Shown here: positions 1-64,000 of the stretch, in pieces | Layout: each line of letters begins with the position of its first letter | How positions within the stretch are numbered: the stretch's first letter is position 1 | Assembly (NCBI GenBank): GCA_900314975.1 | Contig: OMXI01000018.1 | Coordinates: 1 to 64,000, forward strand | Origin: an uncultured Eubacteriales bacterium | GTDB taxonomy: Bacteria; Bacillota; Clostridia; Oscillospirales; Ruminococcaceae | Direction of reading: 5' to 3' | Length of the DNA stretch: 64,000 nt | The notes under the pieces: model-generated | The model's input: only the letters and a program-made list of their open reading frames with translations | Told to the model about the DNA's origin: nothing | The model's database searches: none | Translations under genes and position numbers: made by a program

Positions 1-264
1 ACCTCTGCACTCTTTCAGCTCGGCAACTTTCACCCTGCCCTCGTTGCAAAGCCTGGTCAGCTGATTGAGATTGTTGCCCACAGCTTTGAGCTGTTTGCTA
101 AACTCGTGGAAGCCGTCAAGCACAACTATCTTCTTGCCCAGCGCCGACCGCAGAACGAAATCGGACAGCTTCAGCCCTCGGCTTGCGGCTCGCTCTTTGA
201 TCTTTCTCCGCTCGTCCTCGGTACAGCGGACGGTGATAGTTACATCTCTTGTTCTCAATTTCAT
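1..264 (-). CDS. mobC: MobC-like mobilisation protein (partial, C-terminus outside window)
   Basis: The reading frame begins at an ATG at 264 with AGGAG about 6 nt upstream and runs without a stop off the left edge (88 codons visible). The N-terminus has a basic beta strand followed by the helix pattern typical of ribbon-helix-helix relaxosome proteins (TVRCTEDERRKIKERA, then GLKLSDFVLRSALG). It continues into LKAVGNNLNQLTRLCNEG, which is characteristic of the MobC/MbeC family. Such proteins bind oriT and help the relaxase nick mobilisable plasmids or integrative elements. The relaxase gene would be expected further left, outside the window. The family call is by motif recognition only. Confidence 0.75.
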   Translation of the reverse strand, partial: MKLRTRDVTITVRCTEDERRKIKERAASRGLKLSDFVLRSALGKKIVVLDGFHEFSKQLKAVGNNLNQLTRLCNEGRVKVAELKECRG

Positions 265-274
265 CACTCCTTTC

Positions 275-350
275 TTTTAACGATAGGGGGGCCGGGGTCC
301 GCCCCGAGCCAGTGAAGCGGGCGGTGGCGGACTGCCGCCTGCGATGCTGG
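275..350. other. GC-rich inverted repeats upstream of mobC, candidate oriT
   Basis: Directly upstream of the MobC-like gene lies a GC-rich tract in an otherwise AT-rich region. It contains short inverted repeats, for example GGCGG paired with CCGCC across about 10 nt, and a GGGG/CCCC pair. Mobilisation origins usually sit beside mobC/mobA and carry such hairpins. No nic sequence could be assigned, so the role is inferred from position and structure only. Confidence 0.3.
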
Positions 351-525
351 CATTGACAGAATACCTGCGGTTTTCGGACTGCCGTTTGCACCCCTCAATT
401 TGACCTTTTCTTCTTTCGCTATCATTGGCAGAAGAGAGAAAATATCATCGGCACACTCTCACTCCTGCGGCGTTGGTTTTACATCGTACTCACTCCTTCA
501 TTGATTTAATCGTCGGGCAACTGTG

Positions 526-1535
526 CCTCTATAATAAAGAGACTGGGAACCGGGTTTTGAGAGGGGTAAAAACAAAAGTTGTAATCATTTTTGTAGCCTT
601 GCACAACAAACCGAACTTTGATTTGTCAAGCTGCTGTGAGATTTTGCCCTCTATAATAGAGAGACAGAGAACATGGTTTTGCACACCCAAAAATAATGTT
701 TGCAATTTGTTTTGTAGGCTTGTACAACAAACTGAACTATCATTTAGTGAAAAGCACGATGAGATTTCAACACACGTCTCTAATATAGAGGCAGTGGGCA
801 AAGGGGTTTGAGTAGGGTAAAATTGAAATTTGTAATACATTTTGTAGCCTTGCACAGAAAACCGAACTTTCATTTAGTTAAAAGCACGATGAGATTTCAA
901 TATGTTCCTTTATATATAGGTCTCTAATATAAAGAGACAGGGAGCATTGTTTTGAGACGGGTAAAACTAAAAGCTGTAACAATTCTTGTAGCCTTGCACA
1001 ACAAACCGAACTTTGATTTGTCAAGATGCTATGAATTTTTGCCCTCTAAATATAAAGGCTTTGAGATAGACGTTTTGAGAGGGGTAAATTTGAAAACAGC
1101 AATTGTTTTTGTAGCCTTATACAAAGGCATATCCTTTTTTACGCATTACACGTATTACATCTGCCGCTAAGTCAATAACCAAAGGGCTTTGCATACTTTT
1201 CCTTCGTATTACACACAGCATACACTCGCATTACAAGTATTACACGCCTTACTTTCGCATTACAGCTTTCAGCCCAAAGCTGCGCCGTTTGCAATGACTG
1301 TAAGGCGTGTAAGACGAAATTGAGAGTAGAGGTCGCTCTTTATCGGACTCTTCTGAAGCCCTATGTACTTCACCATTAGACATCATTCGTATGTGCGGAT
1401 TCAATTTTCAAGCTGCTAAAAATATTCCTATATGTATACGGAACGATGTTGGAGTTTTGTTAACCTGGTTTTTGAGATCTGTAATATTTTTTGTGTGCTT
1501 GCACAACAAACCGAACTTTGACTTATTGAAATTTA
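526..1535. repeat. Array of degenerate ~120-130-bp repeat units
   Basis: Units start near 526, 649, 777, 920 and 1043, with a diverged copy at 1441-1535. Each opens with a near-palindrome of the type CTCTATAATAAAGAG, continues through a G-rich GAGGGGTAAA-like stretch, and ends in a conserved core, TTGTAGCCTTGCACAACAAA then CCGAACTTTGATTTGTCAAG. The core can fold as an imperfect hairpin (CTTG-ACAACAAA against TTTG-TTGTCAAG, loop near CCGAAC). Core-to-core distances are about 121, 129, 147 and 123 bp, so the units drift in length. I see no protein-coding gene in 265-2039. Function is unknown; repeated small RNA or regulatory cassettes, or relics of a mobile element, are possible. Confidence 0.7.
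1143..1264 (+). repeat. Six iteron-like copies of GYATTACA
   Basis: The octamer GCATTACA or GTATTACA occurs at 1143, 1152, 1206, 1228, 1237 and 1257, all in the same orientation. Two pairs are spaced exactly 9 bp apart. Clustered short direct repeats of this kind resemble replication-initiator or integrase binding sites of plasmid-like elements. No rep gene is visible in the window, so the function is inference. Confidence 0.45.
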
Positions 1536-1597
1536 CAACAGATAAATAGTAGCGCTCGTGTGCGTCGATCACAAGGATCCTGCGCGGCGCACTGATG

Positions 1598-1623
1598 AAA
1601 AAAGAGCACCCTTTCGAGTGCTC
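1598..1623 (-). terminator. Intrinsic terminator
   Basis: On the minus strand GAGCAC and GTGCTC form a perfect 6-bp stem with an 8-nt loop, followed by six T. It lies downstream of the minus-strand defence operon ending at 2040 and is the nearest strong terminator for it. Confidence 0.7.
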
Positions 1624-1660
1624 CTATATATATTATGGGAAGTAAAACGCCGAGTGTATA

Positions 1661-1714
1661 GTTTTTGACCACATTTAAAAACTCCTCCGACCACATTTTT
1701 GATTGATTTTGCAG
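1661..1714. other. Possible IS21-family end remnant
   Basis: The sequence GACCACATTT occurs twice, 22 bp apart (1667 and 1689), within TTTTTGACCACATTT-type context. This resembles the multiple short repeats at IS21-family ends. No transposase gene is present. The stretch from here to 2039 holds several GAACRAAACGAAC-like words but no supportable gene. Confidence 0.25.
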
Positions 1715-2039
1715 GTCAAAGGGTATTTCATTTTTTCGCCGAACAGAACGAACAAGCACGGTTTTCAGCGCAGCTGCGAACCTTCAAAGTGTTTTTCAAA
1801 ACGAACACAAAACGAGCAACGCCGAACAAAACGAACAGAAAACTCTGCTTTCAAAGATTCTTTGAACGAGATTGTTCGGCGAAATTGGAGATAGGGTATG
1901 CACTTTTTCAGCAAGAATTCAAACAAAACCATTATCGTAGTGCTATAACCCAATATTGTTCGTATACTAGCGTTGAAAATCTAATATGTACAGTTTTATT
2001 AACTAATAATAAGAATCAAAGAAATGGTAATATGGTTAT

Positions 2040-2702
2040 TCAATCACTAAAAAAGTCAATATAAATTTTAGCTATTCTTTCATCCCAATTCGTTGATAAA
2101 TAACATTTAAGTTCATTATGTATAAACTTGTATGTTTTTTTATTATTGCTTATTATTTTTAATGCATCATCTTGCAGTTCCAATAGCATATTAGCATTGA
2201 ATTCCTTAAAATCATAGTTTTCGGTGTCGACTACAAGAGAAAAATCTGTTTTATACTTAATCAGATCAATAAAACGCCCTCTATCTATTATTCTATCATC
2301 AACTAATAAATTGGCACAACACCTAATTAAATTGCCACCGTCATCGCTATCAGCTTTAACTGCTTCAAACAGTGCATCTTCAATGCCCTTTTCTGGTTGA
2401 ATAACATCATGCATTAATGAATTATAATACAACTCAAGATTCTTTGTTTTTTCTAATGATGTTTTTATTCTTATTTGTATTTGCTTTTGAAAAGCCTTAT
2501 TTGATATTAAATGCAATTGTATTAGTACATCTTCTGGGAGAACAACCAAATAGCTTTTTTTATCTTTTTCAGATAGTTTTAATTTAAGCCTAGGTTTAAC
2601 CTTATTTAGAATTGCAGAGATATTCTTCAATATTTGCTTTAACTCGCTGTTATTGTTTTGATCTCGATTACGAATTATCCTATTACAAATCGTCATAATC
2701 AT
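2040..2702 (-). CDS. Uncharacterised protein, last gene of defence operon
   Basis: This is a lysine-rich, soluble protein of about 220 residues that I do not recognise. It starts 12 nt after the SIR2-like gene stops, so the two are almost certainly co-transcribed and probably translationally coupled. I chose the ATG at 2702, preceded by TTGGAAAAA; a TTG at 2711 and an ATG at 2696 are alternatives. The sequence is predicted to be mainly helical with charged surfaces and no membrane segment or clear catalytic motif. The middle has an acidic patch (KADSDDGGN). Its constant neighbour role beside a SIR2 protein suggests a sensor or partner subunit, but this is inference. Confidence 0.7.
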   Translation of the reverse strand: MIMTICNRIIRNRDQNNNSELKQILKNISAILNKVKPRLKLKLSEKDKKSYLVVLPEDVLIQLHLISNKAFQKQIQIRIKTSLEKTKNLELYYNSLMHDVIQPEKGIEDALFEAVKADSDDGGNLIRCCANLLVDDRIIDRGRFIDLIKYKTDFSLVVDTENYDFKEFNANMLLELQDDALKIISNNKKTYKFIHNELKCYLSTNWDERIAKIYIDFFSD

Positions 2703-2714
2703 TTTTTCCAATTC

Positions 2715-4910
2715 TTAAGGTTGGAAAGTCCTATTCCTATCATTATATTGTTTACAAATGAAAGAGTTTAATTCTTTTAATACTTTAGGCTCAACATTTT
2801 GATCCAATACTACGCTAATCAGCTCATATAACGAATCAAGTCGTTCTTCAGACAACTCCACCATTTTCAAAATATGAAACAGCTTTGCTAATACTAAAAT
2901 ATCCTGTTGAGGGATAAGTTTGTTCAAAATTGAATTGTGTAAATTAGCAACAACAGCAATTACATATGTATAACATTCCTCTTCTATTGCAATTCTCTCT
3001 ATCCCATATTTAGTGGTAATATCCTTTATTTCATCATATGTCAAGAACCTAAATATAACCATCAAGTCAAATCTTGTTAGTTTTTCTAATACTATGTTAC
3101 TAGAAGTCCCAAACAAACCATCATTTTTATTCTCTTTAGTAGACAATGATAGAAAGATAGAATCTATAAACAAGGTATATACACATCTTGTTTCACTATA
3201 AATATCTAAAAACAAATAATTATATTGCATATACTTATAAAGATCAGATATAATATACTCTATCTTGTCATATGCCTTAGTTCCTGCAAAAAAGTAATAA
3301 CTTGTTTTTGCCTCCTTATCAACCTTTTTACAGTTATCAATTATTCGATAAAGCATTTTATATATATATTTAAAATCAATCAGCTCAGAAACAGGTTTAT
3401 TATTTTGGGTTATGGCAAAACTATTAGCATATAGCCCATACGATTCAATCGAGCTCATCTCTTGCTTGATTCTCTTCCTTTGTAAATCTGTAATTTGAAC
3501 AAATGGATTATTGGTTAGTGTATTTCCAACTACTATCCTATTGTTCTCTGTCATCAAATACAATTCTAATTGTCTTGTTGATAGAAAAATCCTAGCAGCT
3601 TTACGCAATATGTCATAGCAGGAAATATAATCTTTCAAGAAATAGTAGCAATAAGCTTTCTGTAAATGATTTTCTTCTGTATTATTAAGATATGGAATCG
3701 TTTTAATTTTAACATCCCGATAGTTGAATTCTTCAAACGGTGTAAAATCATCTTGTTTTTCATGTGCTGAAATATGGAAACTAATAAAAGTATCCTCAGC
3801 TTTAGTCTTATATGCTCTAATTAATATAACTGTATTGATAGAACTCTTTCTAAAGACATTTTGTATATAAGGATATGAATGCTGAATACTCTTGTTTTTT
3901 TCAGCATTCGATTCATCAAAATATAGTGATGCTTCAGAATACTCATCTTCATTATTACAAATAAATGTCAAGGTATCATTCTCCAGGCCGCATCTACATG
4001 TAAAATACTGTTTAAAAACCGTCTGAATATATTCGCCAGATATATAGTTAAATGCATCATACCCTTTAAAAACATTATTAATTCTTGAAAGTATATGAAA
4101 TCTCGGAACTATTATTTCATTAAGAATGCATACTGTGTCTTGAGTATAATCCTCTTGACTATAGTTTTTTCCAAGAATGGACTGAGCAAAAAGCACATTA
4201 ATCCCCATATTCTTGTAATATTCAAATAGCTGTGAATCATATTCATCACTAACATTTATCATATACGCTCTTTGTTGGTCTTCTTTTAAGATACTTCTAA
4301 CCCATGAGAATATTTGCTTGGTGTTAGGATCGTTAAACGAATATCCAATAAATAGGATTGTATATCTTGCAAACAGTGCTTTTATATAGTTTTCAATCAA
4401 TGTAAAGTTTCTTGAATAATTAAGATAATCTTCCTCTTTAAGTACATAATTATCATATTTAAAGCCACCGTGCATTTTAATCAATAGATGATCTGTGTGT
4501 GAATAAGGTAAATCACTATCTTTTTCGATAACATCTAAAAAGATGCCGTTATCGTTAAACACTTGCTCTATCAGATCATCATAATTAGTAGTTATAATAT
4601 ATCGAGGGTTGATTTTCACAAGTGCCTCATGTATATCATTAGGCTTGGCATCAGGCTTGTAAAACAAACTTTTTATGAGCTCATTATAATCTTTCTTTCC
4701 TCTTGAATTGTAGTATAACTGCGGAATAATTGTATTGTCATTGCCTGCACTTTCTTTAATTCCAAGCTTGTCTTGGATATCTTTAACCAAGTCATTCCAA
4801 GAAAGATAACCAGATCCAACAGATGCACCTGCACCAACGAACAAAACCAGTTCGTTTTGCAACATACTATTATTCAGGAAACGAAAATCTTCATTATAAT
4901 TTATACTCAT
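2715..4910 (-). CDS. SIR2-like domain protein, probable NAD-consuming defence effector
   Basis: The 731-residue protein has an N-terminal SIR2-like fold: LVLFVGAGAS at residues 21-30 (nucleotide-binding loop), ITTNYDD at 106-112, the histidine of KMHGG at 147, and LFIGYSFNDPN at 186-196. These are hallmarks of SIR2_2 proteins found in anti-phage systems such as Thoeris ThsA and DSR, which deplete NAD+. The remaining ~500 residues have no domain I recognise and are largely helical, possibly a sensor or oligomerisation module. The start has GGAG about 8 nt upstream. It sits 54 bp after the HEPN-like gene in a restriction-modification operon, supporting a defence role. Base composition is markedly AT-rich compared with the core genes, consistent with recent transfer. 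Confidence 0.85.
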   Translation of the reverse strand: MSINYNEDFRFLNNSMLQNELVLFVGAGASVGSGYLSWNDLVKDIQDKLGIKESAGNDNTIIPQLYYNSRGKKDYNELIKSLFYKPDAKPNDIHEALVKINPRYIITTNYDDLIEQVFNDNGIFLDVIEKDSDLPYSHTDHLLIKMHGGFKYDNYVLKEEDYLNYSRNFTLIENYIKALFARYTILFIGYSFNDPNTKQIFSWVRSILKEDQQRAYMINVSDEYDSQLFEYYKNMGINVLFAQSILGKNYSQEDYTQDTVCILNEIIVPRFHILSRINNVFKGYDAFNYISGEYIQTVFKQYFTCRCGLENDTLTFICNNEDEYSEASLYFDESNAEKNKSIQHSYPYIQNVFRKSSINTVILIRAYKTKAEDTFISFHISAHEKQDDFTPFEEFNYRDVKIKTIPYLNNTEENHLQKAYCYYFLKDYISCYDILRKAARIFLSTRQLELYLMTENNRIVVGNTLTNNPFVQITDLQRKRIKQEMSSIESYGLYANSFAITQNNKPVSELIDFKYIYKMLYRIIDNCKKVDKEAKTSYYFFAGTKAYDKIEYIISDLYKYMQYNYLFLDIYSETRCVYTLFIDSIFLSLSTKENKNDGLFGTSSNIVLEKLTRFDLMVIFRFLTYDEIKDITTKYGIERIAIEEECYTYVIAVVANLHNSILNKLIPQQDILVLAKLFHILKMVELSEERLDSLYELISVVLDQNVEPKVLKELNSFICKQYNDRNRTFQP

Positions 4911-4964
4911 ATTGTGCTCTCCTTTCTCTTAAAGTACAGATACTATGATACTTAACCAGATAAA

Positions 4965-5525
4965 CTATTCGAAATCCGGCAGTTTTTTATTTGGTTTACA
5001 AATTAAGAATGGCGGTGTGTATTCACTACTAATATATTCACCCTCATAAGGTGGTTCTTGAATATTTATATAATAGAGATAGAAAATCAACACATACAAT
5101 GCTGACAGAGCAAAAGCGGCATTTTCATAGGTTGCCTCATTATAATTTGAGCCTCTATCATGCTTAATATTTTGGTGAGCAGTCCACCATGGTAACCCTC
5201 CATCATTCCATCCCAAGAACGGTTTTATACTCCTATGCCATCGTCTAATTGTAACCTCAGCATCAACAATTTTAGGATATTTACCAAGAATTATTGTTTT
5301 ATAATCTGAAATCGATCCACGCTTTTTTGTATTGTCAACCGCTTCGCAAATAGCTTTAAATGCGGTTTCACATTCGGTACAGGCAAGTATTATTATTTTT
5401 CTAAACTCAAAAGAGTATACCTTTTCCTGACCATCGGGTTCTATATACCTCGAGCTATCGGAAAGATCCTTTTCAAGATCCAAATAATAATACCACATAT
5501 TATGTAACTCTTTTTCAGTCATCAT
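4965..5525 (-). CDS. HEPN-like protein in defence operon
   Basis: A 186-residue protein translated from the ATG at 5525, which overlaps the preceding stop as ATGA; GGAG lies 7 nt upstream. A longer frame from 5573 exists but lacks the coupling logic. The helical body and the motif WWTAHQNIKHDR (near residues 124-135) resemble a group of HEPN-like proteins with an N-x-x-K-H-x-R signature often found in abortive-infection and toxin contexts. A C-terminal hydrophobic helix (ALSALYVLIFYLYY) follows. RNase activity is not demonstrated by the sequence; the canonical R-x4-6-H site is not clearly identifiable. It lies between the MmeI-like enzyme and the SIR2-like protein. Confidence 0.65.
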   Translation of the reverse strand: MMTEKELHNMWYYYLDLEKDLSDSSRYIEPDGQEKVYSFEFRKIIILACTECETAFKAICEAVDNTKKRGSISDYKTIILGKYPKIVDAEVTIRRWHRSIKPFLGWNDGGLPWWTAHQNIKHDRGSNYNEATYENAAFALSALYVLIFYLYYINIQEPPYEGEYISSEYTPPFLICKPNKKLPDFE

Positions 5526-8305
5526 TTCTTCTCCGTCAGTTTCTGGTACATCTTCATCAGCTCGGCGACGCACTCGCTCTCGGTCATGGTCTTATAGTCA
5601 AAGCCATACGCCTGCATGACCGCCTTGTCGTTGGCTTGGTGAGCCTTGCGCAGCTCGGGCGGCATTGTCGTTTCGTCGTAGAGGTCGGCGAGGGAACAAT
5701 CGGGATAGAGCGCCCTTGCGTCGAGGATAGCCTGTGCAGTTTTCTCTATCTTTGCTTTTTGTTCGGCGGTGGGCGAACACCACGGGAAATTGTTGTAGAC
5801 GATGTCCTTTGAATAGCGGTAATCGCTTTTCAGTCTGCCTGCAACAGTTCTCATCCATGCATTATGAACATTTGAACACAATACTCCAAATTCATACAGC
5901 GTGCCGTTTGGAATTAAGAATACAAGGTCACTTGCTATCGTATTCTTATCCATAAATCCTAAAGGAATATATTTTCTCTTTCCTGATGAAGTTTTAGGAA
6001 CAATAATATAATCCGTATCTGGTTGTGCTATTTGGCAAAATAGCGTAGGTGTCTCTGCAAACTTTCTTGTTCCAGCTGCTTTACTTGATGCTCTAAACTC
6101 TCGTATTGCATCTATTCGTTTTAGCACTGTCGGACAACTCTTTATTTCGGCAGGACTTGCTCCAACCAACCAAAGACAATAACGCTTTTTATTATTCAAA
6201 AATTCGATTGCACCTACATACGGTCTTATCCACTTTTCCGCAAGAGGTTCTTTTTTGATTAATTCAAGTCTTTGGTCTTCGGAAAGCACAAAGCCACCGC
6301 CGTCTCTTGGCATACTTCCAAATCTTATAGGTGAAACACGACATAACGGAACAGACCTTGATTCGATAAAAATGCTTGGAGAATCCGTAAGATATGGACT
6401 AATGTTTTTACATATCTTTAACTCATTATCTGAATCGAAAAGTTTCTTTTGAGTCTTTCCCGCTTTCCTTGAAAATCCGACAATTACGCAATGTACCCTT
6501 GCTTGGTCATTGGATTCATTATTCCACACGAATGTATCATATGCAAAATCAATATCAATGTTGTAATTATCGAATAAGTATTTCCAAAACGTAATTACCT
6601 GTTGACCCTGGCAAATTGAATTAGTTGAAACGAAAGCGACTTTAACATCTTTGCCTTTAATAATATCAGCTGCTTTCTTATACCATGCACAGACATAGTC
6701 CATTTCCCCTGCACCTTTAACTTCGTCAAAAATGTGCATTATTTCGCTCTTCTGAACTTTATCCATATACATTCCGCCCACAAACGGCGGATTACCCATA
6801 ATATAATTCAGCTTGTCCTTGGGCACAACGCTTTCCCAGTCAATACGCAGGGCGTTGCCCTCGGTGATGTTTGCATAGCTTTTCAGCGGCAGAAAATCAA
6901 GGCTCTTATTGATTATCTTTTCCGTCTCGTGAAGCATCTGGCTCTCGGCTATCCACAGCGCAGTCTTTGCAACAGTCACCGCAAAGTCGTTTATCTCGAT
7001 GCCGTAAAACTGCCCGATACCGACCTTGACCGTAGATGCGGAGCTTGTATCCGCAAACATTATGCTGTCGCCGAGAATTGCGGCAATAGCTCTGTTTTCA
7101 AGTCGGCGCAGACTCAGATATGTCTCTGTCAGGAAATTTCCCGAACCGCAGGCAGGGTCAAGGAATGTCAGACCTGCGAGCTTGTCCCTGAATTCTTCGA
7201 GTTTCTTTGTGCGAACATTTATCTGCTTGCCGCCAAGGATAGTTTCAAGCTCGGTGGTCAGGTCGTTCAGGAACAGCGGGTCAATGACCTTATGGATATT
7301 CTCGATAGATGTGTAGTGCATACCGCCAGAGCGCCTTGTTTCAGGATTAAGGGTAGACTCAAACACAGCTCCGAAAATGGTCGGGCTGATGTCCGCCCAG
7401 TCAAAGCCTGCACTTGCCTTATTGATAAGAAGGTCAACTATCTCCTCGTTGAAACGAGGTATCTCTATGTTCTTTTCAGCAAACAGACCGCCGTTTACAT
7501 ACGGGAACGCTGCGAGGTCGTCGTCCATATACGGGTCACGGTCTTCGGGCTTGGTATCAAGCACCTCAAACAGCTCTATCAGCTTTTTGCGGACTTCGCT
7601 TGCAGGGAATTTTGCAAGGTACTGCCCGAACATCTCGTGCGTGCCAAAGATGCCTGCGTCCTCTGCGTACAGACAGAACACCAGACGCACGCAAAGAACA
7701 TTCAGAGATTTGAGCGTTTCGGGCGCATCGGGGTTTTTGTACTGCTTCTTGATAGCATCGTACAGCTTGCCGACAAGCTCGCCGGCTTTCAAGGATATTT
7801 CCATTTCACGCTGGAGCATCTGCTTGTTCTTGTCTATAATAAAGCCAAAGCGGTGGCACTCTTTTTCGAGTTCGCACAGCTTGATTTCCTCATAGTTGCT
7901 TTCAAAACCCTGTTTGTCAAGGTCGTGTATGCGGAACGTCTCAAAATTTGAAACGATGATGTAACGTGCTTTCTCCGACAGCGGCAGTTTCTGCGAATAC
8001 TGCTCAGCCTGCTCGAACGGCGTGAGCTCCTCACCGTGACGAGGCTCTTTCTTGTCGAGGTCAATGCCGAGACTTTTCTGCTCGATAAGCACTCTCGTTT
8101 CGGGTATATACGCATCTATGTAAGTGGTGTGTCCTTTGTACTGCACAGGTTTTTCAAACTTGATGTGCTCGTCTGCGTTTGCCACGCCAAGCACCTTCTG
8201 CAGGAAACCGATCCAAAAGACATGAGTATCCTGTTTTTCGTCGCCTTTGCCAGCCCACATCTTAGCAAACTCTTTCGCCGCAGCCTTTTGCTCCTTGTCG
8301 GTCAT
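5522..8305 (-). CDS. MmeI-like (type IIL) restriction-modification enzyme
   Basis: A single 927-residue polypeptide with the MmeI order of domains. An N-terminal PD-(D/E)xK nuclease shows IDAYIPETRVLIEQK (D64, E75, K77), followed by a helical linker. The gamma-class adenine methyltransferase has FLDPACGSGNF at about 382-391 and the catalytic NPPF at about 505-508. A target-recognition region follows, then a C-terminal domain beginning near DIVYNNFPW. Such enzymes methylate one DNA strand and cut a fixed distance away using the same recognition domain. The ATG at 8305 is preferred because GGAGG lies 9 nt upstream; an upstream TTG at 8314 overlaps that site. Length matches MmeI (919 residues). 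It leads the four-gene operon. Confidence 0.9.
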   Translation of the reverse strand: MTDKEQKAAAKEFAKMWAGKGDEKQDTHVFWIGFLQKVLGVANADEHIKFEKPVQYKGHTTYIDAYIPETRVLIEQKSLGIDLDKKEPRHGEELTPFEQAEQYSQKLPLSEKARYIIVSNFETFRIHDLDKQGFESNYEEIKLCELEKECHRFGFIIDKNKQMLQREMEISLKAGELVGKLYDAIKKQYKNPDAPETLKSLNVLCVRLVFCLYAEDAGIFGTHEMFGQYLAKFPASEVRKKLIELFEVLDTKPEDRDPYMDDDLAAFPYVNGGLFAEKNIEIPRFNEEIVDLLINKASAGFDWADISPTIFGAVFESTLNPETRRSGGMHYTSIENIHKVIDPLFLNDLTTELETILGGKQINVRTKKLEEFRDKLAGLTFLDPACGSGNFLTETYLSLRRLENRAIAAILGDSIMFADTSSASTVKVGIGQFYGIEINDFAVTVAKTALWIAESQMLHETEKIINKSLDFLPLKSYANITEGNALRIDWESVVPKDKLNYIMGNPPFVGGMYMDKVQKSEIMHIFDEVKGAGEMDYVCAWYKKAADIIKGKDVKVAFVSTNSICQGQQVITFWKYLFDNYNIDIDFAYDTFVWNNESNDQARVHCVIVGFSRKAGKTQKKLFDSDNELKICKNISPYLTDSPSIFIESRSVPLCRVSPIRFGSMPRDGGGFVLSEDQRLELIKKEPLAEKWIRPYVGAIEFLNNKKRYCLWLVGASPAEIKSCPTVLKRIDAIREFRASSKAAGTRKFAETPTLFCQIAQPDTDYIIVPKTSSGKRKYIPLGFMDKNTIASDLVFLIPNGTLYEFGVLCSNVHNAWMRTVAGRLKSDYRYSKDIVYNNFPWCSPTAEQKAKIEKTAQAILDARALYPDCSLADLYDETTMPPELRKAHQANDKAVMQAYGFDYKTMTESECVAELMKMYQKLTEKK

Positions 8306-8343
8306 AACGCTCAACCTCCGTTCAAGCTATTTTGTTGACATTA

Positions 8344-8372
8344 TTTTACCACAAACTTCAAGGGATTTCAAG
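8344..8372 (-). promoter_or_regulatory. Promoter of defence operon
   Basis: TTGAAA (-35, 8367-8372), 17-bp spacer, TAAAAT (-10, 8344-8349) on the minus strand, about 40 bp upstream of the MmeI-like start. Confidence 0.6.
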
Positions 8373-8443
8373 GTGTTGATGTGCAAAATTAACTATAGTG
8401 ATAAAGTTATTAAATATGATAGTTATCAATCAATTCAGCTGAC

Positions 8444-8472
8444 TTGATTTTTCTTTATCTGTATGGTATAAT
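8444..8472 (+). promoter_or_regulatory. Promoter of toxin-antitoxin operon
   Basis: TTGATT (8444-8449), 17-bp spacer, perfect TATAAT (8467-8472) with an extended TGG just upstream. It is about 50 bp before the antitoxin start. It diverges from the defence-operon promoter within about 70 bp. Confidence 0.75.
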
Positions 8473-8524
8473 ATCAATAACGAAGAACAACCTATGTTTT
8501 GATACTATGAAAGGCGGGACTACA

Positions 8525-8785
8525 ATGGCTGCTATAGTAAACAATAATCAGTCTATAGAAAGCACAATTGAAATGCTTTCTTTGTTGAACGAAACAGAGT
8601 TGGCAGCTGTAAACGCTGTCATAAAGGCATTTGTCAGCAAACCCAAAGATGAAAACCCATATCAGAAATTGACCGAAGAACAATTATTTGAGCGGATAGA
8701 CAAGGCTTTGGCTAATGCTGAAAAAGGTATGTATAAAGATTCAGAGCAATTTGAAAAAGAACTGCTTGCGGAGTTTGGCGCATGA
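8525..8785 (+). CDS. Type II antitoxin
   Basis: An 86-residue acidic protein that starts at ATG 8525 with AAAGGCGG about 7 nt upstream; longer upstream frames lack a ribosome site. The N-terminus (MAAIVNNNQSIESTIEMLSLLNETEL) is compatible with a small dimerisation/DNA-binding module, and the C-terminus is amphipathic and charged (LTEEQLFERIDKALANAEKG), as in antitoxins that wrap their toxin. The stop overlaps the toxin start (ATGA at 8782-8785), typical of coupled toxin-antitoxin pairs. Autoregulation at the adjacent promoter is expected for the family but not visible directly. Confidence 0.75.
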   Translation: MAAIVNNNQSIESTIEMLSLLNETELAAVNAVIKAFVSKPKDENPYQKLTEEQLFERIDKALANAEKGMYKDSEQFEKELLAEFGA

Positions 8786-9099
8786 AGACATACAAAGTTG
8801 TTGTAACAGACGAAGCACAAGAAGCATTTAAAAGATACCTTCGCTATGTTAAGAACATCAAGAAAAATCCATATGCAGCAAAAAACATATTGGATGATTA
8901 CATAGCAACAAGAAAACAACTGTCATCATGTGCTGGTATGCTTGCCGAGCCTGAAAGCGAAAAGCTTCGTCAAAGGAATCTTAAAAGAATGAATTTCTTA
9001 AATCATGACTATTTTATTCTTTTTAAGATGGAGAACGATAAAGCTGTTATCGTCAGCATTTTTCACTCACTTGAGGACTTTGAAAACAAATTGAAATAA
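8782..9099 (+). CDS. RelE/ParE-family toxin
   Basis: A 105-residue basic protein matching the RelE/ParE fold: KVVVTDEAQEAFKRYLRYV at the start (beta strand then helix), a central helix (AAKNILDDYIATRKQL), and the C-terminal strand pattern KRMNFLNHDYFILFKMENDKAVIVSIFHS ending close to the usual length. Members either cleave ribosome-bound mRNA or inhibit gyrase; the sequence does not tell which. It overlaps the antitoxin gene by 4 bp. As the last gene before the putative attachment repeats it may help stabilise the island. Confidence 0.85.
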   Translation: MKTYKVVVTDEAQEAFKRYLRYVKNIKKNPYAAKNILDDYIATRKQLSSCAGMLAEPESEKLRQRNLKRMNFLNHDYFILFKMENDKAVIVSIFHSLEDFENKLK

Positions 9100-9126
9100 C
9101 ATGATGGGGATATATCGTTTTTGAAT

Positions 9127-9148
9127 TTGGTCCTTATTTGGTCCTTAT
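9127..9148 (+). repeat. Tandem 11-bp direct repeat near island end
   Basis: TTGGTCCTTAT is repeated twice back to back. Placed ~120 bp inside the tRNA-like repeats, it could be an integrase arm-type site; this is inference only. Confidence 0.3.
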
Positions 9149-9264
9149 TCGAGCAAAAAGCTGCCTGAAAGTGCCTTAAGCTGCCATAAGTCAAAAGTGT
9201 GGAAACCTCGAAACAGCGGCGTTTACCGCAGATTGCCTTAGACCAGCAAAATCGTTCCATAGCC

Positions 9265-9405
9265 TTCAAGTCCCACCATCTGCACTAACTAAAACCGTGA
9301 TGCTCCGAGGAAATCGAGGAGTATTGCGGTTTTTGTTGTAGTGCAGTGTGCAGACTTGAATCGAGCGACCGCAGGTCGGTTGGCAAGTTCCCACCATCTG
9401 CACTA
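9265..9405 (+). repeat. Paired tRNA-3'-end-like direct repeats, candidate attachment sites
   Basis: TTCAAGTCCCACCATCTGCA (9265-9284, continuing CTA) and CAAGTTCCCACCATCTGCAC (9384-9403, continuing TA) are near-identical. They look like the T-loop, T-stem and acceptor 3' side of a tRNA (a 5' partner such as GCAGATG would be needed). No complete tRNA precedes either copy. Integrative elements commonly use tRNA 3' ends as att sites, and the accessory genes lie immediately to the left, so these may mark the island's right end. Confidence 0.45.
9292..9334 (+). terminator. Terminator-like hairpin
   Basis: AAACCGTGATGCTCC pairs imperfectly with GGAGTATTGCGGTTT across a short loop and is followed by T-rich sequence. 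It sits between the two tRNA-like repeats, as expected downstream of a former tRNA gene. Confidence 0.5.
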
Positions 9406-9535
9406 CAAAAGCTCGATTTTTTGGGCTTTTTTCTTTTCCTGCCCTTCAGATATTTGAACGAGCGACGCAACTCTGCGGCACTCGTTTAAATAGCCGATTT
9501 GTCGTTTGCATTTTGTTTCATATCTTCAGAATCAT

Positions 9536-9565
9536 AAAAAGCGTGAGGTTTTCCCCACGTTTTTC
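9536..9565 (-). terminator. Bidirectional intrinsic terminator
   Basis: AACGTGGGG-AAAA-CCTCACGCTT stem-loop flanked by T-runs on both strands, placed after the minus-strand kinase pseudogene. The rest of 9406-9648 holds no gene I can support. Confidence 0.6.
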
Positions 9566-9648
9566 TGCATTTTATGCTTTCAAATCGACATTTATCATTT
9601 TCACATATTTGTCGGCTGAAAAATATTTGCCACATACTGTTTCCGCTG

Positions 9649-10486
9649 TCAGAAATCAAGCGGCTGAGCGGAATCTATCGCAGGCAGGAGCCTTTGGCGC
9701 AGTACACGCTCGATACGAATTTTCTTTGCTTCCTTGTTATCGCCGACTGTGCCGGTGGACTGGAAGGTCATCATCAGCAGGCAGTACGGCATAAGCTTGT
9801 GCGTGACAGCGCTTATCTCTTCGGGAGATGACACACCGAAATACGCGCCGCACATCACTCCCCATACTTTCTTGGCAAGTTCAAAATCAAATCCAAGAAG
9901 CCCAGCTCATCATCGCTTTTTGCACCGCCACGGCTTGTGGGGATAATAAGGTAGCAAAGCATCAGCCCTGCAATGTCAAACACGGGGTGTCCTGTCGCAG
10001 CATCGCCGATGTCGATAAGCAGGAACTCATCATCCTTCATCATAACATTCTTTGCATTGTAATCGCCATGCAGAAAGGTGTCACGGTCGGGAATGCTGTT
10101 TATAAAGCCCTTGACCTTTGCGGCTTCCTCCTCGGTAATAAACTCAGAAAGCGAATCCACCCACTCGGTCAGCTTCTGCATGCGGTCGGGAAGACATACG
10201 TCTTTTCCCGGGACGATAGTGTGCAGCTGTTTGAGCAGCCCTGCGCTTGTGCCAAAAACATAGGGTATCTTTGAGGGATCCTCGTCGATTATCCGGGCGG
10301 TGGTCTTTGCGTTCAGCAGCTCATACACCACGCCGTAGCGGTCACCGCACCTGACAACATCATAGGAAATAGCAGTCGGGACACCCATGAGAAATGCCTT
10401 ATGCGAGGTGCGGCGCTCCTGCTCTGCAAATTCAAGGCTGATACCGGGAAAAGAGTCAGGGTGTTGTTATCAATCGTTGTTTTCAT
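9649..10486 (-). pseudogene. APH/ChoK-like small-molecule kinase (TIGR02172-like), two frameshifts
   Basis: Translation starts at ATG 10486 (AGGAG 7 nt upstream, MKTTIDNNTLTLFP), but the frame must shift at a CCGG(G) tract near 10444-10448 to reach LEFAEQERRTSHKAFLMGVPTAI. A second shift near 9897-9900 is needed to read LGFDFELAKKVWGVMCGAYFG to the stop at 9649. The middle frame contains the phosphotransferase catalytic loop FLHGDYNAKN and the metal-binding IDIGD. Restoring one base at each site gives exactly 280 codons. The family is related to aminoglycoside/choline kinases of unknown substrate. It follows the dipeptidase gene by 20 bp and probably shares its promoter. Assembly error is the alternative to true decay. 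Confidence 0.8.
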
Positions 10487-10506
10487 GATGTTCTCCTTAA
10501 TTTCAT

Positions 10507-11163
10507 CTATCTTTTCAAGTATTCACACGATACAGGGAACTCAAAATATGTATCGGGATACGGCTCGTCTTTGAGTGCAAAATGCCACCATTCGCAATCA
10601 ATTGGCTCAAATCCGTTTCTAACCATAACGCTTTGCAGCTTCATTCGGTTCTCAAACTGCTCATCTGTTACAGCCTTTGAGTCGGGATGAGATACCTCGC
10701 TGAACAGGTCAAAGGGGCTGCCCATATCAAGCTCCTTGCCCGTTTTCATATCAAGCAGCGTAAGGTCCACGGTACTCCCCCTGCTGTGACTTGACTTGCT
10801 TGCGATATAACCCTTCGCAAACAGCTCCTGCTTTTCCAGATCGGGATAAAAGTAGGGCTTCATTCTCAGGTCAAGATCCTCTATCCCCCACATAACAAAA
10901 TGTCTTACTGCACAGGCGGGACGGTAGGCATCAAATATCTTCAGGCGATAACCCTGGACTATCATTTCGTTGCTCACAGACAAAAGCGCCCTCGCCGCCT
11001 GCTTGGTGATAAGTGCACAAGGCTCCTCATAACCGTTAATTCTGTCGCCTATAAAATTGTAGGTGGAGTAATAGCGTATTTCCTGAACTATCGCAGGCAC
11101 CATATCGGCAAGCACCACAAAGCCCGATGAATCCATTGTTATCTTTCTTTCTGCATCTGTCAT
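10507..11163 (-). CDS. ddpX: D-alanyl-D-alanine dipeptidase (VanX/DdpX family)
   Basis: The 218-residue protein has the family zinc site: SSHSRGSTVDLTL (S-x-H-x3-G-x-x-x-D pattern, about residues 122-134) and EWWHF near residue 191, plus the conserved DAYRP motif (78-82). The enzyme hydrolyses D-Ala-D-Ala, either for peptidoglycan-precursor recycling or, in vancomycin resistance, to remove the drug target; no vanA/vanH partners are present, so a recycling or cell-wall role is more likely. Start ATG has AGGAG 8 nt upstream. No signal peptide is seen, so it should be cytosolic. It is driven by the SARP-type promoter at 11295-11330. Confidence 0.88.
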   Translation of the reverse strand: MTDAERKITMDSSGFVVLADMVPAIVQEIRYYSTYNFIGDRINGYEEPCALITKQAARALLSVSNEMIVQGYRLKIFDAYRPACAVRHFVMWGIEDLDLRMKPYFYPDLEKQELFAKGYIASKSSHSRGSTVDLTLLDMKTGKELDMGSPFDLFSEVSHPDSKAVTDEQFENRMKLQSVMVRNGFEPIDCEWWHFALKDEPYPDTYFEFPVSCEYLKR

Positions 11164-11294
11164 AATAAGGCTCCTTTACTTAGTATCATCACAGCACCGT
11201 AAAAAGATACGCTATTGCGTCCTTGTTGGGAAACATATTACCACAAATCATTCGATCTCATGATTTGCAGCTGCACTTCTTATTTTACTTTTAT

Positions 11295-11330
11295 ATTGTA
11301 GCATAATGCCTGCAACAAAAGTGCAACAAA
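11295..11330 (-). promoter_or_regulatory. SARP-type promoter A (ddpX operon)
   Basis: On the minus strand TTTGTTGCACT (11320-11330) and TTTGTTGCAGG (11309-11319) are adjacent 11-bp repeats. Then follow 8 bp and a TACAAT -10 box (11295-11300). A third degenerate copy (TTTGTCGGGA) lies just upstream. The geometry equals that of the promoters at 20174 and 22407. Confidence 0.75.
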
Positions 11331-11450
11331 TCCCGACAAAAGCGCCCTGTTAAAATCCACAAAGTTTTACAGCAATTTTTGTGACCGTTGTCATTTTCAA
11401 CATAGTTGTTGTGGAAATTTCGTCTTTTTAACTATACGAAAAACAGCCGA

Positions 11451-11486
11451 TTTGTAGCGGATTTGTTGCAGGTGATATGTTTGAAT
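11451..11486 (+). promoter_or_regulatory. SARP-type promoter D (surface-protein gene), weakened
   Basis: On the plus strand TTTGTAGCGGA (11451-11461) and TTTGTTGCAGG (11462-11472), then 8 bp and TTGAAT (11481-11486) in the -10 position. The spacing matches the other three sites, but one octamer and the -10 box are degenerate. It diverges from promoter A across about 120 bp. Confidence 0.6.
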
Positions 11487-11513
11487 AAGACCATAGCCGA
11501 TACATCAGTATAA

Positions 11514-13648
11514 TTACTGACGGCAAACTTTCCTGCACAAGCTGTTTTTGATAAGGCAGATGAAACAACCTACAATAAAATGTTTCTTATGGACAATTCT
11601 ACCCTGTCTGCTGACGCAAACCTTACTGCCTACGGTCTTACAATGGATTTTTCTGAATTTACATTGACCACTAACGGTAATAAATTCAGCGTCTCGCAGG
11701 ACAACGGCACAAGTACTCTGCGTAATGGCACAATTGACGGCGATGTTGACATGACGGTAGGAAGCGGCGAGATAGTTTTTAATAATATGGTCATTACAGG
11801 GTCGCTCAATAACGGTTCACACCCTGTTAGTATAGCAGACGGAGAATACGGTGATATTTCTACAGGCGCCGGCAAGGTTACTATCACAGGCGGTAATTTC
11901 GTTGGAACATTGTCCGGAGACAACATTGAGATTATGGGCGGTAATTTTGCTGAAAAGCCTGACAAGAAATATCTGCCTGATGGTTATACGGTTCTTGACT
12001 GTAACGAAACCATTGACGGTGTGACCTACAAGTATAAGGTAGCTAAAATCTACACAATCAAGTTCGTAAACGACGACGGAACAGAGCTGCAATCAAGCGA
12101 GATTGAATACGGCACAAAGCCTGCATACACAGGCGCAACTCCTACCAAGAAAGCCGATGCGCAGTACACCTACACTTTCAAGGGCTTCCTACCAAGAAAG
12201 CCGATGCGCAGTACACCTACACTTTCAAGGGCTGGGATAAGGAAATCTCTGCCGTAACAGGTGCGGCTACCTACAAGGCAACCTACAACAGCGCAGTTAA
12301 CAAAGCCGCTCTCAAAGCTGCTATCAAGAAGCTCGGCGAACTCAACGAGACTATCAAGGGAGACGAAATATACGCAGATATTTATGAGTCAGTGGTTGAG
12401 ATTCTTGAGGAGGCTCAGGCGGTTGCAGATAACGAAAAAGCAACTGTTGACGAAGTTGCCGAGCAGACAGAACTACTTGAAGAAATGATCGAACACTTCG
12501 ACGAAGCAAAGAAGCTGGTCAGGGATTTTGAGATATCAAACAATGTAGCAATAATGATAAACGAACTGCCCGAGCCGGATGACGTTGACAAGCCCGACAA
12601 GCAGGCTATCGAGGCTGCACGAACAGCTTTCGAGGCTCTGACAGACGATCAGAAAAAGATGATCACACAGTCGGATCTTTATCAGAAATTGATAGATGAT
12701 GAAAAAGCACTTGCGGACGCTTTGAAGCGAATTGACACAACAAGGCTTGCAGGCGCTAACCGCTTTGCAACAGCTGTTGAGATCTCAAAGGCAGGCTTTG
12801 AAGAAGCTGACACAGCAGTTCTTGCATACGGACTTAATTACGCTGACGCTCTCGCAGGCGTGCCGCTTGCAAACAAGCTGGGCGCACCTATCCTGCTCAC
12901 AGACAAGGACAAGCTCAACGCAGATACACTCGCAGAGATAAAGAGACTTGGCGCAAAGAATGTAATCATTCTCGGCGGCGAGGGAGTAATAAGTGCAGAT
13001 GTTGAAAAGGCACTTCAGGCTGAAGAGCTTTCAACCGAGCGTATCGCAGGCAAAACCAGATTCAGCACAGCAGCTGCCATTGCCGAAAGAGTGAATGAAA
13101 ACCCGACAGATGTGATATTTGTTTACGGTCTGGGTTATGCTGATGCGGTATCAGTAAGCAGCGTTGCAGCACTGAAAAATGCACCCATCATCTATCTCAC
13201 GACCGACGGCGAGCTTAATGCCGACACAGCAGCTTACCTTGCAAAGCTTAAAGAGGCTGGCAGCGTAAAGAACGCTTATGTTATCGGCGGTACGGGCGTT
13301 ATCTCGGACGATATGCTCAAAAAAGCAGGCGATGCACTCGGTGTAACACCGACAAGAGTTGCGGGCAAGGACAGATATGAAACAGGCGCTTTGGTAAACA
13401 AGACCTTCGCTGATGTGTTCACATCAGATACTGTCTGCGTTGCAACAGGACTTGACTTCCCCGATGCACTTGCAGGCGGAGTATTCGCAGCACAGCAGAA
13501 AGCGCCTTTGCTGCTTGCAAACGACACGCTTAAAGATGTGCACAAGACTTACCTCACAGAAAAGAATGCACATACCTTCTATGTATTTGGCGGCACAGGT
13601 GCCGTACCCGATAAGCTTGTAACAGAGATAACCGCATTGAGCAAATAA
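11514..13648 (+). pseudogene. CWB2 cell-wall-anchored surface protein, frame-broken and lacking a start
   Basis: The reading frame enters directly after a TAA at 11511 with [14 protein letters not shown], which looks like the end of a signal peptide; no start codon or ribosome site precedes it, and the promoter is only 25 bp away. Residues then form a repetitive beta-rich region, followed by an InlB B-repeat-like module ([12 protein letters not shown]). A 47-bp tandem duplication at 12141-12233 shifts the frame; removing one copy joins it to [13 protein letters not shown] and a helical spacer. Three CWB2 (cell wall binding repeat 2) units fill 12750-13648 ([42 protein letters not shown]). CWB2 triplets anchor proteins to secondary wall polymers. 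An intact shorter protein could still start at an internal ATG near 12392, but it would lack a signal peptide. Confidence 0.8.
12141..12233 (+). repeat. 47-bp tandem duplication breaking the surface-protein frame
   Basis: The 46-nt segment beginning CCTACCAAGAAAGCCGATGC at 12141 recurs exactly from 12188, giving a period of 47 nt. Because 47 is not a multiple of three, the duplication changes the frame; loss of one copy restores it. Confidence 0.95.
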
Positions 13649-13653
13649 CTAAC

Positions 13654-13690
13654 AAGAGCCGGTCTCACACACAGTGAGGCTGGCTCTTTT
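13654..13690 (+). terminator. Intrinsic terminator
   Basis: AAGAGCCGGTCTCAC pairs with GTGAGGCTGGCTCTT, followed by TTCTTT, directly after the surface-protein stop. Confidence 0.8.
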
Positions 13691-13813
13691 CTTTGGTTGC
13701 TCAAACCGGTGTCGCTGCTTTGCAGCACTCGTTTGAATTGCTGTATTTTTTTTGCTTAAATCGGGCTTTCAACACTGCTTAACAGATAGTGTTGATAAAT
13801 GGCAGTGAACAGC

Positions 13814-13847
13814 AAAAAATCGGTTCCGCAATACTAACGAAACCGAT
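13814..13847 (-). terminator. Intrinsic terminator of partner-switching operon
   Basis: On the minus strand ATCGGTTTCG pairs with CGGAACCGAT around a 9-nt loop and is followed by six T. It lies 66 bp beyond the last gene of the operon (ending at 13913). Confidence 0.8.
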
Positions 13848-13912
13848 CATATGCAATATCAGCCTTGACTATTTTGTGCATAAATATGTATCAGGCATAT
13901 TATCACAAAAAT

Positions 13913-14539
13913 CTATGGTCTCTCAAAAAGCTTTTCTACTACTATCTCCGTAGAATTTGTTTTAAGCCAGACCTTAACATCATCAGCGATCCTGGCAATT
14001 ATTGATTTTTCAAGTTCATCTCTTTCCTGTGCATCAGGCTCCATAGTTTGTTCAATGTAGCTGCGGTAAGCCATAAGTGACCACACATTAGTATCCGCAG
14101 GGCTGCCGTGACTTATTCCTACAGCATACCAGCTGTCTATCGCTGCCAATCCTGCCTGATCTGCGGTGATTGCAGGAGTCTGCATACTTGTGCGGAAAAG
14201 CTCTCTTATCTTTCCGACGATTCCTTTTGCATTCTCATTTTTTCCACTCGACGCAACTGACAACAGCTTATCTTCCTGTATCATATCTACTGATTTTTCG
14301 GCTGCAAGGCGTATGCGGCACACAAGACCTTTTTGTGTCATTTCGCTTTCCATATTGAAATCTGCCTCAAAATCATCAAGGATCCCATGTACCATACATA
14401 CTGTTTCCTCCGTAAGCAAACGGATATACATAGCATCTTTGCCGGTAAGCTCATTGTATAATGCAAATTGATCAGCAGTTTTGAGAACTTTATCTTTTCC
14501 TTTGAGGTCGCTGTGTATCTTTATAACATCTGTATTCAT
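13913..14539 (-). CDS. Uncharacterised protein, possibly a divergent ATPase-like regulator
   Basis: A 208-residue soluble protein I do not recognise. An ATG at 14539 preceded by GCGGGA is chosen; a GTG at 14557 overlapping the previous stop is the alternative. The segment YIRLLTEETVCMVHGILDDFEADF resembles the N-box region of anti-sigma HATPases (helix with E and a following H), but no glycine-rich G-box is evident, so any ATP binding is doubtful. A low-complexity middle (SSGKNENAKG) is followed by a helical C-terminus. It closes the operon that also encodes two STAS proteins, an RsbW-like kinase and a PP2C phosphatase, so a role in that switch is plausible. Confidence 0.6.
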   Translation of the reverse strand: MNTDVIKIHSDLKGKDKVLKTADQFALYNELTGKDAMYIRLLTEETVCMVHGILDDFEADFNMESEMTQKGLVCRIRLAAEKSVDMIQEDKLLSVASSGKNENAKGIVGKIRELFRTSMQTPAITADQAGLAAIDSWYAVGISHGSPADTNVWSLMAYRSYIEQTMEPDAQERDELEKSIIARIADDVKVWLKTNSTEIVVEKLFERP

Positions 14540-14553
14540 ATGTTTTCCCGCTT

Positions 14554-14853
14554 TCACTCTATTGTAAGTATTTCAGAGAATCCTGTTATGCTGAATATCT
14601 CCTTAATATCCTCGCTGCAGCCCCTGACTACCATTGTACCTTGAGTGTTCATGCATTTTTGAGCTGTAAGCAGTACACGCAGTCCGGCAGATGAAATGTA
14701 CTCAAGCTTACTGAAATCAAAGACGAGTTCGGTCACTGCGTCTATCGAGTCTTTCAGCTGTGCTTCAAGTTCAGGTGCAGTCGTGGTGTCCAGTCTGCCC
14801 TCTACCGCTACTGTCAGCTTGTCACCCTGCAATTGCTTATTTACTGTCATCAT
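14554..14853 (-). CDS. STAS-domain anti-anti-sigma factor-like protein
   Basis: About 99 residues forming one STAS domain, nearly parallel to the paralogue at 19819. It contains EGRLDTTTAPELE and the phosphorylation-loop signature FSKLEYISSAGLRVLL, in which the serine pair after I is the usual target of an RsbW/SpoIIAB-type kinase. The start is placed at ATG 14853 (AAGGA about 6 nt upstream) rather than the upstream TTG at 14874; ATG 14850 is equally possible. Unphosphorylated, such proteins bind and neutralise anti-sigma kinases. It follows the transporter-HATPase fusion by 29 bp, suggesting that fusion is its cognate kinase. Confidence 0.85.
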   Translation of the reverse strand: MMTVNKQLQGDKLTVAVEGRLDTTTAPELEAQLKDSIDAVTELVFDFSKLEYISSAGLRVLLTAQKCMNTQGTMVVRGCSEDIKEIFSITGFSEILTIE

Positions 14854-14882
14854 TATCATTCCTTTCTTTTTCAAGTCTCACA

Positions 14883-16631
14883 TTAAAGTGTAAGCGTAAG
14901 GTTGTTCAGTCCCAGCGAGTTCACATAGTTTGCGTCCTTGACCAGCTTCATTACCATTCTTATCCCGATGTGCGCCAACGGATCGTCAGACTCGTGAAGC
15001 TCCATATACTTGACAGGATCGAAGTTCGGGCAGTTGTCACGGATACGCAGTACGGGCGAACCGTTTTTCAGCATTACTCTCACGTCTATCGAGTGCTCTT
15101 TTCTGCCCTTGAACCCGTGGTAAGCGATGTTGTTTGCCATTTCCTCTATGCACAGCGCGATCATGGAGCTTATCCTGCTGCTCAGTCCGTGAGTGCGGCA
15201 GAATTCATCAGCCTGCTGTGAAACCTCCACAACTCCGTCAGGCTTAGTTATCGAGCTTTCAAAGCAGTCCTGCACCTGTGCGCCTAATTTGTCAGGCAGC
15301 ATAGCAAACGACTGTGCGCTGATCTCAAACTTCTTGTTTTTCATAAACACCACAAGCGCTATGCACAAAAGCGTGATGCCCTCGCCGCATAAAAAGCCCA
15401 GCCATATGCCCGTAACACCGATAAAACGGCTCAGCACAAATGCCGAGAGCGCTGTGAGCGCAAAGTTCTGAAATACCGAAATAGTCATTGTCAGCTTGAC
15501 TCGCTCGATACCCTGATAGTAGTTCTTGAAGCTCGTGTTCAAAGCGCACGCAACGAGCGACAGCACGAACAAACGCAATCCGCTGACCGCCATGTCCTTC
15601 GCCTCGGGATCGCTCAAAAACATTGTGACCAGAGGCTTTGCAGCGATAAGAACTATGACCGTCACCACCGTGCAGATAACTACTGCATAGCAGCTCATTA
15701 TCTTCACCAGCTTTTTCAGCGCAGTGCTGTCCTCATCGCCGTAGAAGATAGCCGAAAGCGTCAGCGCCACCGCTGCTATGCCAGAGGAAAACGCATAGCA
15801 GATGTTCCCCACCGTCGAGATAACAGAGTACGCTGCAACAGCGTGGTTTCCGCTTACATCAAGCAGCAGCTTGTTGAGAACGAAGGTCAGCAGCACAAGG
15901 CTCACCTGATTGATAAGCGTCGGAACACCGTCCTTCACAAGTCTCACACATACCTTGAAGCTGACCAGCTTGAATGAAAATCTGAAAATGCAGCTTTTCT
16001 TGAAAAAGTATGCAACGCCGATAACAAATGCTATGTAGTAGCTCAGGCTTGAAGCAAGCCCCATACCGAATGTACCCTTTTTGAAAACCGCTACATTGAG
16101 TATATCAAGCACAATGTCCCCGACAGTCATAGCCGCAACAGCGACCACGAGCCTTATCCTGCTGCCCGACATCTGCATATACGGAACCATTATCTGCGCC
16201 GCTATAAAAGCAGGTGCACCGATGATAAATCCACGCAGATAATCCCTTGTGAGACGGAACACCTCGTTGTCGGCAGATGGCTTGCCTGCACCCAGCATAG
16301 TGCAGATAGGGTCGGTGAATATCAGCACCGCAGCCATTCCGATAACAGAGATCGCTGCCGCAAGCACCACCGAAACAGTAAAGCAAGCGTTGGTGCCCTG
16401 CTTGTCACCGCTGCCCATTGTCTTTCCGCACATTACCTGTACTCCTGCCGATACCAGACAGCCAAGCGCCGCAAAAACAAGCAGCACGGGTGTCGCAAGT
16501 CCGTAAGCGGTCATCGAGTCAACGCCCAGGAATTTTCCTATCATCATACTGTCTATCAGCATACATAACGTCACCGTCATTGCAGACAGTATCTGCGTCA
16601 GCAGCATCTGTTTGAAAAGCTTGTTTATCAT
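14883..16631 (-). CDS. MATE-family transporter fused to a HATPase (anti-sigma-kinase-like) domain
   Basis: A 582-residue protein. Residues 1-440 contain about 12 hydrophobic segments with MATE features (LTQILSAMTVTLCMLIDSMMIG at the start, TPVLLVFAALG). Residues 443-582 are a soluble GHKL ATPase of the RsbW type: N-box ALCIEEMANNIAYHG, D-box RIRDNCPNFDP and a reduced glycine box HIGIRMVMKL. MATE proteins export drugs or metabolites by Na+/H+ antiport and normally end near residue 450, so the fusion is unusual. It may couple transport or membrane state to phosphorylation of the neighbouring STAS protein. Start ATG has GAGG 7 nt upstream. It is the fifth gene of the operon headed by promoter B. 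Confidence 0.88.
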   Translation of the reverse strand: MINKLFKQMLLTQILSAMTVTLCMLIDSMMIGKFLGVDSMTAYGLATPVLLVFAALGCLVSAGVQVMCGKTMGSGDKQGTNACFTVSVVLAAAISVIGMAAVLIFTDPICTMLGAGKPSADNEVFRLTRDYLRGFIIGAPAFIAAQIMVPYMQMSGSRIRLVVAVAAMTVGDIVLDILNVAVFKKGTFGMGLASSLSYYIAFVIGVAYFFKKSCIFRFSFKLVSFKVCVRLVKDGVPTLINQVSLVLLTFVLNKLLLDVSGNHAVAAYSVISTVGNICYAFSSGIAAVALTLSAIFYGDEDSTALKKLVKIMSCYAVVICTVVTVIVLIAAKPLVTMFLSDPEAKDMAVSGLRLFVLSLVACALNTSFKNYYQGIERVKLTMTISVFQNFALTALSAFVLSRFIGVTGIWLGFLCGEGITLLCIALVVFMKNKKFEISAQSFAMLPDKLGAQVQDCFESSITKPDGVVEVSQQADEFCRTHGLSSRISSMIALCIEEMANNIAYHGFKGRKEHSIDVRVMLKNGSPVLRIRDNCPNFDPVKYMELHESDDPLAHIGIRMVMKLVKDANYVNSLGLNNLTLTL

Positions 16632-16679
16632 AGATTTTTCCTCTTTGCTAACTTTCGTCTATATAATACCCCTGCCGCT

Positions 16680-17222
16680 TTAGATGCTTGCTATCGCTTC
16701 GCGCAATATCTTTTCTGCGTCCATGCCCTCTATATCAAGCATTTCAGCCATAACAAGACGAGTGTTTTTTATCCCGAAGCAGCCCTCAGCAAGCGCTTTG
16801 ATGTAGTCAAAGCTGAAATCGGGGATATACTTGCCGCCTGCCGTGGTGACGTATACCAGCTCGCTTGCTTTACACATTCCTATCGGTGTACCCCTTTCAT
16901 CGTAGCGCGAGACTATCCCCACAGCGTAGATATTCTCTATGTACACTTTCAGCAGCGACGGGAACGAGCCGTCCCAGAAAGGTGCCGATATAACTATCTT
17001 CTCGGCATTTGAAAACTGGTGTGCATAGTAAAACATCTGATCGTTCAGATCATTCCCTGCGAGCAGCTCCGTGCGCTTGTCGAGCATTTGTGCAGTCAAC
17101 GGCTTGAGGTCCTCATCGGGCAGGTAAAGCTCGGTGTATTTCCCCATTTTGTCAAGAACAGCTCTCGCAAGACGGTCTGTTCTTGAATTTTCACGCACGC
17201 AGCTGTTTATGTAAAGTATCAT
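16680..17222 (-). CDS. NAD(P)H-dependent FMN reductase / flavodoxin-fold oxidoreductase
   Basis: A 180-residue flavodoxin_2-type protein. The N-terminus MILYINSCVRENSRTDRLA is the FMN-phosphate loop (beta strand, S-x-R-x-x-S-R-T), KIVISAPFWDGSFPSLLKVYIENI at residues 74-97 contains the family's P-x-W motif for the flavin ring, and VTTAGG lies near 125-130. Related enzymes (AzoR, quinone and nitro reductases) reduce quinones or azo compounds with NAD(P)H. GAGGTG precedes the ATG by 7 nt. It lies between the phosphatase and transporter genes on one transcript, hinting that the system responds to a redox-active or toxic compound, which is inference. Confidence 0.8.
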   Translation of the reverse strand: MILYINSCVRENSRTDRLARAVLDKMGKYTELYLPDEDLKPLTAQMLDKRTELLAGNDLNDQMFYYAHQFSNAEKIVISAPFWDGSFPSLLKVYIENIYAVGIVSRYDERGTPIGMCKASELVYVTTAGGKYIPDFSFDYIKALAEGCFGIKNTRLVMAEMLDIEGMDAEKILREAIASI

Positions 17223-17237
17223 TTTTGTTCACCTCAA

Positions 17238-19394
17238 TTACATCAGTTTTACGCCAAGCATCGTCAGATCGTCAAACTGCGGTGCTTCGCCGACAAATTC
17301 GTCAACTGCATTTTTCATATTTAACAGCAGCGTTTTCGCATCAGCTGTCGGGTCTTGGTTGAGCGCAGCAAGCATTCTGTCGGTGCCGAACAGCTCGTTC
17401 TTCGAGTTGGTAGCTTCAGCCACTCCGTCAGTGTAAAGGAACAGCGTGCCGCCCTTTTCAAGAGTGAACTCGTACTCCTTGTAGCGCATACCCTTCATAC
17501 CGCCGATGACGAAACCGTGCTTGTCCTTGAACAGCTCAAAGCTGCCGTCTGCCTTTTTGATTATCGGGTACTCGTGACCTGCATTTGCAGCGGTAATTTT
17601 GCCTGTCGATATTTCAAGCACACCGAACCATACTGTGACAAACATCTCCTCGTCATTGTTCTTGCAGATCTGGGTGTTGGTCTGCTCCAGCACTTTAGCA
17701 GGACTTGAACCCATCATAGCGAAGTTGTTTACAAGTATCTTTGACATCATCATAAACAGCGCCGCAGGAACACCCTTGCCCGATACGTCCGCCATTACCA
17801 TTCCTAAGTGGTCGTCGTCTATAAGGAAAAAGTCGTAGAAATCTCCGCCGACCTCCTTTGCAGGCGTCATTGTGGCGAAAATGTCGAACTCCTCCCTTTC
17901 GGGAAATGCAGGAAAAATGTTTGGCAGCATATCCGCCTGTATCCTGGTCGCAAGCTCCAGCTCCGCGCCTATGCGCTCCTTTTCCGCGGTGATCTTTGTT
18001 ATCTGGTCAATATAATCTCTGGTGCGCTTTGAAAGCGTTGCAAACGCCTGAGCCAGCACCTCGATCTCGTCCTTTGTGCGATAGATGTCCTGCATCTCAA
18101 AGGCAAGGTCTGTGCCGTTAAGCTCGTAGATGCGCTTTGTCATATGCTCGATAGGCTTAACTATCCTGCCTGCAACAAAAAGTGCGCTGACAGCCGCAAG
18201 AACTAAAACAACAAGAGTGCTTACGAGCATTGTCTGCTTTGACTTGCTGACACCTTTTTCAAATTCCTCGGTGGACTTGTCATTTATCTGCTCATACTGC
18301 GTGAGCATTGTTTCTGTGGGCTGGCGTGTCAGCTGCTTTTCGACCGCTGAAACGACCGCCCAGCCGACCGTTCCCATAGGTGCACCTGTAAGGTAATATT
18401 CTTTTCCGTCAACGGTTATTGTCTCAAGACCTGTTCTTTCAGACAGAGCCTTTTTAACAAACGCCGCAAGCTCCGCATTTTCGGAGTTTCTCAGGTCATT
18501 TGACTCACTTGAAAGCTGCGGCGACAAGGTACCCTCTTTAAGCGGCGAGAACACTACCTTGCCCTCGTCATTTACAACGCACACAAAGCCTCCCTGCTTG
18601 TCACTGCTGTTGACATAATCAGAGATGCTTGTAAGAAAAATATCAGCGCCAACGACCGCCACAAGCTTGCCGTCCTTATACACAGGAGCCGCGCAGACAA
18701 GCCCTGCAATACCCGTTGAGGTATCAAGCTCTATGCCTGTGAAATACAAGCCTTTCTTTTCCACAGCACCCTTGTACCACGGGCGGTTTCTTACGTCAAA
18801 GTTCTTGATGACCTCGCCCTTGTCGTCCACATAAGAGCCCGAGCGGTCATCGACATACACGATAAGTCCGTCCGCCGTTGCAATAAAGCAGCTGTCAAGC
18901 TTATCAGAGCTTTGGTACATAGCTATCATAACATCACTCATATTGCCGATAAGCCCAAGCGTCTTTGTCGCATTGGGATCAACGCCCTGCTCGTGCTGGA
19001 GCTGCGCTGTGACTTTTCCGTCAAGTGAAGGATCGGGATAATTCACACTGCGGCTGCCAAAGCTTTCGGAATTTTCAAAAAGCCCTGTCGCAAACGCCTG
19101 GAGCGTTTTAACATCACTCTGAACGTCGGCGAACATATCGTCCGCTATGTATGCTTCCATAGCTGTTGTTTTTGTGAGCGAGCTGCTTATGACCGCCTCC
19201 ATAGTCTGATCCGAAACAGATGCGATAGACTTTTGCTGCTCATCGCTTGCCTCATCTACGGTTTTAGTAAGCGAATTACTCTGATAGACAGCAACAGCAA
19301 CATAAATCCCGACTATCGCCAGCACAAATATCAGCACAAGATTGAGTATCTTCTGCTGCAATCCTCCGATAGTGAGGCCGAATTTTTTTATCAT
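17238..19394 (-). CDS. Cache-HAMP-PP2C (SpoIIE/RsbU-like) sensor phosphatase
   Basis: 718 residues: a membrane segment at about 15-35, a large extracytoplasmic double Cache sensor (about 65-385, with RNRPWYKGAVEKKGLYFTG and YLTGAPMGTVGWAVV), a second membrane segment at about 395-415, a HAMP linker (VAGRIVKPIEHMTKRI), a short coiled coil, and a C-terminal PP2C phosphatase (EVGGDFYDFFLIDDDHLG, MADVSGKGVPAALFM, LYTDGVAEATN, DDLTMLGVKL). The metal-binding aspartates of the PP2C core are present. Such proteins dephosphorylate STAS anti-anti-sigma factors on receiving an external signal. The start overlaps the upstream anti-sigma kinase gene by 4 bp. Cache ligands are usually small organic molecules; the ligand here is unknown. 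Confidence 0.92.
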   Translation of the reverse strand: MIKKFGLTIGGLQQKILNLVLIFVLAIVGIYVAVAVYQSNSLTKTVDEASDEQQKSIASVSDQTMEAVISSSLTKTTAMEAYIADDMFADVQSDVKTLQAFATGLFENSESFGSRSVNYPDPSLDGKVTAQLQHEQGVDPNATKTLGLIGNMSDVMIAMYQSSDKLDSCFIATADGLIVYVDDRSGSYVDDKGEVIKNFDVRNRPWYKGAVEKKGLYFTGIELDTSTGIAGLVCAAPVYKDGKLVAVVGADIFLTSISDYVNSSDKQGGFVCVVNDEGKVVFSPLKEGTLSPQLSSESNDLRNSENAELAAFVKKALSERTGLETITVDGKEYYLTGAPMGTVGWAVVSAVEKQLTRQPTETMLTQYEQINDKSTEEFEKGVSKSKQTMLVSTLVVLVLAAVSALFVAGRIVKPIEHMTKRIYELNGTDLAFEMQDIYRTKDEIEVLAQAFATLSKRTRDYIDQITKITAEKERIGAELELATRIQADMLPNIFPAFPEREEFDIFATMTPAKEVGGDFYDFFLIDDDHLGMVMADVSGKGVPAALFMMMSKILVNNFAMMGSSPAKVLEQTNTQICKNNDEEMFVTVWFGVLEISTGKITAANAGHEYPIIKKADGSFELFKDKHGFVIGGMKGMRYKEYEFTLEKGGTLFLYTDGVAEATNSKNELFGTDRMLAALNQDPTADAKTLLLNMKNAVDEFVGEAPQFDDLTMLGVKLM

Positions 19395-19807
19395 TTGCTC
19401 ACCAGACCTTTTTTCAAAGTAAGGACATTATGCCCGTCAAGATATTTGTATTCAACATCGTCCATGGTCTTTTTCACCATAAAGATACCCAGCCCGCCTA
19501 TCTGTCTTTCCTCTATTGAGAGGGTAACATCGGGGTCAGCTTTAGCAAGCGGGTCATAGGGTATCCCTTGGTCGATAAAGGTTATTTGAACCGCAGGCGG
19601 CTCGTTTGTGACCTCCACCCGCACCGCTGCCGTGCCGACCTCTTGCTCGTAGGCATAGTGGGCGATATTGACAAATATCTCCTCGACGGCTATGTCGATC
19701 TGCATCTGTATCTTCACAGGGCACTGTGCCGCTTCAAGCTGCTCGTCAACAAATCCAAGCACCTGCGGCAGATTTTCCGTCAGAGCGTCAATAATTAATT
19801 CCTTCAT
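19391..19807 (-). CDS. RsbW/SpoIIAB-like anti-sigma serine kinase
   Basis: 138 residues of a GHKL ATPase: N-box IDIAVEEIFVNIAHYAY (about 38-54), D-box ITFIDQGIPYDPL (about 75-87) and G-box ERQIGGLGIFMVKKTMD (about 100-116). This domain phosphorylates STAS proteins and usually also sequesters a sigma factor or other output protein. No sigma factor gene is present in this operon, so the output partner is elsewhere or is not a sigma factor. It is placed between the STAS gene (11-bp gap) and the PP2C phosphatase (4-bp overlap), the standard partner-switching arrangement. Confidence 0.9.
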   Translation of the reverse strand: MKELIIDALTENLPQVLGFVDEQLEAAQCPVKIQMQIDIAVEEIFVNIAHYAYEQEVGTAAVRVEVTNEPPAVQITFIDQGIPYDPLAKADPDVTLSIEERQIGGLGIFMVKKTMDDVEYKYLDGHNVLTLKKGLVSK

Positions 19808-19818
19808 TTTCTTCTTCC

Positions 19819-20115
19819 TTATTCTATGGTGAGAATATCCGTAAAGCCCGTTACCTCAAATATCTCCATGATGTCCCGGCTGACATTCACAAGCTTCATG
19901 CCGCCCTTTTTGCTCATCACCTTCTGTGCGGACAGCAGCACACGCAGTCCTGCGGAAGAGATATACTCCACATCTTTAAAGTCGAGAACAAGTGCTTCAC
20001 AGCTGTCGTAGCTGTCCTTCAGTTCGTTTTCAAGTGCAGGTGCGGTCGTGGTGTCTACTCTGCCGCTTATTGCTATGTTCAATGTACCTGCGTTAGTTTC
20101 CTTTCTTATCTCCAT
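19819..20115 (-). CDS. STAS-domain anti-anti-sigma factor-like protein
   Basis: 98 residues, a complete STAS domain: SGRVDTTTAPALENELKDS, then FKDVEYISSAGLRVLLSAQK with the conserved serine target after I, and a C-terminal VTGFTDILTIE also found in the paralogue at 14554. It is the first gene of a seven-gene minus-strand operon and expected substrate of the downstream RsbW-like kinase and PP2C phosphatase. AGGAT lies about 8 nt before the ATG. Transcription starts from the SARP-type promoter at 20174-20209. Confidence 0.92.
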   Translation of the reverse strand: MEIRKETNAGTLNIAISGRVDTTTAPALENELKDSYDSCEALVLDFKDVEYISSAGLRVLLSAQKVMSKKGGMKLVNVSRDIMEIFEVTGFTDILTIE

Positions 20116-20173
20116 GATCCATCATCCTTTCAAAAAATTATTGCATAGAGTTCCCTCTATAATCTGCCTGTTA

Positions 20174-20209
20174 ATTATACTACATCGGGCGCAACAAATC
20201 CGCAACAAA
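20174..20209 (-). promoter_or_regulatory. SARP-type promoter B (partner-switching operon)
   Basis: Minus strand: TTTGTTGCGGA (20199-20209) and TTTGTTGCGCC (20188-20198) are adjacent 11-bp repeats, followed by 8 bp and a perfect TATAAT (20174-20179), about 60 bp upstream of the first STAS gene. No -35 box is recognisable, as expected for an activator-dependent promoter. Confidence 0.8.
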
Positions 20210-20265
20210 ACGGGCATTTTCGCCATCGTGATTTTTCGCGAACTTTGCAGCCGGAAGTTGTGCAT

Positions 20266-21075
20266 TTAGCCCAAGCTGTTTTCATTATAGTATTTCATTT
20301 CCAGAAACTCCCTTGTTTCTTCCGCAAAGCTGTACTGGGTCATATACTCGCCTGTGTAGCGTGATATAGCGTAGGGGTCGCCGTCGAGATAACGGTAATA
20401 ATCACAGTCAAGCACAGCCGTATTTATCCCGAAAGTTCCCGAGGATTATACTATCAGGTCCTCAATACCCAATGCCAAAAAGCTCACAATAATATCGCCG
20501 ATATATACCCTTATCTTGCTTTTCGTGGGATCGTCGGGTGCTTTGTCAGGCTCGATATTGCCGATGAGCATATCCATATTGCACAGTGCGCCTTTTCGGT
20601 CGATAAGATATGCCAGCGTTTCCTTGCTTTTCTGCCGCTTGAACTTTACAGGCTCATCATTTACGAACACCTCAAAGCTGCCGAAGCACTGGACTCTTAC
20701 AGGTCTGCTGTCTATGCTGAAAGGTTTGTGGCGAAGGTGCTGCAAAGCGTCTCTTACCTTTTTCTCGGAAAACGGCTTTAGCAGATAGCCGCTTGCGTGC
20801 ATATCAAAGGCGGAGGGCATATATTCTGAATAACCTGTCAGAAAGATGATGTTGCAAAACGGATAGCGCTTTACTATCCTTTTTGCAAGCTCTATCCCGT
20901 CCATACCCGGCATTTCCACATCCAGAAAAGCGACCTCTATCGGCTTGTTCAGTTCTTTTATCACCTCAAAAGGATCGGTATAGAACCTGTGTTCTCCGCC
21001 CGGATCTATCTTTTTAAGCATTCGCCCGAGCATTGTAATAACAGATGTTCTGTCGTCAACTCCTATTATATACAT
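20266..21075 (-). pseudogene. SARP-like response regulator interrupted by an in-frame stop
   Basis: The first 209 codons encode a receiver domain (acidic pair D7-D8, phosphoacceptor D52 in FLDVEMPGMDG, LLKPF near 107) and most of an OmpR/SARP-type winged helix (RVQCFGSFEVFVNDEPVKFK, then the recognition-helix region). A TAA at 20446-20448 follows EDLIV. The same frame then continues for 59 more codons, SSGTFGINTAVLDCDYYRYL to NSLG and a stop at 20266, which supplies the wing hairpin and C-terminal helices seen in intact relatives. One substitution therefore explains the interruption. The truncated protein would lack the wing. ATG overlaps the kinase stop (TGATG). The regulator is the obvious candidate reader of the four 11-bp-repeat promoters. 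Confidence 0.82.
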
Positions 21076-22376
21076 CAGCTGTCCTCCGATTTAGTATTTT
21101 GGGGCAGAGTTATCACGGCTTTTGCCCCGTTATCCGATATATCGACATCAAGCGTTCCGCCGCATTGCAGCGCTAAACGCTGACGGGCATTTTCTATGCC
21201 TACGCTGCGATGCTCCTTCTGCTTTGAGGTCAAAGCGGCATTTGTTCCTGCACCGTTGTCGGTAACGGTTATTATGATACTCCCGTCTTGTTCCTCGGTC
21301 TTTATCTTTACCACGCCCGAGCCGTCACGCCTTGAAAGTGCTCCGTACTTTATGGCGTTCTCAACAATGGGCTGGACGGTCAGGGGCGGTATTTTGAAAT
21401 CTCTGATATGAAGCTCATAAACAATGGTGAAATCCACTTCTGTGCCCGCCTTTTCAAGTGTCACATAGCGGTTTATGTGTTCAAGCTCCGACTCAAAGCT
21501 GATAGGCTCATCAGACGAGAGAGAGTCGATATTCGCCCTGAGATAATCTCCGAAAATGTCGATGTAGTCCGCAGCGGCTTCGCCATCGGTATAGCACAGC
21601 GACTGTATGGTAACAAGGGAATTGAAGATGAAATGCGGCTGGATCTGTGCCACCAGCAGCTTGTTTCTTTCCTGTTCAAGCTCTATACGGCTCTCGTAAA
21701 GATCCCTCTGATTTGTGTTGTAGCTTACTGCCGCAAGGTAGAAATAGTATATCATTATCTCGATTACAGCTATTTCGGTCGTGTGACCCGTGATGATTCC
21801 CCGATATTCCAGAAGCGTCGTTGTCATACTTGAAAAAGAAACGAACACTACGATCATACCCTTGGCGTATTCTTTTTGATGAATGAATCTCAGAGAATAA
21901 TACATCAGCAGTATCATATAAAAACACAAAACGAGCGCGGGCAGAACATGGAGCTTTCCCGACACAAAATTATGCTCTGCACCGTATCCGTATATATTAT
22001 TCAACCCGAAAAGGTCTGCGATCACAACAGCGACCTCAACAGCATACGGTATCAGCAGCAATTTTTTTCGTTTGATAGGTGCAATAAGGTACAGCTGCAT
22101 AATTATCAGCAAAGGCTGTACACAATAGCACACCGCCGCCTTGAAATACAGTATCCACACAGGCTTATTGTAAGCATCGCACCATTTTTCAAGATTTTCA
22201 AACAGTGTCAGCACAAACGCAAGCGCCGTGAGCGCACGAAAGAACTTAGCTCCCTCGATCTTGTTGTGACGGTTTGCAATAAGGATAATGACAAGTCCCG
22301 CAAGCAGTATGAGCGTGATATAATAGTTTTCAATCAATTCTCTTAAATAGTTAAGCGTCATAATCACCCGTTTCAC
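21075..22376 (-). CDS. LytS/YehU-type sensor histidine kinase
   Basis: 433 residues: about six or seven hydrophobic segments within residues 15-225, a short coiled coil (RIELEQERNKLL), the HisKA_5-type phosphoacceptor motif IQPHFIFNSL (about 250-259), the N-box TVQPIVENAIKYGA, and a C-terminal GHKL domain (VTDNGAG, SVGIENARQRL). This family usually pairs with LytTR regulators, but here the partner is a SARP-like regulator starting at the overlapping stop. No separate sensory domain is present, so the membrane bundle probably detects the signal, as in peptide-sensing kinases. The given start is a GTG at 22376; an ATG at 22361 is also possible. Promoter C lies 30-65 bp upstream. Confidence 0.88.
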   Translation of the reverse strand: MKRVIMTLNYLRELIENYYITLILLAGLVIILIANRHNKIEGAKFFRALTALAFVLTLFENLEKWCDAYNKPVWILYFKAAVCYCVQPLLIIMQLYLIAPIKRKKLLLIPYAVEVAVVIADLFGLNNIYGYGAEHNFVSGKLHVLPALVLCFYMILLMYYSLRFIHQKEYAKGMIVVFVSFSSMTTTLLEYRGIITGHTTEIAVIEIMIYYFYLAAVSYNTNQRDLYESRIELEQERNKLLVAQIQPHFIFNSLVTIQSLCYTDGEAAADYIDIFGDYLRANIDSLSSDEPISFESELEHINRYVTLEKAGTEVDFTIVYELHIRDFKIPPLTVQPIVENAIKYGALSRRDGSGVVKIKTEEQDGSIIITVTDNGAGTNAALTSKQKEHRSVGIENARQRLALQCGGTLDVDISDNGAKAVITLPQNTKSEDS

Positions 22377-22406
22377 TTATGACTTTTTTATATCTTGATT
22401 ATCTTA

Positions 22407-22442
22407 ATTATACCATACTCTGCGCAACAAATGTGCAACAAA
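22407..22442 (-). promoter_or_regulatory. SARP-type promoter C (kinase-regulator operon)
   Basis: Minus strand: TTTGTTGCACA (22432-22442) and TTTGTTGCGCA (22421-22431), then 8 bp and a perfect TATAAT (22407-22412). Its presence before the two-component genes suggests autoregulation. Confidence 0.8.
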
Positions 22443-22737
22443 CACAGCAAAAATACGTTGTCAAAATCAACGAACATTTCAAGTGTTTTTTGTATCCACT
22501 GACATTTTAAACAAAAATGCCGCTGAAATTTTGTTTGCTTGACCTTGCCTGCATAAAGTGAAAGGATGTATGCTCGTATCTCAAAAAGCCCGTATTGAAA
22601 GAATGAGCGCAGGTTGAGAGAATGGTAATCCACAGATGTTAGTGTTCGCAAAAACTTATGGGTTCAACCTGTCCCACCACTCGCATCGTAAAAGCCCGCA
22701 ACTGCGAGCTTTTTGTTTTATTCTTCAAAAAAGACAA
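22443..22737. other. Intergenic region without a recognisable gene
   Basis: Between promoter C and the EAL gene I see no coding region. The stretch 22660-22690 (GGGTTCAACC, then TGTCCCACCACTCGCA) vaguely resembles a tRNA 3' half but has no matching 5' half. It is followed by an AAAGCCCGCAACTGCGAGCTTT hairpin with a T-run on the plus strand (22690-22716). Confidence 0.4.
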
Positions 22738-22738
22738 A

Positions 22739-22765
22739 GGCCCGCCAAGCTGACGGGTCTTGAGC
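22739..22765 (-). terminator. Intrinsic terminator of EAL gene
   Basis: On the minus strand GACCCGTC pairs with GGCGGGCC around AGCTT; TTTGTCTTTTTT follows. Confidence 0.7.
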
Positions 22766-22782
22766 AACATATAAAATTGATA

Positions 22783-25700
22783 TTAAAGCTTGTAATTTTT
22801 CCTAACTTCCTCGTCCACGTCCTTAAAGCCCGTCACGATATTGGTCTTTCCGTTTTCCATATCGATTCTGGCGAACTCCACACGGTAGAAGCGAATGCCG
22901 TCTTCAAACACGCGGCGGAAAGGAACAGAATAAATCAGCTTGTCCTGCGTATTTGTGATGATATTTTCAGGTGTGACTGCATCCAGGAACCGCTGGCGGT
23001 CCTCCTCCAGAACAAGCTTTGAATAAAAGACGAAAGCATCGTAGTACTTTTTGATTTTCACAGCCTCCTGTGTCGGAATAAGATGAACCATCTGCTCGTC
23101 CACACGGAACAGTTCAAACTGCTGGGTCTGCATATCTTTGATAAACCACACCGAATCATAAGCGCGCGTCAGAGCCTCAATCACAGCCGAACGTTCATCA
23201 AGCGACTGCTGGATCTGCATCTTTTTATGAACCTCTTCGTCCACGTCCTTGAACCCTGTAACAATGCCTGTTTTACCGCCGGGCATATCAAGTCTTGAAA
23301 ACTCCACACGGTAATGCCTGATACCGCTGTCAAAGACACGGCGGAACGGCACGGAATAGATCAGCTTGTTCTCGGTATTTTTTAAGATGCTTTCAGGCGA
23401 GACTCCATCAAGAAACCGCTGGCGGTCCTGCTCCAGCACCAGTTTTGAATAAAATGCAAAGGCATCTGAAAATTTCTTGATTTTCACAGCCATATGCGCA
23501 GGCATAAGATGAACCATTTCCTGATCAATGCGGTAAAGCTCAAACTGCTGGGTCTGTATGTCATTTATCAGCCAGACCGAATCGTATACCTTTGTCAGAG
23601 CCTCAATAACAGTGGAGCGAACAGCCTTGTCAGATTCCGCCTGCCTGTGCATATCGGTATTGTCCGATATAAATACAAAGCACAGACTATGCTCGTTATC
23701 TGTTCCCATATACTGTCCGTAATAATTTACCCAGCGTATCTCGCCGTCCTTGCGGATAATGCGGTACTCCACAAAATCCTGCTCGGTGTTGTTATCGTGT
23801 ATCTGCTTTTCTACCGAATCGCAGACGCTGCTGTAATCGTCAGGGTGTATCATACCGCGCAGAGTAAAGCCAGAAAACTTCTTGAAATCCTCCTTGCTTT
23901 CGCACCCGAAAATATCGCAAACGGCTTTGTTCGCATATAACAGCTCATTGCTCTTGTCAGCCTTGTAGATAAACAAGCCGCCGTGTATATGCTCGCCGAA
24001 CTGCTCAACGAAATTAAGTATCCTTTCGATAGGCAGGTCTTCATTCGGATTTCTTATCGAAAGCACAGCAATAGCAACAGCTATATCCCCCGTGTTTCGA
24101 TTAGTGCTTACCCGCCGTGCAAAGCCATGCATAATAAAGCCGTCCGGCAGCTTTTCTTCAAAGAAAGTCCGCCCTGCGCGTTCACGGCATATTTTCACAA
24201 CACTATCCCTAAATACGCTGCCGTATGCTCTGTACTGCTCTGACATTGACTGTACATCTATACCAAAGAAGCGATTCGCAAACTGACGGAAAGAGGCATT
24301 GCCGCGCACATAGCGCGCAATCTCCCCTCTTATTTCCATAATGCCGACAGGTATCGAATTGAACGAATGGCGCAGAGAGTCTTCCTCCTGGCTGGCTATC
24401 ACATCCAGATCGTAAAGATTCATGCTGCCGACCGCCTCAAAGTAGTCTGCCACATCCGATTCTTCATACCCTATCTGTTTATTGCTCCTGTATCTTTCCA
24501 CTATCTGCTCAAAGGGTATCGGCTTGCAGAAATAGAACCCCTGGAGTTTAGAGCAGCCTATCTCCTGAAGGAAGCGTACCTGCTCCTGCGTTTCGACGCC
24601 CTCGCATACTGTGCTGACTTTTAAAGTTGCAGCCATTTTCATCAGCTCTGTCAGAACGACCCTCGCACCGTCTCCCTCGTCCAGTCTGCGCATAAAGCTC
24701 ATATCGAATTTTATCAAATCAAACCGAATGCTCTGCAGCACCTCAAGTGATGAATAACCGCTTCCGAAATCATCAAGCCACACTGGAAAACCAAGCAGCT
24801 GAAAGCGTGCTATCTGTCCTTTCATGAACTCAAGGCTTGTGCCGATAACACTTTCCGTTATCTCGACAGTAATCATATTTCTGCGAATGCCAGCCTCGTC
24901 CACACGTTTTCTTATCTCTTCCACAATATCGCACGTGTCAAAATCCGACCGTGACAGGTTGATAGAATGCGGAACAACATTCAGTCCCTCCTGCTGCTGA
25001 TGCTTCATCTTATCCAGCACCTGTTCAAGCACATACAGATCCAGCTTATATATCTGTCCCGATTCCTCCAGATAAGGAATAAATTCAGCGGGAGACAAAA
25101 AACCTCTTTCAGGGTCTATCCACCTTGCCAGCGCTTCCTCTTCGCACACCTTGCTGTTAATTGCACGCACTATCGGCTGGTAATACACCTGTATCCATTT
25201 TTCTGCGATTGCCTTGTCAATGCTTGATTGGATATATCGGCGATTGCTGTTTTCCTCACTGAGCTGTTTTGTATAATAATTAAAGCACGATGTTTCCGAT
25301 TTGCTGATAGCATCGCACGCCATTTTTGCTCTGTCATAGGCAGTGCTGACAGGAACGTCCCCCATTGCAGTCGAATATATCCCGACCATTATCGGAAGAT
25401 TCTGCTCCATCTTTTCGGATTCATCAAAGAAGTGCTCAAGGCGCTCCTGCAGCCCGTCATCTGTTGTGGATACTGCAAAACGGTCTGCTACGACATGGCA
25501 GCTGTCCTCGTACCCGAACGTGTCAGCAAGCAGCTGCGCAACAGCCTTTAGCAGTTTATCGCCCTGTGCAAAGCCGTATCTGTTGTTATAATATTTCATT
25601 CCGTTGAGGTCAATATAAAGCAGACACCCATGCTTGCCCTCACCCAAAAGCTGCTCTTTGCCGACCTCACAGTGCTTGAAAAAATATGCAAGGTTGGGCA

Positions 25701-26196
25701 GTCCCGTCAGCATATCGTAATTAGCGGCTCTGAGGATACTTTCCTCGTGAAGAACGCTGTTGATCATACGGTTCATACCACTGGCGGCTGATTCATCACC
25801 TTCAATATAGACACCCTCGTCCATATACCAGATTTGTGCGAGCCTGTCACCTGTTTGTGTATATATATGCTTTCCGTGTGCATGGATAACGTGATAATCT
25901 GAATCCACACCTGCCTTGGTTCTGAAAACGACCTCATATTCGGCATCGTCACTCGCCGCAAACAGCAAAGCCGCATCGGATATCCTCTGTCTGTCATCAG
26001 GATGCGTGTCCTTGTACATTTCGTGTTCCATATCCCACATAGCCTGCTTGCGCTCTTTATAACCGAGAAGTTGGCAGAATCCGTCCGACACCAGAACAGT
26101 GGCTATTTTGTTGTCAACAAGCTGAAACACCGCAAGCGGCTGCTGCTGGCTTTCCAAAGCTGCTCTGACTTCATCGGGGTAGGTGTATCGCTTCAT
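22783..26196 (-). CDS. PAS-GGDEF(degenerate)-EAL protein with tandem sensory repeats, probable c-di-GMP phosphodiesterase
   Basis: 1137 residues. PAS-like sensor (about 15-130), a GGDEF domain (about 160-300) whose active site reads VADRFA instead of GGDEF and should not make c-di-GMP, and an EAL domain (about 320-560) with EEEALARW, SINLSRSDF, TVEITESV, LDDFGSGYSSL and VCEGVETQEQ, all consistent with an active phosphodiesterase. Two more PAS-like domains follow (about 610-880). The C-terminus is two ~130-residue tandem copies of one domain (each starting VIEALT and ending GFKDVDEEV); in relatives this domain precedes a catalytic module, so the end may be truncated. AGGAGG precedes the ATG. 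No membrane segments. Confidence 0.88.
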   Translation of the reverse strand: MKRYTYPDEVRAALESQQQPLAVFQLVDNKIATVLVSDGFCQLLGYKERKQAMWDMEHEMYKDTHPDDRQRISDAALLFAASDDAEYEVVFRTKAGVDSDYHVIHAHGKHIYTQTGDRLAQIWYMDEGVYIEGDESAASGMNRMINSVLHEESILRAANYDMLTGLPNLAYFFKHCEVGKEQLLGEGKHGCLLYIDLNGMKYYNNRYGFAQGDKLLKAVAQLLADTFGYEDSCHVVADRFAVSTTDDGLQERLEHFFDESEKMEQNLPIMVGIYSTAMGDVPVSTAYDRAKMACDAISKSETSCFNYYTKQLSEENSNRRYIQSSIDKAIAEKWIQVYYQPIVRAINSKVCEEEALARWIDPERGFLSPAEFIPYLEESGQIYKLDLYVLEQVLDKMKHQQQEGLNVVPHSINLSRSDFDTCDIVEEIRKRVDEAGIRRNMITVEITESVIGTSLEFMKGQIARFQLLGFPVWLDDFGSGYSSLEVLQSIRFDLIKFDMSFMRRLDEGDGARVVLTELMKMAATLKVSTVCEGVETQEQVRFLQEIGCSKLQGFYFCKPIPFEQIVERYRSNKQIGYEESDVADYFEAVGSMNLYDLDVIASQEEDSLRHSFNSIPVGIMEIRGEIARYVRGNASFRQFANRFFGIDVQSMSEQYRAYGSVFRDSVVKICRERAGRTFFEEKLPDGFIMHGFARRVSTNRNTGDIAVAIAVLSIRNPNEDLPIERILNFVEQFGEHIHGGLFIYKADKSNELLYANKAVCDIFGCESKEDFKKFSGFTLRGMIHPDDYSSVCDSVEKQIHDNNTEQDFVEYRIIRKDGEIRWVNYYGQYMGTDNEHSLCFVFISDNTDMHRQAESDKAVRSTVIEALTKVYDSVWLINDIQTQQFELYRIDQEMVHLMPAHMAVKIKKFSDAFAFYSKLVLEQDRQRFLDGVSPESILKNTENKLIYSVPFRRVFDSGIRHYRVEFSRLDMPGGKTGIVTGFKDVDEEVHKKMQIQQSLDERSAVIEALTRAYDSVWFIKDMQTQQFELFRVDEQMVHLIPTQEAVKIKKYYDAFVFYSKLVLEEDRQRFLDAVTPENIITNTQDKLIYSVPFRRVFEDGIRFYRVEFARIDMENGKTNIVTGFKDVDEEVRKNYKL

Positions 26197-26270
26197 ACTG
26201 TCAGCCTCCTTTCAAATCCCAAAATACAATTGCGCATTACCGTTTTTAAGCTTATCCTATAATCCCTTAT

Positions 26271-26299
26271 ATTATATCACAAAAGTGTGAATATGTCAA
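26271..26299 (-). promoter_or_regulatory. Consensus promoter of EAL gene
   Basis: TTGACA (26294-26299), 17-bp spacer, TATAAT (26271-26276) on the minus strand, both boxes perfect. Confidence 0.85.
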
Positions 26300-26343
26300 C
26301 TCTGAAAGCGCTGATACCTGTACTGTTATCTGATTGCAAAACA

Positions 26344-26380
26344 ACAAAGCAGAGTCTCTTTTTTGAGGCTCTGCTTTGTC
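26344..26380 (-). terminator. Terminator downstream of pyrG
   Basis: ACAAAGCAGAG-CCTC pairs with GAGACTCTGCTTTGT around an A/T loop, giving a long perfect stem between pyrG and the next promoter. Confidence 0.75.
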
Positions 26381-26429
26381 TGTATTTACTTACTAAAAAG
26401 CGCCGTTCCTGCCCTTTAAAAGACCACTT

Positions 26430-29638
<3,209 letters not shown>

Positions 29639-29669
29639 TTCTATCCATCCCTTCGATATTTTTAACAAA

Positions 29670-29701
29670 GCATCGGGAACAGCCCACCGCTGCTCCCGTG
29701 C
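29670..29701 (-). terminator. Intercistronic hairpin between amt and asnB
   Basis: GCACGGGAGCAGC pairs with GCTGTTCCCGATGC around GGTGG, followed by TTTGTT. It may terminate part of the transcripts or set a stability boundary. Confidence 0.55.
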
Positions 29702-29712
29702 CTTTTTGATTT

Positions 29713-31443
29713 TTATTCCTCACTGTCCTGCAAAGCGTCAAAGCCTTCCTCGCCGGTTCTTACCTTTACAACGTTCTCAACATCGTAAACGAATATCTTT
29801 CCGTCCCCGATGTGACCCGTGTAAAGCGCCTTCTTGGCAGTTTCGATAACGCTTCTTACAGGCACCTTGCTGACAACGATATCCACCTGTACCTTCGGCA
29901 TAAGGTTTGTCTCGACCGCAACGCCTCTGTAATATTCGGGCTTGCCCTTTTGCGTGCCGTAGCCCATAACGTGTGATACCGTCATACCTGTAATGCCTAT
30001 CTGACTCATCGCCTTCTTCAAGCGGTCAAATTTAGCCTCCTTGCAGACGATTTCAATTTTAGTGAACTTCGGGCTTGTGCCGTCATCAAAGGTCGGAACC
30101 TTCTTGACAGGTATAGCCTCTGCCTGCGGAGTGTCTCCCTCAACGGCGACAACGTCCTGGTCATCATAGGTCGTGTACTTGTGTACCGACGGCATAAAGT
30201 CGGGGTATGCACTCGGCAGACCGTGCTCGGTGATGTCAAGTCCGAGTATCTCCTCCTCTGCCGTGGTGCGCAGTCCGTTTGTCTTTTTGATGACGGTGAA
30301 GGTGATTATCATCATCACAGCCGCATAAGCCGCAACTGAACCAAAGCCCACCAGCTGCAAACCGAGCTGCTTGAATTCGCCCGTGTAGAAAAGTCCTTTG
30401 AGACCTGCGGGAGCATCAGGGTTAGCGAAAAGTCCGACCGCAATTGTGCCCCATATACCGTTTGCCATATGTACGCCGACTGCACCGACAGGGTCGTCTA
30501 TGTGCAGCTTGAGGTCGAGCAGCTCAACTACCCATACCACCAGCAGACCCGATACAAGTCCGACCGCTGCCGCACCGATAGCGTCAAATGCGTCCGTTCC
30601 TGCGGTAACCCCCACAAGTCCCGCGAGCGATGCGTTAAGGCACATCGAAACGTCAGGCTTGCCGTTCTTTACCCAGGTGTAGATCATAGTTGTGACCGTT
30701 GCAACAGACGGAGCGATAGTCGTTGTGACGAATATCGACGAAAGCTCTGAAACACTTGTTGCTGCCGCACCGTTGAAGCCGTACCAGCCCAGCCACAGAA
30801 TGAAAACTCCCAGTGCACCCAGCGTGATAGAGTGACCCGGTATAGCGTTTACCTTTACTACCTTGCCGTCCTTGTCACGCTCGTATTTACCTATTCTTTC
30901 ACCCAGCATTGACGCACCGATAAGGGCAGCGATACCGCCGACCATATGGATGGCACAAGAGCCGGCGTAGTCGTGAAAACCGAGCTTTGAGAGCCAGCCG
31001 CCGCCCCATATCCAATGCGCCTCGATGGGATAGATGAAAAGCGAAATTACTGCCGAGTAGATGCAGTAGCTTGAAAACTTTGTCCTGCCTGCCATAGCGC
31101 CCGAAACGATAGTCGCCGTGGTCGCGCAGAAAACGAGGTTGAAAACGAATGTTGAAGCACCCGTGAAGCTGCCGTCTCCGGGACTTGCGATAAACTCCTT
31201 GAAGTGCGTGAACATATCCAGGTTCGGTATACCGATAAGCCCGAACAATGTGTCCTCACCCATCATAAGTGTGTAACCTAAAATTGAGAAAACAACTGTA
31301 CCGATACAGAAATCCATCAGGTTTTTCATAATGATGTTTCCTGCGTTCTTTGCACGGGTAAAGCCCGTCTCCACCATTGCAAAGCCTGCCTGCATCCAAA
31401 AGACCAGTGCAGCACCTATCAGAAACCAAAATTCCACTGTCAT
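29713..31443 (-). CDS. amt: Ammonium transporter fused to a C-terminal PII (GlnK-like) domain
   Basis: 576 residues. Residues 1-405 form the 11-helix Amt/Rh channel (FWMQAGFAMVETGFTRAKNAG at the start, HMVGGIAALIGA, and LGWYGFNG). A linker of about 50 residues leads to a complete PII domain at about 459-565: KIEIVCKEAKFDRLKKAM, GYGTQKGKPEYYRG (Q-loop and T-loop start) and GHIGDGKIFVYDVENVVKVRTGE (ATP-binding B/C loops). In the T-loop the position of the uridylylated tyrosine (RGAEY in enterobacteria) reads RGVAV, so uridylylation is unlikely. The fusion should gate ammonium uptake in cis by 2-oxoglutarate/ATP/ADP. No signal peptide is needed; the N-terminus is the first helix. Confidence 0.93.
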   Translation of the reverse strand: MTVEFWFLIGAALVFWMQAGFAMVETGFTRAKNAGNIIMKNLMDFCIGTVVFSILGYTLMMGEDTLFGLIGIPNLDMFTHFKEFIASPGDGSFTGASTFVFNLVFCATTATIVSGAMAGRTKFSSYCIYSAVISLFIYPIEAHWIWGGGWLSKLGFHDYAGSCAIHMVGGIAALIGASMLGERIGKYERDKDGKVVKVNAIPGHSITLGALGVFILWLGWYGFNGAAATSVSELSSIFVTTTIAPSVATVTTMIYTWVKNGKPDVSMCLNASLAGLVGVTAGTDAFDAIGAAAVGLVSGLLVVWVVELLDLKLHIDDPVGAVGVHMANGIWGTIAVGLFANPDAPAGLKGLFYTGEFKQLGLQLVGFGSVAAYAAVMMIITFTVIKKTNGLRTTAEEEILGLDITEHGLPSAYPDFMPSVHKYTTYDDQDVVAVEGDTPQAEAIPVKKVPTFDDGTSPKFTKIEIVCKEAKFDRLKKAMSQIGITGMTVSHVMGYGTQKGKPEYYRGVAVETNLMPKVQVDIVVSKVPVRSVIETAKKALYTGHIGDGKIFVYDVENVVKVRTGEEGFDALQDSEE

Positions 31444-31484
31444 AGGATCATATCCTTTCTATCGTATCTTTCCTTACTTTAAAT

Positions 31485-31568
31485 AAAGCCACAGCTCCTG
31501 CGCATTGATGGAAGTTATTATTTGTTTTGCCTCTGTTATGGAAACGGCGCAGGAGCATGGCGGCTTTT
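31485..31568 (-). other. Long-range hairpin between glnN and amt
   Basis: A perfect 10-bp stem (GCTCCTGCGC with GCGCAGGAGC) plus an AAGCC/GGCTT extension encloses about 43 nt in the 133-bp spacer between the two genes. The downstream T-run on the minus strand is short, so attenuation or RNA processing are both possible. Confidence 0.5.
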
Positions 31569-31576
31569 TGAAACAA

Positions 31577-33673
31577 TTATCTCACACCGAACAGCAGCTC
31601 GTCATATGTCGGGAACGGCCAGAACTTTGCAGCTGTTATCGTTTCTGCCTCGTCACAGGAAGCACGCAGCTTATCCATTACGCCAAGCAGCTCGTCTCTG
31701 ATAAGGTAGCCCTGCTCGATAACATCCTTTGCAGACTGTACCTTTTCAAGTGCCTTTGAAAGCTCGTCAAGGCTCTGGTAAGCGTCGCTTGCAAGCTGCG
31801 AGAGTTTCTTGACCGTCTCTGCCTCGTAGGTGCAGGTAAGGTCGGTAGCCAGCGACTTTTTAGCGTTAGCGGTCTTTGCCACGAAAGCCGCGTATTCCTC
31901 GATAGCGGGAAGAATCTCTCTGCGTGCGAGCATCTCCATTGTGTTTGCCTCAATAATTACCGCCTTGCAGTAGTTTTCAAGGGTTATCTCGGTACGGCTG
32001 CGAAGCTCTGCCTCGGAAAATACCTTGTGAGATGTCAGCATCTTGACGTTCTTTTCGTCCATCAGATGCGGAATAGCATCAGGTGTCGTGCGGTAGTTGA
32101 GCAGACCCCTTACCTCTGTCGCCTCTTTTATCCACGCATCATCATATCCGTTGCCGTTGAAGATGATGCGCTTGTGGTCGGTGATAGTTTTCTTTATCAT
32201 CTCGTGCAGCTTTTCCTCAAAGTTGTCTGCCTTTTCAAGCCTGTCTGCGTAGATCTTCAGGCTCTCTGCAACAGCAGCGTTGAGCATGATGTTTGCGCAC
32301 GCGATAGAGTTTGACGAACCGAGCATTCTGAACTCGAACTTGTTGCCCGTAAATGCAAAAGGTGATGTCCTGTTTCGGTCGGTCGTGTCCCTTGTAAAGC
32401 GCGGCAGTACACTTACTCCCAGCTTCATCACTGTCTTTTCAACACTTTCATAAGGCGTGTCTGTCTCGATAGCCTTTAGGATACCCTCCAGCTCTTCACC
32501 CAGAAAGATTGAGATAACAGCAGGCGGCGCTTCGTTTGCACCGAGACGGTGGTCATTGCCTGCGGTAGCAACGGAAATTCTCAACAGATCCTGATAATCA
32601 TCAACAGCCTTGATAACAGCGCAAAGGAACAGCAAAAACTGTGCATTCTCGTACGGTGTCTCACCCGGCGTCAGCAGGTTTACGCCCGTGTCGGTAGCGA
32701 TAGACCAGTTGTTGTGCTTGCCCGAGCCGTTGACGTTCGCAAACGGCTTTTCGTGCAGCAGGCAGACAAGTCCGTGCTTCTTAGCGACCTTCTGCATAAT
32801 TTCCATAGTCAGCTGGTTGTGGTCGGTCGCGATATTCGTAGTCGCATAGATTGGCGCAAGCTCGTGCTGTGCAGGTGCGACCTCATTGTGTTGGGTTTTA
32901 GCAAGAATGCCCAGCTTCCACAGCTCATCGTTGAGGTCGGACATATACGCCTCAACTCTTGGCTTGATAACTCCGAAATAGTGGTCGTCAAGCTCCTGAC
33001 CCTTCGGCGGCTTTGCACCGAAAAGCGTTCTGCCCGTGTAGATAAGGTCTTTTCTCTTGTCGTAAAGCTCCTTTGGAATAAGGAAATATTCCTGCTCGGG
33101 ACCTACAGATGTCGTAACGTGCTTTACGTTGTCGTTACCAAACAGCTTCAAAATACGCATCGCCTGCTTGTTGAGCGCCTGCATAGAGCGCAGCAGCGGT
33201 GTTTTCTTGTCAAGCGCCTCGCCGCCGTATGAACAAAAAGCGGTCGGTATGCAAAGTGTCTTTCCTTTTATAAAAGCATACGAGGTCGGGTCCCACGCGG
33301 TGTAGCCACGCGCCTCAAATGTCGCCCTCAAGCCGCCGGAAGGGAAGCTCGACGCGTCAGGCTCACCCTTGATAAGCTCCTTGCCCGAGAAATCCATAAT
33401 AACTCTGCCGTCGGGTGAGGGCGAGATGAAGCTGTCGTGCTTTTCGGCGGTGATGCCTGTAAGCGGCTGGAACCAGTGTGTGTAGTGTGTCGCACCGTTC
33501 TCTACTGCCCATTCCTTCATAGCCTCTGCAACTGCGTTTGCTACGGTAATGTCAAGCGCCGCGCCGATGTCGATAGTTTCTTTTAATGACTTGTAGACCT
33601 TTGATGAAAGTCTTGATTTCATCACTCTGTCATCAAATACCTTGCTTGCAAAAAGTTCTGTTACTGTGCTCAT
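31577..33673 (-). CDS. glnN: Glutamine synthetase type III
   Basis: 698 residues, the size of GSIII dodecamer subunits. Diagnostic segments: [18 protein letters not shown] near 75-92, [29 protein letters not shown] (metal site), [26 protein letters not shown] and [16 protein letters not shown]. It makes glutamine from glutamate and ammonia with ATP and is the principal ammonium-assimilating GS in several Ruminococcus and Bacteroides. GGGAGG lies about 9 nt before the ATG. It leads the leftward operon, reading from a perfect promoter at 33859-33887 through a leader with two hairpins, one a strong intrinsic terminator. Confidence 0.97.
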
Positions 33674-33705
33674 TTTTTATTTCCTCCCTTAAAATATTGA
33701 CTGTT

Positions 33706-33754
33706 AAAAACAAAAGCGCCTCAAAGCGCGGACTGTTGCCCGCACCCAAGACGC
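33706..33754 (-). promoter_or_regulatory. Leader terminator (attenuator) of glnN
   Basis: On the minus strand GCGTCTT-GGGTGCGG pairs with CCGCGCTT-GAGGCGC (one bulge) around GCAACAGT, followed by TTTTGTTTTT. This intrinsic terminator lies about 30 bp before the glnN start and about 100 nt after the transcription start, so most transcripts should end here unless antiterminated. Confidence 0.75.
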
Positions 33755-33792
33755 CGTTGCCTAAAATATTGAGATAGACTGCCAAAGGCATT

Positions 33793-33850
33793 AAAAATAG
33801 AGACAAATACTTGAAGATAGCCAGATTACTTCAAGACTCCTTTGCCTCTA
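33793..33850 (-). promoter_or_regulatory. 5'-end hairpin of glnN leader
   Basis: The first transcribed bases form TAGAGGCAAA paired with TTTGTCTCTA, enclosing a second stem CTTGAAG/CTTCAAG with CTGGCT at the tip. TTTTT follows directly, so this can act as a first terminator or as a structured protein-binding element. Confidence 0.6.
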
Positions 33851-33858
33851 TGCCTTGC

Positions 33859-33887
33859 ATTATACACCATCATTTTTGATTTGTCAA
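33859..33887 (-). promoter_or_regulatory. glnN promoter
   Basis: TTGACA (33882-33887), 17-bp spacer, TATAAT (33859-33864), both boxes perfect, minus strand. Confidence 0.9.
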
Positions 33888-33960
33888 CCCCCTTTTTGAT
33901 GAAATTTTGCAATTTACATTTACAAAACTTGCAGTTTACAAATAATTTATATATCAAAAC

Positions 33961-33989
33961 TTGACAAAAATGAATTTCTGGAGTATAAT
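33961..33989 (+). promoter_or_regulatory. Glutamate synthase operon promoter
   Basis: TTGACA (33961-33966), 17-bp spacer, TATAAT (33984-33989), both perfect, plus strand; it diverges from the glnN promoter about 75 bp away. Confidence 0.9.
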
Positions 33990-34003
33990 ACTTGCAAATG
34001 AGC

Positions 34004-34046
34004 AAAGGCGTTCATTCGGTTTTACAGACCGAGTGGCGCCTTTTTT
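34004..34046 (+). promoter_or_regulatory. Leader terminator (attenuator) of glutamate synthase operon
   Basis: AAAGGCG-TTCATTCGGT pairs with ACCGAGTGGCGCCTTT (one bulge) and is followed by TTTTTT, only about 8 nt after the expected transcription start. A small TTGC/GCAA stem with the six-base loop AAATGA (33992-34005) overlaps its 5' edge. Confidence 0.75.
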
Positions 34047-34078
34047 AGATGTAAGAGGTAAGAGATAAGAGGTAAGAT
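34046..34078 (+). repeat. Solo arm of heptad-repeat MITE-like element
   Basis: TAGATGTAAGAGGTAAGAGA then TAAGAGGTAAGAT matches one arm of the palindromic element at 39141-39243. It lies between the leader terminator and the first gene of the operon. Confidence 0.55.
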
Positions 34079-34127
34079 TTTTAATGGATAGTTTTGCTCA
34101 TTGAATAATCTATATCGAAAGGATGAG

Positions 34128-35225
34128 ATGATGATGAAAAGAGAAGGAGAGGTCCGTATCCCGTCAGGCTGTGCCATAGCCGCAGTCATTTCAAGGGAGG
34201 GCAAAGGCATCACAGGCGACCTTATCACCGAGGCGATGAAACCGATGCACGACCGTTCCAACGGTCTTGGCGGAGGCTTTGCCGCATACGGTATTTACCC
34301 CGAACACAAGGAGTTTTTCGCGTTTCATATTTTCTTTGACCACCGCAGTACAAGAAAAGAGTGCGAGGCTCTTTTAAAGGAAAGGTTCGAGATAGTAAAG
34401 GGCGAGATAATCCCCACACGCAAGATACCCGAAATAACCGACGAGCCTATCATCTGGAGATATTTCGTCGCACCGCTCAAATCAATGCTCGCCGCCGAAC
34501 AGATAGATGAAAACGAGTTCGTTGCAAGAACCGTTGTTAAGATAAACACCGAGCTTAAAGGCGCGTATGTCTTTTCAAGCGGAAAGAATATGGGCTGCTT
34601 CAAAGCTGTCGGCTTCCCCGAGGACGTGGGTCGCTTTTACAGACTTGAAGAGTACGAGGGCTACTCGTGGACAGCGCACGGGCGCTACCCGACAAATACG
34701 CCCGGCTGGTGGGGCGGCGCTCACCCGTTTTCGCTGCTCGATTACTCGGTAGTCCACAACGGCGAGATATCGTCCTACGACGCAAACCGCCGCTTTATCG
34801 AGATGTTTGGCTACAAATGCAACCTTCAGACCGACACCGAGGTCATCACCTATATAATAGATTACCTTTTAAGGCGGCAAAAGCTTACTCTGGAAGAAGT
34901 CGCTTCCGTTATCGCCGCACCGTTCTGGAGTACGATAAATTCCAAACCCGAAAAGGAAAAAGAAAAGCTGACCTATCTGCGAACCGTCTTTTCAAACCTG
35001 CTTATCACAGGTCCGTTCTCAATAGTTTTCGGCTGGGACGGCGGACTTATGGCACTCAACGACAGGCTCAAGCTGCGCTCGATGATAACCGCCGAAAAAG
35101 AGGACAAGGTGTTTATCGCCAGCGAAGAGGCTGCCGTCAGAGTTATGGAGCCAGATGCCGGGAATTTCTACGCACCAAGCGGCGGAGAGCCTGTTATAGT
35201 TCGTGTCAAGGAGGGTAAATTCTGA
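34128..35225 (+). CDS. Glutamate synthase amidotransferase subunit (class II GATase, archaeal-type split GOGAT)
   Basis: About 365 residues of a class II glutamine amidotransferase. The nucleophile cysteine is in IPSGCAIAAVIS rather than at residue 2, as in other stand-alone GltB1/GlxB proteins. Further features are SNGLGGGFAAYGIYP, AHGRYPTNTPGWWGGAHPF (substrate-binding R and W region) and VVHNGEISSYDANRRF. It releases ammonia from glutamine for the FMN subunit encoded next. Three consecutive ATG codons (34128, 34131, 34134) follow AAAGGA; spacing favours the first two. The stop overlaps the next start by one base. Confidence 0.9.
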   Translation: MMMKREGEVRIPSGCAIAAVISREGKGITGDLITEAMKPMHDRSNGLGGGFAAYGIYPEHKEFFAFHIFFDHRSTRKECEALLKERFEIVKGEIIPTRKIPEITDEPIIWRYFVAPLKSMLAAEQIDENEFVARTVVKINTELKGAYVFSSGKNMGCFKAVGFPEDVGRFYRLEEYEGYSWTAHGRYPTNTPGWWGGAHPFSLLDYSVVHNGEISSYDANRRFIEMFGYKCNLQTDTEVITYIIDYLLRRQKLTLEEVASVIAAPFWSTINSKPEKEKEKLTYLRTVFSNLLITGPFSIVFGWDGGLMALNDRLKLRSMITAEKEDKVFIASEEAAVRVMEPDAGNFYAPSGGEPVIVRVKEGKF

Positions 35226-36730
35226 TGATAGATCAATATATATATCCCGAATTTGAAGTGGTGAGAAACCAAAACCGCTGTATCGCCTGCCGCGTCTGCG
35301 AAAGGCAGTGCGCCAACGAGGTACACCGCTTTGATACAGACCTCGGCGTTATGCTGTCGGACGAGGCAAAGTGTGTAAACTGCCAAAGGTGTGTTTCGCT
35401 CTGCCCTACCCACGCTCTGAAAATCGTAAAGAGCGACTGCCGTCTGCGTGAAAATGCCAACTGGTCAGACCAGACCATAAAGGAGATATACAAGCAGGCA
35501 AACAGCGGCGGCGTGCTGCTGTCATCAATGGGCAATCCCAAGCCGCTGCCTGTTTACTGGGACAGGATACTTATCAACGCATCACAGGTCACCAATCCGC
35601 CTATCGACCCGCTGCGCGAGCCAATGGAAACCAAGGTCTTTCTCGGCAAAAAGCCCGATAAGGTACTGCGCCGTGCAAACGGAGATCTTATCACACAGCT
35701 GCCTCCGCAGATAGAGCTTTCTATGCCCGTGATGTTCTCCGCAATGAGCTACGGCTCGATAAGCTACAACGCCCACGCGTCGCTTGCAAGGGCAGCCACC
35801 GAGCTTGGTATCTGCTACAACACAGGCGAGGGCGGACTGCACGAGGACTTTTACTGCTACGGCGAGAACACTGTCGTTCAGGTAGCTTCGGGACGTTTCG
35901 GCGTTCACAAGAATTATCTCGAAGCCGCTGCCGCAGTCGAAATAAAAATGGGACAGGGCGCTAAACCCGGTATCGGCGGACACCTTCCCGGTGCAAAGAT
36001 AGTCGGTGACGTGTCGCGCACAAGAATGATACCCGAGGGTACAGATGCTATCTCCCCCGCACCTCACCACGACATCTACTCTATCGAGGACCTGCGCCAG
36101 CTGGTCTATTCGCTCAAAGAGGCGACCGATTACAAAAAGCCGATAATCGTCAAGGTCGCAGCAGTGCATAACATTGCAGCTATCGCCAGCGGTATCGCAC
36201 GAAGCGGCGCTGATATCATCGCTATCGACGGCTTCCGCGGCGGCACCGGAGCAGCTCCCACAAGGATAAGGGACAACGTCGGCATACCTATCGAGCTTGC
36301 GCTTGCAGCTGTTGACCAGCGCCTGCGTGACGAGGGTATAAGAAACAATGTCTCGCTTGTCGTCGGAGGAAGCGTGCGCTCGGCAGCAGACGTTGTCAAG
36401 GCGGTAGCCTTGGGCGCAGATGCAGTCTATGTTGCAACGGCTGCACTGCTTGCACTCGGCTGTCACCTGTGCCGCACCTGCCACAGCGGCAAGTGCAACT
36501 GGGGTATAGCTACCCAGCGCCCCGACCTTGTAAAAAGGCTCAACCCCGACATCGGCAGCCAGCGCCTTGTAAATCTGATGAACGCATGGCGCCACGAGAT
36601 AAAGGAGCTTATGGGCGGTATGGGCATCAACTCTATCGAAAGCCTGCGCGGCAACAGACTTATGCTTCGCGGTGTCGGTCTTACCGCAAAAGAGCTTGAG
36701 ATACTCGGCATATCCCATGCGGGAGAATAA
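35225..36730 (+). CDS. Glutamate synthase FMN subunit with two 4Fe-4S clusters
   Basis: 501 residues. The N-terminal ferredoxin domain carries CIACRVCERQC and CVNCQRCVSLCP (residues 19-65). The C-terminal domain is the GltB2 FMN barrel: MSYGSISYNAHASLARAA, NTGEGGLHEDFY, GQGAKPGIGGHLPG, DGFRGGTGAAPTRIRD and CHLCRTCHSGKCNWGIATQ, the latter being the 3Fe-4S region. It reduces 2-oxoglutarate plus ammonia to glutamate. Together with the GATase (34128) and GXGXG subunit (38424) it makes a complete but split large subunit, as in methanogens and Thermotoga. Confidence 0.95.
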   Translation: MIDQYIYPEFEVVRNQNRCIACRVCERQCANEVHRFDTDLGVMLSDEAKCVNCQRCVSLCPTHALKIVKSDCRLRENANWSDQTIKEIYKQANSGGVLLSSMGNPKPLPVYWDRILINASQVTNPPIDPLREPMETKVFLGKKPDKVLRRANGDLITQLPPQIELSMPVMFSAMSYGSISYNAHASLARAATELGICYNTGEGGLHEDFYCYGENTVVQVASGRFGVHKNYLEAAAAVEIKMGQGAKPGIGGHLPGAKIVGDVSRTRMIPEGTDAISPAPHHDIYSIEDLRQLVYSLKEATDYKKPIIVKVAAVHNIAAIASGIARSGADIIAIDGFRGGTGAAPTRIRDNVGIPIELALAAVDQRLRDEGIRNNVSLVVGGSVRSAADVVKAVALGADAVYVATAALLALGCHLCRTCHSGKCNWGIATQRPDLVKRLNPDIGSQRLVNLMNAWRHEIKELMGGMGINSIESLRGNRLMLRGVGLTAKELEILGISHAGE

Positions 36731-36747
36731 AGAAAGAGGTGGCACAA

Positions 36748-37176
36748 ATGAAACGAGTATATGTAAATGAACAATGGTGCCTTGGCTGTCACCTTTGCGA
36801 ATATAACTGCGCCTTTGCCAATTCGGGACTTACCGATATGGTCAAAGCGCTCAAGGATAAGCCTATCTATCCCCGTGTGCATATCGAGCAGTCGGACGAT
36901 ATAACCTATGCAGTCTCCTGCCGTCACTGCAAAGACCCGCTTTGCGTGAAAAGCTGTATCGCAGGTGCGATAAGCATTGATGACGGCGTTGTAAAGATAG
37001 ATAAAAACAAATGCGTCGGCTGCCTGACCTGCGTGCTTGTGTGTCCCTACGGCGCGGTAAGACCGGGTCCGACGGGCGCAGCACAAAAGTGCGAGCTGTG
37101 TCTTGAAAACAGCTGCGGCGAGCCTGCCTGCGCGGCGGGCTGCCCGAACAACGCGATAGTCTATGAAGAAAGGTAG
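36748..37176 (+). CDS. Multi-cluster ferredoxin of glutamate synthase
   Basis: 142 residues with four cysteine clusters: CLGCHLCEYNC, CRHCKDPLCVKSC, CVGCLTCVLVCP and CELCLENSCGEPACAAGCP. This is the HycB/DmsB-type electron-transfer pattern. It probably carries electrons from the FAD oxidoreductase downstream to the FMN subunit. I start at ATG 36748 with GAGGTG 6 nt upstream rather than the GTG at 36739. Spacing of 17 bp on the left and 9 bp on the right shows tight operon structure. Confidence 0.9.
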   Translation: MKRVYVNEQWCLGCHLCEYNCAFANSGLTDMVKALKDKPIYPRVHIEQSDDITYAVSCRHCKDPLCVKSCIAGAISIDDGVVKIDKNKCVGCLTCVLVCPYGAVRPGPTGAAQKCELCLENSCGEPACAAGCPNNAIVYEER

Positions 37177-37185
37177 GGAGTAACA

Positions 37186-38424
37186 ATGAGCAAGTTTGTT
37201 ATCATCGGAAACGGCGTTGCTGCCGCAGGCTGCATTGAAGGTATCCGCAGCGTTGACAGCCAAAGTGAGATAACCGTCATCTCCGCAGAAAAGCACCCCG
37301 TCTATTCAAGACCGCTTATCTCCTACTATCTTGAGGGCAAAACAACGCTTGAAAAAATGAACTACCGCGGACTTGATTTCTACGATAAAAATAATGCCGA
37401 GCTTATCTATGCCGCGGCTGAAAAGATAGATGTCAAAAAGCGCGAGGTAACCTTCGGCGGCAAAAAAACAAAGTTTGACAAGCTGTGCCTTGCGACCGGC
37501 TCGTCACCTTTCGTTCCGAAAATGGACGGGCTTGAAAGTGTCAAGAACAAGTTCACCTTTATGACTATGGACGACAGCCTTGCACTTGAAAAGGTTCTCA
37601 AAAAGGACAGTCGTGTGCTTATCGTCGGAGCAGGTCTTATCGGTCTTAAATGCGCCGAGGGTATCCTTGAAAGAGTTTCAAGCGTGACAGTGTGCGACCT
37701 TGCGGACAGAGTACTTTCAAGTATCCTTGACAGCGAGTGTGCAGCGGTAATGCAAAAGCACCTTGAAAGCAAGGGCATCAGATTTTTGCTGTCCGACAGC
37801 GCCGAGAGCTTTGATAAGAACGCTGCAAAAATGAAAAGAGGCGAAACAGTCGAGTTTGATATCCTCGTGCTTGCCGTCGGCGTCAGAGCGAATGTTTCGC
37901 TTGCCAAGGACGCAGGCGCAGATGTAAACAGAGGTATCATCATCGACACCAAAATGCAGACCACACTTGAAAACATCTATGCCGCAGGTGACTGCACCGA
38001 GGGCTACGACAGCTCTATCGGTGCAAACAGAGTGCTGGCTATCCTGCCCAATGCCTATATGCAGGGCTTTTGCGCAGGCGTGAATATGGCAGGCGGCGAT
38101 AGCAGCATCACCAACGCTATCCCCATGAACTCCATCGGCTTCTTCGGACTGCACTGCACCAGCGCAGGCAGCTATTTTGCAGACGGCGAGGGCGAGATAT
38201 TTGAGCAAAAGACCTGCGGCGGCATAAAGCGCCTGTACATCAAGGACAATAAGCTCACAGGCTATATCATCATCGGCGATGTCACGGGAGCAGGCATCTA
38301 CACCTCTTTGGTGCGCGAAAAGACCGACCTTTGTGACGTAGATATTGACAAACTGAAAAAAGATGCAACATTGGCAATGTTTTTGCCCCAAACCCGTAGA
38401 AAAAAACTTGGAGGTGTGGTATAA
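37186..38424 (+). CDS. FAD-dependent NAD(P)H oxidoreductase, putative electron input for glutamate synthase
   Basis: 412 residues of the pyridine nucleotide-disulphide oxidoreductase fold: FAD-binding KFVIIGNGVAAAGCIEGI at the N-terminus, LATGSSPFVP, the NAD(P)-binding RVLIVGAGLIGLKCAEGI (about 145-162) and IYAAGDCTEGYD (about 265-276). It resembles NADH:rubredoxin reductases and lacks the GltD N-terminal Fe-S domain; the adjacent ferredoxin supplies that function. Its place inside the glutamate synthase operon suggests it substitutes for GltD, which is inference. AGGGAGT precedes the ATG. The stop overlaps the next start by one base. Confidence 0.88.
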   Translation: MSKFVIIGNGVAAAGCIEGIRSVDSQSEITVISAEKHPVYSRPLISYYLEGKTTLEKMNYRGLDFYDKNNAELIYAAAEKIDVKKREVTFGGKKTKFDKLCLATGSSPFVPKMDGLESVKNKFTFMTMDDSLALEKVLKKDSRVLIVGAGLIGLKCAEGILERVSSVTVCDLADRVLSSILDSECAAVMQKHLESKGIRFLLSDSAESFDKNAAKMKRGETVEFDILVLAVGVRANVSLAKDAGADVNRGIIIDTKMQTTLENIYAAGDCTEGYDSSIGANRVLAILPNAYMQGFCAGVNMAGGDSSITNAIPMNSIGFFGLHCTSAGSYFADGEGEIFEQKTCGGIKRLYIKDNKLTGYIIIGDVTGAGIYTSLVREKTDLCDVDIDKLKKDATLAMFLPQTRRKKLGGVV

Positions 38425-39143
38425 TGAATATCAATGCAACAGGTCTTGATTTTATCGACCTCAATGAAGCGCTGCGCCAGAGCCGCGGCAGCTGCACCAT
38501 AACCAATTGCCTCGGGCAGAGATTTTTAGCCGCAGGTATCTCCGACAAGACCGTTACCGTCAGCGGTATCCCCGGCAATGCGCTGGGCGCTTACCTCAAC
38601 GGCGCTAAAATCGAGGTAATGGGCAACGCGCAGGACGCAGTCGGCGATACTATGAACGACGGAACTATCATTATCCACGGCAACGTAGGTGACGCAGTCG
38701 GCTATGCAATGCGCGGCGGTCACATCTATGTACGGGGCAACGCAGGCTACCGCGCTGGCATACATATGAAAGCCTATAAGGAAAAGCAGCCCGCTATCGT
38801 CATCGGCGGCAAGGCAGGCAGCTTTTTGGGAGAATACCAGGCAGGCGGAACTATCATCGTGCTTGGTCTTGTCGATAACGACAAGCCTATCGTCAGCAAC
38901 TTTACCTCAACAGGTATGCACGGCGGCAAGATGTTTCTGCGCAGCGACTGCAAGGGCATAAAGTTTCCCAGCCAGGTGCATACACACCTCGCGGATAAAA
39001 AAGAGCTTGATGAGATAGACCACTATCTTAGGCATTTCTGCTCGTATTTTGACTATGATATAAAGGAGCTTGTCAACTCTCCTTTCACAGTCGTTATGCC
39101 CGACAGCAAAAACCCGTATCGACAGATGTATGTTGCAAATTAG
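38424..39143 (+). CDS. Glutamate synthase GXGXG (alpha, GltB3) subunit
   Basis: 239 residues forming the right-handed beta helix of GltB domain 3, with glycine repeats each turn: SGIPGNALGAYLNGA, MGNAQDAVGDTMNDG, HGNVGDAVGYAMRGGH and RGNAGYRAGIHM. The domain is structural and holds the ammonia channel of the enzyme. It completes the three-piece large subunit together with the genes at 34128 and 35225. The TAG stop at 39141-39143 is also the first three bases of a palindromic repeat element, so the native C-terminus may have been altered by the insertion. Confidence 0.92.
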   Translation: MNINATGLDFIDLNEALRQSRGSCTITNCLGQRFLAAGISDKTVTVSGIPGNALGAYLNGAKIEVMGNAQDAVGDTMNDGTIIIHGNVGDAVGYAMRGGHIYVRGNAGYRAGIHMKAYKEKQPAIVIGGKAGSFLGEYQAGGTIIVLGLVDNDKPIVSNFTSTGMHGGKMFLRSDCKGIKFPSQVHTHLADKKELDEIDHYLRHFCSYFDYDIKELVNSPFTVVMPDSKNPYRQMYVAN

Positions 39144-39243
39144 AAGTAAGAGGTGAGAAGTAAGAAGTAAGATACTGCTTTAGCAGCTATGGCATAGAGA
39201 TAAGAGCTTTATCTTACCTCTTACATCTTATTTCTTACATCTA
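39141..39243. repeat. Palindromic MITE-like element with heptad arms
   Basis: About 33-bp terminal inverted arms (left TAGAAGTAAGAGGTGAGAAG..., right ...TTATTTCTTACATCTA) built from imperfect copies of GTAAGAG flank a 35-bp centre. The arms match each other at roughly three quarters of positions. The element fills the gap between the GXGXG subunit and glnA and supplies the former's stop codon. Confidence 0.65.
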
Positions 39244-39260
39244 AAAGCAGGAGGAAAACT

Positions 39261-40469
39261 ATGAAATACACCGCACAGGAGATATTACAGTACACACAGG
39301 AGGAAGATGTCAAGTTCATCAGGCTTGCATTCTGTGATGTTTTCGGCAAGCAAAAGAACATTTCCATAATGCCCTGCGAGCTTGAAAAAGCATTTGAACA
39401 AGGTATCGGCTTTGACGCATCGGCTGTGCGGGGCTTTGGCAACGAGGCTCGCTCGGACCTTATGCTTTTTCCTGACCCCGACACGCTCTCGGTGTTGCCG
39501 TGGCGACCAGAACACGGGCGTGTGGTAAGGATGTTCTGCTCGATAAAAAAACCGAATGACCGGGACTTTGAGTGCGACACAAGAAGCCTTCTTGTCAAAG
39601 CCGTGCAGGACGCAAAAGCACAGGGCATAGAGTTTTCTTTCGGCTCTGCGCTGGAGTTTTACCTGTTCAAGCTTGACGAGAACGACAACCCGACAACTAT
39701 CCCCTACGACACCGCGGGATATATGGACATAGCACCCGAGGATAAGGGCGAGAACATAAGGCGGCAGATCTGCCTGCATCTTGAACAGATGGGTATTACA
39801 CCGCAGAACTCGCACCATGAAGAAGGACCGGGACAGAACAAAATAGATTTCCATTACGCCGACCCCCTTACCGCCGCAGACGATGCGATGTCATATAAAA
39901 CCGTCGTCAAGACTGTTGCCCACGCAAACGGGCTGTTTGCCGACTTTTCGCCCAAGCCGCTGAAGGATAAGCCGGGCAACGCTTTTCACATCAATATCTC
40001 CGTTGGCAGCGACACGCACCACACTATCCTGCCATCGGTGATAGCGGGAATAATGCATCACATAAAGGATATAAGCCTGTTTCTCGACCCGTGCGATGCA
40101 TCTTACGAAAGACTTGGCAAGTTCAAGGCTCCGAAGTTCATATCGTGGTCGGGCGAGAACCGCTCACAGCTTATTCGCATACCCGCCGCAAAGGGCGAGT
40201 ACAGACGTGCCGAGCTGCGCAGCGCAGACCCTACTGCCAATCCGTATCTTGCCTATGCCCTGCTTATCTACGCAGGGCTTGACGGCATAAAGAACAATCT
40301 GTATCTGCCGCCTGTTGCCGACTTTGACCTGTTCAGTGCGGACGAATCGGTGACAAAGGACTTTGATACCCTGCCCGAAAGCCTTGCCCAAGCCAAAAAG
40401 CTGGCAGCTGACAGCAGCTTTGTCAAAGCCCACCTGCCGCAAAGGCTTATCGACATCTATTGCAAGTAA
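39261..40469 (+). CDS. glnA: Glutamine synthetase type I
   Basis: 402 residues, shorter than the usual ~444. The beta-grasp domain has KFIRLAFCDVFGKQKN and GFDASAVRGFG. Catalytic motifs are SALEFYLF, HHEEGPGQNKIDFHYADPLTAADD, KPGNAFHINISVG (ATP-binding) and RSADPTANPYLAYALLIYAGLDG. The regulatory adenylylation loop (N-L-Y-D/E-L) expected near KNNLYLPP reads NNLYLPPVADFD, so adenylylation is unlikely. The genome segment therefore has both GSI and GSIII. GGAGG precedes the ATG. It is cotranscribed with the glutamate synthase genes, giving a complete GS-GOGAT operon. Confidence 0.95.
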   Translation: MKYTAQEILQYTQEEDVKFIRLAFCDVFGKQKNISIMPCELEKAFEQGIGFDASAVRGFGNEARSDLMLFPDPDTLSVLPWRPEHGRVVRMFCSIKKPNDRDFECDTRSLLVKAVQDAKAQGIEFSFGSALEFYLFKLDENDNPTTIPYDTAGYMDIAPEDKGENIRRQICLHLEQMGITPQNSHHEEGPGQNKIDFHYADPLTAADDAMSYKTVVKTVAHANGLFADFSPKPLKDKPGNAFHINISVGSDTHHTILPSVIAGIMHHIKDISLFLDPCDASYERLGKFKAPKFISWSGENRSQLIRIPAAKGEYRRAELRSADPTANPYLAYALLIYAGLDGIKNNLYLPPVADFDLFSADESVTKDFDTLPESLAQAKKLAADSSFVKAHLPQRLIDIYCK

Positions 40470-40484
40470 AACGGGGTGCTTTTT

Positions 40485-40946
40485 TTGGAGAATATCGAGT
40501 TTGTGTGGACTGACGGAGCAAACAGTGATTTTCAAGTTTTCTATCAGATAACCGAGGACTATTACAGCAGCCTTGTCGGCGGCGTGAGCAAACGCAAAGG
40601 CTTTGTTCCGTATAATGCTTCGGCTCAGATACCTGACGTTCTGATAGCTTATGATGACGGTAAAGCTGTAGGCTGTGCAGGCTTGAAAAAATATGATGAC
40701 AAAAGCACCGAAATAAAGCGTGTATGGGTGCAGCCCGAATACAGAAGACAGCATATCGCAGGCAAAATGATGCAGCTTGTTGAGCAAAAAGCCAAAGAGC
40801 AGGGTTTTGCAAGAGTGATACTTCAGACCAGACCGCAGATGACCGAGGCGGTGGCTATGTACACAAAGCGCGGATATTATCTGATACCGAACTATCCGCC
40901 CTACGATAAGCTCGTCGGTGCGGTGTGCTATGCAAAAGACCTTTAA
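40485..40946 (+). CDS. GNAT-family N-acetyltransferase
   Basis: About 153 residues with a typical GNAT core: strand VLIAYDDGKAVGCAGLKKY, then VWVQPEYRRQHIAGKMM (acetyl-CoA pyrophosphate loop, R/Q-x-x-x-x-G), VILQTRPQMTEAVAMYTKRGYY and the terminal strand. The substrate is not evident. I place the start at TTG 40485, since GGGGTG lies 6 nt before it; a GTG at 40476 is inside that ribosome site. It lies 15 bp after glnA and 33 bp before the ANTAR regulator, so it belongs to the nitrogen operon and may acetylate an amine or amino acid. Confidence 0.8.
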   Translation: MENIEFVWTDGANSDFQVFYQITEDYYSSLVGGVSKRKGFVPYNASAQIPDVLIAYDDGKAVGCAGLKKYDDKSTEIKRVWVQPEYRRQHIAGKMMQLVEQKAKEQGFARVILQTRPQMTEAVAMYTKRGYYLIPNYPPYDKLVGAVCYAKDL

Positions 40947-40979
40947 CAGCATGAAAAAAACATCAAAGGAGGGATAAGA

Positions 40980-41576
40980 TTGCAGCTCAAACAGCGCAGA
41001 TACAGCGTGCTGATAGTCTCCTCGCAGCCTAAATTCAATCAGGCGCTTACCGAGCTTATCAGTTCAAGGCGCAACTACGACAGCGAGCTTGAAACGAGCG
41101 TGAGCGGTGCAAAAAGAAGACTGCTTGAACGCAGCTTTGATATGCTGATAATCAACGTCCCTCTGCCAGACGACGACGGGATAAGCCTTGCGATAGACCG
41201 AAGTGCAGGCATGGGCTGTGCGGTGCTTTTGCTCGTTAAGAGCGAATACTACCCGACTGTGTTTGACAGGGTGTGTCCTCACGGGGTGTACACACTGCCT
41301 AAGCCGTCGCCAAAGCAGATGGTATCGCAGGCGTTCGACTGGCTCGAAAGCACAAAGGAAAGGCTTCGCAGGCTCGAAAAAAAATCCGTCTCGCTTGAGG
41401 ATAAAATGCAGGAGATACGCCTTGTGAACAGAGCAAAATGGCTGCTTATCTCGGAAAAAGGAATGACCGAGGACGACGCCCACCGCTATATCGAAAAGCT
41501 CGCAATGGACAAGTGTATAACCAAGCACGACGCAGCACAGCAAATCATCTCACAATATGAAAAAGCTTCGCAGTAA
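40980..41576 (+). CDS. ANTAR-domain response regulator (putative transcription antiterminator)
   Basis: 198 residues. The receiver-like domain (1-120) is degenerate: the phosphoacceptor position reads MLIINVPLPDDDG, without the usual aspartate at the strand end. A coiled coil (STKERLRRLEKKSVSLEDKM) leads to a C-terminal three-helix ANTAR domain, VNRAKWLLISEKGMTEDDAH then RYIEKLAMDKCITKHDAAQQ, with the conserved RAKWLL-x3-K-GM-x-E-x2-A-x3-I pattern. ANTAR proteins bind paired RNA hairpins and prevent intrinsic termination in leaders of nitrogen and ethanolamine operons. A TTG start with GGAGG 7 nt upstream is used. It ends the rightward nitrogen operon. Confidence 0.9.
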   Translation: MQLKQRRYSVLIVSSQPKFNQALTELISSRRNYDSELETSVSGAKRRLLERSFDMLIINVPLPDDDGISLAIDRSAGMGCAVLLLVKSEYYPTVFDRVCPHGVYTLPKPSPKQMVSQAFDWLESTKERLRRLEKKSVSLEDKMQEIRLVNRAKWLLISEKGMTEDDAHRYIEKLAMDKCITKHDAAQQIISQYEKASQ

Positions 41577-41592
41577 ATGCGGAGCTTTTTTT
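41560..41592 (+). terminator. Terminator of rightward nitrogen operon
   Basis: AAAAAGCTTCGCA pairs with TGCGGAGCTTTTT around GTAAA, with seven T; the stem overlaps the last codons of the ANTAR gene. Confidence 0.9.
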
Positions 41593-41608
41593 ATCCTCGG
41601 TCTGTTGC

Positions 41609-41824
41609 TGCAAATCCCTGTCAGATCCCAATGATGTCATTTCTCTTGACGTGTACACCACACACATTCAGGAAATAATCGAGTCCACCAACATCAACGG
41701 CAAGGGATACGGCTTTATCGTCGATAAAGACACAACACTCATTGCCCACCCCGATAAGTCGCTCAACGGAGCAAATATCAGCAAGCTCGGCGGCGTGCTT
41801 ATGGCTTTAAATATGTACGAGTGA
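41609..41824 (+). pseudogene. Fragment of a Cache-domain chemoreceptor or sensor
   Basis: In one frame 41609-41824 reads DVISLDVYTTHIQEIIESTN, then GKGYGFIVDKDTTLIAHPDK and SLNGANISKLGG before a TGA. This is the distal part of a double Cache sensor domain as found in methyl-accepting chemotaxis and GGDEF proteins. There is no start, membrane segment or output domain, so it is a relic left between two convergent transcription units. Confidence 0.7.
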
Positions 41825-41853
41825 CAGCAAACAATTTGATCGCACCAAAAACA

Positions 41854-41884
41854 ACAGACGTAAGGTTTTATCCCTCACGCCTGT
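41854..41884 (-). terminator. Bidirectional terminator after radical SAM gene
   Basis: ACAGGCGTGAGG pairs with CCTTACGTCTGT; a T-rich tract follows on both strands. Confidence 0.7.
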
Positions 41885-41885
41885 T

Positions 41886-42905
41886 TTATTTTTCTGTGTT
41901 TCTTGCGCAATAGGGCGACTCGTACAGCTTGCCGTGTACAAAGTAGTTATACGAGCGGCATCCGCCGCCGCAGTATTCACCGAGTTCACACTGCGCGCAT
42001 TTGCCCGTCAGAAGCTCCTTGGTGAACTTTCTGTTATACGCAAACTTTTCGGGGTCTTTCCATATGCTCTTTAGCGACTGCCGCCGCACATTGCCCTCAT
42101 TGAAGCGCTCATCATACATTGATTCGCAGCCGCGCACATTCCCCACGCTGTCAATTCCTATCGAGGATATACCCGCAAGGCAGCCCTTGAAGAACGCCCT
42201 GCCGCTGCGGTTGCCGCGCAGTCTGCCGTCGGCTTGCGTAAAATAACCGATATTGTCAGCCATGCCTATCGAGAACGGGACAGTATCCGCATTTTCGTCT
42301 ATAAAATCCATTACCCTGCAAAAATCGAACCTGTGGTCAAGCTCGCCGTCAGATGCGTTGCCCATAGGCGAGCAAGCCTGAAGCTGCCACGCAAAAATAT
42401 TGTATCCCCTCAAGCTCTCAAGCATCTGTTCAAGGCACTGCGCGTTCTCGCGGTGAAGAGTCGTGATAATGCTTGTGGGAATGCCCGCAGCTGTCAGTGC
42501 GGATACAGCATTCAAAGCCCTGTCAAAGCTGCCCGCCTGTCTGAACCTGTCGTGTACCTCGCGCGGTCCGTCAAGTGATACCGATACCGACTCGACCCCT
42601 GCGCTTTTAAGCTCGCCCAGCACCCTCTCATCAAAAAGAAATCCGTTCGTGATGATATTCACTGCCGCGCCGCCGCTTGTCAGGCGCTTGGCTATATCGC
42701 ACCAATCACGGCGCATGAACACCTCTCCGCCGATAAGCGACACCCTTTTGCACCCAAGAGCAATAAGCTCATCAGCGACCCTGAAGCATTCCTGCGAAGA
42801 AAGCTCATTCTCCCTCGCGCGACCTGCCCGCGAGCCGCAGTATCTGCAATTAAAGCAGCAAGCCAGCGTTATTTCCCACACGCACCTTGTAAGCGTGAAT
42901 GTCAT
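41886..42905 (-). CDS. Radical SAM/SPASM domain enzyme
   Basis: 339 residues from ATG 42905, which overlaps the preceding stop (ATGA). The radical SAM cluster motif CCFNCRYCGS (C-x3-C-x2-C within TLACCFNCRYC) is near residues 15-24, followed by SLIGGEVFMRRDW (GGE), IITNGFLFD and SVSLDGPREVHDRFR. The C-terminal SPASM region has CLAGISSIGIDSVGNVRGCES and CAQCELGEYCGGGC, for auxiliary Fe-S clusters. SPASM proteins usually modify ribosomally made peptides or act as anaerobic sulfatase maturases. The overlapping upstream zinc-ribbon protein is therefore a candidate substrate or partner. The substrate is not known from sequence. Confidence 0.9.
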   Translation of the reverse strand: MTFTLTRCVWEITLACCFNCRYCGSRAGRARENELSSQECFRVADELIALGCKRVSLIGGEVFMRRDWCDIAKRLTSGGAAVNIITNGFLFDERVLGELKSAGVESVSVSLDGPREVHDRFRQAGSFDRALNAVSALTAAGIPTSIITTLHRENAQCLEQMLESLRGYNIFAWQLQACSPMGNASDGELDHRFDFCRVMDFIDENADTVPFSIGMADNIGYFTQADGRLRGNRSGRAFFKGCLAGISSIGIDSVGNVRGCESMYDERFNEGNVRRQSLKSIWKDPEKFAYNRKFTKELLTGKCAQCELGEYCGGGCRSYNYFVHGKLYESPYCARNTEK

Positions 42906-43294
42906 GCCTTGTTTCCGCCGCCTGCGGTGTCCATCGGGCTTCCGCACTCGCTGCAGAAATTAGAACCCTTTGGAATAAAGCTGCCGCACTTGCTGCACTG
43001 CACCTTATCGGGAGATGCCTGCTGCGCGGTGGGCTGTACAGGCTCCTGCGGCGCAGGAGAAGGTACGGCAGACATTGGAAAACCCATACCGCCGCCATTC
43101 ATAAACTGCGGACCCGCATAGGTCATCATAGCAGACGGATTGCTCGGCTGCGCAAAAACAGGCATCTGTTCAGGTCCTGCGTACACCCCTTCACACGAGG
43201 GCTGTTCACCCCTGCGTTCAGCAGCACGCTCTGGGTATTTGGGGGAATCATTCATTATATCCTGTACATTGAGGTTCTTTTCATTATCACTCAT
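42902..43294 (-). CDS. Proline/glycine-rich protein with C-terminal zinc ribbon
   Basis: 130 residues. An acidic N-terminus (MSDNEKNLNVQDIMNDSP) is followed by a flexible P/G/M-rich stretch with two YAGP motifs (near 39-42 and 59-62) and FMNGGGMGFPM. The C-terminal zinc ribbon, CSKCGSFIPKGSNFCSECGS, is a C-x2-C-x10-C-x2-C site. No signal peptide. GAGGAGG lies before the ATG. The stop overlaps the radical SAM start, indicating translational coupling. It could be an adaptor, a scaffold, or a modification substrate; a zinc-ribbon protein of this type is also common as a regulator of unknown function. Confidence 0.75.
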   Translation of the reverse strand: MSDNEKNLNVQDIMNDSPKYPERAAERRGEQPSCEGVYAGPEQMPVFAQPSNPSAMMTYAGPQFMNGGGMGFPMSAVPSPAPQEPVQPTAQQASPDKVQCSKCGSFIPKGSNFCSECGSPMDTAGGGNKA

Positions 43295-43336
43295 AGCATT
43301 TCCTCCTCGTATAGCATATCAGCAAACACTGCTGCT

Positions 43337-44752
43337 TTAATCCTTTCTTTTCCTTTCGGGATAAAGACTGTAAAACCTCTGCTTATCCTCATACATTCTC
43401 GCATCAGCTTCCTTCATAGCCTTGCGCACATTGTCCGCAGTCTCCGCGCAGATACCTACCGAGAACGCCAGATTTTCAACCTTTGCAGCCGCCTCACGCA
43501 GCCTTGCAGCTCTTTGTTCAAGCACCTGCTGCGTCATCTCTGTCGTTATCAGCATAAATTCGTCGCCGCCCACACGGTATATCTCGCATTCGGGGAACTG
43601 CTCCTTGAGTACCTGCGCAGCCTTTTGCAAAAGCATATCACCTGCGTGGTGACCCTGATTGTCGTTGACCGCTTTAAGCCCGTTGAGGTCAGCAAAAACA
43701 ATACCCACCCTGCACTGCGCCGCAGCCTTATCCCCGCACAGCTCATCCACGCGCCTGTTCATCGCGTTACGGTTGTAAACACCCGTTAGCATATCCACAG
43801 TGCTCATAGTTTCGAGCTTGTCAAGCAGCTGATAGTTTGCTATCTCCGATGCGATAAAATATGTCGTAAGTCCGAGCGTGTCAATAATTTTGGGTGTCAT
43901 TGTCGTGTTGAAATTTATTGCCCAGATAAAACCGAAAATTTCATCACGGTACTCAAGCGGAAAAAGCACCAGGCTTTTAGCGCCCGCCTGCGTCATCGAC
44001 TCATACCATATCGGGTTTTGCTGTTTCAGGCTGCCCCAGTCCTGCGGCTTGCTGATTATAATGCACCTGCCGCCGCCTATCGTTGCAGGCCAGGTCTGTA
44101 CTATGTCAAAGAACTTATCGTCAACATAGTTGTGCATCGAAACAAGCTCGGTGTCGCTGCTCAAAGCCTCGCAAAGCACAGAGCATTTTCTCTGCTTGAA
44201 ATCCGAAAGCAGTATACAGCAGTGGTCTGCATCGCACATATCACGGATATCTCTTATGACCTCGTTTATCGTCGAGTAGAAATCCCCCGTGCCCCGCAGC
44301 TTTATACAGGTGTTAAGCACCTGCGAAAGCACATCATACGACAGATTGGTCATTCTGTCAGCCTCTGCTGCCTTTGTGAATTCCTGCGTGTAAGCGCAGT
44401 ATCCTATGTTTTCATCATCCGATTGCAGCGGTACCATAGTCACGCTGATCCAGAACGGCAGATTTGACGGAGTGATATATGTATGCATAGTCTGTCCCAG
44501 AACTGCACTGCGATAGCAGTACTCCTCAAAATTGCTGTCCTTTTTCATGTACCTGTCATAAAGCGAATTAGGTACAAACTCGGCAAGTTCTCTCTTATCA
44601 ACGCCCAGGGCTTTGAACCGCGTCGCCACATCGAGATAAGAATCATTTCCCGTTACTATACGAATGTCGCCGTATGTTCCGCCCGGCTTTTTCTCAACAG
44701 ATATGATAGATGTAGTCGGCTTGAATATGTCAGCAAATTGTTTAAAGTCCAT
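43337..44752 (-). CDS. Diguanylate cyclase with N-terminal PAS/GAF-like sensors
   Basis: 471 residues. The first ~290 residues form two sensory modules (an N-terminal domain starting MDFKQFADIF and a GAF-like domain starting near STINEVIRDIRDMCDADHCC). A coiled coil (ASEIANYQLLDKLETMS) leads to a GGDEF domain with the intact active site YRVGGDEFMLI and FADLNGLKAVND. The product should be c-di-GMP made from two GTP. No RxxD inhibitory site is obvious directly before the motif. A paralogue with the same layout is at 59539. It has its own promoter at 44831-44859 and lies 42 bp upstream of the zinc-ribbon gene. Confidence 0.92.
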   Translation of the reverse strand: MDFKQFADIFKPTTSIISVEKKPGGTYGDIRIVTGNDSYLDVATRFKALGVDKRELAEFVPNSLYDRYMKKDSNFEEYCYRSAVLGQTMHTYITPSNLPFWISVTMVPLQSDDENIGYCAYTQEFTKAAEADRMTNLSYDVLSQVLNTCIKLRGTGDFYSTINEVIRDIRDMCDADHCCILLSDFKQRKCSVLCEALSSDTELVSMHNYVDDKFFDIVQTWPATIGGGRCIIISKPQDWGSLKQQNPIWYESMTQAGAKSLVLFPLEYRDEIFGFIWAINFNTTMTPKIIDTLGLTTYFIASEIANYQLLDKLETMSTVDMLTGVYNRNAMNRRVDELCGDKAAAQCRVGIVFADLNGLKAVNDNQGHHAGDMLLQKAAQVLKEQFPECEIYRVGGDEFMLITTEMTQQVLEQRAARLREAAAKVENLAFSVGICAETADNVRKAMKEADARMYEDKQRFYSLYPERKRKD

Positions 44753-44830
44753 ATAGCAGCTTCCTTTCCGTCAGTTTTACCTGACAAGTGAACGCTTATG
44801 CTGTAAACGAAATGTTAATATGCTTTATAC

Positions 44831-44859
44831 AGTATACCACATCATCTCCAAAAAATCAA
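44831..44859 (-). promoter_or_regulatory. Promoter of diguanylate cyclase/radical SAM operon
   Basis: TTGATT (44854-44859), 17-bp spacer with TGG before TATACT (44831-44836), minus strand. Confidence 0.65.
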
Positions 44860-44942
44860 TGGGAGAGACCCGCAATTAACATATTTATTTTCTCACCCCT
44901 GCCGCACAGACCCCAAGCTCTTTATGTGTCCTTGTGTCAAAA

Positions 44943-44976
44943 CAAAAAGGCAGTGAGGTCTCCCCCACGCCTTTTG
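44943..44976 (-). terminator. Intrinsic terminator of DUF3592 gene
   Basis: Minus strand: CAAAAGGCGTGGGGG pairs with CCTCACTGCCTTTTTG, ending in T-rich sequence. Confidence 0.75.
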
Positions 44977-44997
44977 CCGATAATTTGTATTTGTGTC

Positions 44998-45642
44998 TTA
45001 CATCATCACCGAGTTTCGCTCGTTGCGTTTGCTCTTTACGCTTACAATAACAAGCATTATACCCAGCACCAAAAATGCTCCCGATATCACCGAAAGCGCA
45101 CTGATGACCGTGCTGTCGTCCTTTTCAATATACAGTTCCTTTGGATTATCGGGGTTGATATGCACAGTCACGACCTGACCTGTTTCGTACTTTGCAGGGT
45201 AGCTTCCGCTGTCGCTTTTCTGCTCGTATTCCCTGCCCTTGTATTCAAATCTGATAACGGGGAAATAGGTGCTTTCATTGCCGCTTCTTGAAATTACGTT
45301 ATCAACAATAACGCCCTGTACCTCAACACTGCAGCGAGCATACGACTGCCTCATGGAATGTACTATCACAAACATAAGTACAGCCAGAAACAGCGCCAGC
45401 ACAAAAAACATCACCGAAAGCCCCGTAAGTAAATGCCTTGCCGAGCGTGAGCTTATCGGGTTGCCCTTTTTATCATAAAACGGGCTGTAATCATATCCGT
45501 CATACTGACCATTGTTCTGATAATAGCCGTTTGCATTGCTTTGTATGTTTGCTCCGTCTTTCATATTAAGCTGCCGCTGCAGCTGCTTTTCTCTCGCATC
45601 AGCCCGCGCGAACTCGTCTTCATAATCAAAGCCGTTTCCCAT
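44998..45642 (-). CDS. DUF3592-like membrane protein
   Basis: 214 residues from ATG 45642, preceded by GGAGGAGAGAA; an upstream in-frame extension to 45870 lacks a ribosome site. A charged N-terminal region rich in N/Y/G is followed by one membrane helix (SVMFFVLALFLAVLMFVIVH), an extracytoplasmic beta domain with VEVQGVIVDNVISRSG and FEYKGREYEQKSDSG and VTVHINPDNPKELYIE (the DUF3592 pattern), then a second membrane helix and a basic tail. Function unknown. A distantly similar layout is seen in the gene at 47784. Confidence 0.8.
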   Translation of the reverse strand: MGNGFDYEDEFARADAREKQLQRQLNMKDGANIQSNANGYYQNNGQYDGYDYSPFYDKKGNPISSRSARHLLTGLSVMFFVLALFLAVLMFVIVHSMRQSYARCSVEVQGVIVDNVISRSGNESTYFPVIRFEYKGREYEQKSDSGSYPAKYETGQVVTVHINPDNPKELYIEKDDSTVISALSVISGAFLVLGIMLVIVSVKSKRNERNSVMM

Positions 45643-45745
45643 TTCTCTCCTCCGAAAGCTGAAATTTATACCTTTATTATACACCGTTTTCAAAAAAAAG
45701 CAAGTATGTTCATTCACCCGCTGACCCGCCTGAAAAGCGCAACAC

Positions 45746-45774
45746 TTGACGAATGTTATCAAAAGAAGTATAAT
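45746..45774 (+). promoter_or_regulatory. Promoter of LRR-CWB2 gene
   Basis: TTGACG (45746-45751), 17-bp spacer, TATAAT (45769-45774), about 37 bp before the TTG start. Confidence 0.75.
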
Positions 45775-45810
45775 TACAAAGTACGAAAATAACACGGGGA
45801 GGTCAAACAA

Positions 45811-47682
45811 TTGAAAAAAGGTTTTTATCATTGGCACTTGCGCTCGCAATGGCTTTCGGCGCAGGCACATACCTGCCGCAAAGCGCTTTTACCGACAGTC
45901 TATCTGTCACCGCAAATGCCGAGGTATCAGGCGACTGGGAATACGAATATGCGGATGATTCGCACACAACGATAACGCTTAAAGGCTGCAAAGGCACCTC
46001 AACAAATATCACCACACCGACCAAGATAGGCGGAAAGCCTGTTGTAAAGCTTCGTAATACTTCAAAGAGCTTTTGGGGAGATAAGAAAGAAAATATACAA
46101 TCGATTACCGTCTCTGAAGGAGTAAAGGAGATCCACGACGATTACGGACGTGGTTATTTTTTCGGTGGCTGCGATAAACTGACTACCCTTAAGCTGCCGT
46201 CGACTCTGAAAGAGATTGAGCCATACCTGTGTGGTTGGCTGGCAGCACTAAAATCAGTAACCATCTCAAACGGCACAGAGAAGATAGGACGGGAGGCGTT
46301 CTCTCACTGTAATTCTCTGAAGAGTATAAAAATACCCGATTCAGTGACCCGGATCGAGTCCGATGCATTCAGCTACTGTGAAAATCTTGAAAGCGTTGTG
46401 CTGTCGAACAATTTAAAGGAGATCACACCTTTTTGCTTCACCTATAGCAGTCTGAAAAGCATAACTGTTCCCAAGAGTGTCACAACAATTTATGACCGCG
46501 CGTTTGATGAGTGCGCTCAGCTGGAAAAGGTAGTTCTCTCCGAAGGCTTGAAGACGATAGATTACGGCGCTTTCGGACACTGTGTGAAGCTTTCCTCGCT
46601 CAATATACCAAAGAGCGTGACTGATATCCACAGAAATGCTTTTTATTATGGATCGTCTTGGACCAATCAATCACCATGGTATACTGATCTGAAAAGACCG
46701 CTCGTCTTCAACGATATCCTGTACGATTTGGGAGATAATTTGCGCGAATACATAGCGCCCGAAAATATAGAGACCGTTCTCAATACCGGTACCGGCGCGA
46801 ATACTTCTCTGCACAATATCTTCCTCGCGCAGAATGTTGATATAATCAAAGAAAATGCGTTCATAAACTTTGGAAACCTTGAAAACTTTTTTTATCCAAA
46901 GCCCCGATGCTTTGTTTGAAGAGGATGCATTGAGCTGGACTAAAGAAGAATACCGTCCGAAAAATTTAAGGATAATCGCTCCCAAAGGCTCCACCGCACA
47001 GGAGTACGCAAATGCAAACAACATCAAGTTTGCCGCAATGCCCTACGTTGTGCATGCCGCAGGCGATAACCGCTTTGATACAGCCGTTATGGTATCAAGG
47101 CGCACCTACACCGAGATGCCCGACATCAAAGCAGACTGTGTAGTAATCGCATCTGGTCTTGACTACGCCGATGCGCTTGCAGGCGTGCCTCTTGCAAGAC
47201 TTTACAACGGACCTCTGCTTCTGACCGCAAAGGACAGCGTAACCGAGCGCACCCTCAATGAGATAAAAAGACTGATGAATAACAGCAGCAAGCTCAAAAC
47301 CGCGTATATCCTCGGCGGCTAGGGCGTCATTTCAAACGATATGCTCAAGCAGATAGGCAAACTCCGAGGAGGTTCCGAGCCTTTAAGGATCGGCGGCAAA
47401 AACAGGTACGAGACCTGCTCAATGATCATCGACGGATACGGCTCACTGTTTGACGGCACTGCGATATGCGCCGCAACAGGCACAGCTTTCCCCGATGCAC
47501 TCGCAGGCGGAGTCCTCGCAGCATATAATAGCTCACCGCTTTACCTCGTCGGCGCTAACCTTGAAGACTCGCAAAAGGCGCTGCTTGCCGATACAATAGC
47601 AGACAAGATATTTGTTTTCGGCGGTAAAGGTGCAGTCTCCAAAAACACCGAAGCGCAGCTGATAATGAACCTCAAATATTAA
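45811..47682 (+). pseudogene. BspA-type LRR / CWB2 surface protein with three disruptions
   Basis: GGGGAGG precedes a TTG at 45811 that begins a signal peptide, but only if one A is added to the A6 tract at 45814-45819; the frame then reads FLSLALALAMAFGAGTYLPQ. Several LRR_5 repeats follow (KSVTISNGTEKIGREAFSHC, SLKSITVPKSVTTIYDRAFD). A T7 tract at 46887-46893 shifts the frame again, after which CWB2 units appear (AAGDNRFDTAVMVSRRTY). A TAG at 47320-47322 interrupts ILGG-GVISND, and a last CWB2 unit runs to 47682. Three independent lesions make an active full-length protein very unlikely. The intact form would be a wall-anchored adhesin-like protein. Confidence 0.85.
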
Positions 47683-47687
47683 CACCA

Positions 47688-47717
47688 AGGGCGGCATATC
47701 TGCCGCCTTACTTTTTT
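47688..47717 (+). terminator. Intrinsic terminator
   Basis: GGCGGCA-TATC-TGCCGCC stem-loop followed closely by TTACTTTTTT, just after the LRR-CWB2 reading frame. Confidence 0.85.
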
Positions 47718-47743
47718 GCCATAACACATTTTTAATAATTGTA

Positions 47744-47752
47744 TGGTATAAT
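47744..47752 (+). promoter_or_regulatory. Extended -10 promoter
   Basis: TGG followed by TATAAT (47747-47752), with no clear -35 box, about 32 bp before the next gene's start. Confidence 0.55.
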
Positions 47753-47783
47753 TGAAAAAATCATTGCAGCTGGGGGAAACGAT

Positions 47784-48674
47784 ATGGGCAAATTCGGAGA
47801 TATGCTGAACAATATAAGGGCTGCCGCAAACGAAGCTGCACAAAAACGCAAAGCCGAGCAGCAGGCACTGCACGAAAGAATGAAGCAATACTACCGCGGC
47901 TACGACGTTTTTCCCGACGAGGTCAATACGCAGTATACCGACCGGGTGCGCCGCAGCCTTATCAAAGGTCTTGTCATCAAAAGCCTTATACTTGCCGCGC
48001 TGATAGCTCTTGGCGTGACAGCGTTTGGAGCAAAAGCCTACGATGTGTTCCCTGTGTACATGATAGGCGGCTTTGTCGCTTTGATACTGCTGCTGTTTGT
48101 GATTACCGACATTTCGCTGCTCACCCGTTTTCTTAAGGGAAATTACGACTGTTTCGGCGCAATGGTCACCAATACCCGCGTTGAGTCTCACACCTCTACC
48201 GACTCCGACGGGAATACGACCACCACCTACGATTATTACGTCTCCCTCAACGGCATAGAGTGCGAGGTCGACTCCAAGCAGTACCGCAAGGCAGCCGTCG
48301 GGCAGTATATGCACTTTGTCCGCCTCAAAGCCAAGTACCGCAAAAACGACCGCTTCTATTTCTTTCCCTGCTCCGAGGACGAGGAGTACTACCTTATCGG
48401 TCACCATAACCCCTCGGACGAGCCGCGGCTTTACCGCGCCGAAAAAGGCTCGTCAGCACTCACCGCACTTTCCGTGCTGTGCTTGCTTGGGTCATTTGGC
48501 ACACTTATCTGGGCGATCTTGCGTGGAAGCACCGAGTTTCTGCGTACAGTGTGGATACTTCCCGCAGGGCTGCTGACAGGCTCGCTGGTGCTTGCGGTGA
48601 TAAACAAAATAGTCGGTCTTAACAAAGACAGAAAAAAGCTGGAAGAAATGAAGCGCCGGCACTTCGGCGAATAA
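47784..48674 (+). CDS. Uncharacterised four-helix membrane protein
   Basis: 296 residues from ATG 47784 (GGGGGA about 6 nt upstream). A charged N-terminal helix (NIRAAANEAAQKRKAEQQAL) precedes two membrane segments (about 75-95 and 105-125), then a soluble beta domain (YDCFGAMVTNTRVESHTSTD, YYVSLNGIECEVDSKQYRKA) and two more membrane helices near residues 220-280, with a basic tail. The soluble part resembles the DUF3592-type domain at 44998 (a short conversion-like strand pattern around VGQYMHFVRLKAKYRKND), but this is weak. No catalytic motif seen; function unknown. Confidence 0.75.
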   Translation: MGKFGDMLNNIRAAANEAAQKRKAEQQALHERMKQYYRGYDVFPDEVNTQYTDRVRRSLIKGLVIKSLILAALIALGVTAFGAKAYDVFPVYMIGGFVALILLLFVITDISLLTRFLKGNYDCFGAMVTNTRVESHTSTDSDGNTTTTYDYYVSLNGIECEVDSKQYRKAAVGQYMHFVRLKAKYRKNDRFYFFPCSEDEEYYLIGHHNPSDEPRLYRAEKGSSALTALSVLCLLGSFGTLIWAILRGSTEFLRTVWILPAGLLTGSLVLAVINKIVGLNKDRKKLEEMKRRHFGE

Positions 48675-48700
48675 CTAAAATCAGATGTACATATTAACGA

Positions 48701-48738
48701 AAAAAGGAGCAGTAACCGTTGCTGCTCCTTAATTTTTT
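48701..48738. terminator. Shared bidirectional terminator
   Basis: AAGGAGCAG-TAACCGTTG-CTGCTCCTT with A-run on the left and T-run on the right, lying between convergent genes ending at 48674 and 48746. Confidence 0.85.
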
Positions 48739-48745
48739 CATTGCA

Positions 48746-48958
48746 TCAGATATCCTGCAAATCCGCCTGCGGAATGTCATTTTCAATGTTGTCTCTTGCA
48801 AGGTCATTGTCGATAGCAGGATACGCAGATGAAATCGGCACCTCGTCCGTATACAGCTTGTTATCCCACGCCTTCATCTGAATATCGGGGATAAGCGGCT
48901 GCTTTTTGCGCGGGAAAATATGAATGTTTCCGCGATGTTTCCTGTCGTGTTCTGACAT
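48746..48958 (-). CDS. Small hydrophilic protein of unknown function
   Basis: 70 residues from ATG 48958, which follows GAGGTGATAAAG. The N-terminus is basic (MSEHDRKHRGNIHIFPRKKQ), the C-terminus acidic (NDLARDNIENDIPQADLQDI). No domain recognised. Good ribosome site and a downstream terminator support it as real. It diverges from the DUF421 gene. Confidence 0.65.
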   Translation of the reverse strand: MSEHDRKHRGNIHIFPRKKQPLIPDIQMKAWDNKLYTDEVPISSAYPAIDNDLARDNIENDIPQADLQDI

Positions 48959-49072
48959 CTTTATCACCTCACGGTTATTGTGTGTATCAAGCGCGGTCTT
49001 ATTCTGAAAAAATCACAGAATAATATTCATACTTTTGCGCATAATACTCCCAAAAAAATAACGGAGGCATAT

Positions 49073-49780
49073 ATGGAACTTTTAACGACCGTGTGGACAT
49101 CTGTACTGAGCATAATCGTGCTTTTTATCCTGACAAAACTTATGGGCAACAAACAGCTCTCGCAGCTGAGTATGTTTGATTATATCATCGGCATTTCGAT
49201 CGGCTCGATAGCAGCCGAGTGCTCTTTTGAAAACGAACATCCCGAGCGGATGGTCGTCGCAATGCTTATCTACGCATTAAGCGCCTATGCCGTTTCGATA
49301 ATCACAGGCAAATCGACACATATGCGCAAGCTGCTTATAGGCAAGCCGCTGATACTTTTTGACAACGGCAAACTGTACCGCGAAAATCTCAAAAAAGCCC
49401 GTATCGACATCAGCGATTTTCTCACCCATTGCCGCAATCAAGGCTACTTTGACCTCTCAAAGCTGCGTACAGCCGTGTTTGAGTATAACGGCTCGCTGAG
49501 CCTGCTGCCCGTTGATACCGACAGACCTCTCACCCCCTCTGACGTGCAGCTCCAGCCGCAGCAGGAAGAGATAATGCTCAACGTTATCCTCGACGGTCAC
49601 ATCAACGACGTCAACCTCAAAAAAGCGGGATTTGAGCGCGTCTGGCTGGAAAAGCAGCTGCACAAGCAGGGCTACACAAACGTTAAGGAGATTTTTCTCG
49701 GAATGGCAGATACCGTTAAAAAGACACTCCAGCTCTACCCTATGAACGTGAAAAATCAAACCCTCGACCCGTTTGAATGA
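49073..49780 (+). CDS. DUF421 (YetF/YdfR-like) membrane protein
   Basis: 235 residues from ATG 49073 (GGAGG 6 nt upstream). Three membrane helices fill residues 1-85, with the family signature LTKLMGNKQLSQLSMFDYIIGISIGSIAAE. The cytosolic part contains GKPLILFDNGKLYRENLKKARID and an L/I-D-S-like strand (FEYNGSLSLLPVD), matching DUF421 proteins such as Bacillus YetF. Their biochemical role is unresolved, though a link to spore coat or envelope functions has been reported in Bacillus. It stands alone with no evident operon partner. Confidence 0.9.
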   Translation: MELLTTVWTSVLSIIVLFILTKLMGNKQLSQLSMFDYIIGISIGSIAAECSFENEHPERMVVAMLIYALSAYAVSIITGKSTHMRKLLIGKPLILFDNGKLYRENLKKARIDISDFLTHCRNQGYFDLSKLRTAVFEYNGSLSLLPVDTDRPLTPSDVQLQPQQEEIMLNVILDGHINDVNLKKAGFERVWLEKQLHKQGYTNVKEIFLGMADTVKKTLQLYPMNVKNQTLDPFE

Positions 49781-49827
49781 ACCCTTTTTGTTCATCGGCA
49801 TATTATCATTTTAGGAGGTAATATGCT

Positions 49828-50319
49828 ATGAACAGACCAAATTGTAATTGCAGTCCGCTTATCCAAAGACAGCCGCAGGCAAGAGCCGTGCTTAACGGGA
49901 GCGAGCAGTACCCCGATATAAACGGCATCGTCAGGTTCTATTCAATGAACAGCGGTACTCTGGTTTACGCAGATGTAAGCGGGCTGCCCCACTCTGATAA
50001 CAAATGCAGTCAGGAGTTTTTCGGCTTTCATATCCACAGTGGAGAGTCGTGCAGCGGAAACGCCGACGACCCCTTTGCAGACGCACTAACACATTATGAC
50101 AAAAACAACTGTCCCCACCCGTCACACACGGGCGACCTGCCGCTGCTTCTTGGCAACAGCGGACGGGCGATATCCGTTTTTCTTACCAACAGTTTTTCTG
50201 TCAGCGACATCATCGGAAAAGCAATGATAATCCACGGCAGCCCCGATGATTTCACCACCCAGCCAAGCGGCAATTCGGGAAAGAAAATCGCCTGCGGCAT
50301 CATCAGAGCCGTCAGATGA
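49828..50319 (+). CDS. Cu/Zn superoxide dismutase-like protein
   Basis: 163 residues with a sodC-like core: EFFGFHIHSGESCSG (copper-site histidines, about 64-78), HYDKNNCPHPSHTGDLPLLL (zinc-site histidines and aspartate), and IIHGSPDDFTTQPSGNSGKKIACGII (third copper histidine, electrostatic loop, conserved GNSG-C-G). The main metal ligands look present, unlike some Bacillus YojM-type proteins. No signal peptide or lipobox is seen, so it may be cytosolic, unusual for the family. The N-terminus contains C-x-C (NCNCSP). AGGAGG precedes the ATG. Dismutase activity would help this anaerobe in air, but is inferred. Confidence 0.85.
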   Translation: MNRPNCNCSPLIQRQPQARAVLNGSEQYPDINGIVRFYSMNSGTLVYADVSGLPHSDNKCSQEFFGFHIHSGESCSGNADDPFADALTHYDKNNCPHPSHTGDLPLLLGNSGRAISVFLTNSFSVSDIIGKAMIIHGSPDDFTTQPSGNSGKKIACGIIRAVR

Positions 50320-50343
50320 TTTAGAGAATGCGTCCACTTTACC

Positions 50344-50371
50344 TTGACAAGCGCGCAGGGTATGGTATAAT
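50344..50371 (+). promoter_or_regulatory. Promoter upstream of phosphoglycerol transferase gene
   Basis: TTGACA (50344-50349), 16-bp spacer with TGG, TATAAT (50366-50371). A MITE-like element lies between it and the gene. Confidence 0.7.
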
Positions 50372-50393
50372 AGTCTTATATTATCTTTCTCAA

Positions 50394-50577
50394 ATAAATC
50401 GGAATTTAGCGTCTTTGACGCTAACAGTGAATAGTGAATAACGAATAGTGAAAAGTTTATAGTTAAGGTATCGCCTTCGGCGATATATTAAAGAACACCG
50501 CTACTATTCACTATTCACTTTTCACTCTTCACTATTCATTGCTTATCGGCGCAAAGCGCCGATAAATTCTGATTTAT
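50394..50577. mobile_element. MITE-like palindromic element
   Basis: Terminal inverted repeats ATAAATCGGAATTTA (50394-50408) and TAAATTCTGATTTAT (50563-50577) differ at one position. Inside, heptad copies of AGTGAATA-type sequence on the left face complementary TATTCACT-type copies on the right, and two further small hairpins (GCGTC/GACGC, CGGCGC/GCGCCG) occur. There is no coding capacity. It is inserted in the 5' leader of the following gene. Confidence 0.75.
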
Positions 50578-50670
50578 CTTTTCAGCACATAATTTTACTA
50601 CATTATAAAAAATGAAAGCTGTCAGCCTACACTGCGCAGCTTTTACAAACAAAAGATAGGGGACTAAAAA

Positions 50671-52710
50671 ATGAACGTGTTAACGGGGATAAAAAAAGAT
50701 TTCAAAAGGGTAAAAAATACAACCGCGCGCCGTATTATCATCGCACTTGCCGCAGCCCTGCTGGTCGGCGCTGCCGCGGTAATGCAGCAGCCTCTTGCTT
50801 CAATGGCTCTGTCGCCTGTAAAGTGGGCTGTGGCTTTTCTTGAGCCGTTTATAGTTTCCTTTTTACTTTATATACTCGTCCAAAAGCCCAAGCCATCGGT
50901 CTTTTGCTTTATAAAATATATGTACCTTGTCTGCACACCTGCGCTGCTTATGCTTTTGACAGGGTTTGTCTTTACACCAAGCAAAGCCGACCTGTACTCG
51001 CAGCACTTTTTCACCCGCTTTCTGCCGTGGTGGGCAACACTGTGGTGGCTGGGTACAGCGCTTGCGTATCTGCTTATGCACGCCGCCGAAAGCGCCTTTA
51101 AAAGCGCTCTTGAAAAGGACAGCCGCGCCGTAGGCGTGGTCTATGCCCTCGCCGTGATGTACACCCCGCAAAAAACGATAAGCAAGCAAAAAAGGCAGGG
51201 CAAAGCCAAGTGGGTATCCATAACCCTGTGCATAGTGATGATAGCGCTCGCAGTCTTTATCGGCACAGTCACCCTGTTTTTGCACAACGTCTACTCCAAT
51301 ATGGATTTTGAAGCCATACTGTTTACGATACGCTTTGCCGCAGGCGGTCTTGCGCTTGAGGACATCATTTCAGGCACTTTACTCACCGTGCTTTTCGCGA
51401 TCGTGACAGGGTATCTTTGCTTTCACCTGCTCAAAAGTATGCGAAACGATAAGCTCGTTGTCGTCGACACGCACAGAGGCGGCAAGTACACCCTCGTGAT
51501 GAACGGCAGAAAAAGAGCCGTGCATATCGTGCTGTCTGCCGTGCTGCTTATCACAAACATAGCTCTGTTTTCGGGCGAAACTCACTTTGTCCGCTATCTT
51601 TCGATGAAAAACAAAACGTCCGACATCTACGAGACCTATTACGTAGCGCCCGATGACAGCGTGCTGACCTTTCCCGAGAAAAAGCGCAACCTTGTCTACA
51701 TATACCTTGAATCTATCGAGAACACCTACGCCTCAAAAGAGGCAGGCGGCTCGCAGGATAAAAACTACATCAGCGGTCTGACCGAGCTTGCAGGTGACAA
51801 GGACAGCGTAAACTTTTCAAATACCGACACCCTCGGCGGCGCATCGGTCTTTGTTCCGTCCATTACGTTCACACAGGGCTCGACCGTCGCGCAAACGTCG
51901 GGCGTGTCGCTCAATACCAAGATATTCCCGCCCTATACCGCGGCAGAATTCCCAAACACCGTGCGACTTGAGGATATCCTGCACCAAGGCGGCTATAACC
52001 AGCTTTATATCGAAGGCTCAAAGGGCGAGTTTTCAATGTACGACAAATACGTCGGCAGATACGAGGACAGCAAGGTCTTTGACAGAAAAACCGCCGCAGA
52101 CCGCGGCTATTCCGACGAAAGCGCGGATTACATCTGGAAATGGGGAATTGAGGACAGAAAGCTTATCGAGATAACAAAGGAGCTTATCACCGACATCTCC
52201 CAGCAGGACAAACCCTTTTTCGTGACCATGTACACCATGGATACCCATACCTTTGAAACGGGTCACCGCTGCCCCAATTGCGACAGCAGCATATCCAGCG
52301 ACTACCTTGCGTCTGTCGACTGCTCGTCAAGACTGGTGAGCGAGCTTGTACAGTGGATAAAGCAGCAGCCGTTTTACGAAAACACTACCGTCATACTTGT
52401 CGGTGACCACCTTGGCAACGAAAAGACCACAATGGTAGATATCCCCGTTGATTATGTGCGCACCACCTACAACTGCATCATTAACCCCGCAAAGCAGCCC
52501 GCCAACGCCAAAAACCGAGTGTTCTCATCGCTTGATATGTTCCCCACTACCCTTTCGGCGATAGGCGTGCAGATAAAGGGCGACAGGCTGGGGTTCGGCA
52601 CAGACCTTTTCTCGCAGACACCGACGCTGTGCGAGCAGCTGGGCAAGCAGGAGTATATGGATAAGCTCGAACAAAGCAGCGAGTACTACGACAACAAATT
52701 CTACAAATAG
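50671..52710 (+). CDS. LtaS/OpgB-like sulfatase-fold phosphoglycerol transferase
   Basis: 679 residues. The N-terminal half has about six membrane helices (for example IIIALAAALLVGAAAVM and ALLMLLTGFVF), with a basic cytosolic loop (KTISKQKRQGKAKW). The C-terminal extracytoplasmic sulfatase-fold domain begins around residue 345: NLVYIYLESIENTY (metal glutamate), VPSITFTQGSTVAQTSG (nucleophile threonine region), TMYTMDTHTFETGHRCP and ILVGDHLGN (D-H metal site). Such enzymes move phosphoglycerol from phosphatidylglycerol to teichoic acid or glycan acceptors. A glycosyltransferase/acyltransferase operon follows convergently, so envelope polymer synthesis is the shared theme. Confidence 0.9.
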   Translation: MNVLTGIKKDFKRVKNTTARRIIIALAAALLVGAAAVMQQPLASMALSPVKWAVAFLEPFIVSFLLYILVQKPKPSVFCFIKYMYLVCTPALLMLLTGFVFTPSKADLYSQHFFTRFLPWWATLWWLGTALAYLLMHAAESAFKSALEKDSRAVGVVYALAVMYTPQKTISKQKRQGKAKWVSITLCIVMIALAVFIGTVTLFLHNVYSNMDFEAILFTIRFAAGGLALEDIISGTLLTVLFAIVTGYLCFHLLKSMRNDKLVVVDTHRGGKYTLVMNGRKRAVHIVLSAVLLITNIALFSGETHFVRYLSMKNKTSDIYETYYVAPDDSVLTFPEKKRNLVYIYLESIENTYASKEAGGSQDKNYISGLTELAGDKDSVNFSNTDTLGGASVFVPSITFTQGSTVAQTSGVSLNTKIFPPYTAAEFPNTVRLEDILHQGGYNQLYIEGSKGEFSMYDKYVGRYEDSKVFDRKTAADRGYSDESADYIWKWGIEDRKLIEITKELITDISQQDKPFFVTMYTMDTHTFETGHRCPNCDSSISSDYLASVDCSSRLVSELVQWIKQQPFYENTTVILVGDHLGNEKTTMVDIPVDYVRTTYNCIINPAKQPANAKNRVFSSLDMFPTTLSAIGVQIKGDRLGFGTDLFSQTPTLCEQLGKQEYMDKLEQSSEYYDNKFYK

Positions 52711-52728
52711 TACATACCAAAAAACACA

Positions 52729-52760
52729 ACCGCCCGAGAGTAATCTCCCGAGCGGTTTTT
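52729..52760. terminator. Shared terminator
   Basis: ACCGCCCGAGAG pairs with CTCCCGAGCGGT around TAAT (two mismatches), with T-run on the plus strand and A-rich sequence upstream; it separates convergent genes. Confidence 0.75.
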
Positions 52761-52770
52761 GTATGCACAA

Positions 52771-54573
52771 TTATTCTATTCCCTCAACAAAGCCCTTAAG
52801 CTGTTCGGTGTTTTCCTGCGTGGTGTAGGAAAGCGGTATGTGATAAACACTTTCGTAGATATCCTTCCACGTCTCGTAATTCTTTTTCATCATGTATTCC
52901 GCTTGATTTCGGTGGTTAAGTCCCTGCTTTGGGAAAATCGGCGGCGAAATGTGTATCGTGTACTCCTGCACGTAAAAGCCGTCCTCACCCATAACATCGG
53001 AATCCTGCATCGTTATAAAGCAAGGCAGCACAGGCGCACCGCTGCGCGCAGCATAAAGGTACGCGCCTCTCTTTAACGGCTTTGGCTTGCGGTAATTCCA
53101 CCACATACTCTGCTCCGGGTAAAACAGCACATAATCGCCGTTTTTTACAAGCTCATCCACAGCGTTGAAGAACTTTTTCATCGTGTCTATGTTTGACGAC
53201 AAAGGCAGCGTGTTGCAGTGGCGCATAAGAAAGCCGTAAAACCCCGGGAACGACGTGTAGTTGCCCTCTCTTATCACTCTCCAGAAGTTTCTCTGCGGCT
53301 GCTGTGCGGCTTCGTATGCAAGCTGTATCGCAAAGCTGTCATAAGCGTTAAAGTGGTTGCAGGTGATTATCGCACCGCTTTCAAGCGCGTGGAAATTCTC
53401 AACACCCTTTATCTCTTTTATAATAAGCTTCCTGTCGGCAATAAGCTCGTCAACGAACTTGTGCGCCATCTTGAAGGCAAACTTTGTCTTCAGCTTTTCA
53501 GCCTTTGTCTTGCGAACATATTCTATCTCGTCAGGCATCAGCACGCGCCCGGGAGGGTCATTCTCCACGTCCTCGTCAAAGCGTCCCTCGCGCTCGTACT
53601 GCTCTATCTTGTAAAGTATCTCAACTCTGTCCTTTGCGCGCTTGTCGCGGTTGATACGGTTGAGAAAATTATCCTCACGCTGCGTCTCCTTGACAGCCAG
53701 CGCCAAAAGGTTCTCGCCCGACTTTGCATCGCGCGCCTTTTCCTCATCGGTGTAAGCCTTCAGCACGGCAAGCAGCGCATCGTAGACCTCCGTCTGCTTT
53801 GCATATTCCCAGAAATATTCGCCGTACAGGCAGTCATCATAGTGCCACGGCTTGTTCGTCATAATGTAGTGCAGCATCTCCGCCTGCTCAACAGGGTGCG
53901 GCAGCGTGCCGAAAACCTCGGTGTTCCAGCGCTGGTCAAGCCAGTAAACGTGGTCCTTGCAGATAAGGTTGAGATAGTCCTCGTCCTGCGTCACCACAAA
54001 ATTGTAGTAGTGCAGATAGTCGATAAATTTGTCCAGCACAAAATGCAGCCTGAACTGCTCACAGTTGATAAGCATAAGCCCCGCGTTGAAAAAGTTGTAG
54101 CGCGATACGCCCACTACCCTTTCAACATATGTGCCGTACTGCTCTATCTGTACCATCGCCTGCTCGTGACAGGCACCCAGGTACGCGTCCTTTATATCTG
54201 TCAGATAGACCTTGCTGATGTCTCCCCTTACCACCGTGTCGCTGTCAATGTATATAGCCTTGGTGTAATCAGGGAACATCTCTGCGATAAACAGCCTGTA
54301 GTAAGTCGTCTTTGAGTAGTAGTCGCGCAGCGGCAGCTTGTCAGAAATAGACTGAAGATACGGCGTAACATCAACAAAGCGTATCTCAAAGCAGTCATCA
54401 GCAAGCTTGTTCACCACGTTCTTCATCTCATCGGAAATCTCCGTGTAAAGAATGTGCAGCACATACTTGTACTCCCTCGACGCATTCTTTATCAGCGAGT
54501 GCATCGACACCACAGTGTACTTTACAAAGGCATCGTCGCACGCATAGAAGATAGGTATGATGGTTTCCTTCAT
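52771..54573 (-). CDS. GT8 glycosyltransferase fused to a PlsC-type acyltransferase
   Basis: 600 residues. N-terminal GT8 domain (1-300): IPIFYACDDAFVKYTVVSM, then KAIYIDSDTVVRGD with the D-x-D metal motif (about 104-106), FNAGLMLIN and LDQRWN. A helical linker (about 300-365) leads to a C-terminal lysophosphatidic-acid-acyltransferase-like domain: CNHFNAYDSFAI (H-x4-D, about 406-411), PLSSNIDT and LFYPEQSMWW (substrate-binding E). Fusion suggests one polypeptide glycosylates and acylates a lipid or glycolipid at the membrane face, but acceptors are unknown. It overlaps the upstream GT8 gene by 4 bp. AGGGAGAAAAT lies before the ATG. Confidence 0.9.
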   Translation of the reverse strand: MKETIIPIFYACDDAFVKYTVVSMHSLIKNASREYKYVLHILYTEISDEMKNVVNKLADDCFEIRFVDVTPYLQSISDKLPLRDYYSKTTYYRLFIAEMFPDYTKAIYIDSDTVVRGDISKVYLTDIKDAYLGACHEQAMVQIEQYGTYVERVVGVSRYNFFNAGLMLINCEQFRLHFVLDKFIDYLHYYNFVVTQDEDYLNLICKDHVYWLDQRWNTEVFGTLPHPVEQAEMLHYIMTNKPWHYDDCLYGEYFWEYAKQTEVYDALLAVLKAYTDEEKARDAKSGENLLALAVKETQREDNFLNRINRDKRAKDRVEILYKIEQYEREGRFDEDVENDPPGRVLMPDEIEYVRKTKAEKLKTKFAFKMAHKFVDELIADRKLIIKEIKGVENFHALESGAIITCNHFNAYDSFAIQLAYEAAQQPQRNFWRVIREGNYTSFPGFYGFLMRHCNTLPLSSNIDTMKKFFNAVDELVKNGDYVLFYPEQSMWWNYRKPKPLKRGAYLYAARSGAPVLPCFITMQDSDVMGEDGFYVQEYTIHISPPIFPKQGLNHRNQAEYMMKKNYETWKDIYESVYHIPLSYTTQENTEQLKGFVEGIE

Positions 54574-55403
54574 ATTTTCTCCCTCATCGGTTCTTTTATA
54601 ATTTTCTCATATTCGCAGTAAATATCGTCAAACTGTCTGTATCCGAAAACCGAGTGTACCTTGTCGATATGCCACTGCTTTATATTGTCCGTGTGCGGAT
54701 AAGGCAGCCAGAAAAGCCGCTTTGAAAAGTGCCGCACCACCGTATGCCTGTGCAGGAATTTCTGGTCGTTGAACCTCTGCGGCAGAAGCTTTCTGCGCGT
54801 GGTCGAGCGTATCAGCGCGCTCTGGTCGGCAAAGACCAGCTTCTTGCGCTTTATCCACCACCGAGCCTTTTTGAAAAGCCCCGTCTGCCGCGCAAGCTTC
54901 ATATTGAACAGCAAAACGCCCGCGTTTATGTACCCTGGATTTATCAGATACTTGCCGTAGTGGTCGCGTGCCGCAGCATACTCGTACCCCGTAAGGTCGG
55001 TATCCCACAGCAGCCTTACATCGCGGTTGAACATAATGTCCGCATCAAGATACAGCAGCTTGTCGGGTATCCCCCTCACCACATCGGCAAACAGCCTTAT
55101 CAGCGTGTACGGCGAGCAGTATGCACTCTCGTTGGGGCAGCCCGAAAACGCCTTCATATAATACTTTGTCACGTCGTGCAGCATAACGCAGTTGTCTTGG
55201 TTGTATGCCTTTACCGCACGCTCGAGCGTATCGATATGCTCCTGCGAAATACAAGTGTATCTCTCGTCAAGGTGCGAAACGTCCATAGTGAATATATGAA
55301 AGCAAAACGGCTCATCTGTTTGCGTGCGCCGAAGTATCGACAGCGCGCAGGTCAGCACCCCGTCAAATACTCCGTCGTTTCCGCAGAATAAAATATCTAT
55401 CAT
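54570..55403 (-). CDS. GT8-family glycosyltransferase
   Basis: 277 residues with the GT8 pattern: DILFCGNDGVFDGVLTCALS (nucleotide-sugar strand), LLYLDADIMFNRDV (D-x-D), GYINAGVLLFNMKLAR, and LVFADQSALI. Retaining transferases of this family use UDP-glucose, UDP-galactose or similar donors, as in LPS or glycogenin synthesis. It overlaps both neighbours by 4 bp (ATGA), so all three genes are translationally coupled. It is the free counterpart of the N-terminal half of the downstream fusion. Confidence 0.9.
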   Translation of the reverse strand: MIDILFCGNDGVFDGVLTCALSILRRTQTDEPFCFHIFTMDVSHLDERYTCISQEHIDTLERAVKAYNQDNCVMLHDVTKYYMKAFSGCPNESAYCSPYTLIRLFADVVRGIPDKLLYLDADIMFNRDVRLLWDTDLTGYEYAAARDHYGKYLINPGYINAGVLLFNMKLARQTGLFKKARWWIKRKKLVFADQSALIRSTTRRKLLPQRFNDQKFLHRHTVVRHFSKRLFWLPYPHTDNIKQWHIDKVHSVFGYRQFDDIYCEYEKIIKEPMREKI

Positions 55404-56182
55404 TTGCCTTTCTCCCGTTTAATATATCTTATCTGTATGTGGTCAGAGCTCTTTGCCCGTTTGCACATCGCCTCATACACCTTTTCACGAAGTTCCTTCC
55501 TTCGTGCCTTCAGCGGCTTATCCATATCGGGATAGAACGGACCGTCTATGTACGTCACTATCCGCGGGTGCGCAAAAAAGCGCCGCTTATGGTATGTGTT
55601 TGTAAAGCAGTATACAGGCACACCCAGCTTTGCGGGGTAAGCAAAACTCGTGTCAGGGAAATTCCTTATTTTAGTGTAGTACGGCCAGATGTGCGCCTCG
55701 GGAAATATCACAACGCAGTGTCCCTGCGAAATGCGCGTCTCGACCGCGTCAATAAAGTTTTTGTACGCCGCCATGCCCTCGGGTATCGGCAAAGCCCCAA
55801 GCGACGGCGTTATTTTGCCCAGCACAGGCATCGAAACATTGTTTGGGTGTACGATAACATAATTGGTCTTTGGAAAGTTTATCACATTGGGGATAAACGG
55901 CTCTGCCGCGTCCTGCGTGTGATTGCCGTACATAAAGTATCCGTCGTGCAGATGCTTTTTCAGCTTGTGCTTGCCCTTTGATCTGTGCCCAAAGACCAGC
56001 TTTACATACGCAAACGCGATAGGCGTTGCGATTATGCGATACCAGAAAAAATGTGTAAATCTCTTAAAAGGCGATTTATGGATATAGACGTAGTTTTCAT
56101 CTATCACGCGCGGGGTTATCTGCGCCGTAGAAAACTCATCGTTAAGCTCATCGGAATAGTATATTACCTTTCGCTTGTCCAT
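55400..56182 (-). CDS. PlsC-like acyltransferase
   Basis: 260 residues from ATG 56182 (AGGTG 8 nt upstream; ATG 56188 is possible). The acyltransferase motif appears as YGNHTQDAAEPFIPN, in which the acidic residue after the histidine is shifted relative to the classical H-x4-D, as in a known subgroup. VVIFPEAHIWPYY is the substrate-binding motif with E. A hydrophobic segment (FFWYRIIATPIAFAYVKLVF) near residues 45-65 should tether it to the membrane. First gene of the three-gene operon driven by the promoter at 56223-56251. Confidence 0.85.
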   Translation of the reverse strand: MDKRKVIYYSDELNDEFSTAQITPRVIDENYVYIHKSPFKRFTHFFWYRIIATPIAFAYVKLVFGHRSKGKHKLKKHLHDGYFMYGNHTQDAAEPFIPNVINFPKTNYVIVHPNNVSMPVLGKITPSLGALPIPEGMAAYKNFIDAVETRISQGHCVVIFPEAHIWPYYTKIRNFPDTSFAYPAKLGVPVYCFTNTYHKRRFFAHPRIVTYIDGPFYPDMDKPLKARRKELREKVYEAMCKRAKSSDHIQIRYIKREKGK

Positions 56183-56222
56183 TATCATATCACCTGCCGT
56201 ATTTAAATACACTATCAATGAA

Positions 56223-56251
56223 ATAATACCATAACCGCGCCGATATGTCAA
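56223..56251 (-). promoter_or_regulatory. Promoter of acyltransferase/GT8 operon
   Basis: TTGACA (56246-56251), 17-bp spacer ending TGG, TATTAT (56223-56228), minus strand. Confidence 0.8.
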
Positions 56252-56342
56252 TAAGAAACATTATCCGACAGTATAAAAAACTTGTAAAATCAAAGCCGTG
56301 CATTCACATCAGTAAACTATTCCCATTTCCAAGCGTCACGGG

Positions 56343-56371
56343 TTGACAGAAGCTGCATAAAATGCTATACT
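56343..56371 (+). promoter_or_regulatory. Promoter of sigma-factor gene
   Basis: TTGACA (56343-56348), 17-bp spacer, TATACT (56366-56371). The leader that follows contains ATGCCGATAA twice (56400 and 56420) and a terminator. Confidence 0.75.
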
Positions 56372-56442
56372 TTGTGTGAAAAATGCACACCATAAATATA
56401 TGCCGATAAAACGATTTTTATGCCGATAACGATAAAAGACGG

Positions 56443-56473
56443 GACAGCTGCGCAGCAATGCAGCTGTCTTTTT
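56443..56473 (+). terminator. Terminator in the sigma-factor leader
   Basis: GACAGCTGC pairs perfectly with GCAGCTGTC around an 8-nt loop and is followed by TTTTT. It lies between the promoter at 56343 and the genes at 56562/56689, so it may attenuate them. Confidence 0.8.
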
Positions 56474-56561
56474 GGATTTATCAAAAAAAATATAACCAAC
56501 GCGCCGTTTTTCTATCTGAATATATAGAAGAAAAAACTAATGCCAAAAAGGTGTGGTGCGT

Positions 56562-56741
56562 ATGGAACTTAACGAACTTATTAAGCAGGTGCTTATGCAG
56601 ATGTATCAAAACTGTCTTGATGACAAGACCGAGCTTGAACATCTGGACAAGCGCGTGATAAGCGCAATAAGAAAGGAGCGTGAAAGCGATGGAAACACAC
56701 GAGCTTGCCGCAGCAGTGAAAGCAGCGCAGTCGGGGGATAA
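56562..56741 (+). CDS. Possible small protein overlapping the sigma-factor start
   Basis: From ATG 56562 (AAGGTG about 9 nt upstream) the frame encodes about 59 residues. The first 44 (MELNELIKQVLMQMYQNCLD and onward to KERESDG) look like a real amphipathic helical protein, while the tail after the sigma-factor start overlaps and is low quality. It could be a regulatory leader peptide or a truncated small gene translationally coupled to the sigma factor. Confidence 0.4.
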   Translation: MELNELIKQVLMQMYQNCLDDKTELEHLDKRVISAIRKERESDGNTRACRSSESSAVGG

Positions 56742-58122
56742 AGCCGCAATAGAGCAGCTTTACAGGCACTACCGCAGCAGAATATGGTTCTTTGTCTGCA
56801 AAAATATCGGCTCCAAGCAAGCCGCCGAGGACATCGTTTCCGACACCTTTCTGACAGCAATAGAAAAACTGTGCGACCTGCGAAGCGCAGACGCTTTCGG
56901 CTCGTGGCTGTACTCGATAGCATACAGCAAGTGCCTGATATATCTGAACGCACGGTCGGCAGCCGCGCACTTTTCAAGCGATACAGAGCTTGAAAGCACT
57001 ATCCAAAACAGCACCTTGAGCGAACCCGTCAAGCTTCCGCAGGATTATATCGAAAGCGAGCAGACAAAGCAGCAGCTGCGCGAGGCTATCGACAGCCTCA
57101 AGCCCGAAATGCGCTCTGCCGTCATAATGTACTATTTCGAGGAAATGACCGTCGCGCAGGTCGCACAAGCGCTTGGCATAAACGAAAACGCCGCCAAGCA
57201 AAAGCTGTACCAAGCCCGCAAAAAGCTCTCTGCCAAGCTAAAGAGACTTTGCAGAAACGGCACCGCGCTTTGTGTCGTCCCTCTCGGCGCAGTTATGAAC
57301 GCAGCGCTTGAAAGCAGCACCGCAGCAGCAAGCACCGCAGGCGCAGCAATCAAAACAGGCTTTACCGTCAAGCTGGCAGCCGCCTTTATTTCAGGCGCGC
57401 TCGCCGTGGGCGTGCCTATTGCCCTGCTTGACCGCGAAAGCCGCGGCGACTACCGCCCCGAGCAAACCACACAGCAGCAAAGCGCAGAGCTTAAAGCCGA
57501 GGCGAGCGAGCTTCTTACAAGCCTGCGCGGACTTGACTTTGAATACCGTACGCAGTCAGCGCAGAATGTTTCAGATACCGCAGGTCTTGGAAGACTGGTC
57601 GAACAGTATGGCAAGTCAGTCGATACAGGTCTGCCAAAGCTGTTTTTAGACCAAAGCGACAAATGGAGATTATCCGTCTGCAGCGAGATTGACGAGCGCA
57701 GCGCAAGCAGCGTGACTATGCACTATTCACAGCCTCTGTCCGATTTAAAGCTGTACTGCTCACCCGCAGGCGACAGCACGCTTTGCAGGCTCTATATGCG
57801 CAAGTACCCCTACAGCTCCGCCGACGCGGGAAAGTATATCCGCATAGAGCTTACCCTGCCTGCACAAAATGATGTAATCTATACCCTGCTGCACCCCGAC
57901 GTCACGGTAAACTTTGACTGCAAAAGCCAGACTATGTACGAACCCGCACCTATGACCGACAGCACAGGTCAGCTTGGCTACAGCATAAGCTGTACCGGCA
58001 CAGACAGTCTTTATATCGAGCTTTCACCAAGCAAGGAACTGCTTTGCGATATAAATGACGTGACCTTCAGCGCAGCCGCATATGCACACGGCAAAGCGTA
58101 CAGTGTCGTCAACGAGGCTTAA
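56689..58122 (+). CDS. ECF-type sigma factor with C-terminal membrane helix and external domain
   Basis: 477 residues from ATG 56689 (AGGAG 10 nt upstream). Region 2 at about 20-90 (LYRHYRSRIWFFVCKN, AEDIVSDTFLTAIEKL, SWLYSIAYSKC) and region 4 at about 130-190 (LREAIDSLKPEMRSAVIMYY, VAQVAQALGINENAAKQKLY). A hydrophobic stretch near 225-250 (VKLAAAFISGALAVGVPIALL) can span the membrane, leaving a ~220-residue extracytoplasmic domain of unknown fold. ECF factors are normally ~190 residues and controlled by a separate anti-sigma factor; here a tail may tether or regulate it in cis. A decayed ABC transporter follows immediately. Confidence 0.85.
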   Translation: METHELAAAVKAAQSGDKAAIEQLYRHYRSRIWFFVCKNIGSKQAAEDIVSDTFLTAIEKLCDLRSADAFGSWLYSIAYSKCLIYLNARSAAAHFSSDTELESTIQNSTLSEPVKLPQDYIESEQTKQQLREAIDSLKPEMRSAVIMYYFEEMTVAQVAQALGINENAAKQKLYQARKKLSAKLKRLCRNGTALCVVPLGAVMNAALESSTAAASTAGAAIKTGFTVKLAAAFISGALAVGVPIALLDRESRGDYRPEQTTQQQSAELKAEASELLTSLRGLDFEYRTQSAQNVSDTAGLGRLVEQYGKSVDTGLPKLFLDQSDKWRLSVCSEIDERSASSVTMHYSQPLSDLKLYCSPAGDSTLCRLYMRKYPYSSADAGKYIRIELTLPAQNDVIYTLLHPDVTVNFDCKSQTMYEPAPMTDSTGQLGYSISCTGTDSLYIELSPSKELLCDINDVTFSAAAYAHGKAYSVVNEA

Positions 58123-58125
58123 CTT

Positions 58126-58959
58126 TACGGAAAACGAGCTTGATGACAAGACAAAACTAGATTTAAAAAAATTTGAGCTTAAAAAGTTTGCCGATACCGA
58201 CCCCGAAAATGCCCACGGGTTTGACATCGCACAAAAAGAGAGCGAAGAGGCGATGATAGAAAAGATAGTCTACAAAAAGACCGACCTTATCTATTCCTGC
58301 CCGACTGTTGCGCTGTTTGATGACAAACTCGACGAACTCGACCAATTCGTTATCGACGGCAAAATCGACAAACAAAAGCTCAAAGGCGGCAGCGAGGTGC
58401 TGCTCGTTATGGATATAACGAACAAGATCAAGTTTGAAGAGACGTTCAAAGCAGGCGATAAGCTTCCGCTGTCGGATATAATTCTCAACGAAAAGGAAGA
58501 ACAGCTTGATTTCAGTTCTCTTGATTTCAGTCAGCTCGGTGAGCCTGCTTACCAAAAGAAAGTCAAGTCCTACACGGGCGAGGTGACCGAGGAGCGCTCG
58601 TATGCAATCGGCAAGCGCAAAGACATCAACGTTAAGATAGGCGCAGTGCTTGTCCTCGACCTTGACGTTGCAAACAAATATATGACCGAAGCAGCAGAAG
58701 GCAACCATGGGCTTAACGTGTTCTGTTCTCCCGAATCGTTCAAAGCGTGGGGAGTTGGAGAACGCAATCTGACGGAGCTTTCGATCAAGATAAATGATGA
58801 TGCTTCAATAGAAGATGCGGACAATTTGTGGTACGATACGATAGCACAAGCTAAGGGCATATCGAGCTACTCAACTACTGAAATAACTGAAAACATAAAC
58901 AGAGGCACGCACAAAGTCATGTGTATATACTACTCTATGATGGTAATTGTATTGCTGAC
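58126..58959 (+). pseudogene. MacB/FtsX-like ABC permease fragment
   Basis: The frame begins within four bases of the sigma-factor stop without its own start and encodes a periplasmic MacB-type domain (FADTDPENAHGFDIAQ, YTGEVTEERSYAIGKRKDIN, GVGERNLTELSIKINDDASI). It ends as the next membrane helix begins (YYSMMVIVLL). The N-terminal helix and the remaining permease helices are missing. Fusion to the ABC ATPase fragment at the same spot indicates a deletion. Confidence 0.75.
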
Positions 58960-59457
58960 CTCTGCGGCACAAGCGGCAGCGGAAAGTCAACGCTGCTGCA
59001 TATGCTCGGCTGCCTTGACAAAGCCACCTCGGGTGACGTGTTTATCGGCGATATAAAAGTTGTGTTCCAGAAATTCTGCCTTATCCCCGAACTTACCGTC
59101 ACCGAAAACATAGTTGTGCCCGTACTGCTGTCGGGCAAGCGTCCCGACACTGCTTACATTGACGAGCTTTGCGATATACTAGGTCTTTCGGACAGAAAAT
59201 CTCACCTGCCGTCCGAGCTTTCGGGCGGTCAGCAGCAAAGGTGCGCGATTGCACGCGCGCTTGCCAACGATCCACAGATAGTCCTTTGCGATGAGCCGAC
59301 AGGCAACCTTGACAAGAAAACGGGCGAGGAAGTAATATCGCTGCTGCACGAAATCAACAAGAAATACAACAAAACCGTTGTGATAGTCACCCACGACCAA
59401 GATATTGCAAGCGGCGCAGACCGCATTATCCACATCGAAGACGGCATGATAATCTGA
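58960..59457 (+). pseudogene. ABC transporter ATPase fragment (LolD/MacB type)
   Basis: Starts at the Walker A region (CGTSGSGKSTLLHMLGCLDK) with the leading ~35 residues lost. A further gap of about 25 residues lies between SGDVFIGD and VVFQKFCLIPELTVTENI, where the strand and Q-loop lead-in should be. The signature LSGGQQQRCAIARAL, Walker B IVLCDEPTGNLD and H-switch VIVTHDQ are intact. Without the start and with the deletion it is unlikely to work. Frame continues to a normal C-terminus (IHIEDGMII). Confidence 0.8.
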
Positions 59458-59466
59458 CCGCACAAA

Positions 59467-59513
59467 AAGCACCTGCATTTGCTTTTTTCACAAACGCAGG
59501 TGCTTGATTTTTT
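59467..59513 (+). terminator. Intrinsic terminator
   Basis: AAGCACCTGC pairs with GCAGGTGCTT across a 19-nt loop, followed by GATTTTTT. Confidence 0.75.
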
Positions 59514-59538
59514 CGTTTTCAGTTTATCGGACAAGCCG

Positions 59539-60945
59539 CTACCTCAATTTCCTTTCGGGGTGCTTTTTATAGAATTCCTCTTTGTCCCTGTACATATCCA
59601 CATCAGCAGTATGCATCGCATCTCTTACGTCACAGCCGTTGTCGCCGTAGCTGTACCCGACCGCAAAGCTGACACCGTCAGGGTCCTGCGACCTATCCTT
59701 GAGCAGCGCGATCTTTCTTTCGCACTCGTCCTTGTCACAGCCCACCATAATAATTAAAAATTCATCACCGCCCGCGCGGTATATCTCATCACCCTCAAAG
59801 ACCTCCTGAAGAGCTATCGCAGCCTTTTTGAGCAACAGATCACCCGCAGAGTGTCCGTATCTGTCATTGGTCAGCTTCAAGCCGTTAAGGTCTGCAAAAA
59901 TCACACAGTAAGGCTCGCTGAACGACTCGCTGTCAGCAGTCATCGCGCTTACGCGGCTGTTCATAGCATTGCGGTTCTTCACGCCTGTCAGAAGGTCAGT
60001 GTAGCTGATATGCTCAAGCTGTTTCATCAGCTTGTAGCTTGCGACCTCTGAAGAAAGAAAGTACGTGGTAAGCTCCAGCGTCTCCTTTATGCGCAGAGCA
60101 TTTTCCGTCGCAAAATTAGTCGCCCAGATAAATCCCAGCACCTCATTGTTGTACCGCAGCGGGAACATCACCACGCTGTCAACGCCGGCTTCCTCAAGTG
60201 TCAGATACCACGGATTGTTTATCTGTTCAATGTATTTCATATCCTGCTCGTTTTTGATGATAAGGCAGTCATTGTCGCCTATCGTGTCTATCCACGACAG
60301 CGCTATATCGTAAAAGTTGACAAACTGCGTTACCCTCTTTATCACGCTGCCCTCTCTTATATTCGTCGCCAGCATCGAACAGGTACCCGTACCTGTATCC
60401 ACAAGCATCAGCGAGCATACCTCTGCCTTACAGATAACACGGATATCCTTGATAACGTCCTTCATCGTCTGTTCAAAATCGTCCGTGCCGTGCAGCTTGA
60501 TACAGGTCTTTATCACGTCAGAGTAAATGTGCATAGCCTGCGTGGACATAAGGTCAAGGTCAGTGACATCCGCTATCTTCGTCGAGTATGTGCAGTAGCC
60601 GACATCGCCTTCCTCATAGTCTATAGGCATAACAAAAACATTGAACCACAAATTCGGCTCATTCATATATACATACGTGTGCGTAGGCTTTTTCAGTATC
60701 GCCGCGCTGTAGCACAGATCCTCAAAGCTCAGATTTTTCGGAAGATACTTTTCATATGCAGAGTTGGGAACAAACTTTTCTATCGCCCTGCCGCCCACAT
60801 CATACGGCGGGTTTTCGATAAGGCGGATGTATTCCTTATTACCCGTAACTATGCGTATATCGCCATAGCTGCCGTCGCTGAATTTTCTGACGGACATAAT
60901 ACCCGTCATAGTCACAAAGCCGTCGGCAAACTTCTGAAAGTCCAT
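59539..60945 (-). CDS. Diguanylate cyclase, paralogue of the protein at 43337
   Basis: 468 residues from ATG 60945 (AGAGGTG about 6 nt upstream). Same architecture as the 43337 protein: N-terminal module MDFQKFADGFVTM, GAF-like domain (FEQTMKDVIKDIRVICKAEV), coiled coil ASYKLMKQLEHIS, and GGDEF domain with YRAGGDEFLIIM and FADLNGLKLTND. The active-site core GGDEF is intact, so c-di-GMP synthesis is expected. The two copies align over their full length, indicating an old duplication. Promoter at 61032-61060. Confidence 0.92.
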   Translation of the reverse strand: MDFQKFADGFVTMTGIMSVRKFSDGSYGDIRIVTGNKEYIRLIENPPYDVGGRAIEKFVPNSAYEKYLPKNLSFEDLCYSAAILKKPTHTYVYMNEPNLWFNVFVMPIDYEEGDVGYCTYSTKIADVTDLDLMSTQAMHIYSDVIKTCIKLHGTDDFEQTMKDVIKDIRVICKAEVCSLMLVDTGTGTCSMLATNIREGSVIKRVTQFVNFYDIALSWIDTIGDNDCLIIKNEQDMKYIEQINNPWYLTLEEAGVDSVVMFPLRYNNEVLGFIWATNFATENALRIKETLELTTYFLSSEVASYKLMKQLEHISYTDLLTGVKNRNAMNSRVSAMTADSESFSEPYCVIFADLNGLKLTNDRYGHSAGDLLLKKAAIALQEVFEGDEIYRAGGDEFLIIMVGCDKDECERKIALLKDRSQDPDGVSFAVGYSYGDNGCDVRDAMHTADVDMYRDKEEFYKKHPERKLR

Positions 60946-61031
60946 TTTTACACCTCTCCGCTGAATTTGCACCCGCTGCCCCGAAAAAAACATTTTTTGC
61001 TGCAATTTCAGCACAAATTAACAACTTTTTT

Positions 61032-61060
61032 TCATTATAGCACATACATTTTTGTTTTTC
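61032..61060 (-). promoter_or_regulatory. Promoter of second diguanylate cyclase gene
   Basis: TTGAAA (61055-61060), 17-bp spacer, perfect TATAAT (61032-61037), minus strand. Confidence 0.75.
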
Positions 61061-61120
61061 AAGTGAAAAACCGCCGCTTCACGAAAAAAAACAACTTTTT
61101 TTACAATCGTTTTTAAGCCG

Positions 61121-61159
61121 AAAAAATAACCCGACAGCAGCGCACGGTCACCGTCGGGT
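61121..61159 (-). terminator. Terminator of the 61165-64000 transcription unit
   Basis: Minus strand: ACCCGAC pairs with GTCGGGT around an 17-nt GC-rich loop region, followed by TATTTTTT. Confidence 0.75.
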
Positions 61160-61164
61160 ATTTA

Positions 61165-61524
61165 TCAGATCATCTCTTCAAGCAGCTGTGCCGCATCACT
61201 GACGCACCCTCTGCAAGGGCGCAGCACCGAGCCTGTCAGTCCGCCTTTAAGCTCGCGGCACATAACGCTCTTGTTCATCTGCCTGAACTTCTCTTCAAGC
61301 TGCGCCGCCTTTTCGTCAGCTTGCTCGGGGAACATTCTGCGCAGAACATACTCTGCCGCAAGCACCGCACCGCACTTGCCCATACGTCCGCCCGCAAACT
61401 GCGCAGCCGTGCTTTTAGCCTCTTTCTGCGACAGCCCTGCCTGCTGCGCAAAAGCGCACAGTACCGCCGCCGAGCAGCTGTAAAAATGCTTGTGGTTCTC
61501 CACAGCCTGTTGTGCCAAACTCAT
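61165..61524 (-). CDS. C_GCAxxG_C_C family redox protein
   Basis: 119 residues. It follows the spacing of this family of cysteine-rich proteins: YSCSAAVLCAFAQQAGLSQ near the N-terminus, GGRMGKCGAVLAAEYVL in the middle (the GCA-x-x-G site, here CGAVLA), CRELKGG, then CRGCVSDAAQLLEE at the end. Members are thought to be redox-active or metal-binding and often travel with oxidoreductases or transporters. It is separated by 18 bp from the BMP-type protein upstream and is probably cotranscribed. Confidence 0.8.
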   Translation of the reverse strand: MSLAQQAVENHKHFYSCSAAVLCAFAQQAGLSQKEAKSTAAQFAGGRMGKCGAVLAAEYVLRRMFPEQADEKAAQLEEKFRQMNKSVMCRELKGGLTGSVLRPCRGCVSDAAQLLEEMI

Positions 61525-61542
61525 TTTAACCTCCGTCTCCCG

Positions 61543-62751
61543 TCAGTCCGTCACCGTGATTATGTCCTTCAGCACATAATGGAATGTCGGCGCTGACGAT
61601 TGCTGGTTCTCAAAATATTCTTTGTTAAGGTCATACGTATCGCTTGGGTCATCTGGGTCAACACCAATGTAATCCCCCTTGAAAACGTGTATCCTGCCCT
61701 TGCTCATGTCATTCACAGCATCATCCACCAGCTTTTTGCAGCCCTTGGGCGCGATAGCAGGGTTTATCTCCATCATCTCCACCCAGCCCTCTTTCAAGCC
61801 GCCGCTTGCGTCGTTTCCGTTGATTGTGCCCTTGACGTTCTTTTCGATCTTCCTGTTGTCAAGCACAGCATTTACAGCCGAAATGATGTATTCCGACCAG
61901 TCAATGCGGCAGCTTATCAGCGCACTTGTCGGCGCGACGTCCATCATATCCTGATTGTAAGCAACGTGATAAACAGGGTACGGCTTGTCAGCGTTTTCGC
62001 ACGCAATAGCCGAACCTACAGTGTTTGAGTGATGTGAGATAATAACGCAGCCTTCCTCGATAAGCTGCGCCGCCGCGTCCTTTTCGAGCGAGTAGCTGTT
62101 CCACGTGTCAATGTACTTGACCCGCATAGTCGCCTCGGGACACTGCGAGCGCACACCCATAAGAAACGCCGTGTAGCCCGAAATTACCTCTGCCACAGGG
62201 TACGCCGCCACAAACCCGACGACCGCCTGCTGCTTTGTGATGACCTCGTTGTCTATCATCTCCTTGAGCTTTGCGCCTGCGACCATTCCGCTGATGTAGC
62301 GCCCCTGATATATCTCGCCCATGAACGTGTGGTAGTTTGACAGCTTTGGCTCGTCATTTGCGTTGTCGCACGTCGCCTCGCAGAACTGCACATCAGTGTA
62401 TTTCTTTGCCGCCGCCTTTGCGGTCTCACCGTAGCCGTAGGAGTTTGTGAAGATTATGTCACAGCCTTCCTTTGCAAGCTCCTCTATAACGCTTTGAGCG
62501 TCCTCGTACGGTACATTGTTCTTTTCGATAATCTCCACCTTGTCGCCAAGCTCGGTGCGCAGCCTGTTTGTCGCGCGTATAAAATTCGCACTGTACGGAG
62601 TGCTTGCGTCACCGTCGTAAATAAACCCGACTTTTGCATGGTCCTTTGCGCCCGAGGTCACGCTCTGGATATAATGATAAGCGTAGAAAAGAGAAAGAGC
62701 CAGCACAGAAGCGATTATCGCGCATATGATATTAGGTTTTTCTTTGCTCAT
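61543..62751 (-). CDS. BMP/PnrA-type ABC substrate-binding protein
   Basis: 402 residues from ATG 62751 (GAGGAAGAGGAAA upstream). A single N-terminal hydrophobic helix (IICAIIASVLALSLFYAYHY) without a lipobox cysteine should anchor it outside the membrane. The rest follows the basic-membrane-protein fold: KVGFIYDGDASTPYSANFIR, CDIIFTNSYGYGETAKAAAK, GEIYQGRYISGMVAGAKLK, VGFVAAYPVAEVISGYTAFL and IISHHSNTVGSAIACEN. BMP proteins bind nucleosides or similar ligands. No transporter genes adjoin it; overlap by 20 bp with the HD-GYP sensor gene suggests the pair acts in signalling. Confidence 0.85.
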   Translation of the reverse strand: MSKEKPNIICAIIASVLALSLFYAYHYIQSVTSGAKDHAKVGFIYDGDASTPYSANFIRATNRLRTELGDKVEIIEKNNVPYEDAQSVIEELAKEGCDIIFTNSYGYGETAKAAAKKYTDVQFCEATCDNANDEPKLSNYHTFMGEIYQGRYISGMVAGAKLKEMIDNEVITKQQAVVGFVAAYPVAEVISGYTAFLMGVRSQCPEATMRVKYIDTWNSYSLEKDAAAQLIEEGCVIISHHSNTVGSAIACENADKPYPVYHVAYNQDMMDVAPTSALISCRIDWSEYIISAVNAVLDNRKIEKNVKGTINGNDASGGLKEGWVEMMEINPAIAPKGCKKLVDDAVNDMSKGRIHVFKGDYIGVDPDDPSDTYDLNKEYFENQQSSAPTFHYVLKDIITVTD

Positions 62752-64000
62752 TTTCCTCTTCCTCTCCCTTCTGATGATCACCGCGTGCGATAGCATCAAG
62801 GTCTATCTTCTTATCATCTATCAGCTTTAAGAAGATGTCCAGAAGCTCGGGGTCAAACTGCGTTCCCCTGTTCTTTTTCAGCTCATCCAGAACGTAGTCA
62901 AAGTCCTGCTGTTTTCTGTATACTCTGTTCGCCGTCATCGCATCAAAAGCGTCTGCAACAGCGATTATCCTGCCGTAAAGCGGTATCTCGTCACCCTTCA
63001 GACCGTCTGGATATCCGCGTCCGTCATATCGCTCGTGGTGGTACCTCGCACCCTCAACAACGTGGTCAATAAGCGTAAAGTCCTTGAGTATCTCCGCACC
63101 CTTTATAACGTGCGATTTCATTATCGCGTATTCCTCATCATCGAGCCTGCCGGGCTTGTTGAGTACCCTGTCGGGAATAGCTATCTTGCCTATGTCGTGC
63201 AAAAGCGCCGCCTTGCGCAGATTTTCGCACTCATCATCGGTAAAGCCGTACTCCTTTGCTATCAAAGCCGAGTACTCTGAAACACGGTACGAGTGTCTGC
63301 TCGTGCGCAGGTCCTTTGCATCGACCGTATTTGCAATAGCAAGGATAGTCTCGTTGCCCATCTGTACCTGTTTGAGAGCCATTTCCAGCTTTGTCTGCTG
63401 AAGCTCCAAGGTGCGCTGCATAGTGCGCCTTGAAATGAACCACGTCAGCCAGCCCACAAAGATACCGCCGACGATTATAATGTACAGTCTGAACCAGGTG
63501 TTGTCGTAAATCGCCTTTTTCTTTTCAAACTCGTAAGAGCTTTCCTCGATTATCTTTCCGCTGTCGTCGCGTATAGCTATGCGGAATGTGTAGTTACCCG
63601 GCTTTATGTTCGTGTACGGTATCGTCGAAAGCTCGCTTTGCTTAACGTTCGTCCAATCGCTGTCAAAGCCCTCAAGCTTGTACGAGACCGTCGGGTCATC
63701 AAGCGAGTAGTTTATTATCTCGGGTACAAAGTCTATCTTGACCGTGTCACGCTCGACCTTAAATTCAGTTCCGCGCTCGATGCTCATCTGCTTGTCGTCA
63801 AGCTTTACCTCGCTGACCATAAGCCTGAAATACTTTTGCTTTAGCACATAGTCGTCAAGGTTCATCATAAATACTCCGCGCCCCGAAGAAAGATAAACGT
63901 TTCTCTCGCTGTCCACCGCGTTCCAAGCATTAGCGGTCAGCGCGCCTACCAGTCCCGTTTTGGAGTTCAGCACCACGTATTCGGGCGAATCCTGTTCAAG
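62732..64000 (-). CDS. Propeller-type sensor with HD-GYP phosphodiesterase (partial, N-terminus outside window)
   Basis: 423 codons are visible. The open end shows a last propeller blade (NVYLSSGRGVFMMNLDDYVL) and a Y_Y_Y domain (VSYKLEGFDSDWTNVKQSEL, PYTNIKPGNYTFRI). A membrane helix follows (LYIIIVGGIFVGWLTWFI), a coiled coil, then a full HD-GYP domain: ALLHDIGKIAIPD (HD), YHHERYDGRGYPDG (HHE and the GYP motif), and GRIIAVADAFDAMTANRVYR. HD-GYP enzymes hydrolyse c-di-GMP. The external propeller suggests ligand sensing, as in hybrid two-component systems. It runs in frame to the window edge with no start codon in view. Confidence 0.88.
   Translation of the reverse strand, partial: LEQDSPEYVVLNSKTGLVGALTANAWNAVDSERNVYLSSGRGVFMMNLDDYVLKQKYFRLMVSEVKLDDKQMSIERGTEFKVERDTVKIDFVPEIINYSLDDPTVSYKLEGFDSDWTNVKQSELSTIPYTNIKPGNYTFRIAIRDDSGKIIEESSYEFEKKKAIYDNTWFRLYIIIVGGIFVGWLTWFISRRTMQRTLELQQTKLEMALKQVQMGNETILAIANTVDAKDLRTSRHSYRVSEYSALIAKEYGFTDDECENLRKAALLHDIGKIAIPDRVLNKPGRLDDEEYAIMKSHVIKGAEILKDFTLIDHVVEGARYHHERYDGRGYPDGLKGDEIPLYGRIIAVADAFDAMTANRVYRKQQDFDYVLDELKKNRGTQFDPELLDIFLKLIDDKKIDLDAIARGDHQKGEEEENEQRKT

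Follow-up and report, generated by a model that had tools for sequence, protein, structure and literature searches.

Which protein recognises the paired direct repeats that precede four promoters of one gene cluster in an uncultured bacterium of the Ruminococcaceae, and which genes are joined by them, is the question raised by the locus described here. The window, the whole stretch of DNA that was analysed, comprises 64,000 nucleotides, and its own genome, of 2.92 Mb, is labelled G000. The operator-promoters are as follows.

11295..11330, (-) strand: operator-promoter 1, TTTGTTGC-act-TTTGTTGC-N11-TACAAT, the -10 hexamer (11295-11300) being 131 nt before the start of the M15 dipeptidase gene
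11451..11486, (+) strand: operator-promoter 2, TTTGTAGC-gga-TTTGTTGC-N11-TTGAAT, with a weak -10 hexamer (11481-11486), preceding the surface-protein gene
20174..20209, (-) strand: operator-promoter 3, TTTGTTGC-gga-TTTGTTGC-N11-TATAAT, the -10 hexamer (20174-20179) being 58 nt before the STAS start
22407..22442, (-) strand: operator-promoter 4, TTTGTTGC-aca-TTTGTTGC-N11-TATAAT, the -10 hexamer (22407-22412) being 30 nt before the kinase start

All four sites, with their positions and strands, and the pairing of octamers 11 bp apart (start to start) had been proposed in the sequence-only reading and were confirmed, the common layout being octamer, 3 nt, octamer, 11 nt and the -10 hexamer. The pair TTTGTTGC-N3-TTTGTTGC is exact at three of the four sites, the first unit of the remaining one (11451-11469, (+) strand) being TTTGTAGC, which differs from TTTGTTGC, and each operator carries at most one mismatch across its 16 octamer bases. 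TGn stands immediately 5' of the -10 hexamer in three of the four promoters, and TTGAAT of operator-promoter 2 agrees with TATAAT at only 4 of 6 bases. Exact matches to the pattern TTTGTWGC-N3-TTTGTTGC number four in the whole 2.92-Mb genome, all of them in the window. With one mismatch allowed, the four sites compare with a mean of 0.03 in second-order Markov copies of the window (largest value 1 in 60 copies), and the whole genome gave 5 matches against 0 for the reversed pattern; the fifth match, at C42:26191, has TATACA without TGn at the place of the -10 and fails the full pattern. The occurrence of the motif genome-wide, which had been put forward for comparison with chance frequency, is thus not that of chance. 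Looser criteria lose this resolution: the octamer pair alone with up to 3 mismatches gave 4 sites against 1.28 expected, a count reached in 6 of 100 shuffles, and the whole genome at up to 2 mismatches gave 12 matches for the forward and likewise 12 for the reversed pattern, so that the looser octamer-only matches are meaningless. When the -10 was added to the pattern (up to 3 mismatches), the sites of G000 were exactly these four.

The downstream unit had been said to end 8 bp before the -10 box, which holds when the repeat is counted as the 11-mer TTTGTTGC-RSW of the sequence logo, or when the distance is taken to TGn, and fails for the octamer itself, whose distance to the hexamer is 11 bp. 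According to the published rule for the SARP activators, the repeats measure 11 bp and the 3' one lies 8 bp from the -10 (PMC10936776); the tandem direct repeats found here are spaced by 11 bp (11 or 22 bp in SARPs), and the 8-bp distance fits when 11-mers are counted, the comparison being with the quoted rule and not base by base with the afsS promoter. In each 11-bp repeat the contacts of AfsR lie within the first 8 bp, and the same 8-base pattern is seen in the window, with the repeats over the -35 place. The OmpR/PhoB response regulators have tandem 11-bp sites near the -35 element as well, and PhoB-type activators likewise use 11-bp direct repeats over it. Geometry alone cannot tell the operators of SARPs from those of the PhoB type, and the repeats might be bound by an ordinary OmpR/PhoB-type regulator, or another factor, encoded elsewhere, the neighbouring regulator being a bystander, an explanation that we regard as improbable in the light of the protein and comparative data given below. 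The genes concerned are the following.

10507..11163, (-) strand: peptidase of the M15 D-Ala-D-Ala dipeptidase type
11580..13648, (+) strand: cell-surface protein with CWB2 repeats, in two frames (11580-12257 and 12392-13648)
13913..14557, (-) strand: last gene of the run, with no family at E<=0.001
14554..14874, (-) strand: second STAS protein
14883..16631, (-) strand: MATE transporter with a C-terminal HATPase_c_2 domain
16680..17222, (-) strand: flavodoxin-fold oxidoreductase
17238..19394, (-) strand: SpoIIE-type phosphatase with a dCache sensor
19391..19807, (-) strand: RsbW-like HATPase_c_2 kinase
19819..20115, (-) strand: STAS anti-sigma-factor-antagonist-like protein, first gene behind operator 3
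20266..20445, (-) strand: in-frame remainder of the C-terminal tail of the response regulator, 59 codons and a stop, past the premature stop
20446..21075, (-) strand: response regulator, with a REC domain and a SARP-like winged helix and an in-frame stop after residue 209
21075..22376, (-) strand: sensor histidine kinase (PF06580 His_kinase, HATPase_c), first gene of the kinase-regulator operon

Compared with the NCBIfam VanX model, the dipeptidase remained under the cut-off (206 of 320 bits) and is described as an M15 peptidase. A protein similar to the flavodoxin-fold oxidoreductase is encoded directly behind an operator in the genome G068 (L290).

The kinase-linked response regulator whose gene lies at 20446-21075 is predicted, with high confidence, to have the four repeats as its operators. 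The orthologues of this regulator comprise 269-272 amino acids from the aligned methionine, and by comparison with a modelled orthologue the stop in G000 is placed inside the wing hairpin. The receiver domain (PF00072) was matched in all six proteins examined, the window copy included, Asp52 is invariant in a 50-row alignment, and a PF06580 kinase gene adjoins that of the regulator; of the 12 receiver matches in G000, the one ranking next (E 7e-10) covered the receiver only. For the C-terminal half, modelled alone for the fold search, ranks 1-6 among the PDB matches were occupied by AfsR and EmbR chains (E 5e-6 to 6e-4, TMq 0.59-0.75), and the best two PDB matches of the profile search were EmbR (E 0.004) and AfsR (E 0.008). 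The modelled fold aligns to SARPs over 164-176 columns (rmsd 3.8-5.8 A) and to OmpR-type regulators over 84-112 columns, mostly about 85 and confined to the winged helix, with TMq up to 0.49, which argues against an ordinary OmpR/PhoB-type protein, similar as such proteins are in combining REC with a winged helix. The REC domain caused the full-length model to match OmpR-type regulators first. On these models the SARP-type fold of the DNA-binding half, with AfsR and EmbR ahead of OmpR/PhoB, holds.

In the passage of PMC10663231 that defines SARPs, Pfam BTAD (PF03704) stands next to PF00486. BTAD was absent from all six proteins (Pfam, E<=1) and was not among the 25 Pfam families listed, of 33, for 29 further members of the family. 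Trans_reg_C was absent from four of the six clade proteins and reached 12-13 bits of the 26.2 threshold in two; in the wider family it was matched by 18 of 29 members at E<=1 (best 2.4e-5), and no other DNA-binding Pfam family had many matches there, a point in favour of an OmpR/PhoB-type factor. The models show about three helices after the wing, over which the SARP matches reach, the rest of the activation domain, of seven helices in AfsR, being absent. Since Pfam BTAD is missing and only a stub was modelled, the regulator is named SARP-like and is not a SARP member by the Pfam definition. The presence of a SARP-like response regulator in the same cluster, claimed from the sequence alone, was thus borne out by fold and by profile, for a gene that is interrupted and a protein without Pfam BTAD.

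Across genomes, the operator was found to follow the regulator gene. Among 29 congeneric genomes, 26 of the 27 full-geometry sites lay in the six with an orthologue of the regulator, the reversed-pattern control giving 0 in the 29. Sites were present in 18 of the 19 orthologue-bearing genomes searched, G065 having none at up to 3 mismatches, and in 15 of 16 further regulator-bearing genomes (55 sites in total; reversed control 0 of 16), three of these 16, all distant, having been chosen for a site known beforehand. Across 295 genomes of the order, G000 included, 7 matched the pattern and 1 the reversed pattern; besides G000, only G331 had more than two sites (seven), and it was found to encode the regulator after the site count had singled it out, one of two predictions that were fulfilled, the other concerning G071. 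G317 encodes a family member, yet has no TTTGTTGC site. Sites stand ahead of the kinase gene, or of an open frame in the kinase place just ahead of the regulator, in G000, G018, L097, L138 and L142, the last being a family member of Treponema. The regulator belongs to a large family of REC and SARP-like regulators in Clostridia, represented also in Treponema.

In 44 loci of distant homologues, a scan with a TTTG core gave 9 sites in 8 loci at period 11 and gap 11, against 0-2 for each of the other 48 combinations of period and gap, the core having been picked after the output of a core-free scan, which was itself not decisive (period 11 gave 14, 14, 12, 5 and 4 at gaps 9 to 13, and period 12 up to 10). 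In the TTTG-type scan, the shifted cores TTGT, with a gap of 10 (7), and TGTT, with a gap of 9 (5), recovered these sites again. A spacing control with a 10-nt gap gave 2 matches in the 29 genomes, one in G017, spaced by 10, and one at G018:C8, beside a 39% paralogue; at a few sites (L051 and two in G068) the 11-nt gap is one base shorter. No site was found in 36 of the 44 distant loci by the TTTG-core scan, and no candidate in 27 of 50 regulator loci in a further scan. The many distant members without such a site nearby would suit a factor of the OmpR/PhoB type encoded elsewhere, as would the apparently intact operators beside a truncated local regulator; against it stand the following of the regulator gene by the sites across genera and into Treponema, and several paralogues with their own operator variants alongside.

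The protein of this family is further implicated by covariation, since base 8 of the repeat varies with residue 189 of the recognition helix of the family, arginine or lysine going with C, glutamine with T and aspartate with G. With lineages grouped by eye, 11 of 13 pairs with good sites agree (permutation p 0.0004), or 10 of 12 when two similar D-type regulators are merged (p 0.001), the exceptions being L033 (R with T) and L030 (Q with G); with weak sites added, of which L146 and L157 agree and L145 and L132 do not, 15 of 19 agree (p 5e-5). Sites scoring 16 or more numbered 10 in the real sequences against 0 in six Markov replicates of 650 kb, and those scoring 15 numbered 4 against 0.33. 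The rule is not clean, and it was framed after the pairs had been seen, except for G071, in which a D189 paralogue beside TTTGTTGG was predicted in advance and then found. Taken with the SARP-type fold and the published geometry counted as 11-mers, the tracking of the regulator gene supports the SARP-type reading of the operators.

A mechanism may be proposed on this basis. The membrane kinase, taken as the partner from operon order, would phosphorylate the REC domain at the residue that is Asp52 in the orthologues; two regulator molecules would then bind side by side, as in the AfsR complex, each reading one TTTGTTGC octamer of the tandem 11-bp units, with helix residue 189 possibly contacting the base 8 with which it covaries. 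The dimer would sit where the -35 element should be, and with the dimer at this place RNA polymerase is proposed to start from the extended -10 TRTGnTATAAT. Operator-promoter 4, before the kinase gene, would imply autoregulation. The STAS, RsbW-like and SpoIIE set behind operator 3 might suggest instead that the repeats are recognised by an alternative sigma factor which this partner-switching operon sets free, a reading that we consider very improbable: the -10 is of the extended form expected for the housekeeping sigma (the TATAAT and TG columns belonged to the logo search pattern and were left out of the octamer-only searches), no sigma gene was found among the 19 window proteins scanned, the same operator precedes the gene in the kinase place of the Treponema member, and two tandem copies are unexpected for a sigma -35.

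With the repeats assigned to the response regulator, and since elsewhere they travel with it, the genes under its control can be proposed from the DNA. Judged by site position, the proposed regulon of the clade takes in the kinase-regulator operon, the STAS/RsbW/SpoIIE partner-switching operon, STAS-kinase fusions, genes of Nif11-like peptides and of surface or secreted proteins; the two operons and the peptide genes are recurrent and the dipeptidase is occasional. The peptides of relatives match Pfam Nif11 in 6 of 10 cases, at 13-19 bits against the cut-off of 23.8 (4 of 10 giving no match), and NCBIfam leader_Nif11 in 3 of 7, at 13-14 bits of 32.3; since all these scores lie below the cut-offs, membership of the Nif11 family was rejected and the label Nif11-like adopted. 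The sequence-only reading had joined a D,D-dipeptidase, a surface protein and a partner-switching operon in one regulon, and sites do stand before all three here; as to orthologous operons, of the 18 orthologue-bearing genomes that gave a STAS match, 9 (G000 among them) have the site before the STAS gene, and of the 14 that gave an M15 match only 3 have it before the dipeptidase gene (11 lacking it). Taken together, the checks proposed in the sequence-only reading gave a mixed to favourable result. The dipeptidase was accordingly dropped as a core target, and this part of the regulon belongs to G000 and not to the clade.

The in-frame stop inside the wing of the regulator means that the regulon in G000 may be silent, and, as judged from the sequence, it has probably lost its activator, unless the stop is a sequence error or a strain polymorphism. 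Hence the operators and the regulator might be real and the regulon of this lineage a decaying relic, its four sites without present function, to which we give slightly less than an even chance. The stop, the surface-protein gene in two frames, a broken APH-fold kinase-like gene in the window and the small number of sites (four, all local, where G068 has 12) speak for decay; the close match of the operators, with no more than one mismatch over the 16 octamer bases, the still open frames of the partner-switching genes and kinase, and the doubt about the stop itself speak against it. This possibility concerns G000 alone and is compatible with the assignment of the operators to the response regulator.

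AfsR and other SARPs are among the closest known systems, in that, by the models, a winged helix is followed by the start of an activation domain, and in that peptide genes are among the targets of the clade. The regulator described here differs from them in its receiver domain at the N-terminus and its kinase partner, in an activation domain of about three helices where AfsR has seven, in a T/G-rich operator with strong TATAAT instead of a poor -10, in its place outside the actinomycetes, and in the partner-switching and envelope genes among its proposed targets. EmbR of Mycobacterium, the best PDB profile match and similar in fold, ends in an FHA domain, whereas the regulator here has REC in front and belongs to other phyla. 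The COG3947-type response regulators consist of receiver, winged helix and BTAD, the same domain order, the tail being shorter here; no operator, geometry or regulon for them was found in the literature searched. In the corresponding passage of PMC10663231, BTAD proteins account for 0.6% of the response regulators counted close to biosynthetic clusters.

No paper on such operators in Clostridia was found in the literature searched; in the sequence-only reading the regulon had been called apparently undescribed. The sequences offer a candidate operator, promoter geometry and first proposed regulon for a SARP-like response-regulator family outside the actinomycetes, together with a proposed one-residue specificity rule that passed one prediction set down beforehand (G071). 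They also suggest that SARP-type activation may need no more than a stub of the activation domain where control is provided by a receiver domain, and in rumen Ruminococcus they indicate what may be a switch for many genes of leader-type peptides. A wider thesis, on which our judgement is evenly divided, is that SARP-type activation is not an actinomycete speciality and that in Clostridia and Treponema the REC and SARP-like regulators make up a single system of fixed geometry, in which residue 189 sets base 8 and, in Ruminococcus, a membrane kinase is coupled to partner-switching operons and tandem arrays of leader-type peptide genes. If it is true, the regulon of each paralogue would be predictable from sequence, and the kinase coupling in Ruminococcus would parallel the SARP control of antibiotic clusters in Streptomyces. 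In the relevant passage by the AfsR authors, SARP activation is likened to sigma adaptation by PafBC, which aids promoters with a poor -35, and for the regulator described here the likeness to PafBC would be one of mechanism only.

The direct repeats in front of four promoters are very probably the operators of a family of response regulators that combine a receiver with a winged helix resembling that of the SARPs (Streptomyces antibiotic regulatory proteins, such as AfsR), a prediction built on computed presence, geometry, co-occurrence, fold and covariation. The sites, and the kinase-linked regulator gene to which they are assigned, are as follows.

11295-11330, minus strand: repeat site
11451-11486, plus strand: repeat site (site 2)
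20174-20209, minus strand: repeat site
20446-21075, minus strand: response regulator gene
22407-22442, minus strand: repeat site

All four sites were recovered exactly where the sequence-only reading had placed them, and their octamers start 11 bp apart, as it held; its statement that the repeat ends 8 bp before the -10 box is right for an 11-mer, but from the octamer the distance to the hexamer is 11 bp. The 11-mer is preferred because a logo compiled from 74 unique sites, taken from the loci then collected, shows a bias to R-S-W at positions 9-11 and to R-S at 20-21, where the search was unconstrained; its extended -10 element reads TRTGnTATAAT. Neither the R-S-W columns nor the T at logo position 26 were imposed by the search pattern, whereas the octamer, TG and TATAAT columns are conserved by construction (≤3 mismatches). 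The proposed whole-genome motif search gave four mismatch-free matches to TTTGTWGC-N3-TTTGTTGC in 2.92 Mb, all inside the window; with ≤1 mismatch, Markov copies of the window hold 0.03 matches on average, and with ≤2 mismatches the octamer pair alone shows no excess (12 matches in the genome versus 12 for the reversed control).

Orthologues of the regulator at 62-86% identity are encoded in 5 of the 28 other congeneric genomes. The six regulator-bearing genomes hold 24 of the 30 octamer pairs found at ≤1 mismatch among all 29, and the six pairs in the other 23 count as background: reversing the pattern yields 8 across the 29. Exactly 11 nt from 21 of the 24 pairs lies a hexamer that agrees with TATAAT at 5 or 6 positions; one pair in G017 has TATAAT at 10 nt instead, site 2 and a pair on contig C42 of the window's own genome have only 4 matches, and none of the six background pairs has at least 5. 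With TGnTATAAT added to the pattern (≤3 mismatches), 26 of 27 sites fall in the regulator-bearing genomes and the reversed pattern gives none in the 29; the sole outside site is in G011, itself a carrier of family paralogues.

A scan of named genomes by peptide pattern and tblastn yielded 73 regulator loci: 22 at 57-100% identity, mostly from Ruminococcus MAGs, 44 at 34-42% from Lachnospiraceae, other Clostridia, Treponema and others, and 7 weak or partial. Sites (55 in total; reversed control 0) were found in 15 of 16 locus genomes searched, namely 13 with near orthologues and those of L115, L123 and L142, picked because sites were already known there; the genomes of L104, L109 and L113 were left out. 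The near-orthologue genomes alone have sites in 12 of 13 cases, and together with the six congeneric ones in 18 of 19. Among 295 genomes sampled from the order, the window's own included, 7 match versus 1 for the reversed control. Besides the window's genome, many sites occur only in G331 (7), where a family member was expected from the sites, an expectation recorded together with the test, and is indeed encoded (E 4e-113), two sites lying about 4 kb from its gene. Of the five remaining matching genomes, G289 encodes a family member; for G046, G048, G166 and G320, no match among those listed is better than E 1e-23, and none of these covers the tail. G317 encodes a member and has no site, therefore the operator is not associated with every family member. 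The 44 distant loci were also scanned for self-similar units built on a TTTG core: a period of 11 with a gap of 11 gave nine sites in eight loci, each of the 48 other combinations gave 0-2, and 36 loci gave nothing; without a fixed core, the scan did not decide for any geometry. The octamer variants there include TTTGTGTC, TTTGTGAC and TTTGTTGT; the site precedes the gene immediately upstream of the regulator at L097, L138 and L142, lies about 320 nt ahead of the regulator at L120 and L124, and occurs twice at the partly masked locus of Candidatus Fibrimonas (L156).

According to the AfsR complex report (PMC10936776), each protomer touches the first 8 bp of an 11-bp repeat and leaves the last 3 bp free, the same octamer-plus-three arrangement as here. 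Residue 189, in the recognition helix of the regulators, varies with base 8 of the octamer: R or K with C, Q with T and D with G. In the helix-operator comparison, 23 of 50 loci had a candidate site. With the pairs sorted into lineages by eye, this rule was obeyed by 11 of the 13 that have good sites (permutation p 0.0004), and by 15 of 19 once weak sites were added (p 5e-5), with L033 and L030 (good) and L145 and L132 (weak) breaking it. The rule was derived from the same data; the case of G071 was predicted beforehand, in that its four TTTGTTGG sites called for a nearby D-type paralogue, and the search then located one (C34:4502-5293) at a distance of about 150 bp from one site, while TTTGTTGC sites occur no further than about 1.5 kb from the two R-type paralogues of this genome. 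By an alignment made by eye, residue 189 would correspond to Arg87 of AfsR, which contacts the backbone at the matching end of the repeat (PMC10936776). The regulator, presumably when phosphorylated, would bind the repeats as a dimer, with residue 189 possibly contacting base 8, and activate transcription. At L030 (2363-3500, genome G013), a Q-type paralogue is followed by three promoters of the form TCTGTAAG-N3-TTTGTAAG in the same geometry, and by a fourth similar one by eye, preceding small genes of which one encodes a 47-residue peptide.

Intact orthologues (269-272 residues) consist of a receiver, a winged helix and a short tail. The sequence-only reading had called the regulator SARP-like, which holds for fold and profile ranking but not in Pfam, where the receiver alone exceeds the cut-off and BTAD, the activation domain whose pairing with the winged helix serves to define SARPs in PMC10663231, is absent from 6 of 6 proteins. 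The profile of the C-terminal half ranked EmbR (E 0.004) and AfsR (0.008) before the best OmpR-type regulator, 1p2f (0.045), with the unrelated CofB (0.019) between the latter two. For its AlphaFold model (pLDDT 95), Foldseek ranks 1-6 were AfsR and EmbR chains (164-176 aligned columns, gaps included; TMq 0.59-0.75), followed by OmpR-type regulators (TMq at most 0.49); the rmsd of 3.8-5.8 A means that the tail resembles a SARP tail in general course, not in detail. AfsR has seven activation-domain helices, the first three packed against the winged helix (PMC10936776), whereas the modelled orthologue has three after the wing. From this model, we read the regulator as SARP-like, with a putative stub activation domain and receiver control. 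The literature search found no description of operators or regulons of this kind for Clostridia; since most subscription journals were outside its reach, this is weak evidence of novelty.

The window genes behind the sites are the kinase-regulator operon, a STAS/RsbW/SpoIIE/flavodoxin/MATE run with partner-switching proteins, an M15 peptidase and a CWB2 surface protein. Upstream regions in sister genomes bore out the expected conservation in part: a STAS gene has a site in 9 of 18 regulator-bearing genomes with a STAS match (the window's included; 10 genes, both in G068 with gap 10), and the M15 gene in only 3 of 14 (two matches partial); where the regulator is absent, the counts are 0/3 and 0/2. 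Upstream scores are bimodal, real sites reaching 19-22 and shuffled sequence 10-16. In G017, the STAS gene lies close behind the regulator gene without its own site. Further genes behind sites encode STAS-APH kinase fusions, a tyrosine phosphatase-like protein, GH3, a solute-binding protein and an acetolactate decarboxylase-like protein (score slightly under the family cut-off).

Recurrent small genes behind sites, in G062 (5 of 6 sites), G061, G066, G068, G076, G024 and G019, encode peptides of the type MNENFEKYI..LSPE.QEKA..CKTKEEL..FIAENDLELPEEALE.VAGG, which resemble Nif11 leaders with scores under the curated thresholds. They are partly in tandem arrays (G062, G066), and one adjoins a radical SAM gene (G076). 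A search found them in 7 of 11 regulator-bearing genomes, the same in which they had been noticed before, in 0 of 4 without the regulator, and not in the window's genome. Nif11-like arrays lie on contigs C33 and C105 of G066 and C18 and C30 of G062; the leading gene of the C33 cluster (12393-14636) has an operator ahead of it, as does that of the C18 array.

The window's own regulator gene is interrupted by a stop at a codon that specifies Lys or Arg in 5/5 congeneric orthologues. In the model of an orthologue this position falls within the wing hairpin (residues 208-217), and 59 more codons follow in frame; the stop may reflect decay, a polymorphism or a sequence error. Of 12 receiver matches in the genome, the best after this regulator has E 7e-10, so no second full-length copy is seen. 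In RUG14906, the regulator copy (L161:6627-7408) is interrupted after about 60 residues, and three good operators are on the same contig. The window's CWB2 gene (11580-13648) is split, by eye apparently through a frameshift at a short direct repeat near 12140-12240, with no signal-sequence start between promoter 2 and 11580. Behind the dipeptidase, an APH-fold (PF01636) kinase-like gene (9855-10490) is frame-broken; in the relatives L083, L087 and L303, operators precede genes that combine this fold with STAS domains in one protein. Within the partner-switching run, one protein (14883-16631) joins a MATE transporter to a C-terminal anti-sigma-type HATPase_c_2 domain. Elsewhere in the window, two small overlapping open frames (8444-9099) give the impression of a toxin-antitoxin-like pair, and a gene fusing an ammonium transporter with a P-II protein (29713-31443) stands beside a type III glutamine synthetase gene.
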